DNA of 47,040 bases from a virus. The stretch spans positions 1 to 47,040 of IMG/VR virus record IMGVR_UViG_3300023192_004492. The stretch is one strand, 5' to 3'. Positions 1 through 47,040 of the stretch are shown piece after piece (the first letter of the stretch is position 1; the number at the start of each line of letters is the position of its first letter). Both the position numbers and the translations under genes were made by a program. Below the pieces are notes generated by a model that saw nothing but the letters and a program-made list of their open reading frames with translations, was not told where the DNA came from and made no database searches.

Positions 1-3
1 AGC

Positions 4-32
4 TTGACGATAAAATAATTTAGTGATATATT
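4..32 (+). promoter_or_regulatory. sigma70-type promoter before the family A DNA polymerase
   Basis: TTGACG (4-9) and TATATT (27-32) are separated by exactly 17 bases. Transcription would start near 39, leaving a leader of about 30 bases with a GGAG Shine-Dalgarno before ATG 69. The spacing matches the other TTGACT promoters of the window. Confidence 0.6.
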
Positions 33-68
33 ACAGACACCCACATTAAACCTCTACGGAGAGTATTG

Positions 69-1250
69 ATGATTTTTCAAACGTTTGATGAAAAGAAAGA
101 GTGTTTTTTAATTTATAAGGAATCGAGGTTCCACGACCACCTTAGTAAAGACTGTACTCATACTTGGTCGTATGCCCCTTACTTACAAGATGGTGAAATT
201 GAATATGCCAATCTTTTTATTGGGAGAGGCTCACTAGAGGAGGGCTGCCCGGAAGCGCTGAAAGAAAAACATCAAGACGTGCAATCACAGATAAAAGCCC
301 TTTTAAGGGCTACTGCCACAGCCGGTCTGGATATGAATAAAATTTGTATATATGAAATACTTCCGAAACACGTGTTGGTTAAATGGGCAGAGGTGAAAAA
401 TAGTATATGTAATTACATCTTTCAGAATAACCGTAAACCAACAAATTATGACCATTTATTAAAAATAACTAAAGTTATTGCAGATATAAAATATAGAAAT
501 TTAAATTTAGATTTAAACAAAATAATAAGATTAAATGTACAAGATAAAAACACTTATAAGCTCTTAAAATACAGTAACCCCTACATTGTTTATGATCAAT
601 TTAAAACTATAACTGGAAGATTGAGTACTAAAAAAAGATCATTCCCTGTGATGACATTGGCTAAAAAGTATCGAGAAGTAGTAAAGCCAAATAATGATTG
701 GTTATTCGAATTGGATTTTAATGCTGCTGAACTTAGAACAGTATTAGGATTATTGAACTATAAGCAGCCCAGCGCAGATCTCCATGAATGGAACCTTCAA
801 CACATCTTTAAGGGTATAAAAGATCGGGAAACTGCTAAAAAAAGAGTATTTGCTTGGCTGTATAACCCACGCAGCGAGGATGGTGGCATTAATGCCATTT
901 ACGACCGAGAGAAGTTAAAAACTTTGCATTTTAGGGATAATAAAATTATTAACCCCTTCGGGAGAGAAATCGAGTGTGATGAGGACCACGCAATTAGTTA
1001 TTTAGTTCAATCCACCGCTGCAGATCTACTCTTTGAGCAGATGTATAAAGTCTGGGAATTTTTGAAAGGCAAAAAAAGTTTTATTAAATTTTGCAATCAC
1101 GATGCAATAATGATTGACCTGGCAGAAGAAGATCAATATTGTGTTAACAATATAAAAGAAATATTTTGTGAAACTAGGTTGGGTAGGTTTAAAATCAATT
1201 GCAGCGGCGGAAAAGATTGGTTAAATATGCAGAGGTTAAACATAACTTAA
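69..1250 (+). CDS. compact family A DNA polymerase (polymerase domain)
   Basis: Template-directed DNA synthesis, presumably at the phage fork or in repair. The Pol I signatures occur in order: TGRLST near residue 184, motif A (DFNAAELRTVL, near 217; canonical DYSQIELR), motif B (RETAKKRVFAWLY, near 254, keeping the R, K, F and Y positions) and motif C (NHDAIMID, near 344). In motif C the usual Glu after the catalytic Asp is Ala. At 393 aa it is far shorter than Pol I, and the first 170 residues show no exonuclease motifs, so proofreading would have to come from another gene, perhaps upstream of the window. ATG 69 is preferred to TTG 66 because GGAG lies at a good distance. A second, DnaE-type polymerase is encoded at 15278. 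Confidence 0.88.
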   Translation: MIFQTFDEKKECFLIYKESRFHDHLSKDCTHTWSYAPYLQDGEIEYANLFIGRGSLEEGCPEALKEKHQDVQSQIKALLRATATAGLDMNKICIYEILPKHVLVKWAEVKNSICNYIFQNNRKPTNYDHLLKITKVIADIKYRNLNLDLNKIIRLNVQDKNTYKLLKYSNPYIVYDQFKTITGRLSTKKRSFPVMTLAKKYREVVKPNNDWLFELDFNAAELRTVLGLLNYKQPSADLHEWNLQHIFKGIKDRETAKKRVFAWLYNPRSEDGGINAIYDREKLKTLHFRDNKIINPFGREIECDEDHAISYLVQSTAADLLFEQMYKVWEFLKGKKSFIKFCNHDAIMIDLAEEDQYCVNNIKEIFCETRLGRFKINCSGGKDWLNMQRLNIT

Positions 1251-1260
1251 CTAATTATAA
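1250..1260 (+). promoter_or_regulatory. ACTAATTATAA intergenic element, copy 1
   Basis: First of eight intergenic copies of ACTAATTA(T/C)(A/T)(A/G), here overlapping the polymerase stop and 18 bases before ATG 1279. Proposed as a phage late promoter or start-associated element; function inferred only from recurrence and position. Confidence 0.45.
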
Positions 1261-1278
1261 AAAAGGAAATGACTGGTT

Positions 1279-1590
1279 ATGGAAATTACGAAATCATTGC
1301 TTAAAAAATTAGTAAAAGAAGAAATGGCACTTAGCGAGCTTGAAACACCACCAGGACAAAAAGACGTAACCGGTACCATCTCGCAAGAACCAACTACACC
1401 TGCTGATTTGAAGAAAAAACTTATGAATTTGTCTAAATCAGTGGCGGGTATTCAACCTAATGAAGTCGATCTTATTGAATATTTAATTGACATAATTGAA
1501 TTAGCTAAACATGGAAACATCAATGTTACTGAGCTGAGAAGAAAGTTGGGACTAGTTCAACAAATAACCCAGAAACTAGATAAAAAATAG
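1279..1590 (+). CDS. small phage protein with ITKSLLKKLVKEE N-terminus
   Basis: Unrecognised 103-aa protein. It opens with a basic amphipathic helix ITKSLLKKLVKEE, a signature I associate with many small proteins of large marine phages. A Pro/Thr-rich linker (residues 21-42) follows, then a helical, mildly acidic C-terminal half. It sits behind an ACTAATTATAA element, as do the endolysin and the putative capsid-targeted proteins, which hints at late expression or a virion-associated role. No enzymatic motif is visible. Confidence 0.7.
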   Translation: MEITKSLLKKLVKEEMALSELETPPGQKDVTGTISQEPTTPADLKKKLMNLSKSVAGIQPNEVDLIEYLIDIIELAKHGNINVTELRRKLGLVQQITQKLDKK

Positions 1591-1609
1591 TGATATCGCA
1601 GAGGTATAA

Positions 1610-2455
1610 ATGCAGACCGTAATTGGTTTAGGTCAAGCTGGGTGTAATGTTGCTGATCAGTTTGAACAATACCCTGAATATCAAATCTTAAAGCTTGATG
1701 TGGGTCTCAAAAAAACCAAGAAGACGCTTGGTTTTAAGCTCCAAACATCCCCAGAACTGTATGAAAAGAAGATGCCTAGAGGCATTGACAAGTTTTTAGA
1801 GGGGGTGATGCCTGAAACTTTATTTATTACAAGTTGTGGCGTGGTGTCTGGGGCTTCTTTACGAATATTAGAGAAAATAAAAAAGAAAAGTAAAATATCA
1901 TTAATGTATATCTTACCTCAGTTGGATAATTTAGTTTCTATTCAAAAGCTTCAAAATCAATTATTATTTAATGTTTTTCAAGAGTATGCACGGTCAGCGG
2001 TATTCGAGAAAGTTTTTCTTATTGACAATCAAAAAATTTCTGATATACTGGGTCCAGTGCCGATTTTAAAATATTGGGATGGCATTAATGAAATGATTTC
2101 TTCCACTTATCATATGATCAACGTATTCGACCACTTGCCCCCGGTTTTTACGACTTTTACCAATCGTATTCCGACCGCACGCATAAGGTCGATTGGGTTG
2201 GTTGATTTTGAAAAAAATGAAGAAAAAACGTTTTTTTCGCTTGACATTCCACGAGAAAAAAGGTATTATTATATTGTACCTCAGAAAATGTTAGAAGAAG
2301 ATGTGAACTTAATGGAAAAAATTCAAAAACAAATTAAAAATGCGACGGAACACGATAAAATGAGGGTATGTTATTCGGTGTATTCTTCTGAATATGATCG
2401 TCCCTATGCTTATTGTGAAAGTAGCAGCACATTGATTCAGCAATTAGCATTCTGA
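1610..2455 (+). CDS. tubulin/FtsZ-superfamily GTPase-like protein
   Basis: Probably a phage tubulin relative; in other large phages such proteins form filaments that position replicating DNA. Residues 4-13 carry the nucleotide-binding turn IGLGQAGCN, close to FtsZ GxGGGGxN and tubulin GQxGNQ. Residues 75-83 (SCGVVSGAS) stand where the GGGTG(S/T)G signature loop belongs, followed by a helix and strand as in FtsZ. Residues 138-146 (IDNQKISDI) resemble the nucleotide-contacting IDNEALYDI segment of beta-tubulin. The signature loop is degenerate and I cannot place the catalytic T7 Asp with certainty, so GTP hydrolysis is uncertain. It lies between the polymerase and the ssDNA-binding protein; length (281 aa) is close to phage PhuZ/TubZ-type proteins. 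Confidence 0.65.
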   Translation: MQTVIGLGQAGCNVADQFEQYPEYQILKLDVGLKKTKKTLGFKLQTSPELYEKKMPRGIDKFLEGVMPETLFITSCGVVSGASLRILEKIKKKSKISLMYILPQLDNLVSIQKLQNQLLFNVFQEYARSAVFEKVFLIDNQKISDILGPVPILKYWDGINEMISSTYHMINVFDHLPPVFTTFTNRIPTARIRSIGLVDFEKNEEKTFFSLDIPREKRYYYIVPQKMLEEDVNLMEKIQKQIKNATEHDKMRVCYSVYSSEYDRPYAYCESSSTLIQQLAF

Positions 2456-2499
2456 GAGATTTATCAGAGTGACTTTAACTTAAAAGGAAAAAATTAATT

Positions 2500-3234
2500 A
2501 TGACACTTGACATGAAAAAAATGCGTGAACGATTGAGCGCGCTTAAAAACAACGGAGGGGGCTCTAACAAATTTTGGCGACCCCAAGAAGGAGAACAGAT
2601 CATTCGAATTGTTCCCCCTCCTAATGGTGATCCTTTCCGTGACTATTGGTTTCACTATAATATTGGTGAGGAGCCCGGTTTCTTGAGTCCAAAAAAGAAT
2701 TTTGGAGAGGACTGCCCTCTTGATAGTTATGTTCGGCGTCTTTGGAAGGATGGTTCCGAGGAGTCCAAACGAATGGCTAAAAAGCTTAGTGCTCGACAGC
2801 GATTTTTTGCTCCAGTTATCGTGCGTGGCGAAGAGGAAGAGGGTGTGAGAATCTGGGGATTTGGTAAACGCGCTTATGAAACTTTACTTGCTTTGGTGTT
2901 GAATCCAGAATATGGTGATATCACTGATGCTGAAGAGGGCACTGATTTGGTTGTTGCATATAGTAAACCAGCAGGTGCTTCCTTCCCAGAGACTAAAATT
3001 ACACCTCGACGTAAGTCTTCACGTTTGCACAAAGATAGTGCGCGTGGGGCTGAACTATTGGAAAATGTTCCTGATTTTGAAGAGCTTTTTGTCGCATCCC
3101 GGCGAACACCAGAACAAGTTCAAGAGATTCTAACGGCTTTTCTAGATAGCGAGGGAGCCCAAAGTGAAGACGCAGCTGCGTCAGATACGGGTAATGCTGT
3201 AGATAAAGCTTTTAGTGAGTTGCTGGCTCAATAA
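2500..3234 (+). CDS. T4 gp32-like single-stranded DNA-binding protein
   Basis: Coats ssDNA at the fork and during recombination. The N-terminal basic segment and Gly-rich stretch are followed by FWRPQEGEQIIRIVPPP, the characteristic opening of gp32-type OB folds in marine T4-like phages. A core with FHYNIG and a conserved Cys follows, and the C-terminal tail (about 205-244) is Ser/Asp/Glu-rich, the usual protein-interaction tail. Length 244 aa is shorter than T4 gp32 (301 aa). A strong hairpin terminator follows directly, fitting abundant independent expression, and UvsX lies three genes downstream. Confidence 0.85.
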   Translation: MTLDMKKMRERLSALKNNGGGSNKFWRPQEGEQIIRIVPPPNGDPFRDYWFHYNIGEEPGFLSPKKNFGEDCPLDSYVRRLWKDGSEESKRMAKKLSARQRFFAPVIVRGEEEEGVRIWGFGKRAYETLLALVLNPEYGDITDAEEGTDLVVAYSKPAGASFPETKITPRRKSSRLHKDSARGAELLENVPDFEELFVASRRTPEQVQEILTAFLDSEGAQSEDAAASDTGNAVDKAFSELLAQ

Positions 3235-3250
3235 AATTATCTTTTCACCG

Positions 3251-3285
3251 GAGGGAAACACCTGTAACCGGTGTTTCCCTCTTTC
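3251..3285 (+). terminator. intrinsic terminator after the gp32-like gene
   Basis: A perfect 12-base inverted repeat GAGGGAAACACC / GGTGTTTCCCTC (arms 3251-3262 and 3270-3281) encloses a 7-base loop and is followed by a short T run. It is the strongest hairpin I see in the window. It overlaps the possible GTG at 3271, which argues for the later start at 3304 for the next gene. Confidence 0.75.
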
Positions 3286-3303
3286 AAAAAGGAGAGACCC
3301 AAG

Positions 3304-3573
3304 GTGTTAATTAATGCTGTCGAGTGTAAAGAGTGTGGAGATATAGTTTATTCCCGCACAGAAGATGATTTACGAAGGTGTACTTGTGGGAGAGTGGAGG
3401 TAACCGGCGGTCACGCCTTTTTCAAACATTACGCCGCTCCACAAACAGAATATGAAGTTAAAAAAATAAATCTTAAGGTAACGTTAGAACAGTTATATGA
3501 AGATTGGGATATAATGGGAGAGAAATTTGGACTTATTTCTTGTGAAGAAAACAAACAAGAAAGTCTATCTTAA
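3304..3573 (+). CDS. small zinc-ribbon phage protein (DUF7695-like)
   Basis: An 89-aa protein with CKEC (residues 8-11) and CTCG (26-29), spaced as in a two-knuckle zinc ribbon, then VEVTGGHAFFKHY. This arrangement (CxxC, IxS, CxCG, then a VxGG segment) matches a small phage family I know as DUF7695, of unknown function. I start it at GTG 3304, 10 bases after an AAGGAG; the alternative GTG 3271 lies inside the terminator hairpin. Confidence 0.7.
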   Translation: MLINAVECKECGDIVYSRTEDDLRRCTCGRVEVTGGHAFFKHYAAPQTEYEVKKINLKVTLEQLYEDWDIMGEKFGLISCEENKQESLS

Positions 3574-3586
3574 TAGAGGAAAGAAA

Positions 3587-3883
3587 ATGAAAAAAATATA
3601 TAAAAAGGGCGAACCGGACTTCAGAGAAAATATTAAAAAACTTGCCGCTCGCTTTAAGGGAAAGGGAGGCGGTCCTGACGCCGAAAGTGCTGTTAATGCT
3701 CACAAACAAGACATCTCAGCAGGTTATGTTACATTTTGGTCTGATAACAGTGATGTGGCTAATTTACTATTGAGAAGTAGGAAATATGTTTTAGAAGTTC
3801 AAGATCATGGAGAGCTTGTTGAAATTAAAATGGATAAAAAAGGTTTTCGCAGTTGTGTACATGCCTTTAAGGTGGGGAAATAG
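3587..3883 (+). CDS. small basic phage protein upstream of UvsX
   Basis: Unrecognised 98-aa protein with a lysine-rich N-terminus (MKKIYKKGEPDF), a Gly/Lys patch (FKGKGGGPD) and a beta-rich C-terminal half. ATG 3587 follows AGAGGAAAG and is preferred to ATG 3527, which would overlap the previous gene. It ends 9 bases before the recombinase, so a shared transcript is likely. No motif assigns a function. Confidence 0.65.
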   Translation: MKKIYKKGEPDFRENIKKLAARFKGKGGGPDAESAVNAHKQDISAGYVTFWSDNSDVANLLLRSRKYVLEVQDHGELVEIKMDKKGFRSCVHAFKVGK

Positions 3884-3892
3884 GAAATTAGA

Positions 3893-5008
3893 ATGGCACA
3901 TAAAAAAGAAATGAGAGCGGGAAAGCTAAGTATTGTTCAAATGAGGAGTTTGATTAATAAAAAGGCAGGAATGGCAGTTGCGCATGACTTGAACGATGAA
4001 ACAAACCCAACAAATGTAACTGATTGGATCCCTACTGGCTCTCGTTGGCTTGACAGTATTGTTTGTCGTGGCAAGTTGGCTGGAATTCCTATAGGGAAAA
4101 TTACAGAAATTGCTGGACTCGAATCCGCTGGGAAATCTTATATGGCGGCTCAAATTGCTGCAAATGCCCAGAAAAAAGGAATTGATGTTGTTTATTTTGA
4201 TTCTGAATCAGCTCTAGATAATAATTTTCTTGCTCGTTTAGGGTGTGAAGTAGATAATATTTTATACATTCAAGCCATTTCTGTTGAATTCGTTTTAGAA
4301 ACCATTGAAGACCTTCTCAAGTCAAACAACAATAGAATGCTTTTTATATGGGACAGCTTAGCTCTAACACCCGCTATCTCTGACATTGAGGGAGACTTTA
4401 ATCCTCAGTCATCCATGGCAATGAAAGCACGTATTCTATCAAAAGGAATGTCAAAGTTGGTAGTTTCAATTGCAAATGCTCAATCCACTTTTTTGGTTTT
4501 GAATCAGCTGAAAGCCAATATTACTCGTTCTCCAGCTGAAGCGCTTACAACACCTTATATGACACCGGGTGGCAAAACATTGATTTATGCTTATTCGCTG
4601 CGAATTTGGCTTACTCGTCCAAAAGCAAAGGCTTCTTTTGTTTGTGATAATAAAGGTTATCGTATCGGTAACACAGTTAAAATAAAACTTGAAAAATCAC
4701 GTTTTGGCTCTCAAGGCAGGCAATGTCAATTTAAAATTCTGTGGGGAGATCACGTTGGGGTTCAAGATGAAGAAAGTTGGTTTGATGCCATTCAAGGTTC
4801 AGATAATTTGACCCGGCATGGTGCTTGGTATGAACTTTTCTATGAAGATGGAACAATAGAAAAGTTTCAATCTTCTAAATGGGTAGATAAAATTCAGGAT
4901 GAAAAATTTAAGAAGCGTGTAATAGAAATTATGGATGAAGAAATTATTATGAAGTTTGATAAAAGAATTGGAAAAGCTGATAACTTTTATGAAGTTGAGG
5001 AAGCTTAA
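3893..5008 (+). CDS. uvsX: RecA/UvsX-type recombinase
   Basis: ATP-dependent strand exchange in recombination-dependent replication and repair. The RecA core is complete: Walker A GLESAGKS at residues 75-82, a DSESAL segment after the second strand (RecA DAEHAL), Walker B MLFIWDSLA, the LNQLK segment preceding loop L2, and TPGGKTLIYAYSLRIWL, equivalent to the RecA PGGxALKFxxSxRL segment. At 371 aa it is close to T4 UvsX (391 aa). It belongs with the gp32-like protein at 2500 and the helicase at 7650. Confidence 0.9.
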   Translation: MAHKKEMRAGKLSIVQMRSLINKKAGMAVAHDLNDETNPTNVTDWIPTGSRWLDSIVCRGKLAGIPIGKITEIAGLESAGKSYMAAQIAANAQKKGIDVVYFDSESALDNNFLARLGCEVDNILYIQAISVEFVLETIEDLLKSNNNRMLFIWDSLALTPAISDIEGDFNPQSSMAMKARILSKGMSKLVVSIANAQSTFLVLNQLKANITRSPAEALTTPYMTPGGKTLIYAYSLRIWLTRPKAKASFVCDNKGYRIGNTVKIKLEKSRFGSQGRQCQFKILWGDHVGVQDEESWFDAIQGSDNLTRHGAWYELFYEDGTIEKFQSSKWVDKIQDEKFKKRVIEIMDEEIIMKFDKRIGKADNFYEVEEA

Positions 5009-5065
5009 AACAATGATAAAAAGGAAGCGATTACCGTTCTCTCAAGCTTTGGCACCTATATTGCA

Positions 5066-5071
5066 TATAAT
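5066..5071 (+). promoter_or_regulatory. possible -10 element before the His-rich gene
   Basis: A perfect TATAAT lies in the 86-base gap between uvsX and the His-rich gene, 29 bases before ATG 5095. There is no good -35 hexamer 16-18 bases upstream, so it is a weak call. Confidence 0.3.
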
Positions 5072-5094
5072 ATAGGGTAACAGGAGATTTTATT

Positions 5095-5427
5095 ATGCCT
5101 ATGTGCATTGTATTTGTTTTATTTAGTGGAATGTCGTTTGCTACGGCGGGATGTTATGCTGGGACTGAGGTGATTATGCCACATAAAGTGGTATATGATT
5201 CACACGTCCCTCATCATTATGTTGTCTATCGGGAACATCGTTATGATAACGTGTATCGTATCAGACACCACCAACCACGCCGCGCACGTTATCATCATCG
5301 AGTATACCGACACCACAAGCACCATCGACCCGTAGTTCGTCACCACAAGCATCATCGACCCGTAGTTCGTCACCACAATAGACGGTACCAGCGAAGAAAG
5401 CATTTTCGCAATCGACGTCATCGTTAA
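5095..5427 (+). CDS. exported histidine/arginine-rich protein
   Basis: A 110-aa protein with a hydrophobic N-terminal segment ending FATAGCYAG, probably a signal peptide; the Cys gives a poor lipobox. The mature part is almost entirely His, Arg, Tyr and Val, including two copies of HHKHHRPVVR. Such His-rich exported proteins can bind metals, but no fold is recognisable. CAGGAG precedes the ATG by 8 bases. The gene stands alone between uvsX and the deaminase, which has its own promoter. Confidence 0.6.
   Translation: MPMCIVFVLFSGMSFATAGCYAGTEVIMPHKVVYDSHVPHHYVVYREHRYDNVYRIRHHQPRRARYHHRVYRHHKHHRPVVRHHKHHRPVVRHHNRRYQRRKHFRNRRHR
5311..5370 (+). repeat. 30-base tandem duplication inside the His-rich gene
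   Basis: Two adjacent 30-base units (5311-5340 and 5341-5370) differ by one base, a silent C/T change in a His codon. They encode two copies of HHKHHRPVVR. A third unit begins (CACCACAA) and diverges. This is a recent in-frame duplication. Confidence 0.9.
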
Positions 5428-5434
5428 AAACCCC

Positions 5435-5463
5435 TTGACAGATAAATAACTTTTAATTAAAAT
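5435..5463 (+). promoter_or_regulatory. sigma70-type promoter before the deaminase
   Basis: TTGACA (5435-5440), 17-base spacer, TAAAAT (5458-5463). Transcription would begin at about 5470, only a few bases before ATG 5473, and no Shine-Dalgarno is present, so the message is probably leaderless. Confidence 0.65.
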
Positions 5464-5472
5464 AAGTTGACA

Positions 5473-5883
5473 ATGGAAAGTTATGCCACACCCTATCTCC
5501 TTTCTAATAAAGACAAAAAATATCTAGATCTTGCTATGAGGGTATCTAACCAATCTGAATGCCATCAACGCCACGGTGCGGTGCTCGTGAAGGGCGCAAA
5601 TGTAATCAATGTAGCTTGCAATAAAAACAAATTTAGTTCTTTTGCGGCTCGTTTTAGAAAAGAAGACCCTCACCATGCCAGAGTTCATGCTGAACTTGGA
5701 GCAATTCTTAATATAGCTCGCACACATACCGAGGGAGCTACAGTTTATGTAGTAAGGATCAACAAGGAACAATATTATAAATTAAGTAAACCTTGCACAA
5801 TGTGTGAAGCGGCTTTGAGGTGGGTGGGGGTAAAAAAAGTAATTTATTCTACCTGCAAAGGGTTTGAGGAAATAAAACTATGA
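5473..5883 (+). CDS. dCMP/cytidine deaminase family protein
   Basis: Zinc-dependent deaminase, most likely dCMP to dUMP, feeding the ThyX encoded at 11527. It shows the HAE motif (VHAELGA, with the Zn-binding His and catalytic Glu) and the PCTMC zinc motif in its C-terminal third. At 136 aa it is shorter than T4 dCMP deaminase (193 aa), so cytidine or another nucleotide substrate cannot be excluded. ATG 5473 is preferred to TTG 5467. The stop overlaps the next start (ATGATGA), so the exonuclease is translationally coupled. Confidence 0.8.
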   Translation: MESYATPYLLSNKDKKYLDLAMRVSNQSECHQRHGAVLVKGANVINVACNKNKFSSFAARFRKEDPHHARVHAELGAILNIARTHTEGATVYVVRINKEQYYKLSKPCTMCEAALRWVGVKKVIYSTCKGFEEIKL

Positions 5884-6848
5884 TGAATGAAAGAGTGATG
5901 ATTATCGATGCGCTGAATCTTTTCTTGCGCTCTTATATCGTTAATCCTACGATATCTAAAGAGGGACATCCTATTGGCGGAACGGCTGGTTTTTTAAAAT
6001 CTTTACAAAAGCTAATACGAGAGATAAAGCCAAGTGTTATTTTTGTTTGCTGGGATGGACGAGGCGGAAGTCGCAAGAGAAAACAACAGAATAAAAACTA
6101 TAAAGAAGGGCGTTCTCCCGTCCGACTTAATCGCGATGTGCGCATACTAAGCGAACAACAAGAGAAAGAAAACAAAATATGGCAAATGCATAGAGTATTT
6201 GAATATTTAAACAATTTCCCTGTAATCCAGTTAATGGCTGAAGAGGTGGAGGCAGATGATTTAATTGCCTATATCTGTGGTTATTCTTGTTTTAAAGAAG
6301 ATCAAAAAGTGATTATTTCGAGCGACAAAGACTTCTATCAGCTTTTAGATAATACAACTATTCTCTATCGCCCCATCCAACAACGGTTTTTAACCAAAAA
6401 GAGCATTATTAAAGAGTTTGGAATCCATCCGTTAAATTTTGCCTTAGCACGCGCTATGGCTGGCGACATATCCGATAATTTAGGAGGAGTAACGGGGGTG
6501 GGGCTAAAAACCGTTTCAAAAAGGTTTAATTTTTTTGCAGAAGAAAGAAGTATAACAATCAATGAGTTGATAGAATTTGCTGCGAATCAAGAAAGCAAAA
6601 TTAAAGCATATAAAGCTATTGTAGAGAGTCAACAACTAATTAAAGACAATTATAGTTTGATGCAGCTTTATTGTCCAAGTTTATCTGTACAAACGAAACA
6701 AAAGGCGGACTGGACCATTAAAGAATTTGATTATAATTTTAATAAGACCAACACCCACATGATGATGATAAAGGATGGTCTTCATGAAAACAGCTGGCTT
6801 GATTTATTTCAAGGCTTTCAACGTATATGCCGGGACCAACATATATGA
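5880..6848 (+). CDS. 5'-3' exonuclease / flap endonuclease (T4 RNase H-like)
   Basis: Removes RNA primers and flaps from lagging-strand fragments. The N-terminal IIDALNLFLRS segment carries the first metal-binding Asp; FVCWDGRGGSRKRKQ matches the D-G-x-x-x-R-K patch of FEN nucleases. EEVEADDLIAY and IISSDKDFYQLL give the acidic cluster, and GDISDNLGGVTGVGLKT is the helix-hairpin-helix DNA-binding motif. Length 322 aa is close to T4 RNase H (305 aa). It starts inside the deaminase stop and ends in an ATGA overlap with a micro-ORF. Confidence 0.9.
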   Translation: MMNERVMIIDALNLFLRSYIVNPTISKEGHPIGGTAGFLKSLQKLIREIKPSVIFVCWDGRGGSRKRKQQNKNYKEGRSPVRLNRDVRILSEQQEKENKIWQMHRVFEYLNNFPVIQLMAEEVEADDLIAYICGYSCFKEDQKVIISSDKDFYQLLDNTTILYRPIQQRFLTKKSIIKEFGIHPLNFALARAMAGDISDNLGGVTGVGLKTVSKRFNFFAEERSITINELIEFAANQESKIKAYKAIVESQQLIKDNYSLMQLYCPSLSVQTKQKADWTIKEFDYNFNKTNTHMMMIKDGLHENSWLDLFQGFQRICRDQHI

Positions 6849-6928
6849 TAATCTTTGACATTGGTCTTTTGGTAGGAGTGGTTACCTTAATAGTACATGT
6901 TGCTTATAAATTAAAAAGCAGCTCATAG
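6845..6928 (+). CDS. 27-aa single-pass membrane micropeptide
   Basis: Starts inside the exonuclease stop codon (ATGA) and encodes MIIFDIGLLVGVVTLIVHVA plus KLKSSS: one hydrophobic segment and a short basic end. The overlap suggests translational coupling. No function can be assigned; evidence is the overlap and the transmembrane pattern only. Confidence 0.45.
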   Translation: MIIFDIGLLVGVVTLIVHVAYKLKSSS

Positions 6929-6946
6929 GCTTCAGGGAGAATAATT

Positions 6947-7306
6947 ATGCACAAGCTTAGTCCTATATTTATTGAAAATAGTAAATTACCAGTCTGGTTA
7001 AGTTATATTGCCCCCATCGATGTTTGGGCATTCAATTTTGCTTTCTTAGTTTTTTGTCGTGGTAAGCTTACTCCTACGCTCAAACAGCATGAAACAATTC
7101 ATTTTCATCAACAATTAGAATTATTTTTTATTTTTCAGTGGATGCTATATGGGGCTTTTTCTATTATAGGACGTTTTAAGTTCGGCACTTGGAAAGAGGC
7201 ATATTATAGGAATCCTTTTGAACAAGAAGCGTATGATAATGAAAACGTCACTAATTACTTAAAGAAGCGCAAATTCTGGGCTTGGAGAAACTATCTAAGT
7301 TTTTAA
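6947..7306 (+). CDS. membrane-associated HExxH protein (putative zinc peptidase-like)
   Basis: A 119-aa protein with a central HETIHFHQQLE segment giving a HExxH zinc-binding motif, then a hydrophobic stretch (LFFIFQWMLYGAFSII) and a distal FEQEAYDNE that could supply the third ligand. This order, HExIHxxQQxE, membrane segment, then a Glu-rich NPFEQEAY, resembles a small family in phages and Bacteroidetes that I cannot name precisely. Peptidase activity is inference. AGGGAG precedes the ATG. Confidence 0.6.
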   Translation: MHKLSPIFIENSKLPVWLSYIAPIDVWAFNFAFLVFCRGKLTPTLKQHETIHFHQQLELFFIFQWMLYGAFSIIGRFKFGTWKEAYYRNPFEQEAYDNENVTNYLKKRKFWAWRNYLSF

Positions 7307-7310
7307 AAAA

Positions 7311-7556
7311 ATGAAATTTATAGTAGCTACCATATTGGCAAGTTTTTTATTTATTTCAACCAGTTTAGCTTCTTCCCCCCCCCACCGTTCTAAGTTTTAT
7401 GACTTTAATGAACAAGTGATTGATGGTGAAATTAGAAAGCCAACGGCACTTTATACGGACGCTCGCCAGAAAGCTAAATTCGAGCGTTTGTTGCGCCTCA
7501 AGAAGTCATTTCTTCCCAAACTTTTTAACACTTCAAAGCTGAAAGTTTTTAAATAA
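7311..7556 (+). CDS. small exported protein
   Basis: An 81-aa protein with a clear signal peptide (MKFIVATILASFLFISTSLA, cleavage near ASS) and a basic mature part: FYDFNEQVIDGEIRKPT, then a Lys/Arg/Leu helix ending LKKSFLPKLF. The segment VIDGEIRKPT followed by a helical R/K/L tail vaguely recalls small envelope proteins of myxobacteria and relatives, but I cannot name a family. An ACTAATTACTT lies 50 bases upstream, inside the previous gene. Confidence 0.55.
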   Translation: MKFIVATILASFLFISTSLASSPPHRSKFYDFNEQVIDGEIRKPTALYTDARQKAKFERLLRLKKSFLPKLFNTSKLKVFK

Positions 7557-7595
7557 AAAAATAATTTTAATCCTTTTAGTAGGTTACAAAATAGA

Positions 7596-7624
7596 TTGAC
7601 TTGTTGAAAATAAACTTATATACT
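7596..7624 (+). promoter_or_regulatory. sigma70-type promoter before the helicase-RNR operon
   Basis: TTGACT (7596-7601), 17-base spacer, TATACT (7619-7624) in the 93-base gap before the helicase. It probably drives the abutting helicase and RNR genes; the GAGG before ATG 7650 is the Shine-Dalgarno. Confidence 0.7.
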
Positions 7625-7649
7625 TACTTTAAATCTAACGTGAGGTGGC

Positions 7650-9017
7650 ATGGAAAATCTAGGCGCATTCGGAAAAAATTTCCAAGAAAATTTATGTAAA
7701 TTATTAGTTTATGATCGGTCCTTTTGCGAGCAGATGCAAGAGGTACTAGACATAGGATTTTTTGATTTAAAATATATCCAAGTTTTCGCCAAGAAGCTTT
7801 TCGATTACAAGCAGAAATACAAAACACATCCAACCAATGGTACTTTAAATTCTATTTTTAATACAGAACTGGAAGGGGAAAATGAAGTTATTAAAAAACA
7901 AGTAATGGATTTTTTCGTTCGCATCCAAGCTACTCCTATAGTTGAGGATAGGGATTATATCAAATCCACCAGTTTAGATTTTTGTAAGAAACAGGTCTTA
8001 AAGGATGCAATGCTAAAGTCCGTACCTCTTTTGAACAAGTGTTCCTTTGCAGAGATTGAGGGCTTAATTTCCCAAGCTTTAAAGCTGGGAAATGACAATG
8101 ATTTTGGTTATGACTATATTAAAGATTTTGAAAAAAGATTTACTTTTAAAGCTAGAAATCCAACATCTACTGGCTGGGAGGAAGTCGATAAGATAACCAA
8201 GGGTGGTTTAGGGATAGGAGAACTTACTATTATTATGGCTCCTACGGGTGTCGGTAAATCGCATTTTTTGGTTCATTTGGGGTCACAAGCATTGAAACAG
8301 GGAAAAAATGTGGTTCATTTTACGCTAGAACTCGGAGATACTGTGGTCGCCCGTCGCTATGATGCTTGTCTTACCGGATATAATTTAGATGAATTAATAG
8401 TTAAAAAAGATGTCATATATGATAAGATTAAAGACATTGATGGACAGCTTCTTATTAAGGAATATCCAACTAAATCAGCTACAGTTCTTACGCTAAGAAA
8501 TCATTTAGAAAGAGTTCGCCAGAATCAAATGGAAGTTGATGTGATTATAGTTGACTATGGAGACTTATTGAAGAGTAGCTATAGAAATACCGAAAAAAGG
8601 CACGATCTTGAATCTATCTATGAAGAGTTAAGAGGTCTCGCGCAGGAATTCAAATGCCCTCTGATTACAGCTTCTCAAACTAATCGTAAAGGATCGAAAG
8701 AAGAGGTCGTTACAATGGACTCTATTTCCGAGGCATATAATAAATGTTTTGTAGCTGATTTGATTATCAGTCTTTCTAGAACACTTAATGATAAAAATTC
8801 CAATGTTGGAAGAATGTTTATAGCTAAAAATAGAAATGGTCCTGATGCCATTATATATTCTATTTTTATGGATACTGGATCTGTTACGATAAAAGTTTTA
8901 GCCCAGCAGGATGTGGAAAAGGTACATCGTGAACAGCAAGCTAATAGAGATAAACGAGATATGAGTAATGCTCGTGAAATATTTAAAAAAATGATTAATC
9001 ATAAAATGGAGAATTAA
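7650..9017 (+). CDS. replicative DNA helicase, DnaB/T4 gp41 type
   Basis: Hexameric 5'-3' helicase that unwinds the fork. The N-terminal 150 residues are helical, as in the DnaB N-domain. The RecA-like C-domain has Walker A APTGVGKS (197-204), FTLELGD (motif H1a), VDVIIVDYGDLL (Walker B), ITASQTNRKGSK (motif H3) and an arginine-finger-like AKNRNGPD. Length 455 aa matches gp41 (475 aa). No primase domain is fused and I see no separate primase in the window. The stop codon is followed at once by the RNR start, so the two genes share a message. Confidence 0.92.
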   Translation: MENLGAFGKNFQENLCKLLVYDRSFCEQMQEVLDIGFFDLKYIQVFAKKLFDYKQKYKTHPTNGTLNSIFNTELEGENEVIKKQVMDFFVRIQATPIVEDRDYIKSTSLDFCKKQVLKDAMLKSVPLLNKCSFAEIEGLISQALKLGNDNDFGYDYIKDFEKRFTFKARNPTSTGWEEVDKITKGGLGIGELTIIMAPTGVGKSHFLVHLGSQALKQGKNVVHFTLELGDTVVARRYDACLTGYNLDELIVKKDVIYDKIKDIDGQLLIKEYPTKSATVLTLRNHLERVRQNQMEVDVIIVDYGDLLKSSYRNTEKRHDLESIYEELRGLAQEFKCPLITASQTNRKGSKEEVVTMDSISEAYNKCFVADLIISLSRTLNDKNSNVGRMFIAKNRNGPDAIIYSIFMDTGSVTIKVLAQQDVEKVHREQQANRDKRDMSNAREIFKKMINHKMEN

Positions 9018-10886
9018 ATGGAACCTGACGATGTAGCAAAGCAGATTTTATCTGATATCACTGTACATATGAAATATGCCCGTTATCTTTCCAAACACAA
9101 AAGGCGCGAAACTTGGGGAGAGTTGGTTACACGCAATAAAAGGATGCATATAAAAAAGTATCCTCATATGCAGAGTGAGATTGAAAATGCATATGAATTT
9201 GTGTATGACAAAAAAGTATTGCCCTCAATGCGTTCTATGCAGTTTGGAGGAAAGCCTATTGAGGTTTCCCCTAATAGAGTGTTCAATTGCGCTTTTTTGC
9301 CTATTAATGATTGGCGATCATTTAGCGAAATAATGTTTTTATTACTGGGCGGCACTGGAGTTGGCTACAGTGTTCAGCGTCATCACATAGAGGAGTTGCC
9401 TGAGATACAAAAACCCAATACAACTCGCACGCGCCGATTCCTCATTGGAGACTCGATTGAAGGGTGGTCTGATGCCATTAAGGCGCTCATGAAGAGTTAC
9501 TTTAAGGGTGGTCCCAAAATTCGCTTTGACTATAGTGATATCCGTCCTAAAGGTACCACACTGATGACTTCTGGTGGAACTGCTCCAGGTCCACAACCAT
9601 TAAGAGAGTGTATTGTTAAAATTGAAAACATGTTACAACTCAAAGAGAGTGGAGAGAAATTAGAACCCATCGAAGTTCATGATATTGTTTGTTATATTGC
9701 TGATGCCGTTCTAGCGGGTGGCATTCGCCGCGCAGCCCTTATTTCTCTTTTTAGTGCAGAAGATAATGAAATGATTGCCGCTAAAACTGGAACTTGGTGG
9801 GAGAATAACCCTCAACGCGGTAGAGCTAACAATTCTATTGTATTGATGCGACATCGCATTAGAAAAAAATACTTTAAAGAATTATGGGAGCGCATTAAAG
9901 CCTCCGGCGCTGGAGAACCAGGGTTTTATTTTACCAACGATAAAGATTGGGGCACTAACCCCTGTTGCGAGATTGGACTACGCCCCTATCAGTTTTGTAA
10001 TTTAACTGAGGTTAATGTAAATGATATAGTTTCTCAGGAAGATTATGAAGACCGAGCGAGAGTTGCAGCTTTCATTGGTACCCTTCAAGCAGGTTATACT
10101 GATTTTCACTATCTCCGCGATATTTGGCGTAAAAATACTGAAAAAGATGCATTGATCGGTGTTAGTATGACGGGGATTGCCTCTGGAAGAGTTTTAAAGT
10201 TAGATATGGAATCCGCCGCGAAAGCAGTAAAGGACGAAAACAAACGAGTGGCAAGCCTCATTGGTATTAACAAAGCTGCTCGCACCACTTGTGTGAAACC
10301 AGCGGGCACTACTAGCTTAACACTTGGTACCTCTAGCGGCATTCACGCTTGGCATAGTAAGCATTACATTCGCCGGTTGCGCGTGGGCAAGAATGAAGCC
10401 ATTTATAGTCATCTTTTACGACATCATCCTCAACTGATAGAGGATGAATATTTTAGACCCCATGATACAGCTGTTATAGAGGTGCCTCAAAAAGCTCCTT
10501 ATGGGGCAATTACTCGTCATGAAAAAGCGGTAAGTCTTCTTGAGCGTGTCAAACAGGTTAATGCGGAATGGGTTACCCATGGGCATCTTAAGGGTCAAAA
10601 TACTCACAACGTTTCAGCTACGGTGAGTATTAAAGATAAAGAATGGGATGAGGTGGGAGAGTGGATGTGGGCAAACCGAGACCATTATAATGGCTTAAGT
10701 GTCCTTCCTTATGATGGGGGCACATACAAACAAGCTCCATTTGAAGATTGTGACAAAGAACACTACGAAAAACTTTTACAGACGCTATGCACCATGGATT
10801 TAACTGCAGTTAGCGAGGCAGAAGATAATACTAATCTTGTGGGTGAAGTTGCCTGTACGGGCGGCGCTTGCGACATTTCTTTTTAA
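9018..10886 (+). CDS. nrdJ: class II (adenosylcobalamin-dependent) ribonucleotide reductase
   Basis: Reduces ribonucleotides to deoxyribonucleotides without a separate radical subunit. It resembles the monomeric Lactobacillus-type triphosphate reductase: NCAFL (Cys 91) and FCNL (Cys 327) form the substrate-reducing pair, and NPCCEIG (314-320) holds the thiyl Cys. KPAGTTS is a phosphate-binding loop, and the C-terminal CTGGAC (Cys 613, Cys 618) is the redox-shuttle pair. No ATP-cone is seen. At 622 aa it is shorter than the L. leichmannii enzyme (739 aa). Dependence on B12 implies the host makes or imports cobalamin. It abuts the helicase, and a glutaredoxin is encoded at 29158. Confidence 0.93.
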   Translation: MEPDDVAKQILSDITVHMKYARYLSKHKRRETWGELVTRNKRMHIKKYPHMQSEIENAYEFVYDKKVLPSMRSMQFGGKPIEVSPNRVFNCAFLPINDWRSFSEIMFLLLGGTGVGYSVQRHHIEELPEIQKPNTTRTRRFLIGDSIEGWSDAIKALMKSYFKGGPKIRFDYSDIRPKGTTLMTSGGTAPGPQPLRECIVKIENMLQLKESGEKLEPIEVHDIVCYIADAVLAGGIRRAALISLFSAEDNEMIAAKTGTWWENNPQRGRANNSIVLMRHRIRKKYFKELWERIKASGAGEPGFYFTNDKDWGTNPCCEIGLRPYQFCNLTEVNVNDIVSQEDYEDRARVAAFIGTLQAGYTDFHYLRDIWRKNTEKDALIGVSMTGIASGRVLKLDMESAAKAVKDENKRVASLIGINKAARTTCVKPAGTTSLTLGTSSGIHAWHSKHYIRRLRVGKNEAIYSHLLRHHPQLIEDEYFRPHDTAVIEVPQKAPYGAITRHEKAVSLLERVKQVNAEWVTHGHLKGQNTHNVSATVSIKDKEWDEVGEWMWANRDHYNGLSVLPYDGGTYKQAPFEDCDKEHYEKLLQTLCTMDLTAVSEAEDNTNLVGEVACTGGACDISF

Positions 10887-10946
10887 AAATTTAATTTTTA
10901 ATTAATATTTTATTAAACTTACCAATAGAAATTCTTAGGAGGAATT

Positions 10947-11237
10947 ATGAATAGTTTAAAATTACTAGATGAACAGGATAACCTTGACAAAACCAAAGAA
11001 CAATATGCTATAAGTTATTTGGAATCTATGTTGGCTTTGGAAGAAGCAATGGAACCCTATAAAGAACAAAAGAAGGAGCTTCGTATAGAGTATCTTGAAA
11101 ACGAATGGTTAACCAAGGGTGATATTTGGGCTGCGGTAAAAGCCTATCGCCTTTATGAAAAAGGGGCAGATATGGATGATTTAAATGATATATTTGATGC
11201 TGTTGAAAAAGCGTTTGGAACTAAGGAAAAATTTTAA
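10947..11237 (+). CDS. small helical acidic protein
   Basis: Unrecognised 96-aa, almost entirely helical, Glu/Lys-rich protein (LEEAMEPYKEQKKELRIEYLENEW), with a second short helical unit at the C-terminus. A perfect AGGAGG lies 7 bases before the ATG, so translation should be strong. It overlaps the GroES-like gene by one base (TAATG), which makes co-translation likely; no function can be given. Confidence 0.65.
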   Translation: MNSLKLLDEQDNLDKTKEQYAISYLESMLALEEAMEPYKEQKKELRIEYLENEWLTKGDIWAAVKAYRLYEKGADMDDLNDIFDAVEKAFGTKEKF

Positions 11238-11530
11238 TGGAGGCTCAAACAAAATTTGATCCGCGCAATCGCTATATTTTGTTAAGCGCGGCAGAACCAA
11301 GCGTTACTGAAGCTTCCCCAACAATTTTGATACCAGATGATTATCAAATTAAAACCAATCCTTATGGTGTCTATACTCTAGAACAAGTATCGGCAGACTG
11401 TCAGAAGGTATCATTGGACGATATTGGAAAACTTGTTATGGTTAATGATACAATGGTAGAAACAGCCAGCTTAGCGCAGGGAGACTTTCTTCTCATTCAA
11501 GAAAATCACATCTACGGAGTGATTGGGTGA
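11237..11530 (+). CDS. GroES/gp31-like co-chaperonin
   Basis: A 97-aa protein with the GroES layout: NRYILLSAAEPSVTEASPTILIPDDY parallels the opening strand, mobile loop and IxxPD segment of GroES; the middle has GKLVMVND, and GDFLLIQENHIYGVI matches the GroES C-terminal YLILRExDILAVI. Sequence similarity is loose, as for T4 gp31. It would cap a chaperonin ring; the phage encodes its own GroEL at 26447, so a cognate pair is plausible although the genes are 15 kb apart. It could also work with the host GroEL. Confidence 0.65.
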   Translation: MEAQTKFDPRNRYILLSAAEPSVTEASPTILIPDDYQIKTNPYGVYTLEQVSADCQKVSLDDIGKLVMVNDTMVETASLAQGDFLLIQENHIYGVIG

Positions 11531-12237
11531 TAAAAATTGATTTATTTGCAGATGATATTGGTTGTGTTGAGTATGTTTCCCATATGGGTACTGATGTTAC
11601 AATTGTTAATGCCGCTCGCGTTAGTTTTGGTCACCATGTATCTGACTTAAGCGACCGTGATGTTAAACTGATTAAATATCTTATTAAAAATAAGCATACA
11701 TCGACATTAGAACACAATGTGATAACATTTAGGTTTAAAGTACCATTATTTATTCGCTCTCAACATCACCGACACAGAACGTGGAGTTATAATGAAATTA
11801 GTAGAAGATATACTAATTTTAATCTTGAATTTTATGAACCAAGTAGATTTAGAAAGCAAAGTAGTTCTAATCGTCAAGCGTCGTCACCTGAATATATAAA
11901 CCCGATCTTTCCTGTGGCTAAAGGAGTGACAAATCTACACTATCTTGCTTCAAAAAAAGTAAAAAGCTTTCATAAAGAAGCTTTAGAACTTTATAATAAC
12001 TTAGTCGAACACGGCGTTTGTCGAGAACAAGCTCGCGGAGTGCTTCCACAAAATTTATATACCGAATATTATGGAACTTGTAACTTGAACAATCTACTTA
12101 AGTTTATTGACCTTCGAGCACACGATGCCGCGCAATGGGAAATTCAACAAGTAGCTAAAGCATGTTTAAAAATTGCCGAACAGTTATTTCCCATAACAAT
12201 TAGGTCATATAAAGAAATCAAGGAGAAAAATCAATGA
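11527..12237 (+). CDS. thyX: flavin-dependent thymidylate synthase
   Basis: Makes dTMP from dUMP using FAD, NADPH and methylenetetrahydrofolate. The ThyX motif RHRTWSYNEISRRY (consensus RHRxxSxNExSxRY) lies near residues 80-93; EQARGVLPQNLYTEYYGT and FIDLRAHDAAQWEIQ match the C-terminal substrate- and flavin-binding segments. Length 236 aa is normal. The GTG start overlaps the stop of the GroES-like gene (GTGA), and the ThyX stop overlaps the next ATG. dUMP would come from the dCMP deaminase (5473) and the dUTPase (18714). Confidence 0.93.
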   Translation: MIKIDLFADDIGCVEYVSHMGTDVTIVNAARVSFGHHVSDLSDRDVKLIKYLIKNKHTSTLEHNVITFRFKVPLFIRSQHHRHRTWSYNEISRRYTNFNLEFYEPSRFRKQSSSNRQASSPEYINPIFPVAKGVTNLHYLASKKVKSFHKEALELYNNLVEHGVCREQARGVLPQNLYTEYYGTCNLNNLLKFIDLRAHDAAQWEIQQVAKACLKIAEQLFPITIRSYKEIKEKNQ

Positions 12238-12659
12238 CTTTAATAAAGGCTGTGTTTTTAATATTTGTTGGACTCAACCCTCCTCAAACTTGGGCAGAAT
12301 TACGTATGGAGGCAAACACAGATTGTTTAAATGGAGTAGAGTCAGCAGAAGTAAAAAAGAGACAAAAGGCTTTAAATGATATTATTAATATAGAAAAAAA
12401 GTTTTTTAGCACACACTCAAATACACAGGTAGCATTAAAAGGAATATTACTCGCTGCAGCTTGTGAAGAAACACAATTTGACTTTAATCTTAAGACTGTG
12501 TGGACGCTGACAGAAACAAGTAGAAAACAATTTTGCATGGTTAAGAAAAAACGGACTTATTGTTATCCTCAAAAACTTATTTATCTTAATCGTTTAAATA
12601 AATGGCTAGAAAATATTTATAAAGAGCGTCTAGGAAAAATATTTGGACCGGACGCATAA
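12234..12659 (+). CDS. exported protein of unknown function
   Basis: A 141-aa protein with a signal peptide (cleavage probably after QTWA) and a helical mature part with four Cys residues, including CMVKKKRTYC, consistent with periplasmic disulfides. It starts in an ATGA overlap with thyX. No family recognised. Its size, export and one helix-rich domain would fit an inhibitor or host-envelope modifier, but that is speculation. Confidence 0.6.
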   Translation: MTLIKAVFLIFVGLNPPQTWAELRMEANTDCLNGVESAEVKKRQKALNDIINIEKKFFSTHSNTQVALKGILLAAACEETQFDFNLKTVWTLTETSRKQFCMVKKKRTYCYPQKLIYLNRLNKWLENIYKERLGKIFGPDA

Positions 12660-13332
12660 AATAGTATATGGTTCAAATATTTTAGCTCTTCAATATGCGA
12701 ATCAAAACAATGCTCAAATCATCCTCAATAATTTAAGATTTCCAGAAGATTTCAGCCCCCCCTATATCAAAGAGGCATGGACTCTTCTTTATACTAAATT
12801 GATGTTAGATGGGAAAACCATCGGCGGCGATACTGTTAAAAACACAAGAGTTGGTGAAGACTTTATATACGTGGTGTCTGGTGGCAATGTCGTAAATCAA
12901 CTTAAATATGATATTTTATATATTTTTTCTGATGAAAGTATAATAGGTCTGCCGCTTACAATTGAGGAAACCATGGAATATGATATCGTGGATTATATGA
13001 AACCAGTATTTCTTAAAACCCCACAACATTTTCGCTTAAAAACGGGAGATGATTTTGTGTCGGAAATTTATATATCCAAGAGGTTTAGTACAGATTCCGC
13101 AAAGATTTCTGTTATCTCTACACTAACTAAAGATCAATTGTATGAATTTGATTATTCTGATACAATGGCTAAATTCAAAACCGAAGATATCTTAAAGGAA
13201 AAGAACTTCATTGGCACAATGACAGGGAGAATCCGAAAACCTGTAACATTAGAAACAGTAGAAAGAAAAGTTTATAAACGAATGGACAAATACAAATCCA
13301 CAGAAAAAATTAAATTTATTTATGGAGATTAA
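12643..13332 (+). CDS. conserved phage protein of unknown function (229 aa)
   Basis: Starts with KIVYGSNILALQYANQNNAQIILNN, a strand-turn-helix-strand that resembles the start of a dinucleotide-binding fold but lacks GxGxxG. The rest alternates strands and helices with no catalytic signature. The start is uncertain: the frame opens at TTG 12643 inside the previous gene and there is no nearby ATG. It overlaps the next gene by 11 bases, and the two are probably co-translated. Confidence 0.6.
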   Translation: MDRTHKIVYGSNILALQYANQNNAQIILNNLRFPEDFSPPYIKEAWTLLYTKLMLDGKTIGGDTVKNTRVGEDFIYVVSGGNVVNQLKYDILYIFSDESIIGLPLTIEETMEYDIVDYMKPVFLKTPQHFRLKTGDDFVSEIYISKRFSTDSAKISVISTLTKDQLYEFDYSDTMAKFKTEDILKEKNFIGTMTGRIRKPVTLETVERKVYKRMDKYKSTEKIKFIYGD

Positions 13333-14221
13333 TGCGATAAACAAACAGCGATTTAATTTAGCTGGCGTGGTACCAGTAGCGGGACAACCTTTGGGTTTTA
13401 ATTTTCCCTGGCATGATAGTCTAATCCCCATAGGGCATAACTATTTAGCCATAGAAAAAGCTGTATTCGATTGTGCCGTCGCAGGCTGCGACACCATTTG
13501 GGTTAGTTGTCCTAAAGATATGCAACCTTTAATTCGTTACCGACTGGGTGATTATATTGTTGATCCTATTCTTTATTTTAATAGTGCAAAATTTGCTCGT
13601 TATCCAGAAACTAAAGAAATACCCATTTATTATATTCCCACTCACCCCAAAGATGTGGATAGGCGCGATAGTTTATCGTGGAGTATTATTACCGGAGCCT
13701 TGAGTGCGTATTGGCTTGGCAAAAAAATCAGCAGATGGACAACACCAGATAAATATTTTGTTGCATTTCCTTATGGCATGTTTAGTCCATATTATATGAG
13801 TAAGTATAGAGCAAGGATTCGAAGTCAAAGTTCTTTTTGTGTGGCATATGAGGAGAAAAGTTATAAAGAAGGTTTATATTTACCTTTTACTTTTGACTCT
13901 GAAGACTTTATAAAATGTAGAAGAAAGTTCAGAAAAAGTGAAGTTCGTGGACATACACGTGAAAAAGAGAAAATACCCGTGGCAGACAGATATACGGGAA
14001 GGTTTTTTACACATGATTTTGTTTTTAGTGATGTTAAAGCCGATAATATAGAAATAGTAGACATCCCCTGGTATTATGATATATCGAGTTGGGAGGGGTT
14101 AAAAAAATGGCTAGGAAGCAAAAATAAGCTTGACAAACCCAAGGACTTTTTGTTATCCTATAATGAATGGAATCCAATAGGAGTGGATAATAATGAAGAT
14201 TCAGAAGAACAAAAGATATAA
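13322..14221 (+). CDS. nucleotidyltransferase-like protein
   Basis: The first 60 residues, LAGVVPVAGQPLGFNFPWHDSLIPIG followed by LAIEKAVFDCAVAGCDTIWV, follow the pattern of sugar-phosphate nucleotidyltransferases: strand, G-rich loop, PI, then a helix with the ECAxAGCxxIW segment. The canonical GGxGTR is not intact, so catalysis is uncertain. The C-terminal half is basic and aromatic-rich with no familiar domain. It forms a tight block with the preceding 229-aa protein and the following micro-ORF and methyltransferase, so a part in nucleic acid or surface modification is possible. Confidence 0.5.
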   Translation: MEINAINKQRFNLAGVVPVAGQPLGFNFPWHDSLIPIGHNYLAIEKAVFDCAVAGCDTIWVSCPKDMQPLIRYRLGDYIVDPILYFNSAKFARYPETKEIPIYYIPTHPKDVDRRDSLSWSIITGALSAYWLGKKISRWTTPDKYFVAFPYGMFSPYYMSKYRARIRSQSSFCVAYEEKSYKEGLYLPFTFDSEDFIKCRRKFRKSEVRGHTREKEKIPVADRYTGRFFTHDFVFSDVKADNIEIVDIPWYYDISSWEGLKKWLGSKNKLDKPKDFLLSYNEWNPIGVDNNEDSEEQKI

Positions 14222-14303
14222 TTTTGAGAATGGAAAGGATTTTGTAAAGGACTATCCCAACTGTACAGCTCCTCTGGGCAAACGAGAGGTATTATTTGGA
14301 TAG
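14193..14303 (+). CDS. 36-aa basic micropeptide
   Basis: ATG 14193 follows AGGAG with good spacing and opens 36 codons (MKIQKNKRYNFENGKDF..., ending KREVLFG), overlapping both the previous gene (29 bases) and the methyltransferase start (8 bases). The double overlap and Shine-Dalgarno support a real, coupled peptide; function unknown. Confidence 0.45.
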   Translation: MKIQKNKRYNFENGKDFVKDYPNCTAPLGKREVLFG

Positions 14304-15291
14304 GTTAGATAAATTTTATACCAAAAAAGAAGTAGTTGAAAAATGTGTTTCCATCTTGGATCTTGACAAGTATGAAGTAATAGTAGAACCAAGTGCTGGT
14401 TCAGGTGCATTCTTAGAGTTTTTGCCAAAAAACAAGACTGTAGCGTTGGACATCGAACCGGATAATTTATCTATTGCTAAAATGGATTTTTTTGATACCA
14501 GTCCACCCCTTAAATACAAGTACTTGGTTATCGGCAATCCTCCTTTTGGAAAGAACAGTAGCTTGGCAAAAAGATTCTTTAATCATGCGGCGACGTTTGC
14601 CAACACAATAGCCTTCATTGTCCCACGAACTTTTAGAAAAGTATCTACCACAAATCAACTTTGTTTGCATTATCACAAAGTGCAGGAAATTGCATTACCT
14701 GATGATGCCTTCGAATTACCAGATGGTACCCCTTATTTGACTCCTAGCATATTCCAGGTGTGGGAGAGGAAAAAATCCCAAAGGCAAAAAATAATTTTGC
14801 CTTCAGAGCATGTTGACTTTACTTTTTTAACCACCAAGGATTACGATATCAAACCTTTGGTTTCTATTACAGTAAAACTGGGAGAAGAGGAACATACTTT
14901 TGAATTTGATATCGAAAAGTGGAAGCATCTTAAGACTTTAGAAAGAGAGCTACCATCCTGCTTATTTAGTTCTTATAAAACCAGACGAGTAAAAAGGGAT
15001 GTTGTTTGGCTAACAAAACCAGATTTGGTTATTCGCCGCGCAGGATCGCAGGCTGGGCGACTTGATCATGATTACGAAAAGAAAGCCATAGAAGGAAATT
15101 ATTTTATCAAGGCACATCACCCCAAAACGGTTGACATATTCCAAAAAATGTGGGATACTTGGTGGTGTGACAAGGGGGACAAAGAAAAGTTGTCTATCAA
15201 GTGGAATACTATAGGGCAAGCTTGCTTATCTAAAAGTGAGTTAGTGCAACATTATGAAATTATGAAGGAAACAATGAATGAAAAAGAGTAA
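14296..15291 (+). CDS. class I SAM-dependent DNA methyltransferase
   Basis: Probably modifies exocyclic amino groups of adenine (or cytosine N4). Motif I is EPSAGSGAFLEF near residue 37, and motif IV is VIGNPPFGKNS near residue 79; NPPF is typical of N6-adenine methyltransferases. A target-recognition region fills the C-terminal half. There is no cognate endonuclease beside it, so it would be an orphan, possibly anti-restriction, enzyme. The frame opens at TTG 14296 behind GAGAGG; no earlier ATG exists in frame. It overlaps the polymerase gene by 14 bases. Confidence 0.85.
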   Translation: MDRLDKFYTKKEVVEKCVSILDLDKYEVIVEPSAGSGAFLEFLPKNKTVALDIEPDNLSIAKMDFFDTSPPLKYKYLVIGNPPFGKNSSLAKRFFNHAATFANTIAFIVPRTFRKVSTTNQLCLHYHKVQEIALPDDAFELPDGTPYLTPSIFQVWERKKSQRQKIILPSEHVDFTFLTTKDYDIKPLVSITVKLGEEEHTFEFDIEKWKHLKTLERELPSCLFSSYKTRRVKRDVVWLTKPDLVIRRAGSQAGRLDHDYEKKAIEGNYFIKAHHPKTVDIFQKMWDTWWCDKGDKEKLSIKWNTIGQACLSKSELVQHYEIMKETMNEKE

Positions 15292-18200
15292 TATACCCTT
15301 TGTGGGGTTACATGCACACAGTGGCGTAGGTAGTCCCTTTGATGGGCTTGGATATCCCGCAGAACATATGGAATATGCTTTTAACCGGGGAAATGACGCT
15401 CTTGCCTTAACCGATCATGGTAATATGAATGGGCTTGCTTATCAAGTCCAACATGCCCGAGACATGCAAAAAGAAGGTAAGAATTTTAAACCCATCTTCG
15501 GCGTTGAAGCTTATTGGCTTCCTAGTATTTCCCATTGGCGGACGGAAGTTGAAAAGTTAAAGCAAGATAAAAAAGCTAAAAAGCAAATTGATACTTCTAG
15601 ATCTGGTACCAATATCGAAGATGAAAGCACTAAGAGTGTAAGCAAGGGTATTCTCAACCGCCGACGACATCTTATTCTCTTGGCTCAAAACCAAACAGGG
15701 CTCAATAATATCTTCTCTCTTGTATCGAACTCATTTCATGATGATAACTTTTATCGTTTTCCCAGGATAGATTATCAAATGTTAGAAAAATACAGTGAAG
15801 GAGTAATCGCTAGTAGTGCATGTCTTGGAGGGGTTTATGCGGGGAATTATTGGGACAATAAACATCTTGGTACCGCCGCCGTCATGAATGAAATGCGCAA
15901 AACAACAGAAAAAATGATATCGATTTTTGGAAGTTCCTGGTATGGAGAACTTCAATGGAATAGCATAAAAGAACAGCACGAGCTTAATAAATATATTATT
16001 AAGATAAGTAAAGAATATGGAATTGAACTAATCTCAACTGCAGATAGTCATTATCCGTCTAAAGATGCTTGGAAAGATCGAGAGTTATATAAACGATTAG
16101 GCTTTTTAGGCAAAGGTAAATTTCCTGAATGGATGAGTCCAGAACTCCCCAGCAGCTTGGAGGAGATTGGGTATGAGGCTTATCCCAAGAATGGCGATGA
16201 AATGTGGGAATCTTATAAGTATTATTCCGACAAGTCCGGCGCTTCATACGATGATGATATTATAAGGGAAAGTATTGAAAAAACATATGAAATTGCCCAC
16301 AATCGCATTGAATCTTTTATGCCTGATAATACCGTACGTCTTCCTGGTTTTGTTGTGCCACCCGGCGAAACAGCAGATGATGCCCTTATTGCTGCATGCG
16401 TTGATGGATTAAGAGATCGCGGCTTGCAGTATGAAGAAGAATATGTGCATCGTATAAAGGAAGAACTAGCTGTAATCGGGGACAGGGGATTCAGTAAGTA
16501 TTTTTTAACTATGAAGGCAATTGCTGATAGAGCAACTGACGTTCAATTAACAGGTGCTGGGAGAGGATCAGCTGCGGGAAGCTTAGTAGCCTATGCTCTA
16601 GGTGTTACCCAAGTAGATCCAATTAAATATAATCTTCTTTTTTCTCGATTTTTGCGAAAAGACGCCAAAGACTATCCAGATATTGATTATGACGTTAGTG
16701 ATCCCATGGAGCTAAAGGAAATATTAATCGAGGAGTGGGGATGTAATACTGTAGTACCTATATCTAATTTTAATACATTACAGCTTCGTTCTCTCATTAA
16801 AGATGTTTCAAAGTTTTATGATATTCCGTTTGTAGAGGTGAATTCTATTACATCTAAAATGCTAGCAGAAGCTACCCCCATAGCTAAAAAGATTCACGGA
16901 ATTAAAGCTGGGGTTTATACTCCTACTTTTGAAGAAGTGATGGAATATTCAGATAGTCTTAAAAGGTTTTTACTAAAGTATCCCCATGTTAAACCTCATA
17001 TCGAGGCATTAGTAGGACAAGTTCGGTCGGTTTCTCGTCATGCTGGTGGTGTAGTGGTGGGAGAAGAATTAGATAAATATATGCCACTTATTAATAGTGG
17101 TGGAATAACTCAAACGCCATGGTCCGAAGGTCAACACGTGAGACAACTAGAGCCAATGGGTTTTATTAAATTTGATATTTTGGGTCTGTCTACGCTTAAA
17201 ATGATTGAAGGTGCGATATGTCATATCCTTAAGCGACATCATAATGTTGAAGAACCAACGTTCGAAGAAATTAAAGAATATTATGAAAATTATCTTCATC
17301 CTGAGAAAATTAACCTTAATGATCAGAAGGTATATAAAAATGTTTTTCATAAAGGAGAGTGGGCAGGCATCTTTCAATTTACAGAAAAAGGCGCGCAGGC
17401 TTTTTGCACACGGGTAAAACCAAAAAATATTATTGATATTGCAGCAATAACTTCTATTTATCGCCCCGGTCCGTTGTCGGCTAATGTACATGAACTATAT
17501 GTAGAGGCAAAAAAGAACCCCAGTCTTATCCAATACGATAATGAAACTGTTAAAGAAATAACAAAAGAAACGTATGGTTTCTTGATTTTTCAAGAACAAA
17601 TTGCTTTATTGGCTCATAAGTTGGGTGATAATATTAGCCTGGATGAGGGAAACTTATTACGTAAACTATTAACAAAAAAGGGAACTGGAAAGGGTTATGA
17701 AAAAAAGCTAGAAATACACGATAAATTCATCACTGGTTGCCTCGCTAAAGGGATATCACAGACACAAGCAGAAACGATCTGGCAAAAGTTTGAATATTTC
17801 AGTGGTTATGGGTTTAATAAGTCTCATGCTGTTTCCTATTCTATTATTTCTTTTCAATGTGCTTGGCTATTGACCTATTATCCTTGCGAATGGATGGCTG
17901 CATTCTTGGATAAGGAGCCTGAGAATAGGAAAGAAAAAGCAATTAATCTTGCTAAGAAGTGGGGTTTTGAGATTGAGCCAATAAACATCAACAAATCTGG
18001 TGATGTGTGGGAAATTTCTGCAGATGGCAAAACCTTAATTCAACCATTAACTTCAATTAAAGGACTGGGAGAAAAAGCAATTGAACAAATCCTTCTGCAT
18101 CGTCCTTTTAATACAATTGAAGAACTCCTCTTCAATGAAAAAATTGTATATTCGAAACTTAATAAAAAAGCTATTGATGTCCTTATCCGCGCTGAAGCTC

Positions 18201-18703
18201 TCAGCGGTTTGATGGATGATAGGTTCAACACCTTAAAACACTTTTGGACTGCAGTAGCGGATAATCGTCCAAAAAGCAAAAAGAAGCTACTAGCAGCTAT
18301 CGAGGAATATCAAGGTGTTAAAGAGTTCACGCGTGATGAGTTCATTGAAAATAAAGTTAATTTAAGTGGATTATATCCCTTTGATTTGGTCCTTACTGAG
18401 GATGTAGTTAAACGATTGGAATATCACCATATCCCCCCCATATCCGATTATGACCCAGAGTTGGGAGTGGCATGGTTTATTCCACGTGAACTCATTCAAA
18501 GAAAGACTGTTAAAGGACGACCCTATTATATTGTCAGAACTTTGGATAACCATTCCGTTATGATAGATATTAAATGCTGGGGGATTAATCCGCGAAAAGA
18601 TAAGATTTTTTTGAATAGGCCTTATATGGCTAAATTAAAATATGAAGAACAATGGGGCTTTTCTTCAAATGGTACATTATCCAATTGGAAACTCTTGGGT
18701 TGA
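15278..18703 (+). CDS. dnaE: DNA polymerase III alpha subunit (family C, DnaE type)
   Basis: Replicative polymerase with an N-terminal PHP domain (HAHSGVGSPFDG, ALTDHGNMNG). The palm carries GRGSAAGS near residue 428 and PDIDYDVSD near 467, which holds two catalytic aspartates; KFDILGL near 630 holds the third. GRGSAAGSLVAYALGVTQVD is almost canonical DnaE. Length 1141 aa is full size (E. coli 1160 aa). The C-terminal 300 residues carry the helix-hairpin-helix (IKGLGEKAIEQI) and a divergent tail. A complete DnaE in a phage that also carries a family A polymerase is unusual. It is embedded between the methyltransferase and the dUTPase with overlaps or short gaps. Confidence 0.95.
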   Translation: MKKSNIPFVGLHAHSGVGSPFDGLGYPAEHMEYAFNRGNDALALTDHGNMNGLAYQVQHARDMQKEGKNFKPIFGVEAYWLPSISHWRTEVEKLKQDKKAKKQIDTSRSGTNIEDESTKSVSKGILNRRRHLILLAQNQTGLNNIFSLVSNSFHDDNFYRFPRIDYQMLEKYSEGVIASSACLGGVYAGNYWDNKHLGTAAVMNEMRKTTEKMISIFGSSWYGELQWNSIKEQHELNKYIIKISKEYGIELISTADSHYPSKDAWKDRELYKRLGFLGKGKFPEWMSPELPSSLEEIGYEAYPKNGDEMWESYKYYSDKSGASYDDDIIRESIEKTYEIAHNRIESFMPDNTVRLPGFVVPPGETADDALIAACVDGLRDRGLQYEEEYVHRIKEELAVIGDRGFSKYFLTMKAIADRATDVQLTGAGRGSAAGSLVAYALGVTQVDPIKYNLLFSRFLRKDAKDYPDIDYDVSDPMELKEILIEEWGCNTVVPISNFNTLQLRSLIKDVSKFYDIPFVEVNSITSKMLAEATPIAKKIHGIKAGVYTPTFEEVMEYSDSLKRFLLKYPHVKPHIEALVGQVRSVSRHAGGVVVGEELDKYMPLINSGGITQTPWSEGQHVRQLEPMGFIKFDILGLSTLKMIEGAICHILKRHHNVEEPTFEEIKEYYENYLHPEKINLNDQKVYKNVFHKGEWAGIFQFTEKGAQAFCTRVKPKNIIDIAAITSIYRPGPLSANVHELYVEAKKNPSLIQYDNETVKEITKETYGFLIFQEQIALLAHKLGDNISLDEGNLLRKLLTKKGTGKGYEKKLEIHDKFITGCLAKGISQTQAETIWQKFEYFSGYGFNKSHAVSYSIISFQCAWLLTYYPCEWMAAFLDKEPENRKEKAINLAKKWGFEIEPININKSGDVWEISADGKTLIQPLTSIKGLGEKAIEQILLHRPFNTIEELLFNEKIVYSKLNKKAIDVLIRAEALSGLMDDRFNTLKHFWTAVADNRPKSKKKLLAAIEEYQGVKEFTRDEFIENKVNLSGLYPFDLVLTEDVVKRLEYHHIPPISDYDPELGVAWFIPRELIQRKTVKGRPYYIVRTLDNHSVMIDIKCWGINPRKDKIFLNRPYMAKLKYEEQWGFSSNGTLSNWKLLG

Positions 18704-18713
18704 AAGGAAAAAA

Positions 18714-19181
18714 ATGGATCTTAAAGTAGTTAAAATCAGAAAAGAAGCACAATTGCCAACGCGCGCATATCCTACAGATGCAGGTCTGGATTTATATTTT
18801 TGTCCAAACGGAGAAAGAGATGAAATTGTAAGAGAAGAGGGTTTAGCAATTGAGCCAAGAGATTCGATGTTAATCCCCACTGGATTGAGAATTGAAGTAC
18901 CTTATGGTTATATGCTTGAAATCAAGAATAAATCAGGTATAGCTTATAAACGACAATTGGTTGTAGGAGCGTGTGTGGTAGATCCAGGCTACGAAGGAGA
19001 GATATACGTCAATCTTCATAATATTGGCTTTAATACACAATATTTGAAATCCGGAGCTAAAATAGCTCAAGCTGTTTTAATTCAGGTAAATTATTGCACC
19101 ATCAGGGAAGTGTCGGAAGAAGAATTTAGCCAAGGGAGTCCCCGTGGTAATGGTGGATTTGGAAGTACTGGGGATGAGTAA
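18714..19181 (+). CDS. dut: dUTP pyrophosphatase
   Basis: Converts dUTP to dUMP, protecting DNA from uracil and supplying ThyX. The trimeric dUTPase motifs are seen: DAGLDLY (1), KNKSGIA (2, PRSG-like), VVDPGYEGEIYVNLHN (3), GAKIAQAVLIQV (4) and RGNGGFGSTG (5). ATG 18714 follows AAAGGAAA and gives 155 aa, the normal length; an upstream ATG at 18642 would overlap the polymerase by 62 bases and add a non-conserved extension. The ligand loop in motif 2 is longer than usual (an acidic insert after LDLYF). Confidence 0.92.
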   Translation: MDLKVVKIRKEAQLPTRAYPTDAGLDLYFCPNGERDEIVREEGLAIEPRDSMLIPTGLRIEVPYGYMLEIKNKSGIAYKRQLVVGACVVDPGYEGEIYVNLHNIGFNTQYLKSGAKIAQAVLIQVNYCTIREVSEEEFSQGSPRGNGGFGSTGDE

Positions 19182-19192
19182 ATAAAATAGTT

Positions 19193-19203
19193 ACTAATTA
19201 TGA
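19193..19203 (+). promoter_or_regulatory. ACTAATTA element, copy 2 (before the endolysin)
   Basis: ACTAATTATGA lies in the 43-base gap after the dUTPase, 21 bases before the endolysin ATG; AAAGGAG follows as Shine-Dalgarno. The endolysin is a classic late gene, which supports the late-promoter reading of this motif. Confidence 0.5.
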
Positions 19204-19224
19204 GAGAAAAAAGGAGAAAAAGAG

Positions 19225-20067
19225 ATGAGTTTATCATATACTTTAAGAAAAAAAGATAAAGGGCAAGAAGTCAAAAGACTTCAAAATACACTTTCTATCA
19301 CTACCGATGGAATATTTGGTTCTAAAACTGAAAAAGCTGTTAAAGAATATCAGGAGGAGAAGGGACTCGTAGTAGACGGACTCGCTGGAAGGCGCACCTT
19401 GGGTTCTCTGGAAATTGAAGTATTCCCAGCTGTTGATCTTTCTAGTTACAACGGTACCGTTGATTTTAAGAAAATGAAAGCAGCAGGGGTTTCCCACGCA
19501 TGGATTAAACTCACGGAAGGCACTACACATCGTAATCCAGGGTATCAATTAAAATTTGATTCTGCTCGTAAAGAAGGATTTTCATGTGGAGCCTATCATT
19601 TTGGCAGACCAGATACTTACGCAGGAGATCCCCGAGATTGGGAAAAAGAAGCAAATAATTTTTTACTCCAATTAGAGAAAGCAGAATTAAAACCAGGCGA
19701 TCTTGTTCCAGTATTGGATGTAGAAAAAGGAATGAAAACTGACGACAACCATAACGTCCAATGGTGTTTAAATTGGCTGGAGTGGGTGGGAAATGAAACC
19801 TGTACAACGCCGTTAGTCTATAGTGCCCGTTGGGCATGGCAACTTTATATTATGAAAGCAGAGAAAGATATCCAACAAGAATTGGCTAAATACCCCTTAT
19901 GGCTAGCCAGTTACAACAAGGGAGTTGAACCCAAACGTAAAACAAAATTGTGGGATACATGGGCAGTGTGGCAATATACGGGATATGGAAAAATTGATGG
20001 ATGTAAGGGAAGAGTGGACTTAAATTGGATTGCCGGTAATCAATTAGAAAATTTAATAATTAAATAA
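19225..20067 (+). CDS. endolysin: PG-binding domain plus GH25 lysozyme
   Basis: Cleaves peptidoglycan glycan strands at lysis. Residues 8-60 form a PG_binding_1 domain (GQEVKRLQNTLSI, DGIFGSKTEKAVKEYQ, VDGLAGRRTLG). Residues 67-278 are a GH25 barrel: AVDLSSYNG gives the first catalytic-region Asp, and PVLDVEKG gives the Asp 165/Glu 167 pair. WAVWQYTGYGKIDG and VDLNW are the typical C-terminal strands. There is no signal peptide, so release needs a holin; candidates are the XhlA-like protein (28063) and the 50-aa membrane protein (42881). It lies behind an ACTAATTA element and an AAAGGAG. Confidence 0.93.
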   Translation: MSLSYTLRKKDKGQEVKRLQNTLSITTDGIFGSKTEKAVKEYQEEKGLVVDGLAGRRTLGSLEIEVFPAVDLSSYNGTVDFKKMKAAGVSHAWIKLTEGTTHRNPGYQLKFDSARKEGFSCGAYHFGRPDTYAGDPRDWEKEANNFLLQLEKAELKPGDLVPVLDVEKGMKTDDNHNVQWCLNWLEWVGNETCTTPLVYSARWAWQLYIMKAEKDIQQELAKYPLWLASYNKGVEPKRKTKLWDTWAVWQYTGYGKIDGCKGRVDLNWIAGNQLENLIIK

Positions 20068-20075
20068 GAGGGTTC

Positions 20076-20369
20076 ATGGGATCATACGAAAGAAAAGCAA
20101 GAAGAAAAAATAACAATAAAAATAAAAAAACGGCAGAAAAAGAATTAATTAAAAAAGTAGAACTATTTGGAAGTTTATCCGATAAATGCTTGACATGCGA
20201 AAAACCTTTTGATAAACTTAATCGCGAACAGGTCATGAGTTGGAATGTTATCGTGAGCGGAAAGAAAGAACAAGTAAGGCTTTATTGTCCTAAATGCTGG
20301 CAGAGGGCATTAAACTTTATTAAAAAAACTAAAGAAGGATTGTTGAATCGAAAAAAGGAGAGCGAATGA
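20076..20369 (+). CDS. basic zinc-ribbon phage protein
   Basis: A 97-aa protein with a very basic first 30 residues (ERKARRKNNNKNKKTA) and a CLTC ... YCPKC zinc-binding pair separated by about 35 residues, flanking the segment EQVMSWNVIV. I know this arrangement from conserved small phage proteins of unknown function. Nucleic acid binding is a reasonable guess. It overlaps the next gene by 4 bases. Confidence 0.65.
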   Translation: MGSYERKARRKNNNKNKKTAEKELIKKVELFGSLSDKCLTCEKPFDKLNREQVMSWNVIVSGKKEQVRLYCPKCWQRALNFIKKTKEGLLNRKKESE

Positions 20370-20713
20370 TGGAGTACCATTCAGTAGAAAAAAAAGGGTT
20401 TTTGATTGATACAGACCTAGCAGAAGAACTGGGACTATTAGATGAATATTTAATTTGGGAAGAGGACTATGATTCCGATGCTTTTAGGCAGGCTTTCGAA
20501 ACAAAGTTTGGAGTGCTTCCGATAGATTTAAAATATTTTGAATATATGCATGAGGGATGTATTCAGGAATTGAGTGGGTTTGATTGGGATGCTACTTATG
20601 TTATTTTTGATGATCCAGATTCTTACTTAACTGATTGGGAAAAAATGGTACGAGAGTTGGAACAACAGCTAGACATTTTTGTGGAAGAGGGAAAATGGTC
20701 AGAGTTGGGATAA
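20366..20713 (+). CDS. acidic protein of unknown function
   Basis: A 115-aa strongly acidic protein (many Asp/Glu, aromatic clusters such as EYLIWEEDYDSDAF). It starts within the stop of the zinc-ribbon protein (ATGATG after AAGGAG). No motif recognised. Its charge would suit a DNA mimic or a partner of the basic zinc-ribbon protein, but this is only suggestive. Confidence 0.6.
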   Translation: MMEYHSVEKKGFLIDTDLAEELGLLDEYLIWEEDYDSDAFRQAFETKFGVLPIDLKYFEYMHEGCIQELSGFDWDATYVIFDDPDSYLTDWEKMVRELEQQLDIFVEEGKWSELG

Positions 20714-20714
20714 A

Positions 20715-20936
20715 GTGAATAAAGACCATATAAATCACCCAAGACATTATAATATTAACTGGGCAGGCGAGCAAGCCATTGAAACATATAAATATATAAA
20801 TTCGTGGAAAATGGGATACGCAGAGGGAAATGTAATTAAGTATGTTTCGCGTCACAAATATAAAGGTAAGGCTTTGGAGGATCTTAAAAAAGCCCAATGG
20901 TATTTAGCCAAGATGATTGAACAGTTGGAAGATTAA
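20715..20936 (+). CDS. DUF3310 family protein
   Basis: INHPRHYN, YINSWKMGYAEGNVIKYVSR, KGKALEDLKKAQWYL and the closing helix match DUF3310, a small phage family often found with nucleotide-metabolism genes; biochemical role unknown. I start it at GTG 20715, two bases after the previous stop; ATG 20679 is in frame but would add 12 non-conserved residues and overlap the previous gene. It sits just before the IMPDH/GMPR gene. Confidence 0.82.
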   Translation: MNKDHINHPRHYNINWAGEQAIETYKYINSWKMGYAEGNVIKYVSRHKYKGKALEDLKKAQWYLAKMIEQLED

Positions 20937-20964
20937 ACCGTGGAAAAATGAATTGGAGACTTTA

Positions 20965-21984
20965 ATGAAATTACCGGAAACTTTAACTTATGATGATGTA
21001 TTGCTTGTTCCTCAATATTCTAATATAGAAAGTAGAAAGGAAATAGATGTTGGAAGCAGTTTGGATAATAATATCCACCTTAAGCTTCCTATTATTTCTT
21101 CTCCCATGGATACGGTAACAGAAACAAAAACAGCAATAGCAATGTATCAAGCAGGAGGTTTGGGGATTATACATAGATATAATTCAATTAAAAGACAAGT
21201 TGAACTTGTTCGTGACGCTAGCGTAGAAAAAATGTGCAATGTTGGTGCTGCAATTGGAGTAACGGAAGACTTTGAAGAGCGCGCCTGTGCTTTATATGAT
21301 GCCGGGGCAAATGTGATTTGTGTTGATGTTGCGCACGGTCATCATATTCTGGTAGAACGAGCAATTAAAACACTAAGAAGTATTTTTGGCGGCGATATTC
21401 ACATCATGGCTGGAAATGTAGCTACCCTCGCGGGTTTTAATGATTTAGCAGATTGGGGAGCCGATAGTATTCGCTGTAATATCGGTGGAGGCAGCATATG
21501 TTCTACTCGCGTTCAAACAGGGCACGGCGTACCGGGGCTTCACACTATCATGGAATGTGCGAAAACCGACCGAGAAGCTAAAATCATTGCTGATGGAGGG
21601 ATTAAAAACAGCGGAGACATTGTTAAAGCCCTGGCTGCTGGAGCTGATTTTGTAATGCTGGGATCGCTCCTAGCAGGTACCGCTGAAACTCCAGGGGAAA
21701 AAGTAACTACATTTGGTGGGGTGAAAAAAAGATACCGGGGTATGGCGAGCAAAGATGCTCAAATGGATTGGCGCGGGAAATACAATTCAAACGAAGGGGT
21801 GAGTGTCCTTATAGATTATAAAGGTCCCATAGGAGAAGTTTTAACTGCTCTCCATCAAGGAATGGTTTCGGGGTTTTCTTACTCGGGGTGCAAAAACATC
21901 ACAGAACTGCAAACCACTCATTGCTTTGCTAAACAAACGCCAGCTGGCTGGAGTGAAAGCCAAACCCACATTTTAACAAAATGA
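20965..21984 (+). CDS. IMP dehydrogenase / GMP reductase family enzyme
   Basis: A TIM-barrel enzyme of guanine nucleotide metabolism: either IMP to XMP (IMPDH) or GMP to IMP (GMPR). [10 protein letters not shown] and SPMDTVTE are the family start, and GGGSICSTR carries the catalytic Cys. [19 protein letters not shown] and [11 protein letters not shown] complete the barrel. CBS domains are absent and the [12 protein letters not shown] tail is GMPR-like, while GHGVPG after the Cys is neither typical form, so the reaction direction is unresolved. ATG 20965 follows GGAG and gives 339 aa; the longer frame from 20917 overlaps DUF3310. It overlaps the next gene (ATGA). Confidence 0.88.
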
Positions 21985-22316
21985 AAAAAAGAAAAATAGC
22001 TCCCACGGATGGAAAGTATATTAGAATTCCAACACTTAAAAGCTTGGATTCTAATTTAAGAATAAAATTAAACTTTGATGACGTTACTCGATTTTTTTTC
22101 TTTAATGAATACATTAAAAGTTATCTTATCGAAGATCCTCTTTTAATGCCCTTTGTGGAAAAGATGAAAGAAAGAAGTATGTTAATGAGGAAATTTCGTT
22201 TAAAAAAATCACGACAACTTCGGAAAAAAGAAGAAGAAGTTATTAATAAATTTGGATTAAATCAAAAGGAAATAGAAGATATTTTTGATCTACTTGAAGA
22301 AAAGGAGAATATATGA
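21981..22316 (+). CDS. basic helical protein of unknown function
   Basis: A 111-aa, Lys/Arg-rich protein with a long amphipathic helix at its C-terminus (LRKKEEEVINKFGL, EIEDIFDLLEEK). It is linked by ATGA overlaps to the IMPDH/GMPR upstream and the sigma-like protein downstream. The last 40 residues resemble a protein-interaction helix; since the next gene looks like a sigma region 4, it may be a transcription-related partner (inference). Confidence 0.55.
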   Translation: MKKRKIAPTDGKYIRIPTLKSLDSNLRIKLNFDDVTRFFFFNEYIKSYLIEDPLLMPFVEKMKERSMLMRKFRLKKSRQLRKKEEEVINKFGLNQKEIEDIFDLLEEKENI

Positions 22317-22570
22317 ATTCATGTGCAAAAAAATGCTTAAAATATCATAAAGCGTGTTCCCAAATCAGTTGCCGTCAATGGATGAGATATAGGGAAGATT
22401 TAAACTGTGCTCAAATTGCAGTAAAGAAAAATGGCTCTATGACGTTGAAAGAAGTCGCAAAAAGACTAGGTGTATCCTACGTGCGTATAACACAAATTGA
22501 AAAATCAGCTTTATCTAAGCTAAGAAAAAAAGTTTTTAGTAAAGAATACACTAATTATAACAATAAATAA
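22313..22570 (+). CDS. Cys-rich sigma-70 region 4-like DNA-binding protein
   Basis: An 85-aa protein in two parts. Residues 4-35 have regularly placed cysteines (CAKKC, KACSQISCRQWM, LNCAQIA) that may bind metal. Residues 42-75 (GSMTLKEVAKRLGVSYVRITQIEKSALSKLRKK) match the helix-turn-helix of sigma-70 region 4, which contacts -35 elements. No regions 2 or 3 are present, so by itself it is not a full sigma factor; it may act like a late-gene sigma adaptor or activator. It is a natural candidate to read the ACTAATTA element, one copy of which overlaps its own 3' end. Confidence 0.75.
   Translation: MNSCAKKCLKYHKACSQISCRQWMRYREDLNCAQIAVKKNGSMTLKEVAKRLGVSYVRITQIEKSALSKLRKKVFSKEYTNYNNK
22550..22560 (+). 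promoter_or_regulatory. ACTAATTATAA element, copy 3
   Basis: Full ACTAATTATAA at the end of the sigma-like gene, 54 bases before the scaffold-like gene start at 22615, with AAGGAG in between. Confidence 0.45.
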
Positions 22571-22614
22571 AAGCTATTTTGGCTTTTACATCTAAAATTT
22601 TGCCAAGGAGACTA

Positions 22615-23325
22615 ATGATGGCTGATAATAAAAAAACACTATTAGAAGAAGGGACCATCCGTCGCTTTATGAAACTAGCCGAGCTGGGACCTCTTGCAGG
22701 TAATTTTCTTAACAACATGGAAGAAGATGTAGCTGAAGAAAAGTCTACGGTTTACGCAGAAGAGGATGACGACGTATCTGAAGAAGAATTGGATTTAGTG
22801 GACCTGGGCGACGAAGAAGAAGAGGTAGACGCTGTTGTAGATCTAGAAGAGCCAGTTGGCTCGGGCGAGCTTACCCTTACAGATGAAGAAGCAGAAGCCA
22901 TTTTGGTTGTAGCGGATAAGATTCGTGCTGCCATGGATCTTACACCGGACCCGGAAGAGGTAGAAGTGGATATGGACGTCGAAGATGAAGAGCTTGATTC
23001 GGATATGGACGTCGAAGGTGGAGACCTTGATTTAGATATGGGTGTTGAAGACGAACTGGATGTCGAAGAGGAGATCGACGAAGCCACCAAGAAGGGCGAA
23101 GAGGTTACCACTGGTCCCACCAAGGATGAAGAAGCCTATGAATACCCCAGCAAAGGTGAAAAGTCGGTGACCCGTAAAGGGGAAGAAGATTATACTACCA
23201 AAAGGGGTATGAAAAAGAAAACAGGTCCAGGTAAAGCTTATATGCAAGAAAGTTATCCCCCTAATGCCATGGTTAATGAAATCGCACGCCGGGTACTAAA
23301 AAGAATCTTGACAAAAAATAAATAA
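22615..23325 (+). CDS. acidic scaffold/core-like protein
   Basis: A 236-aa protein. The N-terminus (KKTLLEEGTIRRFMKLAELGPLAGNFL) is a signature I associate with marine-phage particle-associated proteins. Residues 37-160 are extremely acidic with a repeated (D/V)MDVE(D/G) unit, then a Lys/Thr/Gly-rich stretch and a basic C-terminal helix (NEIARRVLKRILTK). Acidic centre with helical ends resembles prohead core/scaffold proteins. It stands close to a ClpP-like protease, in keeping with head maturation, but no capsid gene is in the window. ATG 22615 follows AAGGAG; ATG 22579 would overlap no useful signal. GC content is higher than its neighbours. Confidence 0.6.
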   Translation: MMADNKKTLLEEGTIRRFMKLAELGPLAGNFLNNMEEDVAEEKSTVYAEEDDDVSEEELDLVDLGDEEEEVDAVVDLEEPVGSGELTLTDEEAEAILVVADKIRAAMDLTPDPEEVEVDMDVEDEELDSDMDVEGGDLDLDMGVEDELDVEEEIDEATKKGEEVTTGPTKDEEAYEYPSKGEKSVTRKGEEDYTTKRGMKKKTGPGKAYMQESYPPNAMVNEIARRVLKRILTKNK

Positions 23326-23356
23326 TCGTTTACCATTCTTTTAAGTGAGGTTTTAG

Positions 23357-23770
23357 ATGTGGGAATTTTTTTGGTTTGTTCTTGGCGCATTAGTCTATTC
23401 TATTCTGTTTCGGTTCCATCGAGTATATGAAAAAGCAAAGTTTATTCAAGATATTAAAGTTATCGCTTTCATTCTAATTGGAAGAGCCTTTGAGGCTTTA
23501 ATATTTTCTCATGCTTTAAAGTACAAACTTCTAAATGACGATCCCGATATGGACAATGAAAAAATAAAACTATTTAAGAATAACGATGATGCTTTTCTTG
23601 TTGCATGGAAAAATGAAACGGTTGAAAAGCTTAATTCTGCTGTTCCGCCACTTTACAAAAGCTTTTTGGAACTTGACTCGTGGCAGGACATGATGGATAT
23701 TTTAGATATGTGTTATAAGAAAGGAGTAAAACACCAGAGTGAAAAAAAATACCAAAGAGACGAAAGATGA
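23357..23770 (+). CDS. N-terminally membrane-anchored protein
   Basis: A 137-aa protein with an N-terminal transmembrane segment (FFWFVLGALVYSILF), a second hydrophobic stretch (VIAFILIGRAFEALIF) and a soluble helical C-terminal part. Its 3' end overlaps the ClpP gene by 32 bases. No family recognised; the overlap suggests co-expression with the protease. Confidence 0.6.
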   Translation: MWEFFWFVLGALVYSILFRFHRVYEKAKFIQDIKVIAFILIGRAFEALIFSHALKYKLLNDDPDMDNEKIKLFKNNDDAFLVAWKNETVEKLNSAVPPLYKSFLELDSWQDMMDILDMCYKKGVKHQSEKKYQRDER

Positions 23771-24389
23771 CAAAAATTCGGACACTCCTTTATTAATTAA
23801 TATTTTAGATCCTGGTCCTTCTTTTCCTCAAACCCGCTGTATTACTCTTTTTGGAGATTTAGATGAAGAGAAAATTGAGAATGTCTGTAGTGGGCTTTTA
23901 CTTTTAAAAGATGTTTGTACGGAAGAAGTACCCAAAGATGCCAGCGATACAGAATGTGAACTAGAAACAATTAAAAAACCTATTGAATTTTATATCTCTA
24001 CATGGGGAGGAGATGCTCTTGGCATGTTCGCTATTTATGATCTTATGCGAATGATTCGGGAAGAGTGTGATATTAGTACCTTTGGAATTGGCAAGGTAAT
24101 GTCCGCAGGTGTATTACTGCTCGCGGCAGGCACCAAAGGAGAAAGAAGGGTGGGAAAGCATACGCGAATTATGATGCATTCTGTACGCGCCGGTCACTAT
24201 GGATCTCTTCACTCTTTAGAAAACGAAATGAAAGAAACTAGATGCACGCAAGAACAACATATCCAGGCTTTAGTTACAGAAACAAAAATGACCAAAAGAC
24301 AAATAAGAACCATGCTGGAGAAAAAAGTTGATGTATACTTTAATGCTGCAGAAGCAGTAAAGTTTGGTATTGCTGATATCATCGTTTAG
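23739..24389 (+). CDS. ClpP-like serine protease
   Basis: Serine peptidase of family S14. The catalytic Ser is in GKVMSAGVLLLAAG (Ser 122), the His in RIMMHSVRAG (His 147) and the Asp in EKKVDVYFNAAEA (Asp 198); FYISTWGGDALG is the oxyanion/substrate strand. Length 216 aa matches ClpP. Acidic inserts near residues 60-78 are unlike bacterial ClpP. In phages S14 proteases often process proheads; the nearby acidic scaffold-like protein favours that over general proteolysis, as no ClpX/ClpA is present. The GTG start lies inside the previous gene. Confidence 0.88.
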   Translation: MKKNTKETKDDKNSDTPLLINILDPGPSFPQTRCITLFGDLDEEKIENVCSGLLLLKDVCTEEVPKDASDTECELETIKKPIEFYISTWGGDALGMFAIYDLMRMIREECDISTFGIGKVMSAGVLLLAAGTKGERRVGKHTRIMMHSVRAGHYGSLHSLENEMKETRCTQEQHIQALVTETKMTKRQIRTMLEKKVDVYFNAAEAVKFGIADIIV

Positions 24390-24392
24390 GAA

Positions 24393-24403
24393 ACTAATTA
24401 TAG
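24393..24403 (+). promoter_or_regulatory. ACTAATTATAG element, copy 4
   Basis: Occupies the gap after the ClpP-like gene and ends one base before ATG 24405, exactly where a Shine-Dalgarno would be expected; none is present. Confidence 0.45.
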
Positions 24404-24404
24404 T

Positions 24405-25472
24405 ATGACTGATGTAAATAAATTAGTAGAAAGCTATTTTGCTCCTCGACCCGTATCTCTCACTAAACAAATGTTGTATGAGATGTTTGACAAGGTGTAT
24501 AATGAACAAAAAACAGGTAGCACAGAAAGACAAGAAAGACAATTTGTAAAAATCATTGAGAGTTACGCGACCTTAGATGATCCCATAATTGTAACTTTTG
24601 GAAATTTGGCAATTGAGGAAGTGATTGGCGCTTTAAAGGTTGAGGGGCTAGCAGCATATGGTAAAGAGCCATACACAGATGTTATTATACAAACTATTAG
24701 TAGAGATTATAATTTATCTTTGAAAGGGCTAGATGCACCATCGTTGATGGGAGCAGGTGCCATGGGAATAGAAAAATTAGTTCCAGGCTGGCTTCGCACT
24801 GTTACTCCCAAAGTGGTGAGTAGGCTTCAAGAGATGGGATTTGAGAAGGGTGACTGGATAACTCGTTCGCAAAAAAATATTAAAACAATCTCACGAAAAG
24901 CGCGAAAAAGGTTTGGTAAAACTGGTAAAGAAATCGTTTTTAGTGGGTATAAAGATAATCAGGAATTCCCCATTGTAGAAGAAGAAAGCGCAGCCTTTAT
25001 GGGGTATCCTCCTTACGTAGGCAAAATTACAATTGAAGAAAAAGACAATAAAATAAAAATTGTATCTGAGATTCATGATAATGAGGCAGCTCGACATTTG
25101 CCCGATATGTTTTTTAAACTTGGGAGGAAAAATATTGAAACTTTATTTGCGGGGACTGAAGAAGTAGGAGGACCAATAGATTATATCTACAAGGGTCCGA
25201 TGGACGTGAGCCATGAATGGTATCCTGAAGAAAGAAAATTAATTTTTATAGATTCCAAATTATATGATATAAAAAGTTTTATCGATAGCTATCCTAATAT
25301 TTATTTACGAGTTAGAAAACGCCGGATTGATCAACCATTTGATCCTGACTTAAACCACCCAATACTTGGAAAGGCAATATTTGGAAAAGGTGTTATTAGT
25401 CGTGAAGGTCCAGCCCGGATAGTTATTGCTGATAAAATTAGTTCAAAGGCAGAATTTGGTGGCGAGATATAA
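24405..25472 (+). CDS. 355-aa phage protein of unknown function
   Basis: Not recognised with confidence. The N-terminus has SLTKQMLYEMFDKVYNE, similar to the helical openings of other phage proteins here. Residues 85-125 (YTDVIIQTISRDYNLSLKGLDAPSLMGAGAMG) place a D, then S-L-K after 11 residues, which faintly recalls a PD-(D/E)xK nuclease core with the acidic residue lost; similar DVIL...SMKG...APS segments occur in other phage proteins. The C-terminal half is beta-rich and basic. It follows ClpP behind an ACTAATTATAG element, so a late or virion role is plausible. Confidence 0.6.
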   Translation: MTDVNKLVESYFAPRPVSLTKQMLYEMFDKVYNEQKTGSTERQERQFVKIIESYATLDDPIIVTFGNLAIEEVIGALKVEGLAAYGKEPYTDVIIQTISRDYNLSLKGLDAPSLMGAGAMGIEKLVPGWLRTVTPKVVSRLQEMGFEKGDWITRSQKNIKTISRKARKRFGKTGKEIVFSGYKDNQEFPIVEEESAAFMGYPPYVGKITIEEKDNKIKIVSEIHDNEAARHLPDMFFKLGRKNIETLFAGTEEVGGPIDYIYKGPMDVSHEWYPEERKLIFIDSKLYDIKSFIDSYPNIYLRVRKRRIDQPFDPDLNHPILGKAIFGKGVISREGPARIVIADKISSKAEFGGEI

Positions 25473-25482
25473 AGAGGTATAA

Positions 25483-26397
25483 GTGCTCGTACAGGAACGC
25501 TTTAAAAATTATACAAAAAATCATTGTTGGCAATATGAGATACGGCTTCAAAACCTTGAAGATGATCTTAAAATGGCAGGATTTTCTAAAAAAGATTTAG
25601 AAAAACTTTGTATAAAAGATTTTGTTTTTGAATATATCAATAAAGAAAATAAAGAAACTTGCAGAGAGATTAAAGAATTTATTCAAAAGCATGAATGGCT
25701 TGGAAAACTCCCTAATAGACCTACGCAAAGATTTACAGCGAGGTATAAAAAAAACGGAATGTTAGCAGGGGCTATTATTATGGCAACCCCTAATGCATTT
25801 TCAAATCTTCTAGGAAAAGAACACCGAGATAAAGAAAAATTAATATCTCGCGGAGCTTCTATTTCCTGGGCTCCTAAAAATTTGGCTTCATGGCTTCTCA
25901 TGAAGTCGATTAATTGGATGGTAAAACATACTGAATTTAGATATTTTACAGCCTATTCAGATCCAGAGGCAAATGAACTTGGTACAATTTATCAAGCTTG
26001 TAATTTTTATTATCTAGGAAAAACCAGCGGAACAACTTATCAATATTTAGATCCTCTAAAGCCCGAAAAGGGGTGGTTTAGTGATAGAGAGTTTCGCAAA
26101 CGATCCAAGTATAAAATATATGCTAAAAATATAGGAATCAACGGAGACAACTGGGAGGGGTGGATGAAGAAATATTCCCCTAATTGGGACCTAATTCCGC
26201 CTAAAATTAAGTCTAGAATCAAAGAAGAGGAGAGTAGACATAGAGAGGGTTGTCTTTCTAGAAAAGTCTCTAAAAAACACAAATATTGTTATATTTTGGG
26301 AGCAACAAAAACCCAAACACAAAAGCTGAAACAGTGCTTTATTAAATTAAATCCCAAAAAGATTAATCTTTCTTATCCAAAAGAAAGAGGAAAATAA
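25483..26397 (+). CDS. Mom-like GNAT-fold protein (putative DNA-modification enzyme)
   Basis: A 304-aa protein whose centre, RFTARYKKNGMLAGAIIMATPNAFS, then ISRGASISWAPKNLASWLLMKSINWM, and YSDPEANELGTIYQACNFYYLG, follows the GNAT pattern seen in phage Mu Mom-type adenine modification proteins: two strands, a long helix, then D-x-x-x-x-x-GTIYQA. The N-terminal 80 residues and the basic C-terminal tail are not recognised. If Mom-like it would modify adenines to block restriction. It starts at GTG 25483 behind AGAGG. Another acetyltransferase-like protein is at 40490, so substrates should be tested, not assumed. Confidence 0.6.
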   Translation: MLVQERFKNYTKNHCWQYEIRLQNLEDDLKMAGFSKKDLEKLCIKDFVFEYINKENKETCREIKEFIQKHEWLGKLPNRPTQRFTARYKKNGMLAGAIIMATPNAFSNLLGKEHRDKEKLISRGASISWAPKNLASWLLMKSINWMVKHTEFRYFTAYSDPEANELGTIYQACNFYYLGKTSGTTYQYLDPLKPEKGWFSDREFRKRSKYKIYAKNIGINGDNWEGWMKKYSPNWDLIPPKIKSRIKEEESRHREGCLSRKVSKKHKYCYILGATKTQTQKLKQCFIKLNPKKINLSYPKERGK

Positions 26398-26400
26398 AGC

Positions 26401-26428
26401 TTGACTAAAAAATAAATTATGTTATATT
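26401..26428 (+). promoter_or_regulatory. sigma70-type promoter before groEL
   Basis: TTGACT (26401-26406) and TATATT (26423-26428), 16-base spacer (or TATTAT at 26425-26430, spacer 18), then GAGAGG before ATG 26447. GroEL therefore has its own promoter. Confidence 0.65.
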
Positions 26429-26446
26429 ATTAGAGAGGTATTATCT

Positions 26447-28024
26447 ATGAAACATTTTAATAATTCACAAGATTTACGCTCAAAGTTTGAACAGGGTATT
26501 AAAACGGTAGCTGAAAACGTAGCCTCTACTTTGGGTCCTAAAGGGAGAACTGTAGTCCTTCACCAAAAGGGTTCTAACCCAATCACTACAAAAGATGGGG
26601 TAACAGTTGCTCGATTCATTGACCTTGATGATCCGTTTGAAAATACAGCCGCCCAGATTGTGAAGCAAGCTGCTGAGAAAACAAATCAAGAGGCTGGTGA
26701 CGGTACAACTACAACTACGGTTTTAACATATGCTCTTTATAAAGAAGCACAAAAGTATATAACCTCTGGCGCACCCCCTATAGAGCTTAAGAAGGGGATG
26801 GAATTAGCCGTACGGCACTTAGTCCGATTGGTTGAAGAAGCTGCCATGCCTATTAAATCCCTTGATGATATTGAAAATATTGCCACCATTGCCGCAAATG
26901 GTGATGAGGCTATCGGCAAGCTTGTGGCTAAAGCTGTGGATCTTGCAGGTAAGGATGGCTCCGTAACCATCGAAGAAGCACGCTCTCTAGATACCACCCT
27001 GGACTTGGTGGAGGGATTTCGGTTTGATTCGGGATATTTAGCAGCTGCTTTTATCAATGATGAACAACGGGGTGTGGTTAAATACGACAATCCGCTCATC
27101 ATGGTCACGGATGCAAAGATAGAAACCGTTGAGGAATTGATGCCTGCTTTGGAAATCGCTGCGAGAGAATCGCGCCCTTTCATAATTGTAGCCGAAAATA
27201 TTGAAGGACAAGCTTTAGCTGCCCTCATTATGAATACAATGCGGGGGACGTTACGCATTGCAGGTGTCAAAGCACCTCGTTATGGTGAAGAAAGACGTAG
27301 TATTTTAAAAGATTTGGCTCTTTCTGTAGGGGCAACCCTTATTTCGCGTGAAACCGGTATTGGGCTTAGAGACATAAAGCTAACCCATCTTGGAGAGGCA
27401 AAAAAACTAGAAATTGGAAGAGATATGACTACTGTAATGGGCGGCGCAAGTGAATTGGAAGAGGTTGAAAGTCAAATAGAAAAACTCAAAGGAATCATAA
27501 AAAATACTGAAAACTTACAGGAATGTGAGAAGCTGCAAGAACGCATTACAAGATTAGTATCAGGTGTTTCTGTCATTAGGGTTGGTGCAGCAACAGAAAT
27601 TGAAATGATTGAGAAGCGGCATCGGATAGAAGATGCACTCGAAGCTGTAAAAGCAGCTCAACTTGAAGGTATTCTGCCAGGCGGGGGCTCTTTTCTAGTA
27701 CAACACTCCAAAGATCTTAGCAAGCTTCTTCAATCGGATACCCAAAACGAATGGCAATCTCTTGGTGTAAAAATTGTTCAACAAGCCATTAAAGAGCCTC
27801 TCAAACAGATGGCAAGAAATGCGGGAGAATCTGTTGATCTAATTTTAAATCAAGTAGAAGCAGAAGAATTCGGATATGGATATGATTTTCAATTAAGTGT
27901 TGTTGTAAATGTATTACAAGCTGGGATTATAGATCCGGCACGTGTAACACGTTGCGCGCTGCAGAATGCTGTTTCAGTCGCCGGAACGCTTATTACATCT
28001 AATTACGCCATTGTAGAAGACTAA
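26447..28024 (+). CDS. groEL: GroEL-type chaperonin
   Basis: Group I chaperonin ring subunit, full length (525 aa). Signatures in order: TLGPKGRTVVL, TTKDGVTVARFI, GDGTTTTTVL (ATPase loop), NGDEAIGKLVAKA, DSGYLAAAFINDEQRG, ENIEGQALAALIMNTMRG (apical domain), APRYGEERRSILKDLA, and ILPGGGSFLVQ (nucleotide loop). The C-terminus stops at NYAIVED and lacks the GGM repeat tail of bacterial GroEL. Phage GroELs are known from a few large phages. It may act with the GroES-like protein at 11237 on capsid or tail proteins. Transcription starts from its own promoter. Confidence 0.97.
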   Translation: MKHFNNSQDLRSKFEQGIKTVAENVASTLGPKGRTVVLHQKGSNPITTKDGVTVARFIDLDDPFENTAAQIVKQAAEKTNQEAGDGTTTTTVLTYALYKEAQKYITSGAPPIELKKGMELAVRHLVRLVEEAAMPIKSLDDIENIATIAANGDEAIGKLVAKAVDLAGKDGSVTIEEARSLDTTLDLVEGFRFDSGYLAAAFINDEQRGVVKYDNPLIMVTDAKIETVEELMPALEIAARESRPFIIVAENIEGQALAALIMNTMRGTLRIAGVKAPRYGEERRSILKDLALSVGATLISRETGIGLRDIKLTHLGEAKKLEIGRDMTTVMGGASELEEVESQIEKLKGIIKNTENLQECEKLQERITRLVSGVSVIRVGAATEIEMIEKRHRIEDALEAVKAAQLEGILPGGGSFLVQHSKDLSKLLQSDTQNEWQSLGVKIVQQAIKEPLKQMARNAGESVDLILNQVEAEEFGYGYDFQLSVVVNVLQAGIIDPARVTRCALQNAVSVAGTLITSNYAIVED

Positions 28025-28062
28025 ACTATTTATAAAAACCCCAGAGAAGGTAGCGCTACATT

Positions 28063-28344
28063 ATGAAAGAATCAGTGATTGAAAATGCAATGGCTTTAGC
28101 TCAAATTAATAATAAATTTGACAAGATAGTGCAAACTATTGAATATATTAAAGAAAAGCAGGACGAGATGGCAGAGGATATTGCGATAATCAAGGAAGCG
28201 GTTTACAATCCCAACGAAGGGCTCTATGCCCGTTTGCGCGAATTAGAAGGCTGGAAAGAAAGTTCTTCTCGTCTAATGTGGATAATTATTACTTCTATAC
28301 TCGCATTGACTGTGGCAACATTTTATAAAGTTCTCAACACTTAA
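28063..28344 (+). CDS. XhlA-like coiled-coil protein with C-terminal membrane anchor
   Basis: A 93-aa protein: an N-terminal helical coiled-coil (KFDKIVQTIEYIKEKQDEM), the segment GLYARLRELEGWKES, and one C-terminal transmembrane helix (LMWIIITSILALTVATF). The order coiled coil, RLRELE-WK, anchor is typical of haemolysin XhlA-like proteins that accompany holins. It may help endolysin release. GAAGG precedes the ATG. The 50-aa protein at 42881 has the reverse order (membrane segment first). Confidence 0.6.
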   Translation: MKESVIENAMALAQINNKFDKIVQTIEYIKEKQDEMAEDIAIIKEAVYNPNEGLYARLRELEGWKESSSRLMWIIITSILALTVATFYKVLNT

Positions 28345-28363
28345 GGTAAAAAGAGAGGCAATT

Positions 28364-28666
28364 ATGAGAGTTAATATTTCTTATTCAGTAGAACTGGAAG
28401 ATGTTTTAGATAATATCAGCGCTTTATATACACGAGAAAATTTAAAACTTAAAGATAAAATTGATGAAGTAAATAAAGTTTTATCTGAGCAATATTATGA
28501 ACAAGGCATAGGAGAGCTAATTTTTTCTATTAAAGAATATCGCGTGGCGATGTCTGAAATGGATTTAAAGCTTAATGAAATAGTGGGAATATTAAGAGGC
28601 TATCAACAAATTAAAGAAAATGAGTCACCCCCAAAAGAAGAAAATGAGACACAAGCAGAGGAATAA
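28364..28666 (+). CDS. small helical protein (100 aa)
   Basis: Starts with a strand (MRVNISYSVELEDV), then is helical with an acidic Pro/Glu tail (SPPKEENETQAEE). This MRxNISYxVELEDV opening is familiar from small proteins of marine phages, without known role. It abuts the next ATG (TAAATG), so it is co-translated with the SH3-like 82-aa gene. Confidence 0.6.
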   Translation: MRVNISYSVELEDVLDNISALYTRENLKLKDKIDEVNKVLSEQYYEQGIGELIFSIKEYRVAMSEMDLKLNEIVGILRGYQQIKENESPPKEENETQAEE

Positions 28667-28915
28667 ATGAGAAGAGGCGACTTAGTTTGGATTCCAGATG
28701 AAACTAGAGGGCAACTAGAAGGCACCGCTGGTTACGCCCTTATAAAGGGTCCTGCTTATGGAATAGTATTAAACACCCCTTTGTGTGATTTAAAAACAAA
28801 TTTAGTTAAAGTACTTGTTAGTTATAAGAACCATCCAATTTTTTATTTTAATAAAAGAGATATAAGGAAACACAACCTGGAGGAGCATAGTGATAAAATT
28901 AATAGAAATTGTTAA
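28667..28915 (+). CDS. SH3/KOW-like small protein (GDLV family)
   Basis: MRRGDLVWIP opens with the (V/R)GDLV strand shared by a family of about sixteen small genes in this window, followed by YGIVLN and a last strand LVKVLVSYK. The fold is inferred to be a small SH3-like barrel. Function unknown. It overlaps the next gene, whose GTG start is at 28890. Confidence 0.6.
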   Translation: MRRGDLVWIPDETRGQLEGTAGYALIKGPAYGIVLNTPLCDLKTNLVKVLVSYKNHPIFYFNKRDIRKHNLEEHSDKINRNC

Positions 28916-29165
28916 AAATAGTAATTTTTATAATCTCAGAGAAGTTTTTGTAAATCCAAAACACGTAGTGTATTTACGAGAAGATGTTTCTGTTAAGCGA
29001 TATTTGGAAGAGGGAAAATTTCCGGAAGGATTAGATTCAAGACAAGCTTTTACCAAAGTTTTTGTTGATAATGGAACAACTGGAACAGAGTTTGTGGTAG
29101 TCGGCGCGCCTGCCATAATAGAATCAAAACTTAAAGGTAAAGAAAAAGTAGTATTGAATGGATGA
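28890..29165 (+). CDS. conserved small phage protein (91 aa)
   Basis: LREVFVNPKHVVYLREDVSV, YLEEGKFPEGLDSRQAFTKVFV and TEFVVVGAPAIIESKL form a compact pattern (strand, REVxVNPxHVV, EGLDxRQxFTxV, VVGxPxxIE) that is conserved among marine phage proteins; it resembles FlbD-like small domains but I do not assign a role. GTG 28890 overlaps the previous gene by 26 bases and the stop overlaps the glutaredoxin start by 8 bases. Confidence 0.6.
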   Translation: MIKLIEIVKNSNFYNLREVFVNPKHVVYLREDVSVKRYLEEGKFPEGLDSRQAFTKVFVDNGTTGTEFVVVGAPAIIESKLKGKEKVVLNG

Positions 29166-29412
29166 AAAATATTATTTATGGATACAATCTGAGTGCCCCT
29201 TCTGCACATTGGCACAGGAAGAAATGGTAAATAGAAAACTTACGCATATAACCTATATCATGGATAACCAACTAGTGGAATTAGAGGCAGTTAAACAAAA
29301 ATGGGATTGGTCAACGGTTCCAATTATCGTACATGAAAACGCCGGAGGAAACCTTAATTTAATTGGAGGTTATAGCGACTTTCTAGAATGGGTTAAAAAG
29401 GAAAACAAATGA
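29158..29412 (+). CDS. glutaredoxin-like protein
   Basis: An 84-aa thioredoxin-fold protein with CPFC (ECPFCTLAQEEM) near residue 14, STVPIIV with the cis-Pro, and IGGYSDFLEW at the end, all as in glutaredoxin/NrdH. It probably re-reduces the class II RNR encoded at 9018 through its C-terminal Cys pair. The start and stop both overlap neighbours, so it is part of the 28.4-29.8 kb operon. Confidence 0.85.
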   Translation: MDEKYYLWIQSECPFCTLAQEEMVNRKLTHITYIMDNQLVELEAVKQKWDWSTVPIIVHENAGGNLNLIGGYSDFLEWVKKENK

Positions 29413-29813
29413 TTGAATGCACACTAAAGCCAATTAAAATGAAATCTCTCACCCCCTTGTATGGAAAAAAAGAAAAATATGGGGTGTATTTGCAAAGCTT
29501 TTATTGGTCAGTAAAGGGATATGCGAAAAAGAAATGGGCAGTGGCTGTAAAAATTGCCTTAGACTATGATAAAGCCATAGAAGAATATAGTGATGATGAT
29601 GAAATTGTTAAGAAATGTATTGAATTTCTTAATGAACCACCACAAAGTAAATATGGCAAAAGAAGAAAAAGAAAACCTCTTTATGGCAGTTTTGAACCAC
29701 TCCCTCATTTTTATAAAATCATGGAAGAAGATGGTAGAAAATATATTAATGCACGTTTAATTGTAAATAAAGATAAAAATAAAATGTTCTGGGGTAAGGG
29801 CGTTAAACCGTGA
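29409..29813 (+). CDS. 134-aa basic protein of unknown function
   Basis: Overlaps the glutaredoxin stop (ATGA). Mixed alpha/beta with a basic loop (YGKRRKRKPLYG) and a distal ARLIVNKDKNKMFW. No family recognised. Confidence 0.55.
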   Translation: MIECTLKPIKMKSLTPLYGKKEKYGVYLQSFYWSVKGYAKKKWAVAVKIALDYDKAIEEYSDDDEIVKKCIEFLNEPPQSKYGKRRKRKPLYGSFEPLPHFYKIMEEDGRKYINARLIVNKDKNKMFWGKGVKP

Positions 29814-29903
29814 ATGATATAACATTTACTTAAGGGCTGCCATGTTACATTAGTTTCTTATATTTGTAATTAATTCAGCTGCCTGTCTATTTGCTTCAAT
29901 CCA

Positions 29904-29914
29904 ACTAATTATAA
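29904..29914 (+). promoter_or_regulatory. ACTAATTATAA element, copy 5
   Basis: Lies at the end of the 102-base non-coding gap 29814-29915, one base before ATG 29916, with no Shine-Dalgarno. The gap holds nothing else I can identify. Confidence 0.5.
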
Positions 29915-29915
29915 T

Positions 29916-31664
29916 ATGCACAAACTCTTTGAATCCTTTCGTAATTACTCAATGATGACAGAAGAGCAATTATTGGTGGAAGGTCGCATCAGTGACACCA
30001 AAAAGAAATACCCTGAATTAGCAAAACAAAGAGAAGAACTCGACGGTGAAAGCCTTCTTGATGTTCTTATGAATGCTGATCCTGCTGGTAATCAAAAATA
30101 TCTTATGGGAGCGGCAAAAATTTTACATACTTCCATGGAGCAAGCGGAAAGTGAACCAGATGACCCCCGGTCAGCCCGCCGGTCGAGCGTTCCTTTTTGG
30201 GGCAAAGAATGGCCAGAAGATGCCGATGATAATCTGTATTCCCCATGGGGCATTGCTAAAAATATTGCCGGGGAACTGCTAAAATTTCACAAATTACAAC
30301 CATTTATTCAGGTGGAAAGACGAGATATTAATACGATTACAGATTGGCGTCATTTAAATAGCACATTGCAATTAGCAGCCACAAAACAACAAACTAAAGA
30401 ACGAGAAAAACAGGCAAAAAAGAGAGAAAAAACTCGGGCTACTGAAGAATCCACAATAGTTGAAGATAATGATTTTTATACAATGATTCGTCCTGAATCG
30501 GCTGAAGCTTCTTGCTATTATGGCAAAGGCGCTCAATGGTGTATTTCAGCCACACAAGCTGCTAACTATTTTGATGAGTATACTAGTGATGGTAAAAGCT
30601 TTTATTTTGTTTTCTTTGCTCATCTATCACAGGATAATCCATACAAGAAAATAGCACTAGTGATGCACCATGGCGAGTATGAGGAAGCCTTCGATGCCGA
30701 AAATAATAGTTTATATCCGAGTCAAGTGGTCGATGCTATCATACAGAATATGCTTCACGAGAAAGATGACCCAGGCGCGCTAGAAGTTTATCGCTTTTGG
30801 GAAGGTGAAACACCCTCTGATGTACCAACAGATTCAGATATAGCAGATTATTTAAAACAATTGAAAATGTTGGAGATATCATGGGATAAATATTTGGCAG
30901 CGACAGTGCGGGGCTTTGAGGATGAAATTAAACAATCTAACGAAGCAATCCGCAACAAAGCCGAACTTTGGTTTAGAGATATGAAACAAGAAGCTGCGCA
31001 AGATACAGAAGATAACCCAGCAGGACCGTCTGAAGAGCAATACAAGGAAATATTAGCCCAATATGAACCCGGCTTAAATCATATTGACGTTTCAATAGAG
31101 ATGCCTTACGATACAGGAGCAGGTGTACCTTATTGGAATGCTTATATGTATGTTGACGCAGAAGAGATTGTTGAAAATAACAAACAAAGATTTAAGTGGA
31201 AGAAAAATATAGAACAAAGAGAAGAACTCGACGAACTAAGAGAAGCTGTTGAGCTTGCTCTTAATGCTGTTGATATCTGGCCAGAAGAGTTGGAACAAGA
31301 CAATAATGATCCCTTTAGATTCAATGTAAGTCTTGATTCCGCTGGTGGCACACCGGGTGAGTTTGAATCATATATGGACAATATACAGCATATGGATGAT
31401 AAATTTACAGAAGAGTTTGCAGAGGCATTGCTTAGTGAACTTGCAGAAGGAGATTTAATTGGTCGTGACCCGAAAGAAGAAGAATACTGGCCAGACCCCG
31501 AAGAGATAAAGAAACAAATTAAATTACCTTTTGAGAAAGGTACCAAAGAGGGGGCACAAGCAGAACGGGATTTGGATTATATAAGAAGTCCCGAAGGTGC
31601 TGCATTGAGACGCCGAGTTGGACTGCGAGAAAATAGATTTAGAATAAGAATTTTAAAAAAATAA
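29916..31664 (+). CDS. 582-aa protein with putative capsid-targeting N-terminus
   Basis: MHKLFESFRNY, followed by a potential LVE|G cleavage site (residues 20-23), resembles the N-terminal capsid-targeting sequences of T4 internal proteins, which are removed after (I/L)xE by the prohead protease. Residues 195-235 (SAEASCYYGKGAQWCISATQ, then YFDEYTSDGKSFYFVF) form a conserved Cys-containing domain I recall from large marine-phage proteins, with GxxWCIS and Yxx(Y/F)T motifs; function unknown. The rest is acidic. It shares the N-terminal helix and the ACTAATTA element with the genes at 32504 and 40490. An injected or packaged protein is the leading guess. Confidence 0.65.
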   Translation: MHKLFESFRNYSMMTEEQLLVEGRISDTKKKYPELAKQREELDGESLLDVLMNADPAGNQKYLMGAAKILHTSMEQAESEPDDPRSARRSSVPFWGKEWPEDADDNLYSPWGIAKNIAGELLKFHKLQPFIQVERRDINTITDWRHLNSTLQLAATKQQTKEREKQAKKREKTRATEESTIVEDNDFYTMIRPESAEASCYYGKGAQWCISATQAANYFDEYTSDGKSFYFVFFAHLSQDNPYKKIALVMHHGEYEEAFDAENNSLYPSQVVDAIIQNMLHEKDDPGALEVYRFWEGETPSDVPTDSDIADYLKQLKMLEISWDKYLAATVRGFEDEIKQSNEAIRNKAELWFRDMKQEAAQDTEDNPAGPSEEQYKEILAQYEPGLNHIDVSIEMPYDTGAGVPYWNAYMYVDAEEIVENNKQRFKWKKNIEQREELDELREAVELALNAVDIWPEELEQDNNDPFRFNVSLDSAGGTPGEFESYMDNIQHMDDKFTEEFAEALLSELAEGDLIGRDPKEEEYWPDPEEIKKQIKLPFEKGTKEGAQAERDLDYIRSPEGAALRRRVGLRENRFRIRILKK

Positions 31665-31806
31665 TTATTTCACACCCTTACTGCGAATTTTATTTTACAC
31701 CTAGTATTTATTATATAACCTATTTGTAAAAGTCCTATGAATTTATTGAGTTCTGACCCAACAAGTACAGGAGAGTTAATTTCTAGCAAATTAGAGGGTA
31801 AAATTC

Positions 31807-32268
31807 GTGGTGTTGTATGTATTTCTTTTTTTATTAGCGTTTGTATACTCAAGCCTATTAGAATGGATGGTACATAAATATATATTTCACGGCATAGGTA
31901 AAAATAAAAAAAGTACCTTCAGTTCTCATTGGCATATCCATCATAGACTTTGTAAAAAAAACAATTTTAAAGATGAGTGCTATATTCAAACACCTCTTCA
32001 TTTTTCAGTGAAAAAAGAATTAACTTCTTTATTATTATTAGTTATAATACACCTTCCATCACTTTTTATCAGTTGGTTTTTTTATGCCAGTTTAATCTTT
32101 TTTTCTGCTCGTTATTTCTATTTACATCGTAAGTCCCATGTAGATATCGAGTGGGGTAAAAAGAATTTACCTTGGCATTATGATCATCATATGGGCAAAA
32201 GCCAAGATGCTAATTGGGGAGTAACAAATCCTCTCTGGGATTACATTTTAGGAACTCGTGTCAAATGA
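31807..32268 (+). CDS. fatty acid hydroxylase / sterol desaturase-like membrane enzyme
   Basis: A 153-aa integral membrane protein with the histidine clusters of di-iron hydroxylases: EWMVHKYIFHG, HWHIHHR, HRKSHVD and WHYDHHMGKSQDANWG, followed by the family ending NPLWDYILGT. Hydrophobic helices lie at residues 1-17 and near 75-97. It could hydroxylate membrane lipids or carotenoids. Rare in phages, so it is an auxiliary metabolic gene and likely host-derived, though its base composition is not different. GTG start after GAGGG. The 142-base gap upstream (31665-31806) shows no gene I can support. Confidence 0.8.
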   Translation: MVLYVFLFLLAFVYSSLLEWMVHKYIFHGIGKNKKSTFSSHWHIHHRLCKKNNFKDECYIQTPLHFSVKKELTSLLLLVIIHLPSLFISWFFYASLIFFSARYFYLHRKSHVDIEWGKKNLPWHYDHHMGKSQDANWGVTNPLWDYILGTRVK

Positions 32269-32477
32269 AAGATAAAAAGATCGAATTGAAAATTGGCGAT
32301 TTAGTGAAATATAAACATCCCAGAGGCTTTTTTTCTAATGATACGGCATATAAGAATATTTTTGGCGTGATAACATGTATTCAGGGTACTTTTCATGCAA
32401 AAGTGTTGTGGGTAGATGAATTACATTGTTTAGAAAGCTTTGAAGATCTTTCTCCTTGTGGAGAAACTAATTATTAA
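32265..32477 (+). CDS. SH3/KOW-like small protein (GDLV family)
   Basis: A 70-aa member: KIGDLVKYKHP, then FGVITCIQ, AKVLWVDEL and a final FEDLSPC. It has the same strand order as the array at 43.3-47 kb. ATG 32265 overlaps the hydroxylase stop (ATGA); a longer frame from 32214 is out of keeping with the family. Confidence 0.65.
   Translation: MKDKKIELKIGDLVKYKHPRGFFSNDTAYKNIFGVITCIQGTFHAKVLWVDELHCLESFEDLSPCGETNY
32466..32476 (+). promoter_or_regulatory. ACTAATTATTA element, copy 6
   Basis: Overlaps the end of the SH3-like gene, 27 bases before ATG 32504, with GAGGGG between them. Confidence 0.45.
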
Positions 32478-32503
32478 AGATAAAAAATGATTGAGGGGTT
32501 GTG

Positions 32504-35224
32504 ATGGATAGTTTATTTGAAAATTGGAAAAAATATTTAAATGAAGAAGAAATAAATGAAATAACAGAAGAAGAATTAAGCGACCTTGATGATGTTCTTA
32601 TGCATTTAAAACCAGAAGATTTGTCGTTCAATAATATTTTTGGTGATAAAATGCGTATTATCACTTCCATGCAAACCAAAGACAAGAATCTTGAGTATCT
32701 TAAAAAAACACTACAGGATTCAGGTTATATTCCAGATTTTGCCACGGGATTAGCAACTTATCATGTAGTTACCCTTCCGGGTGGGGTTAACGCAGCAGGT
32801 GATCCCGTAAAGCCTTCCAGTATGATTTTAACAATAGATCAATTAAAAACCTTTGGAGATGAAGAGTGGCAAAAAAAACACCCCGACGCCGCTAAAAAAA
32901 TACAGAAGAAACAAGTAAAGATAGGCAAACTTTTACAGAAAGGTTCAAGGCTTTTTGATATTGCGAAAAAATCCCAAAACGAATTTGAGAAAATAAGACC
33001 AGAAGATTTTGGTCTAAGCCCGCCCGAGGCCAAATACGGCGATGGCGACAGAACAAAAACTGCGGACTATAGAAAAGCCTCAGAAGAAGCCATGAAAGTC
33101 TCAGATAAAGATTTAGGAAAACTGACGGATGCATTTCCCGCTCAGGGTCGCGCAGTCGCTGATACCAATCTCTTTCAAAAGTTGACAAGCTGGTGGAATA
33201 AAAAATCTGCATTTTATCGAGAAAACCCTGAAGCCGCAAAGGAAGGCACAGTTACTGGGGAAAATTCAATTATTTATAGTCGTCACCCTATAGATGTTTT
33301 AAGAATGAGCGATTTTGATAACATTGAAAGTTGTCACTCACCGGGATCAAGAGGTGGAGGTGACTCATATTATAAATGTGCAGTAGCGGAAGCACACGGA
33401 CATGGTTTTATTGCATATGCTGTGAAGAATAAAGATTTAGATGCGTTACGTAATTATGTGGAAGAGAAATTAGACGAAAAGTTAACCAATCAAGAGTTGC
33501 TAGACTATTATCAATCTAAAGATAGGGAATTTTTTGAAGATCGAGAAAGACAAACTGGAGATATTAACCCTATTGCTCGTCTTAGAGTAAAGAAATATAC
33601 TAACCCTTCTCTTGAAGTGACTCTTGCTGTTCCTGAAGAAAGGGTATATCAAGCTAGCGGAGAAGAACACCGCAAAAAATATGGCATAATCAATCGCGAT
33701 ATGTTTGTTAAGAACGTTATTAACTGGACAAAAGAGAAACAGCCTAAAGTTATTAAAAAAATAGAAGATTCCAAAATTGCAGATAACCCCTATGAAGCGG
33801 CAATTGATGAAACAGATTATTTAGATTTAGGAAACTGGGAAAGACACGGAGGAACATACCAAGATACAGCCGACAGTTCTTTATTTTATAATTTACTACA
33901 ACCTATAATAAAAGGAACCCGTGGGCGTCCCCATATTGATACTACGACAGAAGATAGTCTTAATATCCATGCGAATTTAATAGAACAATGGCAAGAAGAA
34001 GTAAGCGATATTCGCCATCAGTTTAATCGCCGCATGCAGGCGATAAGAATCACACATGCAAGTGCTGAAGATGATGGTGCAGGCGAAGCTTATATCGAGG
34101 TACGCGCAGTTTTAAGATTGGTAATGGATGAAGATAATTTTGTAACAAGCGCATTTCAAGATAAAACCAGGGATGCGCTACAATCCATACCACAATATCT
34201 AATCGATTATGGATATGACTGGTTAGAAGATCGTCTTGATTATACGACACTTAATCCACGTTCTCAAGATTGGGCGGATTTGGTACAAGCTGCTGTTGAC
34301 AAAAGCGAATCCAAAATTGTAATGGAAATTCCAATTGATATAGAACAAGCTAACCCCGAGGGCTCAGGATTTGCTTATAGTCCTGATAATTTTCAAGAAA
34401 TTTGCCAAAAGCTAGATGAATTTGACGATCAAGCCGACAACCTTATAGCGCTTGCAAAAAGCTATCTTAAACGCGAAGGCGTTTTTAAAGGTGGGGGTTT
34501 GCATAAGCTAGCATCAGCGCTTGATGAAGAAAGCTGGTATGAATGGAGCCACGAGATTGACGATACCTATGATCCCACCACTATTGAACTCGAAACAACT
34601 ACATATGTTAATTTCAACGACTTGATTAAGAAGATACCAATCACTTTTGACCACCAGCCCGACAAGTCATCAGAAGTTTTTATTATGTTTGCTGGCGATC
34701 CTCTCGCATTAGCATCAAGAAGAGACGATGGCGAAGGCAACTTTATTGATTTTGAAGTTCGCTCACCAGAATTTGAAACTGAAAGAATGGATGGCTTCAA
34801 AGGAATGGACGCTATAAAAGAATATGTTCAATGGGAGGTAGCCAAAATGATACTGCGCCCCAAAGGACAAATGGGGGGTAAAATCCCCAAAGGATATGAA
34901 TCCACTCGCGACTATCTAATTGCCATGAAAGAATTGATGCGCGGCGAAGCCGGAGGAAAAGAAAACGAGTTTATGTTTCCTAATACACAGATGTGGGTTA
35001 ATGGTCCAGATGGCGACGATGAATATAAAATGATGTATACGATGGAGTTGGATGAAGACACTCCTGACGATGCCTCTGAAAGCGCATTAAAGATCATCAC
35101 AGAAACAGACGATGAAGATTTACTCAAGAAGATGTTTAGAATGGCTTTCGCCAAAGTAGCAAAAATACCAGGAGCCAATTTAGCAGAAACTCGAAAATAT
35201 TTTCACAAATTTGACTTTTTTTGA
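32504..35224 (+). CDS. 906-aa protein with putative capsid-targeting N-terminus
   Basis: MDSLFENWKKYLNEEE begins with the LFENWxxxLNE helix shared with the proteins at 29916 and 40490 and offers an LNE|E cleavage site. Residues 250-310 contain IIYSRHPIDVLRMSDFDN, ESCHSPGSRGGGDSYYKCAV and AEAHGHGFIAYAV: a Cys/His-rich domain conserved among large marine phage proteins, role unknown; the SCHxP, YYKCAVAEAHGHG arrangement could be a catalytic or metal centre. The rest is acidic alpha/beta without known domains. Longest unknown protein of the window. ATG 32504 behind GAGGGG is preferred to GTG 32501. Confidence 0.65.
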   Translation: MDSLFENWKKYLNEEEINEITEEELSDLDDVLMHLKPEDLSFNNIFGDKMRIITSMQTKDKNLEYLKKTLQDSGYIPDFATGLATYHVVTLPGGVNAAGDPVKPSSMILTIDQLKTFGDEEWQKKHPDAAKKIQKKQVKIGKLLQKGSRLFDIAKKSQNEFEKIRPEDFGLSPPEAKYGDGDRTKTADYRKASEEAMKVSDKDLGKLTDAFPAQGRAVADTNLFQKLTSWWNKKSAFYRENPEAAKEGTVTGENSIIYSRHPIDVLRMSDFDNIESCHSPGSRGGGDSYYKCAVAEAHGHGFIAYAVKNKDLDALRNYVEEKLDEKLTNQELLDYYQSKDREFFEDRERQTGDINPIARLRVKKYTNPSLEVTLAVPEERVYQASGEEHRKKYGIINRDMFVKNVINWTKEKQPKVIKKIEDSKIADNPYEAAIDETDYLDLGNWERHGGTYQDTADSSLFYNLLQPIIKGTRGRPHIDTTTEDSLNIHANLIEQWQEEVSDIRHQFNRRMQAIRITHASAEDDGAGEAYIEVRAVLRLVMDEDNFVTSAFQDKTRDALQSIPQYLIDYGYDWLEDRLDYTTLNPRSQDWADLVQAAVDKSESKIVMEIPIDIEQANPEGSGFAYSPDNFQEICQKLDEFDDQADNLIALAKSYLKREGVFKGGGLHKLASALDEESWYEWSHEIDDTYDPTTIELETTTYVNFNDLIKKIPITFDHQPDKSSEVFIMFAGDPLALASRRDDGEGNFIDFEVRSPEFETERMDGFKGMDAIKEYVQWEVAKMILRPKGQMGGKIPKGYESTRDYLIAMKELMRGEAGGKENEFMFPNTQMWVNGPDGDDEYKMMYTMELDEDTPDDASESALKIITETDDEDLLKKMFRMAFAKVAKIPGANLAETRKYFHKFDFF

Positions 35225-35253
35225 TTGACTTTAATTTTAATGAAAAGTATAAT
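35225..35253 (+). promoter_or_regulatory. sigma70-type promoter, leaderless gene 35259
   Basis: TTGACT (35225-35230), 17-base spacer, TATAAT (35248-35253). The expected start falls on ATG 35259 itself and there is no Shine-Dalgarno, so the mRNA would be leaderless. Confidence 0.7.
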
Positions 35254-35258
35254 ATATT

Positions 35259-35453
35259 ATGGCTAAAATAAAAGTGGGAAATTTAGTAGATCAACGCGAA
35301 GGGTCCAAAGAAAATGGACTTGTATTGGAAATAAGTTATGAAGAAAGTCCTATAAAAAACGACCCTCCTCATCTTTATGAATATGCCATGATAAAGTGGA
35401 CTGATGGGACAAAACAAAAAATAAAAACCTCTTTTCTTCATAAAAAGTCTTGA
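35259..35453 (+). CDS. SH3/KOW-like small protein (GNLV family), leaderless
   Basis: A 64-aa family member: IKVGNLVDQ, GLVLEISYE, YAMIKWTDG and a closing basic strand. Has its own consensus promoter, with the -10 five bases before the ATG. Function unknown; this is the only SH3-like gene here that has a promoter of its own by sequence. Confidence 0.65.
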   Translation: MAKIKVGNLVDQREGSKENGLVLEISYEESPIKNDPPHLYEYAMIKWTDGTKQKIKTSFLHKKS

Positions 35454-35478
35454 CTTAATAAAAAAATAAAATTATAAT
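35450..35478 (+). promoter_or_regulatory. sigma70-type promoter before the Cys-rich lipoprotein
   Basis: TTGACT (35450-35455), 17-base spacer, TATAAT (35473-35478). It overlaps the stop of the preceding gene; the transcript would start near 35485, 23 bases before ATG 35508. Confidence 0.72.
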
Positions 35479-35507
35479 GGTCTTGTAGTGAAAATCAGTG
35501 AGAAAAA

Positions 35508-35819
35508 ATGAAAAAAGCAATTTTTTTAATTAGTTGTCTGTTAATAAGTGGGTGCGAATTTGGTATTTACCCGCGACCTTATAGACATTCGCCTGCTGTT
35601 CCTGTTTCTACTGTTACCACAGAAGTAGTCGAATGGTGTGAATTTCAACCTTTTCCATACCATGAGGCACCGGGCGTCGTTTATCGTCCCATCACATGTG
35701 ATGCTTACTGCTGTGTATGGGCATTTCAAACTCATACGAGCGTGTGTGAAGAATATTGGTGTAATTACAATGATAGCTGTGGGTGGGAATTGGAACAAGA
35801 GATATGCTATATAAGATAA
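35508..35819 (+). CDS. Cys-rich lipoprotein, paralogue A
   Basis: A 103-aa protein with a lipoprotein signal peptide (MKKAIFLISCLLISGC, lipobox LISGC). After a Pro/Thr/Val linker, the C-terminal domain is Cys-rich: CDAYCCVWAF, VCEEYWC, CGWELEQEIC. The same Cys framework occurs in the lipoprotein at 45842, so they are paralogues. Outer-membrane lipoproteins made by phages can block superinfection (as T5 Llp does), but that role is inference. It has its own near-consensus promoter, implying early or constitutive expression. Confidence 0.75.
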   Translation: MKKAIFLISCLLISGCEFGIYPRPYRHSPAVPVSTVTTEVVEWCEFQPFPYHEAPGVVYRPITCDAYCCVWAFQTHTSVCEEYWCNYNDSCGWELEQEICYIR

Positions 35820-35835
35820 GAGGGATTTAATTAAA

Positions 35836-36060
35836 ATGAATGATGAAGTAAAAGAGATATTGATTGACCTCATCGACTATTGGAACACATTGGATACCAA
35901 AGGCACACCGGACTTTGAAACGTTTGCAGACATTATCCAACGTTCATCCACGGCATTAGACCGTTACCATAAACAAACTACCATCCAAACTATCAAAGAC
36001 GTTGATGTATTTGAATCCTACGATGAATTCCCTTTTGTAAAAATGGAAGATGAATGGTAG
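35836..36060 (+). CDS. small acidic protein (74 aa)
   Basis: Helical N-terminal half (EVKEILIDLIDYWNTL), acidic C-terminus (FESYDEFPFVKMEDEW). Starts after AGAGGG. Overlaps the zinc-ribbon gene by 7 bases. No family recognised. Confidence 0.55.
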   Translation: MNDEVKEILIDLIDYWNTLDTKGTPDFETFADIIQRSSTALDRYHKQTTIQTIKDVDVFESYDEFPFVKMEDEW

Positions 36061-36287
36061 ACATAGAAACTACGACCACCCCTAAGCCTGAGAAAGTTGT
36101 TATTAAGTGTCCTGAATGTACCGAAACTTTCCTTCGGGAGGAAATAGAGGAAAACACAATAGAATGTTCCTGTGGCAATTTAATTTTAGAGCTAAAAAAG
36201 AAAGAGAACGCCTCAAAGGAGCCTTTTTTCTTAACAGTAGGGTATATTAGAGAAAAACCCTCTTTTATTGTAACAAACGAAAGTTAA
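36054..36287 (+). CDS. small zinc-ribbon protein (77 aa)
   Basis: CPEC (residues 19-22) and CSCG (38-41), spaced by about 15 residues, form a zinc ribbon; a Lys/Glu helix and a beta-rich tail follow. Start overlaps the previous gene. Nucleic-acid or protein binding is possible. Confidence 0.6.
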   Translation: MVDIETTTTPKPEKVVIKCPECTETFLREEIEENTIECSCGNLILELKKKENASKEPFFLTVGYIREKPSFIVTNES

Positions 36288-36296
36288 AAAGGAGAA

Positions 36297-36638
36297 ATGG
36301 GACGTGGGGTAGATATTTATTTAAATGGTACCTTCAATGGTTCTATTGAAGGCGACAGAGAAGGGTCGAATAAAATGAACCTAGACTGCCCCTCCAGTCA
36401 AAAACCCAATAGAGGGCTACCCCACGTCTCTGAGGCTATGAAAAGTATATCTAAATTCGAGAAAGGCGATTTAATATGTGTTCTTGGGCAATTGGACGAT
36501 TTAAATTCGCCTGTTGGTCTGGTACTTCAAAAGCGTGAGGTGAAAGGCGATAATTTTTATAAAGTTGATTTTATATCCGTAGAAGAAATTGAGCCACGAT
36601 GGGTTCATGAAATTGATTTATATCCCTTGACAAAATAA
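36297..36638 (+). CDS. protein with C-terminal GDL-type SH3-like domain
   Basis: The 113-aa frame has a Gly/Asn-rich N-terminus without known fold and, from residue 48, a domain with KGDLICVLGQ, GLVLQKREV, FYKVDFISV and VHEIDLYPL that looks like the GDLV family. AAGGAG precedes ATG 36297 closely; an internal ATG at 36438, with GAGG 5 bases before it, would produce only the SH3-like domain (66 aa), and may be the real start. Confidence 0.55.
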   Translation: MGRGVDIYLNGTFNGSIEGDREGSNKMNLDCPSSQKPNRGLPHVSEAMKSISKFEKGDLICVLGQLDDLNSPVGLVLQKREVKGDNFYKVDFISVEEIEPRWVHEIDLYPLTK

Positions 36639-36655
36639 AAAAATAAAAATATAAT
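36627..36655 (+). promoter_or_regulatory. sigma70-type promoter
   Basis: TTGACA (36627-36632), 17-base spacer, TATAAT (36650-36655), with AAAAGG before ATG 36684. Confidence 0.72.
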
Positions 36656-36683
36656 ATAAGAAACCAGTAAGAAAAGGCTTCTA

Positions 36684-37292
36684 ATGAAAAACCGCCTCAA
36701 CATTCTTTTTAAAAAAGGTACAGAAAACGGTACACTAAATAAATGGGAGATTAGTTTTCTTCAATCGATTCTTTCTCAAGTAGAACATCGGGATCTTAGT
36801 GTTAAACAAAACAATTGGCTCCAAAAAATTGAAAAAAAAGTAAATGATTCATATGATGAAAACTGGGAAAAAGAATGGAATGAGGAAAAAGCCTTCAATC
36901 TTCAAATAGTTGCAGCTTATTATGCCCACGGCGGCATCTATTTTCAAGACATTATACATTGGATTGACGAAAACCCCACTAAGATTATTAACAAGTATAA
37001 CTATAGAAAGTTAGTAGAAAATAAATATGCGCAGAAAATAATCAAAGCCTTAAATGACCCTCCCCGTTACCAAGCTGGGGAAACGGTGGCTATACGTGGA
37101 AATGCAAGCTTGCCTAGAGGAGTTCGTTACAGCACCACAAATAAACTTCTTTTTGTCATCAAGCCTTTGGACAAAGCAATCTCTGCAGTAAAAGGGGCGC
37201 GTGTATATCTTGTTCTTCCCGCAGCTGGTGTGACTCCTTTTGAAATTGAGGAGCGGTGGCTAAAAAAACATCGTATAAAAAATAAAAAATGA
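36684..37292 (+). CDS. 202-aa phage protein with helical N-terminus and beta C-terminus
   Basis: Residues 1-60 (LNKWEISFLQSIL, LSVKQNNWLQKIEKKV) form a helical segment common in marine phage proteins, with unknown role. The central AAYYAHGGIYFQDIIHWI and YAQKIIKALNDPP are helical; the last 70 residues are beta-rich (AGETVAIRGN, LLFVIKPLD, ARVYLVLPA), perhaps an SH3-like barrel. Own promoter upstream and a promoter for the next gene downstream. Confidence 0.6.
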   Translation: MKNRLNILFKKGTENGTLNKWEISFLQSILSQVEHRDLSVKQNNWLQKIEKKVNDSYDENWEKEWNEEKAFNLQIVAAYYAHGGIYFQDIIHWIDENPTKIINKYNYRKLVENKYAQKIIKALNDPPRYQAGETVAIRGNASLPRGVRYSTTNKLLFVIKPLDKAISAVKGARVYLVLPAAGVTPFEIEERWLKKHRIKNKK

Positions 37293-37321
37293 TTGACATT
37301 TGATACAGATCGTGAGACAAT
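37293..37321 (+). promoter_or_regulatory. sigma70-type promoter before the zinc-knuckle gene
   Basis: TTGACA (37293-37298), 17-base spacer, GACAAT (37316-37321). The -10 is weaker than the others. AAGAGG precedes ATG 37360. Confidence 0.55.
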
Positions 37322-37359
37322 ACTTAGAGAAGCTAAAATAATATCTAAGAGGCAAACGA

Positions 37360-38022
37360 ATGGCTTGGAATAATACAGTGCGATGTTCTTATTGTTATCT
37401 AACTGGGCATAACCGCCGGAGCTGTAAGGAGCTTAAAAAACATATCCAAGATTATCCCGATAGTTATCAGGCACGCCAACACAAAACTTCACTGGAGCAC
37501 CACCAACCTCGCCGCTGTACTTACTGTTTTTGCACTGGTCACAACCGTCGCACATGTGATGTACTACTTTCTGATACAGCATTCTTTAAGGTCCACCTAT
37601 CTAAGCAAAGAGTGGCGTATCGTGAAAAAATGATTGCCGCTGGCATGGGTATTGGATCTTTAGTAGCATGGCAAGAAAAAGCAGGGCAACAAAAGACTTA
37701 TTTAACCTTGCTTACAAGTATTCCATGGGCACAGGTTGGTTCCATAGATACGGTGAACTATTTCCTCTTCAAGCATGTTAATCTAGCCGAGGCAGCCCCA
37801 GCCGGTGGTGCTCGCAGATTTCCTGTGAGCTTCTTAGCTTCGGAGCAATCAGAGCATTATATACGTTATACCTATAAGGTGTACAATCCTCTTTCAGCAG
37901 AACAGATTGATGCTAATATCCCATCCGAGTGGTTGTCTGGAGTTTTAATGGACAAGAACAAGATGTTTGTATCGGGAGAGCCACGCACGTGGTTTTTTAA
38001 CGAGAACAATTCTCTTGACTAA
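37360..38022 (+). CDS. double CCHC zinc-knuckle protein
   Basis: A 220-aa protein with two zinc knuckles of the CX2CX4HX4C form: CSYCYLTGHNRRSC and CTYCFCTGHNRRTC, near residues 9 and 52. This is the arrangement used for RNA or ssDNA binding in retroviral nucleocapsids and cellular CNBP-like proteins; it also occurs in some large phages. The remainder (AAGMGIGSLVAWQEKAG, then alpha/beta) is not recognised. The next gene's promoter begins right after its stop. Confidence 0.75.
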   Translation: MAWNNTVRCSYCYLTGHNRRSCKELKKHIQDYPDSYQARQHKTSLEHHQPRRCTYCFCTGHNRRTCDVLLSDTAFFKVHLSKQRVAYREKMIAAGMGIGSLVAWQEKAGQQKTYLTLLTSIPWAQVGSIDTVNYFLFKHVNLAEAAPAGGARRFPVSFLASEQSEHYIRYTYKVYNPLSAEQIDANIPSEWLSGVLMDKNKMFVSGEPRTWFFNENNSLD

Positions 38023-38036
38023 AGAGAGTAATTTTC

Positions 38037-38065
38037 TTGACTTTTAAAAAGAAATAAGATATAAT
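38037..38065 (+). promoter_or_regulatory. sigma70-type promoter before the MoxR gene
   Basis: TTGACT (38037-38042), 17-base spacer, TATAAT (38060-38065); AAAGGG lies before ATG 38098. A second TTGACT at 38015 belongs to the end of the previous gene and has no -10. Confidence 0.72.
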
Positions 38066-38097
38066 AGTTATAGTAATCATCTCAAAAGGGATTGAAA

Positions 38098-39156
38098 ATG
38101 TCTGTTGATTTTAAAACGTTTCGCCTCTGCGCTCCTCACGTAATCAATGTTCGTAAACCTATTCTTCTTCGTGGTCGGCATGGCATTGGAAAATCTGAAG
38201 TGGTGTATCAGATAGCAAAGGATTTAGAACTTCCCGTCATCGAACGCCGTGCTTCTCAAATGACTGAAGGTGACTTATTGGGGATGCCCTCGCCAGAGCA
38301 AATTGAGGTTAATGGCGAGCGTGCAAGTGTTTTTCGTCCCTTTGAGTGGTTTCTTCGTGCATGCACGGAACCTGTCTGTCTTTTTCTTGATGAGGTAGAT
38401 CGGGCAACCATAGAGGTGCGACAAGGCATATTTGAGTTGACCGATTCTCGCAAGCTCGCAGGCTGGACTCTTCACCCGGATACCATCGTCGTCGCCGCTA
38501 TTAATGGAGGGGAACATGGCGCGCAATATCAAATTAACGATATGGATCCCGCTGAATTAGACCGTTATACGGTTTTTGATATTGAACCCACGGTTGAAGA
38601 TTGGTTGGATTGGGCAAGAGAAAGTGTACACCAGCTGGTGTGGGATTTCATTAACCACAATCGTGCGCATCTGGAGCATCTTGAGGAATATGAGCCAAAT
38701 AAGATTTATCCCTCTCGTCGGTCATGGAAACGCTTAAGTGATTGTCTCGCAAAAGGCAATCTTTTTGAAGAAACAGCAGACCAAGCTGTGTTTTTTAATC
38801 TTTCTACGGCATTTGTGGGCTTTGAAGCAGCGGTTTCTTTTCTGGACTTTTATAAAGCATATGACCGGCAAGTCACGTGGGAAGAAATTATTAACGAAGG
38901 AAAGATTGAAAAGGCAGAAAAGTTTGATATTAACGAGCACAGCGCCATGGTAGAAAAGCTGGACGCCGCCAACGTATTTAGCACTCAAATGAGTGAAAAA
39001 CAACTTGATAATTTAGCTTCTTATTTCAAGACTCTTCCAGCTGAAGTAGCGATGAAATTATGGCACCATGTGGGAAAACAAGAAGGGAACGAAACAAATA
39101 ATATTGTTCAATTTCATGCGCGTGTTCGCGAAGCTTTAACTAAACTTCTGAGTTAA
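38098..39156 (+). CDS. MoxR-type AAA+ ATPase
   Basis: A 352-aa ATPase: Walker A GRHGIGKS (residues 25-32), Walker B CLFLDEVDRA (near 94), sensor IVVAAINGG, and arginine-rich ELDRYTVF as in MoxR/RavA-type enzymes. MoxR ATPases act with VWA-domain partners to load or remodel metal-containing or multi-subunit complexes. The next gene encodes exactly such a partner. ATG 38098 follows AAAGGG; an in-frame TTG 38092 is less likely. Both genes have their own promoters. Confidence 0.88.
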   Translation: MSVDFKTFRLCAPHVINVRKPILLRGRHGIGKSEVVYQIAKDLELPVIERRASQMTEGDLLGMPSPEQIEVNGERASVFRPFEWFLRACTEPVCLFLDEVDRATIEVRQGIFELTDSRKLAGWTLHPDTIVVAAINGGEHGAQYQINDMDPAELDRYTVFDIEPTVEDWLDWARESVHQLVWDFINHNRAHLEHLEEYEPNKIYPSRRSWKRLSDCLAKGNLFEETADQAVFFNLSTAFVGFEAAVSFLDFYKAYDRQVTWEEIINEGKIEKAEKFDINEHSAMVEKLDAANVFSTQMSEKQLDNLASYFKTLPAEVAMKLWHHVGKQEGNETNNIVQFHARVREALTKLLS

Positions 39157-39160
39157 AGTC

Positions 39161-39189
39161 TTGACTTTTTAATAATAAAAAAGTATAAT
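39161..39189 (+). promoter_or_regulatory. sigma70-type promoter, nearly leaderless VWA gene
   Basis: TTGACT (39161-39166), 17-base spacer, TATAAT (39184-39189). Expected start about 39196, three bases before ATG 39199; no Shine-Dalgarno is present. Confidence 0.72.
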
Positions 39190-39198
39190 GGATATACG

Positions 39199-40434
39199 AT
39201 GAACAAAAAACAAAACAAAAAAGAATTTAATATTGAGCATCACATAATTGGCTTATTACAGGACGAACCATTCTTTGCTGCTTTGAGTCGTAGAATTAAT
39301 AAATACAAAAGCAGGGCTATTCCCACGGCAGGGGTACGAGTAAATAAAACCACAGCTCAATTTGAAATGATTTATAATCCTGATTTTTTTGTTCAGCTAA
39401 CCCGTGAGGAGCGATTAGCGGTATTAAAGCATGAATTTTATCATTTGATTTTTGGACACGTTACCGGACGCAAGCCGGAAAACTTGGATAATAGATTGTG
39501 GAACTTTGCTACCGATTTAGCAATTAATTCTCATATTGATAATCTTCCCAAGGCGTGTTTGAAAGCTGGGGTGGGGGCGTTTGCAGCATTCCCCCCTGAA
39601 TTAGCTGCTGAACAATATGTTAAACTCTTGGAGAAAATGGATGAAGGCAAAGGCAAAGAAAAAGAAAAAACTGGTGAGGATACTGATTCTAGCGGGGGAC
39701 CATGTTCACCCGGTGATGGTATACCATCCGAGGGACAATTTGATAGTCACGACGAGTGGTCTTCCGATAGCGCGGACCCCTTGGATCATCAAATATCAGA
39801 TATTGCAAATGAACGCTTAAAAGACTTTATCAAGGAAGCGGCAAAAGAAGCTCAAGTAAAGGGATGGGGCACTGTAACTTCTCAGATGCGAAAAGATATC
39901 ACAACCAAGCTGCAGTCCAAGGTAGATTGGAAGAAGGTGCTGCGTTATTTTGTGAAAACCAGCACTCGTTCAAATCGGTCGAGCACGGTAAAGAGATTAA
40001 ATAAACGCTATCGTTATATTCATCCAGGTAAGAAAGTTAACCGTACTGCTTATATTGCTGTTAGCATTGATCAATCAGGCTCGGTAAGCGAATCGATGCT
40101 TGAAGCTTTTTTTGCTGAATTAAGTAAATTGTCGGATTTGGCTAGTTTTACAGTGGTGCCTTTTGACACCAAGGTTGACCCGAATCTCGTTTATGAATGG
40201 AAGAAAGGACAAAAATTAAATGCAAAGCGTGTCATGTGCGGTGGCACTGATTTTGATGCACCAACTAAATACGTAAATGAAAATAATTTTGATGGTCATA
40301 TCATTTTGACCGATATGGCGGCTCCGAAGCCGGTTTCATCTAGATGCCAACGTATGTGGATGACTACTAAAGAATGCTTACGATATCAATATTTTCAAAC
40401 TAATGAGCGTGTTATTACGATTGACTCACAATAG
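39199..40434 (+). CDS. putative metallopeptidase-VWA protein, MoxR partner
   Basis: A 411-aa protein with two parts. The N-terminal LKHEFYHLIFGHV (HExxH, near residue 78), with NFATDLAINSHID, matches the DUF2201-type putative metallopeptidase domain; an acidic linker (KGKEKEKTGEDTDS) follows. The C-terminal 130 residues are a VWA domain with MIDAS DQSGS (near 291) and TDMAAP. This pair (MoxR ATPase plus metallopeptidase-VWA) is common in bacteria and occurs in large phages; its phage function is not established. Its mRNA is nearly leaderless. Confidence 0.85.
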   Translation: MNKKQNKKEFNIEHHIIGLLQDEPFFAALSRRINKYKSRAIPTAGVRVNKTTAQFEMIYNPDFFVQLTREERLAVLKHEFYHLIFGHVTGRKPENLDNRLWNFATDLAINSHIDNLPKACLKAGVGAFAAFPPELAAEQYVKLLEKMDEGKGKEKEKTGEDTDSSGGPCSPGDGIPSEGQFDSHDEWSSDSADPLDHQISDIANERLKDFIKEAAKEAQVKGWGTVTSQMRKDITTKLQSKVDWKKVLRYFVKTSTRSNRSSTVKRLNKRYRYIHPGKKVNRTAYIAVSIDQSGSVSESMLEAFFAELSKLSDLASFTVVPFDTKVDPNLVYEWKKGQKLNAKRVMCGGTDFDAPTKYVNENNFDGHIILTDMAAPKPVSSRCQRMWMTTKECLRYQYFQTNERVITIDSQ

Positions 40435-40474
40435 AGGCTTTTAGTGGTCTTCGCAACAAGTAAGTTTTCTTTAA

Positions 40475-40485
40475 ACTAATTACAA
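40475..40485 (+). promoter_or_regulatory. ACTAATTACAA element, copy 7
   Basis: In the 55-base gap after the VWA gene, four bases before ATG 40490; no Shine-Dalgarno. Confidence 0.5.
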
Positions 40486-40489
40486 TAAG

Positions 40490-41224
40490 ATGCAGAAACT
40501 ATTTGAAAATTGGCGCAGATTTCTAACAGAGAAACCAGATGAAATAGCTAATAAAATAAAAGAAATAAAGTTTAATTCAGCTTCGGCTTTAAGTGTTTTT
40601 AGAGATAATGGCACTTTAGCCGAAGAAGAAACTAAAATATTTGATTATGAAATTAGTTTAGCAGAAAATCCTGATGATACTCTTGTTCAAAGATTTGATG
40701 AATCTTTATATAGCGGTAAAAAAACAGGATTTTTATCACCTTATTCTCCTAATGAATTAAGAATGATGGATTTATACCTATTACGTGGACACAATGCTGG
40801 ATTTGCCATCAAAGATGGTGATGATATCGTTAGTGTTCATAATAATTCAGAATTATCTGGTCTAGCTCGCGAATTTATGAGAAAAGCTAAAGAAGTAGGC
40901 GGGGTCAGGTTGGATCATTTTGATGGCTTTTTAACCGGATTGTATAAAAAATATGGATTTACTAATGTATATGAGATTTACCAATGGGATGAACAATATG
41001 CGCCTTCCGAATGGAGCTTCGAAGGTGTTAGCGTTTTAAACCCAGCTACCAGTGTATATGCTCAGGCATTGGATGAAATAACGTTTGAGGATCCAGAAAC
41101 ATTGCCCAATAAAACCATAGAAGTTTTAGCGGAAAGTGGTTTAAAGCTTGACATTAATCCAAGTTTGAAATATAATAGTTACAAGTATGGTCGTCCCGAT
41201 GTAATTATGAGAAAATTAGCTTAG
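40490..41224 (+). CDS. 244-aa protein with putative capsid-targeting N-terminus and GNAT-like C-domain
   Basis: MQKLFENWRRFLTEKPDE is nearly identical in pattern to the starts of the proteins at 29916 and 32504 and offers an LTE|K processing site. Residues 90-180 (LLRGHNAGFAIKDGDDIVSV, SGLAREFMRKAKEVGG, LDHFDGFLTGLYKKYGF, WDEQYAP) look like the acetyltransferase-like domain of phage proteins with LDxFDGFLxGFYxxxGF and YAP motifs. The substrate is unknown. If packaged and injected it could modify host targets, comparable in logic to T4 Alt. Confidence 0.65.
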   Translation: MQKLFENWRRFLTEKPDEIANKIKEIKFNSASALSVFRDNGTLAEEETKIFDYEISLAENPDDTLVQRFDESLYSGKKTGFLSPYSPNELRMMDLYLLRGHNAGFAIKDGDDIVSVHNNSELSGLAREFMRKAKEVGGVRLDHFDGFLTGLYKKYGFTNVYEIYQWDEQYAPSEWSFEGVSVLNPATSVYAQALDEITFEDPETLPNKTIEVLAESGLKLDINPSLKYNSYKYGRPDVIMRKLA

Positions 41225-41236
41225 ACTTAGAAAGAA

Positions 41237-41491
41237 ATGTATAAAGTACACAATGGATGTTATCTTGAAGTAGAAGAAGTGGTTGCAATGTGGTCCGAAA
41301 AATACAGCAACCCAAAGCTAGACCAAGAATGTTACCTGGCAAAGGTCTTATTAAGAAACAATTCAACTATTTTAACTATTGCCACTTATCCCACCAAGAA
41401 AGAAGCTGATGAGCTTATCAGCAAGATATCCACAAAATATTTAACTTTTCCACGACAATCTGATTGCGATAGGGGCGAAAGACAAGGATAA
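41237..41491 (+). CDS. small protein (84 aa), unknown
   Basis: MYKVHNGCYLEVEEV, then an alpha/beta segment (CYLAKVLLRNN, IATYPTKKEADELIS) resembling a small barrel followed by a helix. The stop overlaps the next ATG by one base (TAATG). No family recognised. Confidence 0.55.
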   Translation: MYKVHNGCYLEVEEVVAMWSEKYSNPKLDQECYLAKVLLRNNSTILTIATYPTKKEADELISKISTKYLTFPRQSDCDRGERQG

Positions 41492-41760
41492 TGTTGAAGA
41501 TACGACATCGTATGTTCCCTTGTTATTTTATTTGGAGAGATCCAAAAGAAAGCTTCGAGAATTTAAAAAAGCATATTCTTAAAGATATTAAAGAAAATGA
41601 TTTTGATAGTTATGTTTTTGAAGAATATCGCGATGAAAAAAAGCAATTAGAAATGAAGAATAGACAACTCGAAAAACACATTGAATTATTAACTTTAGAA
41701 CTAAACACTCTCAAGGGAAAGAAAGTAAAGGAGGCTTCACACAATGAAACCACAACTTAA
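41491..41760 (+). CDS. coiled-coil protein (89 aa)
   Basis: A coiled-coil segment (DEKKQLEMKNRQLEKHIELL) follows a short globular start with two aromatic/Cys positions. Overlaps both neighbours. Unknown function. Confidence 0.5.
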   Translation: MLKIRHRMFPCYFIWRDPKESFENLKKHILKDIKENDFDSYVFEEYRDEKKQLEMKNRQLEKHIELLTLELNTLKGKKVKEASHNETTT

Positions 41761-42019
41761 TTTTGAAGAAGGAGACATTGTTATCAGGCGCGTCTCAAAC
41801 GGATGGATCGTCTTTTCTAATTTAGAGGATTGGTATGAAGCGGATCATTTTATGGCGTCAGTGTATGAAGAGGGCAAAACAGAATGGGGCGAGCAGAAAG
41901 CCCTGATTAGTCTTCTCCGCGAACATTTTTCCGATTTAGTCCAATCAAAAAAGAGGGGTGGCATAAAGCTAGAAGTGCGGGAGAAAGGATACTCAGACGA
42001 GGAAGATAATGCAGGGTAA
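41744..42019 (+). CDS. small acidic protein (91 aa)
   Basis: EEGDIVIRRVSNGWIVFSN begins with a possible SH3-like strand pair similar to the GDLV family; the rest is helical and acidic. Overlaps its neighbours by 17 and 11 bases. Unknown function. Confidence 0.5.
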   Translation: MKPQLNFEEGDIVIRRVSNGWIVFSNLEDWYEADHFMASVYEEGKTEWGEQKALISLLREHFSDLVQSKKRGGIKLEVREKGYSDEEDNAG

Positions 42020-42203
42020 GTTCGATTTAGTAGAAGAGATCCAAAATGACGACGGGACTTGGAATCTTGTTTTTGATGTAGATGATGAATTTCAGGAATG
42101 GTTCAAGAGGTGGCAAGGGCTCAAGAGGTGGAGCCATAAAAGATTCCAGAAAATATTTTATATAGCAATAACAGATGCTATCGAACAATGGGAAGAACGA
42201 TGA
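42009..42203 (+). CDS. small acidic protein (64 aa)
   Basis: NLVFDVDDEFQEWFKRW and a helical C-terminus. Follows the previous gene with an overlap; its stop overlaps the next ATG (ATGA). Unknown function. Confidence 0.5.
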   Translation: MQGKFDLVEEIQNDDGTWNLVFDVDDEFQEWFKRWQGLKRWSHKRFQKIFYIAITDAIEQWEER

Positions 42204-42301
42204 GAACGACAGGTCTCAAGACAATCTATTTGACGATTCCTGAGTTGAAAGAGGCAGAATCAGAGATTATTTGCGTCACAGATAAAGAAACTAAAAACTA
42301 A
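42200..42301 (+). CDS. 33-aa micropeptide
   Basis: Starts in an ATGA overlap and encodes MRTTGLKTIYLTIPELKEAE plus a short Lys/Thr tail. It ends inside the ACTAATTACAA element. Coupling is the only support. Confidence 0.35.
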   Translation: MRTTGLKTIYLTIPELKEAESEIICVTDKETKN

Positions 42302-42307
42302 TTACAA
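42297..42307 (+). promoter_or_regulatory. ACTAATTACAA element, copy 8
   Basis: Four bases before ATG 42312 of the Fe-S carrier gene, in the same arrangement as copy 7 (ACTAATTACAAtgagATG versus ACTAATTACAAtaagATG). Confidence 0.5.
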
Positions 42308-42311
42308 TGAG

Positions 42312-42632
42312 ATGAATATCACAACAAAAGCAATTGCAAAAGTACAAGAAATGGCTATTAAACAAAATTTAGCGGATCATGGTCTACGAATATTCGTTGT
42401 GGGTGGTGGATGTTCGGGGTTTAGCTACGACATGGATTTTGACGAAGGCGAAAAGCCCGGCGACTTTGTATTCGAAGAAGGCGGTCTCAAAATCTTCGTC
42501 GATCCCATGAGCTTTCAGTATTTGGACGGCACCAAAGTCGACTACATCGAGTCCTTCAAGTTCTCGGGGTTTCATTTCGAAAACCCCAACGCGACCAGCA
42601 CGTGCGGTTGCGGTTCGTCTTTCGCCATATAA
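42312..42632 (+). CDS. A-type Fe-S carrier, HesB/IscA/ErpA family
   Basis: Carries and delivers iron-sulfur clusters. The three conserved cysteines are present: GGCSGFSY (first) and CGCGSSF (last two) at the C-terminus; length 106 aa is normal. From about 42425 the codons are distinctly GC-rich (many C/G third positions), unlike the AT-rich neighbours, so this gene was probably acquired recently from a GC-richer bacterium. The first 100 bases look phage-like. It follows an ACTAATTACAA element. Confidence 0.93.
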   Translation: MNITTKAIAKVQEMAIKQNLADHGLRIFVVGGGCSGFSYDMDFDEGEKPGDFVFEEGGLKIFVDPMSFQYLDGTKVDYIESFKFSGFHFENPNATSTCGCGSSFAI

Positions 42633-42642
42633 ATAAAACCAC

Positions 42643-42671
42643 TTGACCTTATATGAAATTTAATGTATTAT
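42643..42671 (+). promoter_or_regulatory. first of two tandem promoters before the tRNA
   Basis: TTGACC (42643-42648), 17-base spacer, TATTAT (42666-42671). Located in the 153-base gap between the Fe-S carrier gene and the tRNA. Confidence 0.6.
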
Positions 42672-42692
42672 GTATGTATCGGGCACAAGGGG

Positions 42693-42721
42693 TTGACACT
42701 TGAAATTAAATGAGCTAATAT
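42693..42721 (+). promoter_or_regulatory. second tandem promoter before the tRNA
   Basis: TTGACA (42693-42698), 17-base spacer, TAATAT (42716-42721), about 60 bases upstream of the tRNA. A 12-codon open frame at 42730 lies within the leader and is unlikely to be a gene. Confidence 0.6.
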
Positions 42722-42785
42722 AATAATTATGAATGTTTTTGCGATTGAAGGGCGAAAAAGCATTTGATATTGTATAAACAAACAT

Positions 42786-42858
42786 ACTCCCGTAGCTCAG
42801 TTGGAAGAGCAAGCGGCTCATAACCGCCAGGTCGTAGGTTCAAGTCCTACCGGGAGTA
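42786..42858 (+). tRNA. tRNA with CAT anticodon (Met, or Ile with modified C34)
   Basis: Complete cloverleaf of 73 bases: acceptor ACTCCCG/CGGGAGT, D-arm GCTC-AGTTGGAA-GAGC, anticodon loop CTCATAA (CAT), T-arm GTAGG-TTCAAGT-CCTAC, discriminator A. CCA is not encoded. The 1-72 pair is A-T, so it is not an initiator-type tRNA in the usual bacterial sense. The 27-43 pair is mismatched (A/C). It may be elongator tRNA-Met or tRNA-Ile(CAT, lysidine-modified); the sequence alone does not settle this. Confidence 0.93.
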
Positions 42859-42880
42859 CTTTTTAAAAAGGAGAAAAATT

Positions 42881-43033
42881 ATGTTAGAAGTTTTGTGGAT
42901 GCCACTTACCGCTCTTGTCGTAGGATTAACAGTTTATGTTCATAATACCGTAAAAGCAGAAGAACGATTAATAGCTATAGAAAAGACGATTAATAGCATA
43001 GAAGAGCGCGAAAGATTACGCCGTAATAAATAA
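42881..43033 (+). CDS. 50-aa membrane protein with coiled-coil tail
   Basis: Starts behind AAAAAGGAG and encodes a membrane segment (LWMPLTALVVGLTVYVH) then a charged helix (EERLIAIEKTINSIEERERL). Order membrane-coiled coil is the reverse of the XhlA-like protein at 28063. A small holin or antiholin component is possible. It is clear from the Shine-Dalgarno and the well-formed helix. Confidence 0.6.
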   Translation: MLEVLWMPLTALVVGLTVYVHNTVKAEERLIAIEKTINSIEERERLRRNK

Positions 43034-43094
43034 ACTTAGAAATGCAAGTAGAAAGAGCAGCCAGAGAAATATTTTCACTTTTTGTTTTTTTTAC

Positions 43095-43123
43095 TTGACT
43101 TTCCCTTCCTTTTTTGAGATAAT
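43095..43123 (+). promoter_or_regulatory. sigma70-type promoter before the SH3-like array
   Basis: TTGACT (43095-43100), 17-base spacer, GATAAT (43118-43123). The sequence TTTTGAGATAAT around the -10 recurs in the promoter at 46427, suggesting duplication. It heads the operon that begins with the 58-aa gene at 43155. Confidence 0.7.
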
Positions 43124-43154
43124 GTTATTAGAAAAGAAAAAAGGAAAGACCCGC

Positions 43155-43331
43155 ATGTTTACTACCCCCAATCTTATTACAAATATTCAATCTTACGAAC
43201 GTGGACTAATGAAGGAAAAGGAAATGGTTGTTTTTTTTCAATACCTTCTCGATAGTGGCGTTATTAATCACCTTCAAGGACACTATGGGCGAGAAGCTAA
43301 ATGCCTTATTGAGGATGGTCTCTGCAAATGA
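43155..43331 (+). CDS. conserved small phage protein (DUF7417-like)
   Basis: A 58-aa protein: ERGLMKEKEMVVFFQYLLDSG then HLQGHYGREAKCLIEDGLC. The pattern (E-G, E, FFQ-L-DSG, LQGxYGRxAxxLIxxGLC) is a widespread phage family (DUF7417-like), function unknown. ATG 43155 follows AAGGAAAG; an earlier frame start inside the promoter is unlikely. The next ATG overlaps the stop. Confidence 0.78.
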   Translation: MFTTPNLITNIQSYERGLMKEKEMVVFFQYLLDSGVINHLQGHYGREAKCLIEDGLCK

Positions 43332-43546
43332 AGCCCGGCATCTTAGTTAAAACCAAAGGAGCAAGAATTGGAGTACCAGCCGGGACGGTTGGGTTGATTG
43401 TAGCAGTTCGTGCTCCCTCTGACCCTCATATATTAACTGCAAATGGGAATAAAGTGCTATATTATGATGTTGAAATTTGTGGGAAATATTCGCGCATAAT
43501 CCGCCGCATGGCGAGAGACTTGGAGATAATCAATGCAAGTCGGTGA
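43328..43546 (+). CDS. SH3/KOW-like array gene 1 (72 aa)
   Basis: MKPGILVKTKGARIGVPAGTVGLIVAV with a closing LEIINASR. A GTVGLIV strand pair and a final strand indicate the same small barrel as its neighbours. Its last five codons (N-A-S-R-stop) are read in another frame as the start of the next gene. It overlaps the DUF7417-like stop by ATGA. Confidence 0.68.
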   Translation: MKPGILVKTKGARIGVPAGTVGLIVAVRAPSDPHILTANGNKVLYYDVEICGKYSRIIRRMARDLEIINASR

Positions 43547-43682
43547 TTTGGTAAGGCGCAAGAGTACGGGGACTTTGCATATTGTTTTATCGGATTCCCC
43601 GTGGTTTATTTATCTTTCTGGGTTCCCTTCGAATCAAGTATTTAGCCGACGAGATGTGGAGGTAGTCAGTGCAAGTCGGTGA
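43533..43682 (+). CDS. SH3/KOW-like array gene 2 (49 aa)
   Basis: MQVGDLVRRKSTGTLHIVLS, WFIYLSG and a last strand DVEVVSASR. Shortest complete family member, entered through the shared 14-base overlap and left through the next copy. Below usual gene-calling length but supported by the array context. Confidence 0.62.
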   Translation: MQVGDLVRRKSTGTLHIVLSDSPWFIYLSGFPSNQVFSRRDVEVVSASR

Positions 43683-43851
43683 TTTAGTAAACTGTGTTTC
43701 GGCTCCCAGGAACATCATTGGACTTATTGTTAGCATTAAACCAAACGTGCATAGTGCTGTAACTAAGCAGTCAATTTTCAATGTGTTGCTTAATGGCAAT
43801 ATCTATCCATTCCGTTCTGATATGTTGGAGGTAGTCAGTGCAAGTCGGTGA
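43669..43851 (+). CDS. SH3/KOW-like array gene 3 (60 aa)
   Basis: GTG start in the shared overlap: MQVGDLVNCVSAPRNIIGLIV, then FNVLLNGN, DMLEVVSASR. Same strand pattern as its neighbours. Next boundary copy at its end. Confidence 0.68.
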   Translation: MQVGDLVNCVSAPRNIIGLIVSIKPNVHSAVTKQSIFNVLLNGNIYPFRSDMLEVVSASR

Positions 43852-43891
43852 AAAAGATTATTTTGAAGCAATCGAGAAAGGAACAAGATGA
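43838..43891 (+). pseudogene. 17-codon stub carrying the cassette start
   Basis: GTG CAA GTC GGT GAA AAA GAT... opens MQVGEKDYFEAIEKGTR then stops. The first 21 bases repeat nearly exactly at 44054 (the start of the GIY-YIG gene), 216 bases downstream. This looks like a cassette front cut off by the insertion of the 54-aa gene that follows; it may also serve as a leader peptide. Confidence 0.5.
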
Positions 43892-44052
43892 GTAAACAAC
43901 AACTTTATAAGATTATTCGTTTCTTTCGACAAAGTAATCATCTCAGCAGGGTCATCAAAAGAAACCTTACACTCGACGAAGCACAAGCGCATTGTCGGAA
44001 CCCGCTGACCCATAAAGAGGGTGAATGGTTTGACGGCTACGAAGCGCAGTAA
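43888..44052 (+). CDS. 54-aa conserved phage protein (HCxNP / WFDGYE type)
   Basis: MSKQQLYKIIRFF, then NLTLDEAQAHCRNPLT and GEWFDGYEAQ. The pattern (LxLxEAQxHC-x-P, WFDGYE) is a widespread small phage protein of unknown function. It begins in an ATGA overlap with the stub at 43838. It lies between two copies of the cassette start, which suggests it was inserted. Confidence 0.75.
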   Translation: MSKQQLYKIIRFFRQSNHLSRVIKRNLTLDEAQAHCRNPLTHKEGEWFDGYEAQ

Positions 44053-44053
44053 A

Positions 44054-44323
44054 ATGCAAGTCGGTGAAAAAGTTTGGTTCTTATATGTTGTTCGATGTAG
44101 CGATGACACGCTTTATACCGGCGTAACAACCAGTCCAGACCGTCGGCTTAAAGAGCATAATAAAGGTCGTCGCGGAGCAAAATATACACAATCTCGACGC
44201 CCAATTGATGATATGGTATTGCTTGACTGGTTTGTGGGTCGCTCTAGAGCACAAAAAGCAGAGCACAAGTTCAAAAAACTAACGCGAGAACAAAAGGAAA
44301 AAATCATTAATGCAAGTCGGTAG
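44054..44323 (+). CDS. GIY-YIG nuclease fused to the cassette boundary sequence
   Basis: An 89-aa nuclease of the UPF0213/YhbQ type: FLYVVRC (GIY position) and LYTGVTT (YIG position), RRLKEHN (catalytic Arg region), GAKYTQSRRP and AEHKFKKLTREQKEKI (catalytic Glu helix). The first five codons (MQVGE) and the last four (NASR) are not part of the family; they are the boundary sequence of the SH3-like array. It therefore sits as a captured cassette. ATG 44054 follows the stop of the 54-aa gene by one base; the longer frame from 44021 overlaps it. Confidence 0.88.
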   Translation: MQVGEKVWFLYVVRCSDDTLYTGVTTSPDRRLKEHNKGRRGAKYTQSRRPIDDMVLLDWFVGRSRAQKAEHKFKKLTREQKEKIINASR

Positions 44324-44501
44324 TTTAGTGCAACTTGGTCCCAACTACAAAAACAGAAATCGTTGGGCAATTGTAGCTAAAAGCGAAGATTGGAGTAGCC
44401 ATTGCACCATTGTATTTACAGATACATGTGAAAAAGTCGAAGCAATTAAATCGGGACTAATTGTTTATAGCAATTTAGAGAATAAAGATGCAAGTCGGTG
44501 A
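44310..44501 (+). CDS. SH3/KOW-like array gene 4 (63 aa)
   Basis: MQVGSLVQLGPNY, WAIVAKSEDW, TIVFTDTCEKVEAI, ending NKDASR. Entered through a boundary copy with TAG in place of TGA. Same family pattern; unknown role. Confidence 0.65.
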   Translation: MQVGSLVQLGPNYKNRNRWAIVAKSEDWSSHCTIVFTDTCEKVEAIKSGLIVYSNLENKDASR

Positions 44502-44679
44502 TTTAGTTGCGCATAAAAGCAATGGCGTATTGGGAATTATCGTAAAAGAGGTCCAATCACGAATTAATATGCTCGATGATAAGAATATAGAGGATGGTTT
44601 ATTTTCTATTACTTGGCTTGATGAAATAGGTTCTACAAATAATCATTGGCTGCACGAATTGGTAAAGATGAGCTTATGA
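44488..44679 (+). CDS. SH3/KOW-like array gene 5 (63 aa)
   Basis: MQVGDLVAHKSNGVLGIIVK, ITWLDEIGS and a Leu-rich end. Enters through the 14-base boundary; leaves by a plain ATGA overlap instead of the -ASR boundary. Confidence 0.68.
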   Translation: MQVGDLVAHKSNGVLGIIVKEVQSRINMLDDKNIEDGLFSITWLDEIGSTNNHWLHELVKMSL

Positions 44680-44834
44680 AAGTCGGTGATTTAGTAACCA
44701 AGCACATCAAGTATGAAAACGAAACTTTGTTTGGGGTTGTGCTCATGGTTGATGATGAAACAATTAAAGTTCACTGGAACAAGGCTTATGGAACATTTTG
44801 GACCCTTCAAAGAACAGTAAGAGTAGCAAAATGA
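44676..44834 (+). CDS. SH3/KOW-like array gene 6 (52 aa)
   Basis: MKVGDLVTKHIKYENETLFGVVLMVD, TIKVHWNKAYG. ATG 44676 lies in an ATGA overlap; the frame extends upstream to 44646, but the family start is MKVGDLV. Ends in an ATGA overlap. Confidence 0.65.
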   Translation: MKVGDLVTKHIKYENETLFGVVLMVDDETIKVHWNKAYGTFWTLQRTVRVAK

Positions 44835-45046
44835 AAGATATTAAAGTCGGTGATTTGGTACAAGTAAGAGCGGCGGATGACGGAATTGTATATGCTATTG
44901 GCATATATCTTGGGATAAAAAAAACATGGAAAGAGTGGCATAGAGTGCATGTTGTCCATCCTTGGCAACTAGCGAACGATTTTAAGGTAGCACAACTCTA
45001 TGATGAACCCTATTGGAAATTAGAGGTCATTAGTGCAAATCGGTGA
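44831..45046 (+). CDS. SH3/KOW-like array gene 7 (71 aa)
   Basis: MKDIKVGDLVQVRAADDG, AIGIYLGIK, RVHVVHPW and YWKLEVISANR. Ends through a boundary copy with one change (CAAATCGG, hence -SANR). Confidence 0.66.
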   Translation: MKDIKVGDLVQVRAADDGIVYAIGIYLGIKKTWKEWHRVHVVHPWQLANDFKVAQLYDEPYWKLEVISANR

Positions 45047-45212
45047 TTTAATAAAACTAAAACACGCCACCAACTTTATAGGAGTTATTATTAAATTACT
45101 ACCTTCCACACGAGGGCACGGCAAAGTTATACATTTATTGCGGCAGGGTCACGTATATAAAACATATGAAGTAGATGTAGAGGTAATTAATGGCAACAAG
45201 CTTAAAGCTTGA
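45033..45212 (+). CDS. SH3/KOW-like array gene 8 (59 aa)
   Basis: GTG start in the boundary: MQIGDLIKLKHATNFIGVII, then KVIHLLRQG and VDVEVINGN. Just below the usual size cut-off; supported by the array. Overlaps the next gene by 23 bases. Confidence 0.62.
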   Translation: MQIGDLIKLKHATNFIGVIIKLLPSTRGHGKVIHLLRQGHVYKTYEVDVEVINGNKLKA

Positions 45213-45378
45213 AATAAGCGATTTGGTAAAATATAAATATTCTCACCCTGATGTGTTAAAAGAAGGGCTTGTTATGGCGCTTAACGGTACAAAGTGGGTT
45301 AAGGTGCTGTGGTCAGATAAACTTATTACAGAGGAACACATAGACGACCTAGAAATTATCTATAATTCAGATAAGTGA
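45190..45378 (+). CDS. SH3/KOW-like array gene 9 (62 aa)
   Basis: MATSLKLEISDLVKYKY, GLVMALNG, VKVLWSDKLI, DDLEIIYN: same pattern with ISDLV in place of VGDLV. Ends in a GTGA overlap. Confidence 0.66.
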   Translation: MATSLKLEISDLVKYKYSHPDVLKEGLVMALNGTKWVKVLWSDKLITEEHIDDLEIIYNSDK

Positions 45379-45584
45379 AAGTTGGTGACCTTGTAAAAGT
45401 GAACATTCCCGAATCCTTAGCGGGTGAACACGCAGGAAGAATAGGAATTCTAGTACGCTATTTTGATGAAAAAACAGCACCGGGACAGTGGAACCCAAAA
45501 AAAGCTATATGGATAGTATCGTTTGCAGGTAAAATGGGCTATTTTTATGCCGATGAACTGGCAAATCTAAGCAAAAAGGACTAA
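45375..45584 (+). CDS. SH3/KOW-like array gene 10 (69 aa)
   Basis: MKVGDLVKVNIPES, GRIGILVRYFDE and WIVSFAGK. GTG start in a GTGA overlap. Last gene of the uninterrupted array; an inverted repeat follows its stop. Confidence 0.66.
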   Translation: MKVGDLVKVNIPESLAGEHAGRIGILVRYFDEKTAPGQWNPKKAIWIVSFAGKMGYFYADELANLSKKD

Positions 45585-45610
45585 AAATAGTTTAACAAAC
45601 TAAACTATTT
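45585..45610 (+). promoter_or_regulatory. 10-base AT-rich inverted repeat
   Basis: AAATAGTTTA (45585-45594) and TAAACTATTT (45601-45610), separated by 6 bases, form a perfect hairpin or palindromic operator in the gap between array genes. There is no T-tract after it, so a classical terminator is unlikely; it may be a protein-binding site or mRNA end. Confidence 0.4.
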
Positions 45611-45626
45611 AATCAAGGAGTTAAAA

Positions 45627-45848
45627 ATGAAAGTCGGTGACATGGTACAACTTAAAAAAATTAAGATAAACAAAGTCCCTTTTTTACGCTCGTATGGGGA
45701 CAAAATAGGAAGGATTGTGGCTGCGCAAGAAGCCTCTTCTAACAAAAAAGGCAATAAAACTGCTTTTTTTAGAGTAGTCTTTGAAAATACACGATTTTAT
45801 GAGGATTTAGCTGAATGGCGATTAGAAAAAGCTTCAAAAACATGTTAA
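45627..45848 (+). CDS. SH3/KOW-like gene 11 (73 aa)
   Basis: MKVGDMVQLKKIKINK, GRIVAAQE, FFRVVFENT and a Leu/Arg-rich end. It has its own Shine-Dalgarno (AAGGAG, 8 bases before the ATG), so it is the first gene of a new unit, and it overlaps the lipoprotein gene by 7 bases. Confidence 0.68.
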   Translation: MKVGDMVQLKKIKINKVPFLRSYGDKIGRIVAAQEASSNKKGNKTAFFRVVFENTRFYEDLAEWRLEKASKTC

Positions 45849-46192
45849 TAAAAATACTTTTATTTACACTTATAATAAGTGGATGTGCTATTGATATACC
45901 CTTAGATGAAATCGAGGTGCCTCCTATCAACTTAGTGATTAATTTAAGCGATGTAGGATTCTCTAATCTTACCCCTAAAATAGATGATGTCGCTCAAAAA
46001 GAAATAAAAGAATGTCATTTTAAATCGATGCCTGCCTATCAACTTTACGGGGGATATATTTCACATTGCGAAAAGAACTGCTGTACCTGGCGTTTCCCAG
46101 AATCTAAGCAAGTGTGTGAAGAAGAATGGTGTATGAGCGTTTATAATAATTGTGGTTGGAAGATGAATTCCTGGCAATGTAATAGTTATTAA
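45842..46192 (+). CDS. Cys-rich lipoprotein, paralogue B
   Basis: A 116-aa protein with a lipoprotein signal peptide (MLIKILLFTLIISGC, lipobox IISGC). The C-terminal domain CEKNCCTW, VCEEEWC, CGWKMNSWQC has the same Cys spacing as paralogue A at 35508 (CDAYCCVW, VCEEYWC, CGWELEQEIC). The linker is unrelated. Duplication with strong constraint on the Cys domain suggests a disulfide-stabilised surface module. The start is ATG 45842 (or ATG 45815, adding a basic MAIRKSFKN). Confidence 0.75.
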   Translation: MLIKILLFTLIISGCAIDIPLDEIEVPPINLVINLSDVGFSNLTPKIDDVAQKEIKECHFKSMPAYQLYGGYISHCEKNCCTWRFPESKQVCEEEWCMSVYNNCGWKMNSWQCNSY

Positions 46193-46196
46193 TAAG

Positions 46197-46283
46197 ATGT
46201 TTTGGTTTTATTTTGGTATAGCGACGTCGTTAATAATCGTTTGTATACTTGGTGTTTGCTGTAGTAAAGGCGATTGTAGCTAG
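46197..46283 (+). CDS. 28-aa membrane micropeptide with C-terminal cysteines
   Basis: MFWFYFGIATSLIIVCILGV followed by CCSKGDCS. A hydrophobic segment ending LGVCC resembles a lipobox. It starts 5 bases after the lipoprotein stop. Weak Shine-Dalgarno (AATAAG). Real expression is uncertain. Confidence 0.4.
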   Translation: MFWFYFGIATSLIIVCILGVCCSKGDCS

Positions 46284-46355
46284 ACGTATTCACGCTTGAA
46301 AAAGCTTTTCAGGTTTGAATCCTGAATATAATCATTTGCGCCCGATAGATAAATT
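46284..46355 (+). other. short non-coding stretch with two hairpins
   Basis: GCTT-GAAA-AAGC (46294-46305 region), a stem closed by a GNRA tetraloop, is followed by TTCAGG-TTTGAAT-CCTGAA, whose loop looks like a tRNA T-loop (TTTGAAT against canonical TTCRANN). No complete cloverleaf can be drawn, so I do not call a tRNA. Confidence 0.35.
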
Positions 46356-46430
46356 ATGGAATATGTTGGACTTTTTATACCTCAGATAGCTTTTTTGATT
46401 TTTATTCATTTTTCTGAAAAAAAAGCTTGA
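46356..46430 (+). CDS. 24-aa hydrophobic micropeptide
   Basis: MEYVGLFIPQIAFLIFIHFS then a basic end (EKKA). One membrane segment; no clear Shine-Dalgarno; the stop lies in the -35 of the next promoter. Low support. Confidence 0.3.
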   Translation: MEYVGLFIPQIAFLIFIHFSEKKA

Positions 46431-46455
46431 CTTCCTTTGCGAATTTTGAGATAAT
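46427..46455 (+). promoter_or_regulatory. sigma70-type promoter before gene 46482
   Basis: TTGACT (46427-46432), 17-base spacer, GATAAT (46450-46455), AAAGGAG before ATG 46482. Shares TTTTGAGATAAT with the promoter at 43095. Confidence 0.7.
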
Positions 46456-46481
46456 ACATATAGAACGTCAAAGGAGAAAAC

Positions 46482-46970
46482 ATGACTGACCACCTTTTCA
46501 CTTCCGATTGTGCCACTTCGAGTCTATATGAAATGATTCCTGAAGAGGAGCTGGATGTGAGTTCTTTGCAAGGTGACGCAGATGCCACCCCATGTGACGA
46601 AGAAGAAGAGGAAGAAGCAGAAGAAGTTGATCCTCGCGTGCAAGAACTTAGAACTATTGACGCTTTCGTGAAAGCAAGAAAAAACTGTACAGTCCTTCCT
46701 GTGATCGAGAAAGAAGAGCAGCCTGTAGTTCAAAAAAGAAGTTTTAACTTCGGGCAAGGTCGTCCACGCAAATCCTTTTTTAGCGAAATTACATTTATTA
46801 AAATATCGAATACTCAATTGCAGCGCGCTGGTCGCGGACGTCCTGGGAAGGAAGAACGAATAAAATTTAAAGTCCACCATTGCTGGGCTAGCAGACTTTC
46901 TTATGAAACTGTTTATGAACTTGAACATGTAAAAAATATGCAGGCGCCCCCAAACACTAAAACCTCATGA
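46482..46970 (+). CDS. acidic protein with two AT-hook-like motifs (162 aa)
   Basis: The first 55 residues are acidic (PCDEEEEEEAEEVD). GQGRPRKSFF and AGRGRPGKEER resemble AT-hook cores (GRPRK, RGRP), which bind AT-rich minor grooves. The last 45 residues (FKVHHCWASRL, VYELEHVK) are not recognised. It could be a DNA-binding regulator of the AT-rich phage genome. Own promoter; the next gene overlaps its stop (ATGA). Confidence 0.6.
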   Translation: MTDHLFTSDCATSSLYEMIPEEELDVSSLQGDADATPCDEEEEEEAEEVDPRVQELRTIDAFVKARKNCTVLPVIEKEEQPVVQKRSFNFGQGRPRKSFFSEITFIKISNTQLQRAGRGRPGKEERIKFKVHHCWASRLSYETVYELEHVKNMQAPPNTKTS

Positions 46971-47040
46971 AAACATTACAGATAGGAAACTTGGTAGTAT
47001 TTAACACGGCGCATTATAGCAAGCTTGGAAATTGTCTACT
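46967..47040 (+). CDS. partial SH3/KOW-like gene, cut by the window end
   Basis: MKTLQIGNLVVFNTAHYSKL continues past the window end. IGNLVVF matches the family start, showing that the family continues beyond 47 kb. ATGA overlap with the preceding gene. Confidence 0.55.
   Translation, partial: MKTLQIGNLVVFNTAHYSKLGNCL

Follow-up and report, generated by a model that had tools for sequence, protein, structure and literature searches.

A coding junction repeated through an array of small SH3-like genes in an uncultured phage points to cassette exchange

Introduction

How does a phage come to carry ten small genes of one family head to tail, with the same short sequence repeatedly ending one gene and beginning the next? 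The locus was analyzed in a window of 47,040 nucleotides (the whole stretch of DNA under study, positions 1 to 47,040 of IMG/VR record IMGVR_UViG_3300023192_004492), and the features given below with start and end positions lie on its plus strand. Our answer, to which we assign a probability of roughly 70%, is a coding cassette array of interchangeable early genes, shuffled by homologous recombination at the junctions.

Organization of the array

The array spans 43328-45584 and comprises ten SH3/KOW-like family genes of 49-72 aa, followed by an eleventh at 45627; the sequence-only reading, which had listed ten or more small SH3-like genes head to tail, was borne out. Between 43155 and 45584 the open reading frames form one overlapping chain, its sole break being a single 1-bp gap. 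The chain begins with a non-family gene of 58 aa (43155..43331; 25 relatives in the fetched loci), which overlaps the 43328 gene by 4 bp. Family gene 1 (43328..43546, 72 aa, family HMM E 1.7e-4) ends in LEIINASR and has 14 relatives, the best at 47% identity; it is followed by family genes 2 (43533..43682, 49 aa, E 4e-8) and 3 (43669..43851, 60 aa, E 4e-9). A 17-codon stub, MQVGEKDYFEAIEKGTR (43838..43891), opened by an exact junction, bridges via a 4-bp overlap to a non-family passenger gene of 54 aa (43888..44052), whose 89% identical relative in locus L060 has a family cassette, not a GIY-YIG gene, as its next neighbor. In the window, a GIY-YIG nuclease comes next (44054..44323; PF01541, E 5.4e-14), with the junction-derived N-terminus MQVGEK and the C-terminus IINASR; its relatives have different starts.

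The array continues with family genes 4 (44310..44501, 63 aa, E 0.009, with a 56% relative in L045), which starts in a TAG variant of the junction, 5 (44488..44679, 63 aa, E 8e-9, AF2 pLDDT 76.5), 6 (44676..44834, 52 aa, E 2e-8, starting in a 4-bp overlap), 7 (44831..45046, 71 aa, E 3e-6), 8 (45033..45212, 59 aa, E 2e-5), which starts in the junction variant GTGCAAATCGGTGA, 9 (45190..45378, 62 aa, E 6e-5) and 10 (45375..45584, 69 aa, E 3e-4, with a weak KOW match). Family gene 11 (45627..45848, 73 aa, E 7e-6) has a separate start and its own RBS. Further members had been proposed outside the array: the family HMM recovered those at 45627, 32265..32477 (E 2e-3) and 35259..35453 (E 2.5e-3), while 28667 and 36297 were marginal at ~10 bits, the GIY-YIG control scoring 11 bits; the candidate at 46967 is truncated by the window end.

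Sequence and distribution of the junction

The 14-bp junction RTGCAAGTCGGTGA occurs exactly five times in the window (43533, 43669, 43838, 44054 and 44488), with near copies to 45640. Allowing up to three mismatches, 15 matches were counted versus 4.1 +/- 2.1 expected, a number reached by no shuffle. The exact copy at 43533..43546 holds the stop of the 43328 gene and the start of the 43533 gene; another occupies 43669..43682. The 14-bp overlap had been attributed to most junctions, but it is used at only six of the 12 within the array (43533, 43669, 43838, 44310, 44488 and 45033); four have an ordinary 4-bp ATGA/GTGA overlap (43888, 44676, 44831 and 45375), 45190 has a 23-bp overlap, and 44054 follows the 1-bp gap. 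Two of the exact copies, those at 43838 and 44054, open no SH3-like gene but lead into non-family genes, by way of the stub and at the GIY-YIG gene, respectively.

The full junction measures ~30 bp, not 14, and has the consensus TTGGAGGTNATCA-RTGMAAGTCGGTGATTTRGT. The end of the upstream gene, L-E-V-I-S-x-S-R-stop, holds the Shine-Dalgarno sequence and the start codon of the next gene, the Shine-Dalgarno lying within the LEV codons of the upstream gene, and the E codon of this motif is GAG over GAA by 219:5. The extended junction was found in 37 other IMG/VR contigs, and 402 junction-like sites were located across 122 loci, strand-locked with all copies on one strand. The carriers are uncultured marine phages that form one clade and have large genomes (~165-205 kb). 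Array DNA showed no similarity to isolated phages, and a search of phage records with the family consensus gave no match. One array contig (L122) lies in a Flavobacteriales MAG, which is a host lead only, as it is possibly a mis-binned virus.

In the set of 513 deduplicated family members, ~80% overlap the preceding ORF; among 501 family starts, 310 have the 14-bp TGA overlap, 64 an ATGA overlap and 28 a TAG overlap. The embedded Shine-Dalgarno and these three registers (with one lineage having the TAG at +7, 24/28) argue for selection on coupling itself, as would be expected from ordinary mosaicism combined with selection, in which illegitimate breaks fall anywhere, only intact coupled products survive, and the junction is kept for translation, not for homology. 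We consider this unlikely as the full explanation. Codon usage at V3 speaks against it: GTC:GTA is 215:42 at overlapped starts versus 64:70 at other starts (p 3e-13), a 5:1 preference found solely in overlapped junctions, although the two codons are equivalent there, each being read as Val in one frame and as Arg in the second, with no genome-wide preference between CGG and AGG. Part of this identity at the DNA level could stem from selection acting on signals for translation. Within a genome, the junction variants are homogeneous (0/1000 permutations), and 38 of 62 discordant orthologs carry the variant of their own genome, which is a weak test.

Cassette content in related genomes

Relatives differ in cassette content; identical content was not what the comparison returned. 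Between loci L095 and L117 the difference is a single entire cassette whose two breakpoints lie in ATGAAAGTCGGTGATTTGGT, and for hundreds of bp the flanks are ~100% identical. The reading of this indel depends on assembly quality, the contigs being metagenomic assemblies, although the cassette absent from one locus consists of unique sequence and the repeat at the crossover spans just 20 bp. L062 and L063 show three single-cassette differences, each at a junction; the pairs L078/L074, L080/L074 and L093/L086 likewise differ by single cassettes at junctions. The position of the breakpoints, inside 20 bp of identical sequence common to both genomes, weighs against illegitimate breaks placed anywhere.

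So does the loss of neighbors, which in family cassettes affects both sides about twice as often as in neighboring small genes: among pairs at least 80% identical between genomes, neither flank is shared in 54% (33/61) of family pairs versus 24% (37/154) of pairs of other nearby small genes (p 4e-5, with pairs not phylogenetically independent). Synteny stays linked in 0.12-0.47 of cases across overlapped junctions, compared with 0.75-0.97 in the middle of genes and 0.32-0.79 where other genes start; for the upstream side, the excess of breaks at junctions is not significant (p 0.17). Since breaks at gene starts are common to all small genes in the array regions, part of the mosaicism is ordinary. 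The single-cassette gain and loss in close relatives, together with the broken synteny, agree with the earlier proposal that whole genes are lost or exchanged at junctions with coupling kept.

Tandem duplication with divergence, in which unequal crossing-over within one genome multiplies the genes and the junction is merely the conserved ends of paralogs, would account for the ends and fold common to all cassettes, for runs of up to 10 family members, and for L018, where the junction itself is tandemly repeated with a 24-bp unit. We nevertheless regard it as very improbable. The best identity within a locus has a median of 38%, and relatives at least 60% identical were found within the own locus for two members versus 188 across loci, cross-locus comparisons being far more numerous; moreover, non-family passenger genes are carried in the same junction format. 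By these sequence comparisons, the copies within a locus are mostly not recent duplicates, and local duplication is not supported as their source, only two members having so close a relative at home.

Promoters and recombination genes

A sigma-70-like promoter with an extended -10 (TTGACTT..TTTGAGATAAT, 43095..43123), upstream of the array and outside the junctions, probably drives the array operon. The element recurs at 46427 (two matches versus 0.00 expected), and in family-bearing loci the pattern TTGAC-N14-18-[GT]ATAAT has 178 copies on the gene strand versus two on the opposite strand. No terminator-like sites were found at junctions on the gene strand.

A UvsX-like recombinase (3893..5008; phrog_97, E 9e-54), encoded in 12/12 large array-bearing genomes, is the candidate engine of junction recombination. 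In the same 12 genomes, searches for tyrosine recombinase (PF00589; control rings 14/14), serine recombinase (PF00239) and reverse transcriptase (PF00078) each gave 0/12, the last leaving a diversity-generating retroelement without its enzyme; with none detectable, site-specific recombinases and reverse transcriptase were rejected as drivers. GIY-YIG homing was rejected as too rare (1/12 large genomes, 6/82 family-bearing loci), and the L095/L117 loci gave no GIY-YIG match. An integron-like or homing process, in which a dedicated recombinase or endonuclease such as the 44054 GIY-YIG protein recognizes the junction, would suit a uniform strand-locked DNA site and the position of the GIY-YIG gene (flanked by junctions on both sides in the window, and shortly upstream of one in other loci), but these counts and the nature of the junction, an asymmetric coding direct repeat with every copy on one strand, make it the least credible explanation.

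Selection and predicted fold

The median dN/dS of the family is 0.23, and no pair exceeds 1; by this measure the family members are real genes under purifying selection. Active diversification around a fixed frame, as earlier supposed, is not supported by a ratio of ~0.2 and the 0/12 count for reverse transcriptase.

The family fold is predicted to be an SH3/Tudor-like small beta-barrel. The mobile cassette L095:2593-2769 was predicted with a pLDDT of 89.6 and strands E6-9, E20-28, E36-42, E47-49 and E55-57, matching a five-stranded barrel with a helical turn before the last strand, and Foldseek retrieved PetP, YorP, Tudor domains and HspQ for it (prob 1.00, but E>=0.0018). Both predicted structures, that of the 44488 gene and that of the L095 cassette, are of the same small beta-barrel type, as anticipated. 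Against Pfam, the family consensus scores 22.9 bits with KOW (PF00467; gathering cut-off 22.3) and E 9e-4 with DUF2158; individual members seldom have a Pfam match, and 2/92 match KOW at E<=0.01. A DNA- or RNA-binding role for all members was not adopted, because the net charge, from -12 to +12 with a mean of -0.6, is centered on zero. Defence-system models gave one weak match among 92 members, regarded as chance.

Proposed mechanism

In the proposed coding cassette array, a cassette would be one ~60-aa SH3/Tudor-like barrel that begins and ends inside the common ~30-bp coding junction. Because the junction is identical DNA at each use, whole-gene exchange by homologous recombination is possible: recombination between junctions would insert, delete or replace a whole gene, leaving Shine-Dalgarno, start, stop and coupling intact. 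The engine would most likely be the UvsX pathway that the phage itself encodes, at work during co-infection, and the array would be transcribed early by host RNA polymerase. Genomes would draw differing sets from a common cassette pool, with unrelated passengers occasionally in the same format. Our best guess for the proteins is that they are small binders whose host targets vary. We entertain only tentatively a bolder version, in which this is a dedicated, integrase-free system whose two-frame coding junction is kept because it lets phages trade pooled barrel genes, with a separate host or defence target for each protein; the array would then serve as a fast-changing counter-host repertoire.

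SH3/Tudor-like proteins make up the largest bacterial-virus-specific fold clusters in the Viral AlphaFold Database and account for ~1.3% of the proteins that fall into bacterial structural clusters (PMC12487901). The likeness to our family would be one of predicted fold class; in the available text of that study, genomic arrangement and exchange mechanism are not described (PMC12487901). The array suggests how such genes get stored, expressed and exchanged, with indels caught between near-identical genomes. Its junction provides a recombination-friendly gene boundary that codes on both sides, and its simple DNA signature can be used to find hundreds more such genes; with a recoded junction, it becomes directly testable how gene boundaries stay intact in mosaic phages, a question of long standing.

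Comparison with known systems

An integron is a promoter-led array of exchangeable promoterless gene cassettes from a shared pool. The junction arrays resemble it in having exchangeable promoterless genes behind a promoter and a common pool; unlike in integrons, no integrase was detected in any of the 12 large array genomes, and the junction consensus is an asymmetric coding direct repeat, not attC-type as far as the consensus shows. Small barrels of the KOW/DUF2158 and SH3/Tudor kind, among them the KOW-like N-domain of T4 MotB (PMC7827196), would be alike in predicted fold class and KOW-like pattern, but our family lacks the basic bias expected of a DNA binder. The start-associated sequences (SAS/ESAS) of cluster K mycobacteriophages, found 3-7 bp upstream of the starts of unrelated genes, are likewise a single short repeat that keeps the same orientation wherever it marks the start of a small non-structural gene, as it does for many of them; unlike the junction, SAS do not code at both gene ends (PMC3203893).

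The nearest precedent, by analogy, appears to be PeSL (promoter early stem-loop) shuffling in T4. PeSL cassettes were reportedly described by Arbiol et al. in 2010 and Comeau et al. in 2014. As far as the available text of two papers goes, PeSLs are mobile regulatory cassettes of T4-type phages, consisting of promoter plus stem-loop elements between ORFs (PMC4503421, PMC3950731). Unlike them, the junction codes in two frames, with a stop/start overlap and an embedded Shine-Dalgarno, and lies inside one paralogous gene family; it carries neither promoter nor stem-loop or terminator, the array promoters being separate. What the two would have in common, on the same partial text, is that short repeats separating small early accessory genes supply the homology by which genes are shuffled among related phages, and the junction arrays do have a repeated element between small genes, with gene content that differs at the element.

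Cassette array and junction sequence

The window comprises the entire IMG/VR record and is a 47-kb piece of a larger phage genome, encoding UvsX, a DnaB-like helicase, Pol III alpha, an endolysin and a ribonucleotide reductase whose insertion domain is of the B12 type. A single ORF chain runs from 43155 to 45584, with successive genes overlapping and one 1-bp gap as the sole exception; ten of its ORFs belong to one family of small SH3/KOW-like barrel genes (cassettes; HMM consensus MKVGDLVKLKSGGERGKVGIVVEIDEEEDGDGDVKVLWSDGEKVEWYSPRELEVISESR). The family HMM gave 858 matches at E<1e-3 in forward ORFs and none at E<1 in reversed ORFs. The 14-bp stop/start overlap, which the sequence-only reading had assigned to most junctions of the array, was present at 6 of 12 and absent from the other six. 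Two exact junction copies open non-family ORFs: a 17-codon stub (43838-43891), which has the junction at its start and a 4-bp overlap into a 54-aa gene and looks like a coupling bridge or cassette remnant, and a GIY-YIG nuclease (44054-44323) whose two ends come from the junction, MQVGEK at the N-terminus and IINASR at the C-terminus. This N-terminus is missing from GIY-YIG relatives with readable starts; those in L015 and L010 start differently. Elsewhere in the window, a HesB/IscA-like iron-sulfur protein (42312-42632) had no relative among the fetched loci, and two small lipoprotein-like proteins rich in cysteine (35508-35819 and 45815-46192) space their cysteines similarly and are apparently paralogues.

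The junction is conserved over ~30 bp (TTGGAGGTNATCA-RTGMAAGTCGGTGATTTRGT). Read in the upstream frame it encodes L-E-V-I-(S/N)-(E/A)-S-R-stop, and the same bases provide the downstream gene with its Shine-Dalgarno GAGGT, its start codon and its first residues, MKVGDLV. Start registers (n=501) included 310 TGA overlaps, 64 overlaps of the 4-bp ATGA type and 28 in a TAG register, where GTA gives a TAG stop at +7 and the upstream gene ends in LEVICK; 24 of these 28 came from a single lineage (L069, L105, L118). As the overlap is present in differing registers, coupling is kept despite the register change. The LEV glutamate codon was GAG rather than GAA in a ratio of 219:5, unlike inside the family genes, where both are used about equally. 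A base that tolerates C or A silently in both frames was distributed 215:42 (C:A) at overlapped junctions versus 64:70 at others, even though long ORFs use CGG and AGG equally, and the within-genome uniformity of junction variants exceeded all 1000 permutations. Taken together, these biases argue for conservation of the junction as DNA, by recombination, translation-signal selection or both. On the minus strand of L018 (~5071-5110), the junction itself occurs as an in-frame tandem repeat of 24 bp (GTGAAAGTCGGTGATTTGGTAAGAATGAAAGTCGG...), which may be a scar left by slippage or recombination.

Distribution and constraint

The exact 21-base extended junction was found in 39 stretches on 37 contigs of IMG/VR, and another 77 loci were fetched through relatedness to the neighbouring metallopeptidase/VWA protein. 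Across 50 records, copies of the junction pattern were strand-locked per genome, with up to 21 copies, and its reversed control gave no match. The family profile detected 6 to 31 members in each of 12 large array-bearing genomes (166-204 kb), many grouped inside 10-20 kb stretches. The deduplicated set contained 513 members with a median length of 61 aa, in 354 clusters at 50% identity; isolated phages in the searched collection yielded no match to array or family. The family genes are real and constrained, as dN/dS of close pairs had a median of 0.23 and never exceeded 1; these pairs showed no sign of ongoing hypervariation, and no reverse transcriptase was found in the 12 large genomes.

Cassette gain, loss and exchange

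Loci L095 and L117 are ~100% identical across hundreds of bases on either side of one extra L095 cassette, both ends of which lie within the same 20-bp sequence, ATGAAAGTCGGTGATTTGGT. Single whole-cassette differences separate L062 from L063 at three junctions, in both directions, and further such pairs are L078/L074, L080/L074 and L093/L086. When family cassettes common to two genomes (at least 80% identity) were compared with other small genes nearby, 54% of family versus 24% of nearby pairs had neither neighbour in common (p 4e-5) and 15% versus 34% had both (p 7e-3). Downstream-side linkage was kept at 9/42 overlapped junctions versus 196/349 other gene starts (p 3e-5), and upstream-side linkage at 15/49 versus 169/407, a non-significant difference (p 0.17). 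The pair counts behind these comparisons are non-independent, and the p-values are indicative. Mosaicism at gene starts is general in these regions, so the junction is a stronger form of a regional trend. Relatives of at least 60% identity lay within the same locus for 2 members and in another locus for 188, although the possible comparisons differ greatly; on this evidence, arrays seem to have been put together from a common pool more than built up by recent duplication in place.

A UvsX-like recombinase is present in each of the 12 large genomes, and no tyrosine or serine recombinase could be recognised in any of them, so homologous recombination between junctions would be the simplest route of movement, with cassettes exchanged at shared junction DNA. 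Genes upstream of overlapped junctions were not recognised as family in 50 of 301 cases (~17%), among them GIY-YIG nucleases and a zinc-finger protein called SWIM-like from its sequence motif only. This CxC..CxH protein (ending ..RKCKHVEAQKNESR) recurs immediately upstream of a junction in L006, L019, L073, L074, L078, L085, L086, L093 and L095, marking a recurrent cassette entry site. A family array on L122 (DQKQ01000147.1, a Flavobacteriales MAG contig, possibly a host lead or a mis-binned virus) includes an ORF that resembles GTP cyclohydrolase II (identified by eye) and ends in ISESR. With such non-family genes at junctions, the format can admit unrelated genes.

Expression, fold and function

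Sigma-70-like extended -10 promoters (TTGAC-N14-18-[GT]ATAAT) numbered 178 on the gene strand versus 2 on the opposite strand of the family loci, suggesting that the host RNA polymerase transcribes these genes. Many carry TGAGATAAT, the set being unusually dense and uniform (window 35224-46455 and family loci), and one precedes the window array.

AlphaFold models of window gene 44488 (pLDDT 76.5) and the mobile L095 cassette (pLDDT 89.6) are small beta-barrels. Their structural neighbours are fold-generic (PetP, YorP, Tudor domains, HspQ, UvrD/PcrA Tudor, CdnL), none below E 1e-3. Many best BFVD matches are nameless UniProt accessions in a narrow block (A0A516L*/A0A516M*), which could reflect a handful of viral genomes rich in paralogues. 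The net charge of family members spans -12 to +12 around zero, an argument against a nucleic-acid-binding role shared by all. Our best guess, at slightly less than even odds, is that the family comprises putative small binding proteins, made early, whose host partners differ.

Comparison with known systems

No description of this cassette arrangement was found in the literature searched, the coverage of which was incomplete. Start-associated sequences of cluster K mycobacteriophages (PMC3203893) resemble the junction only in being repeated at gene starts. As described in papers that cite it (PMC4503421, PMC3950731), the nearest precedent is the shuffling of promoter early stem-loop (PeSL) cassettes in T4-type phages, where repeated boundary DNA likewise permits shuffling of small early genes. 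The junction described here differs from PeSL in coding in two frames and carrying a Shine-Dalgarno sequence, in having neither promoter nor stem-loop, and in being tied to one huge barrel-protein family.
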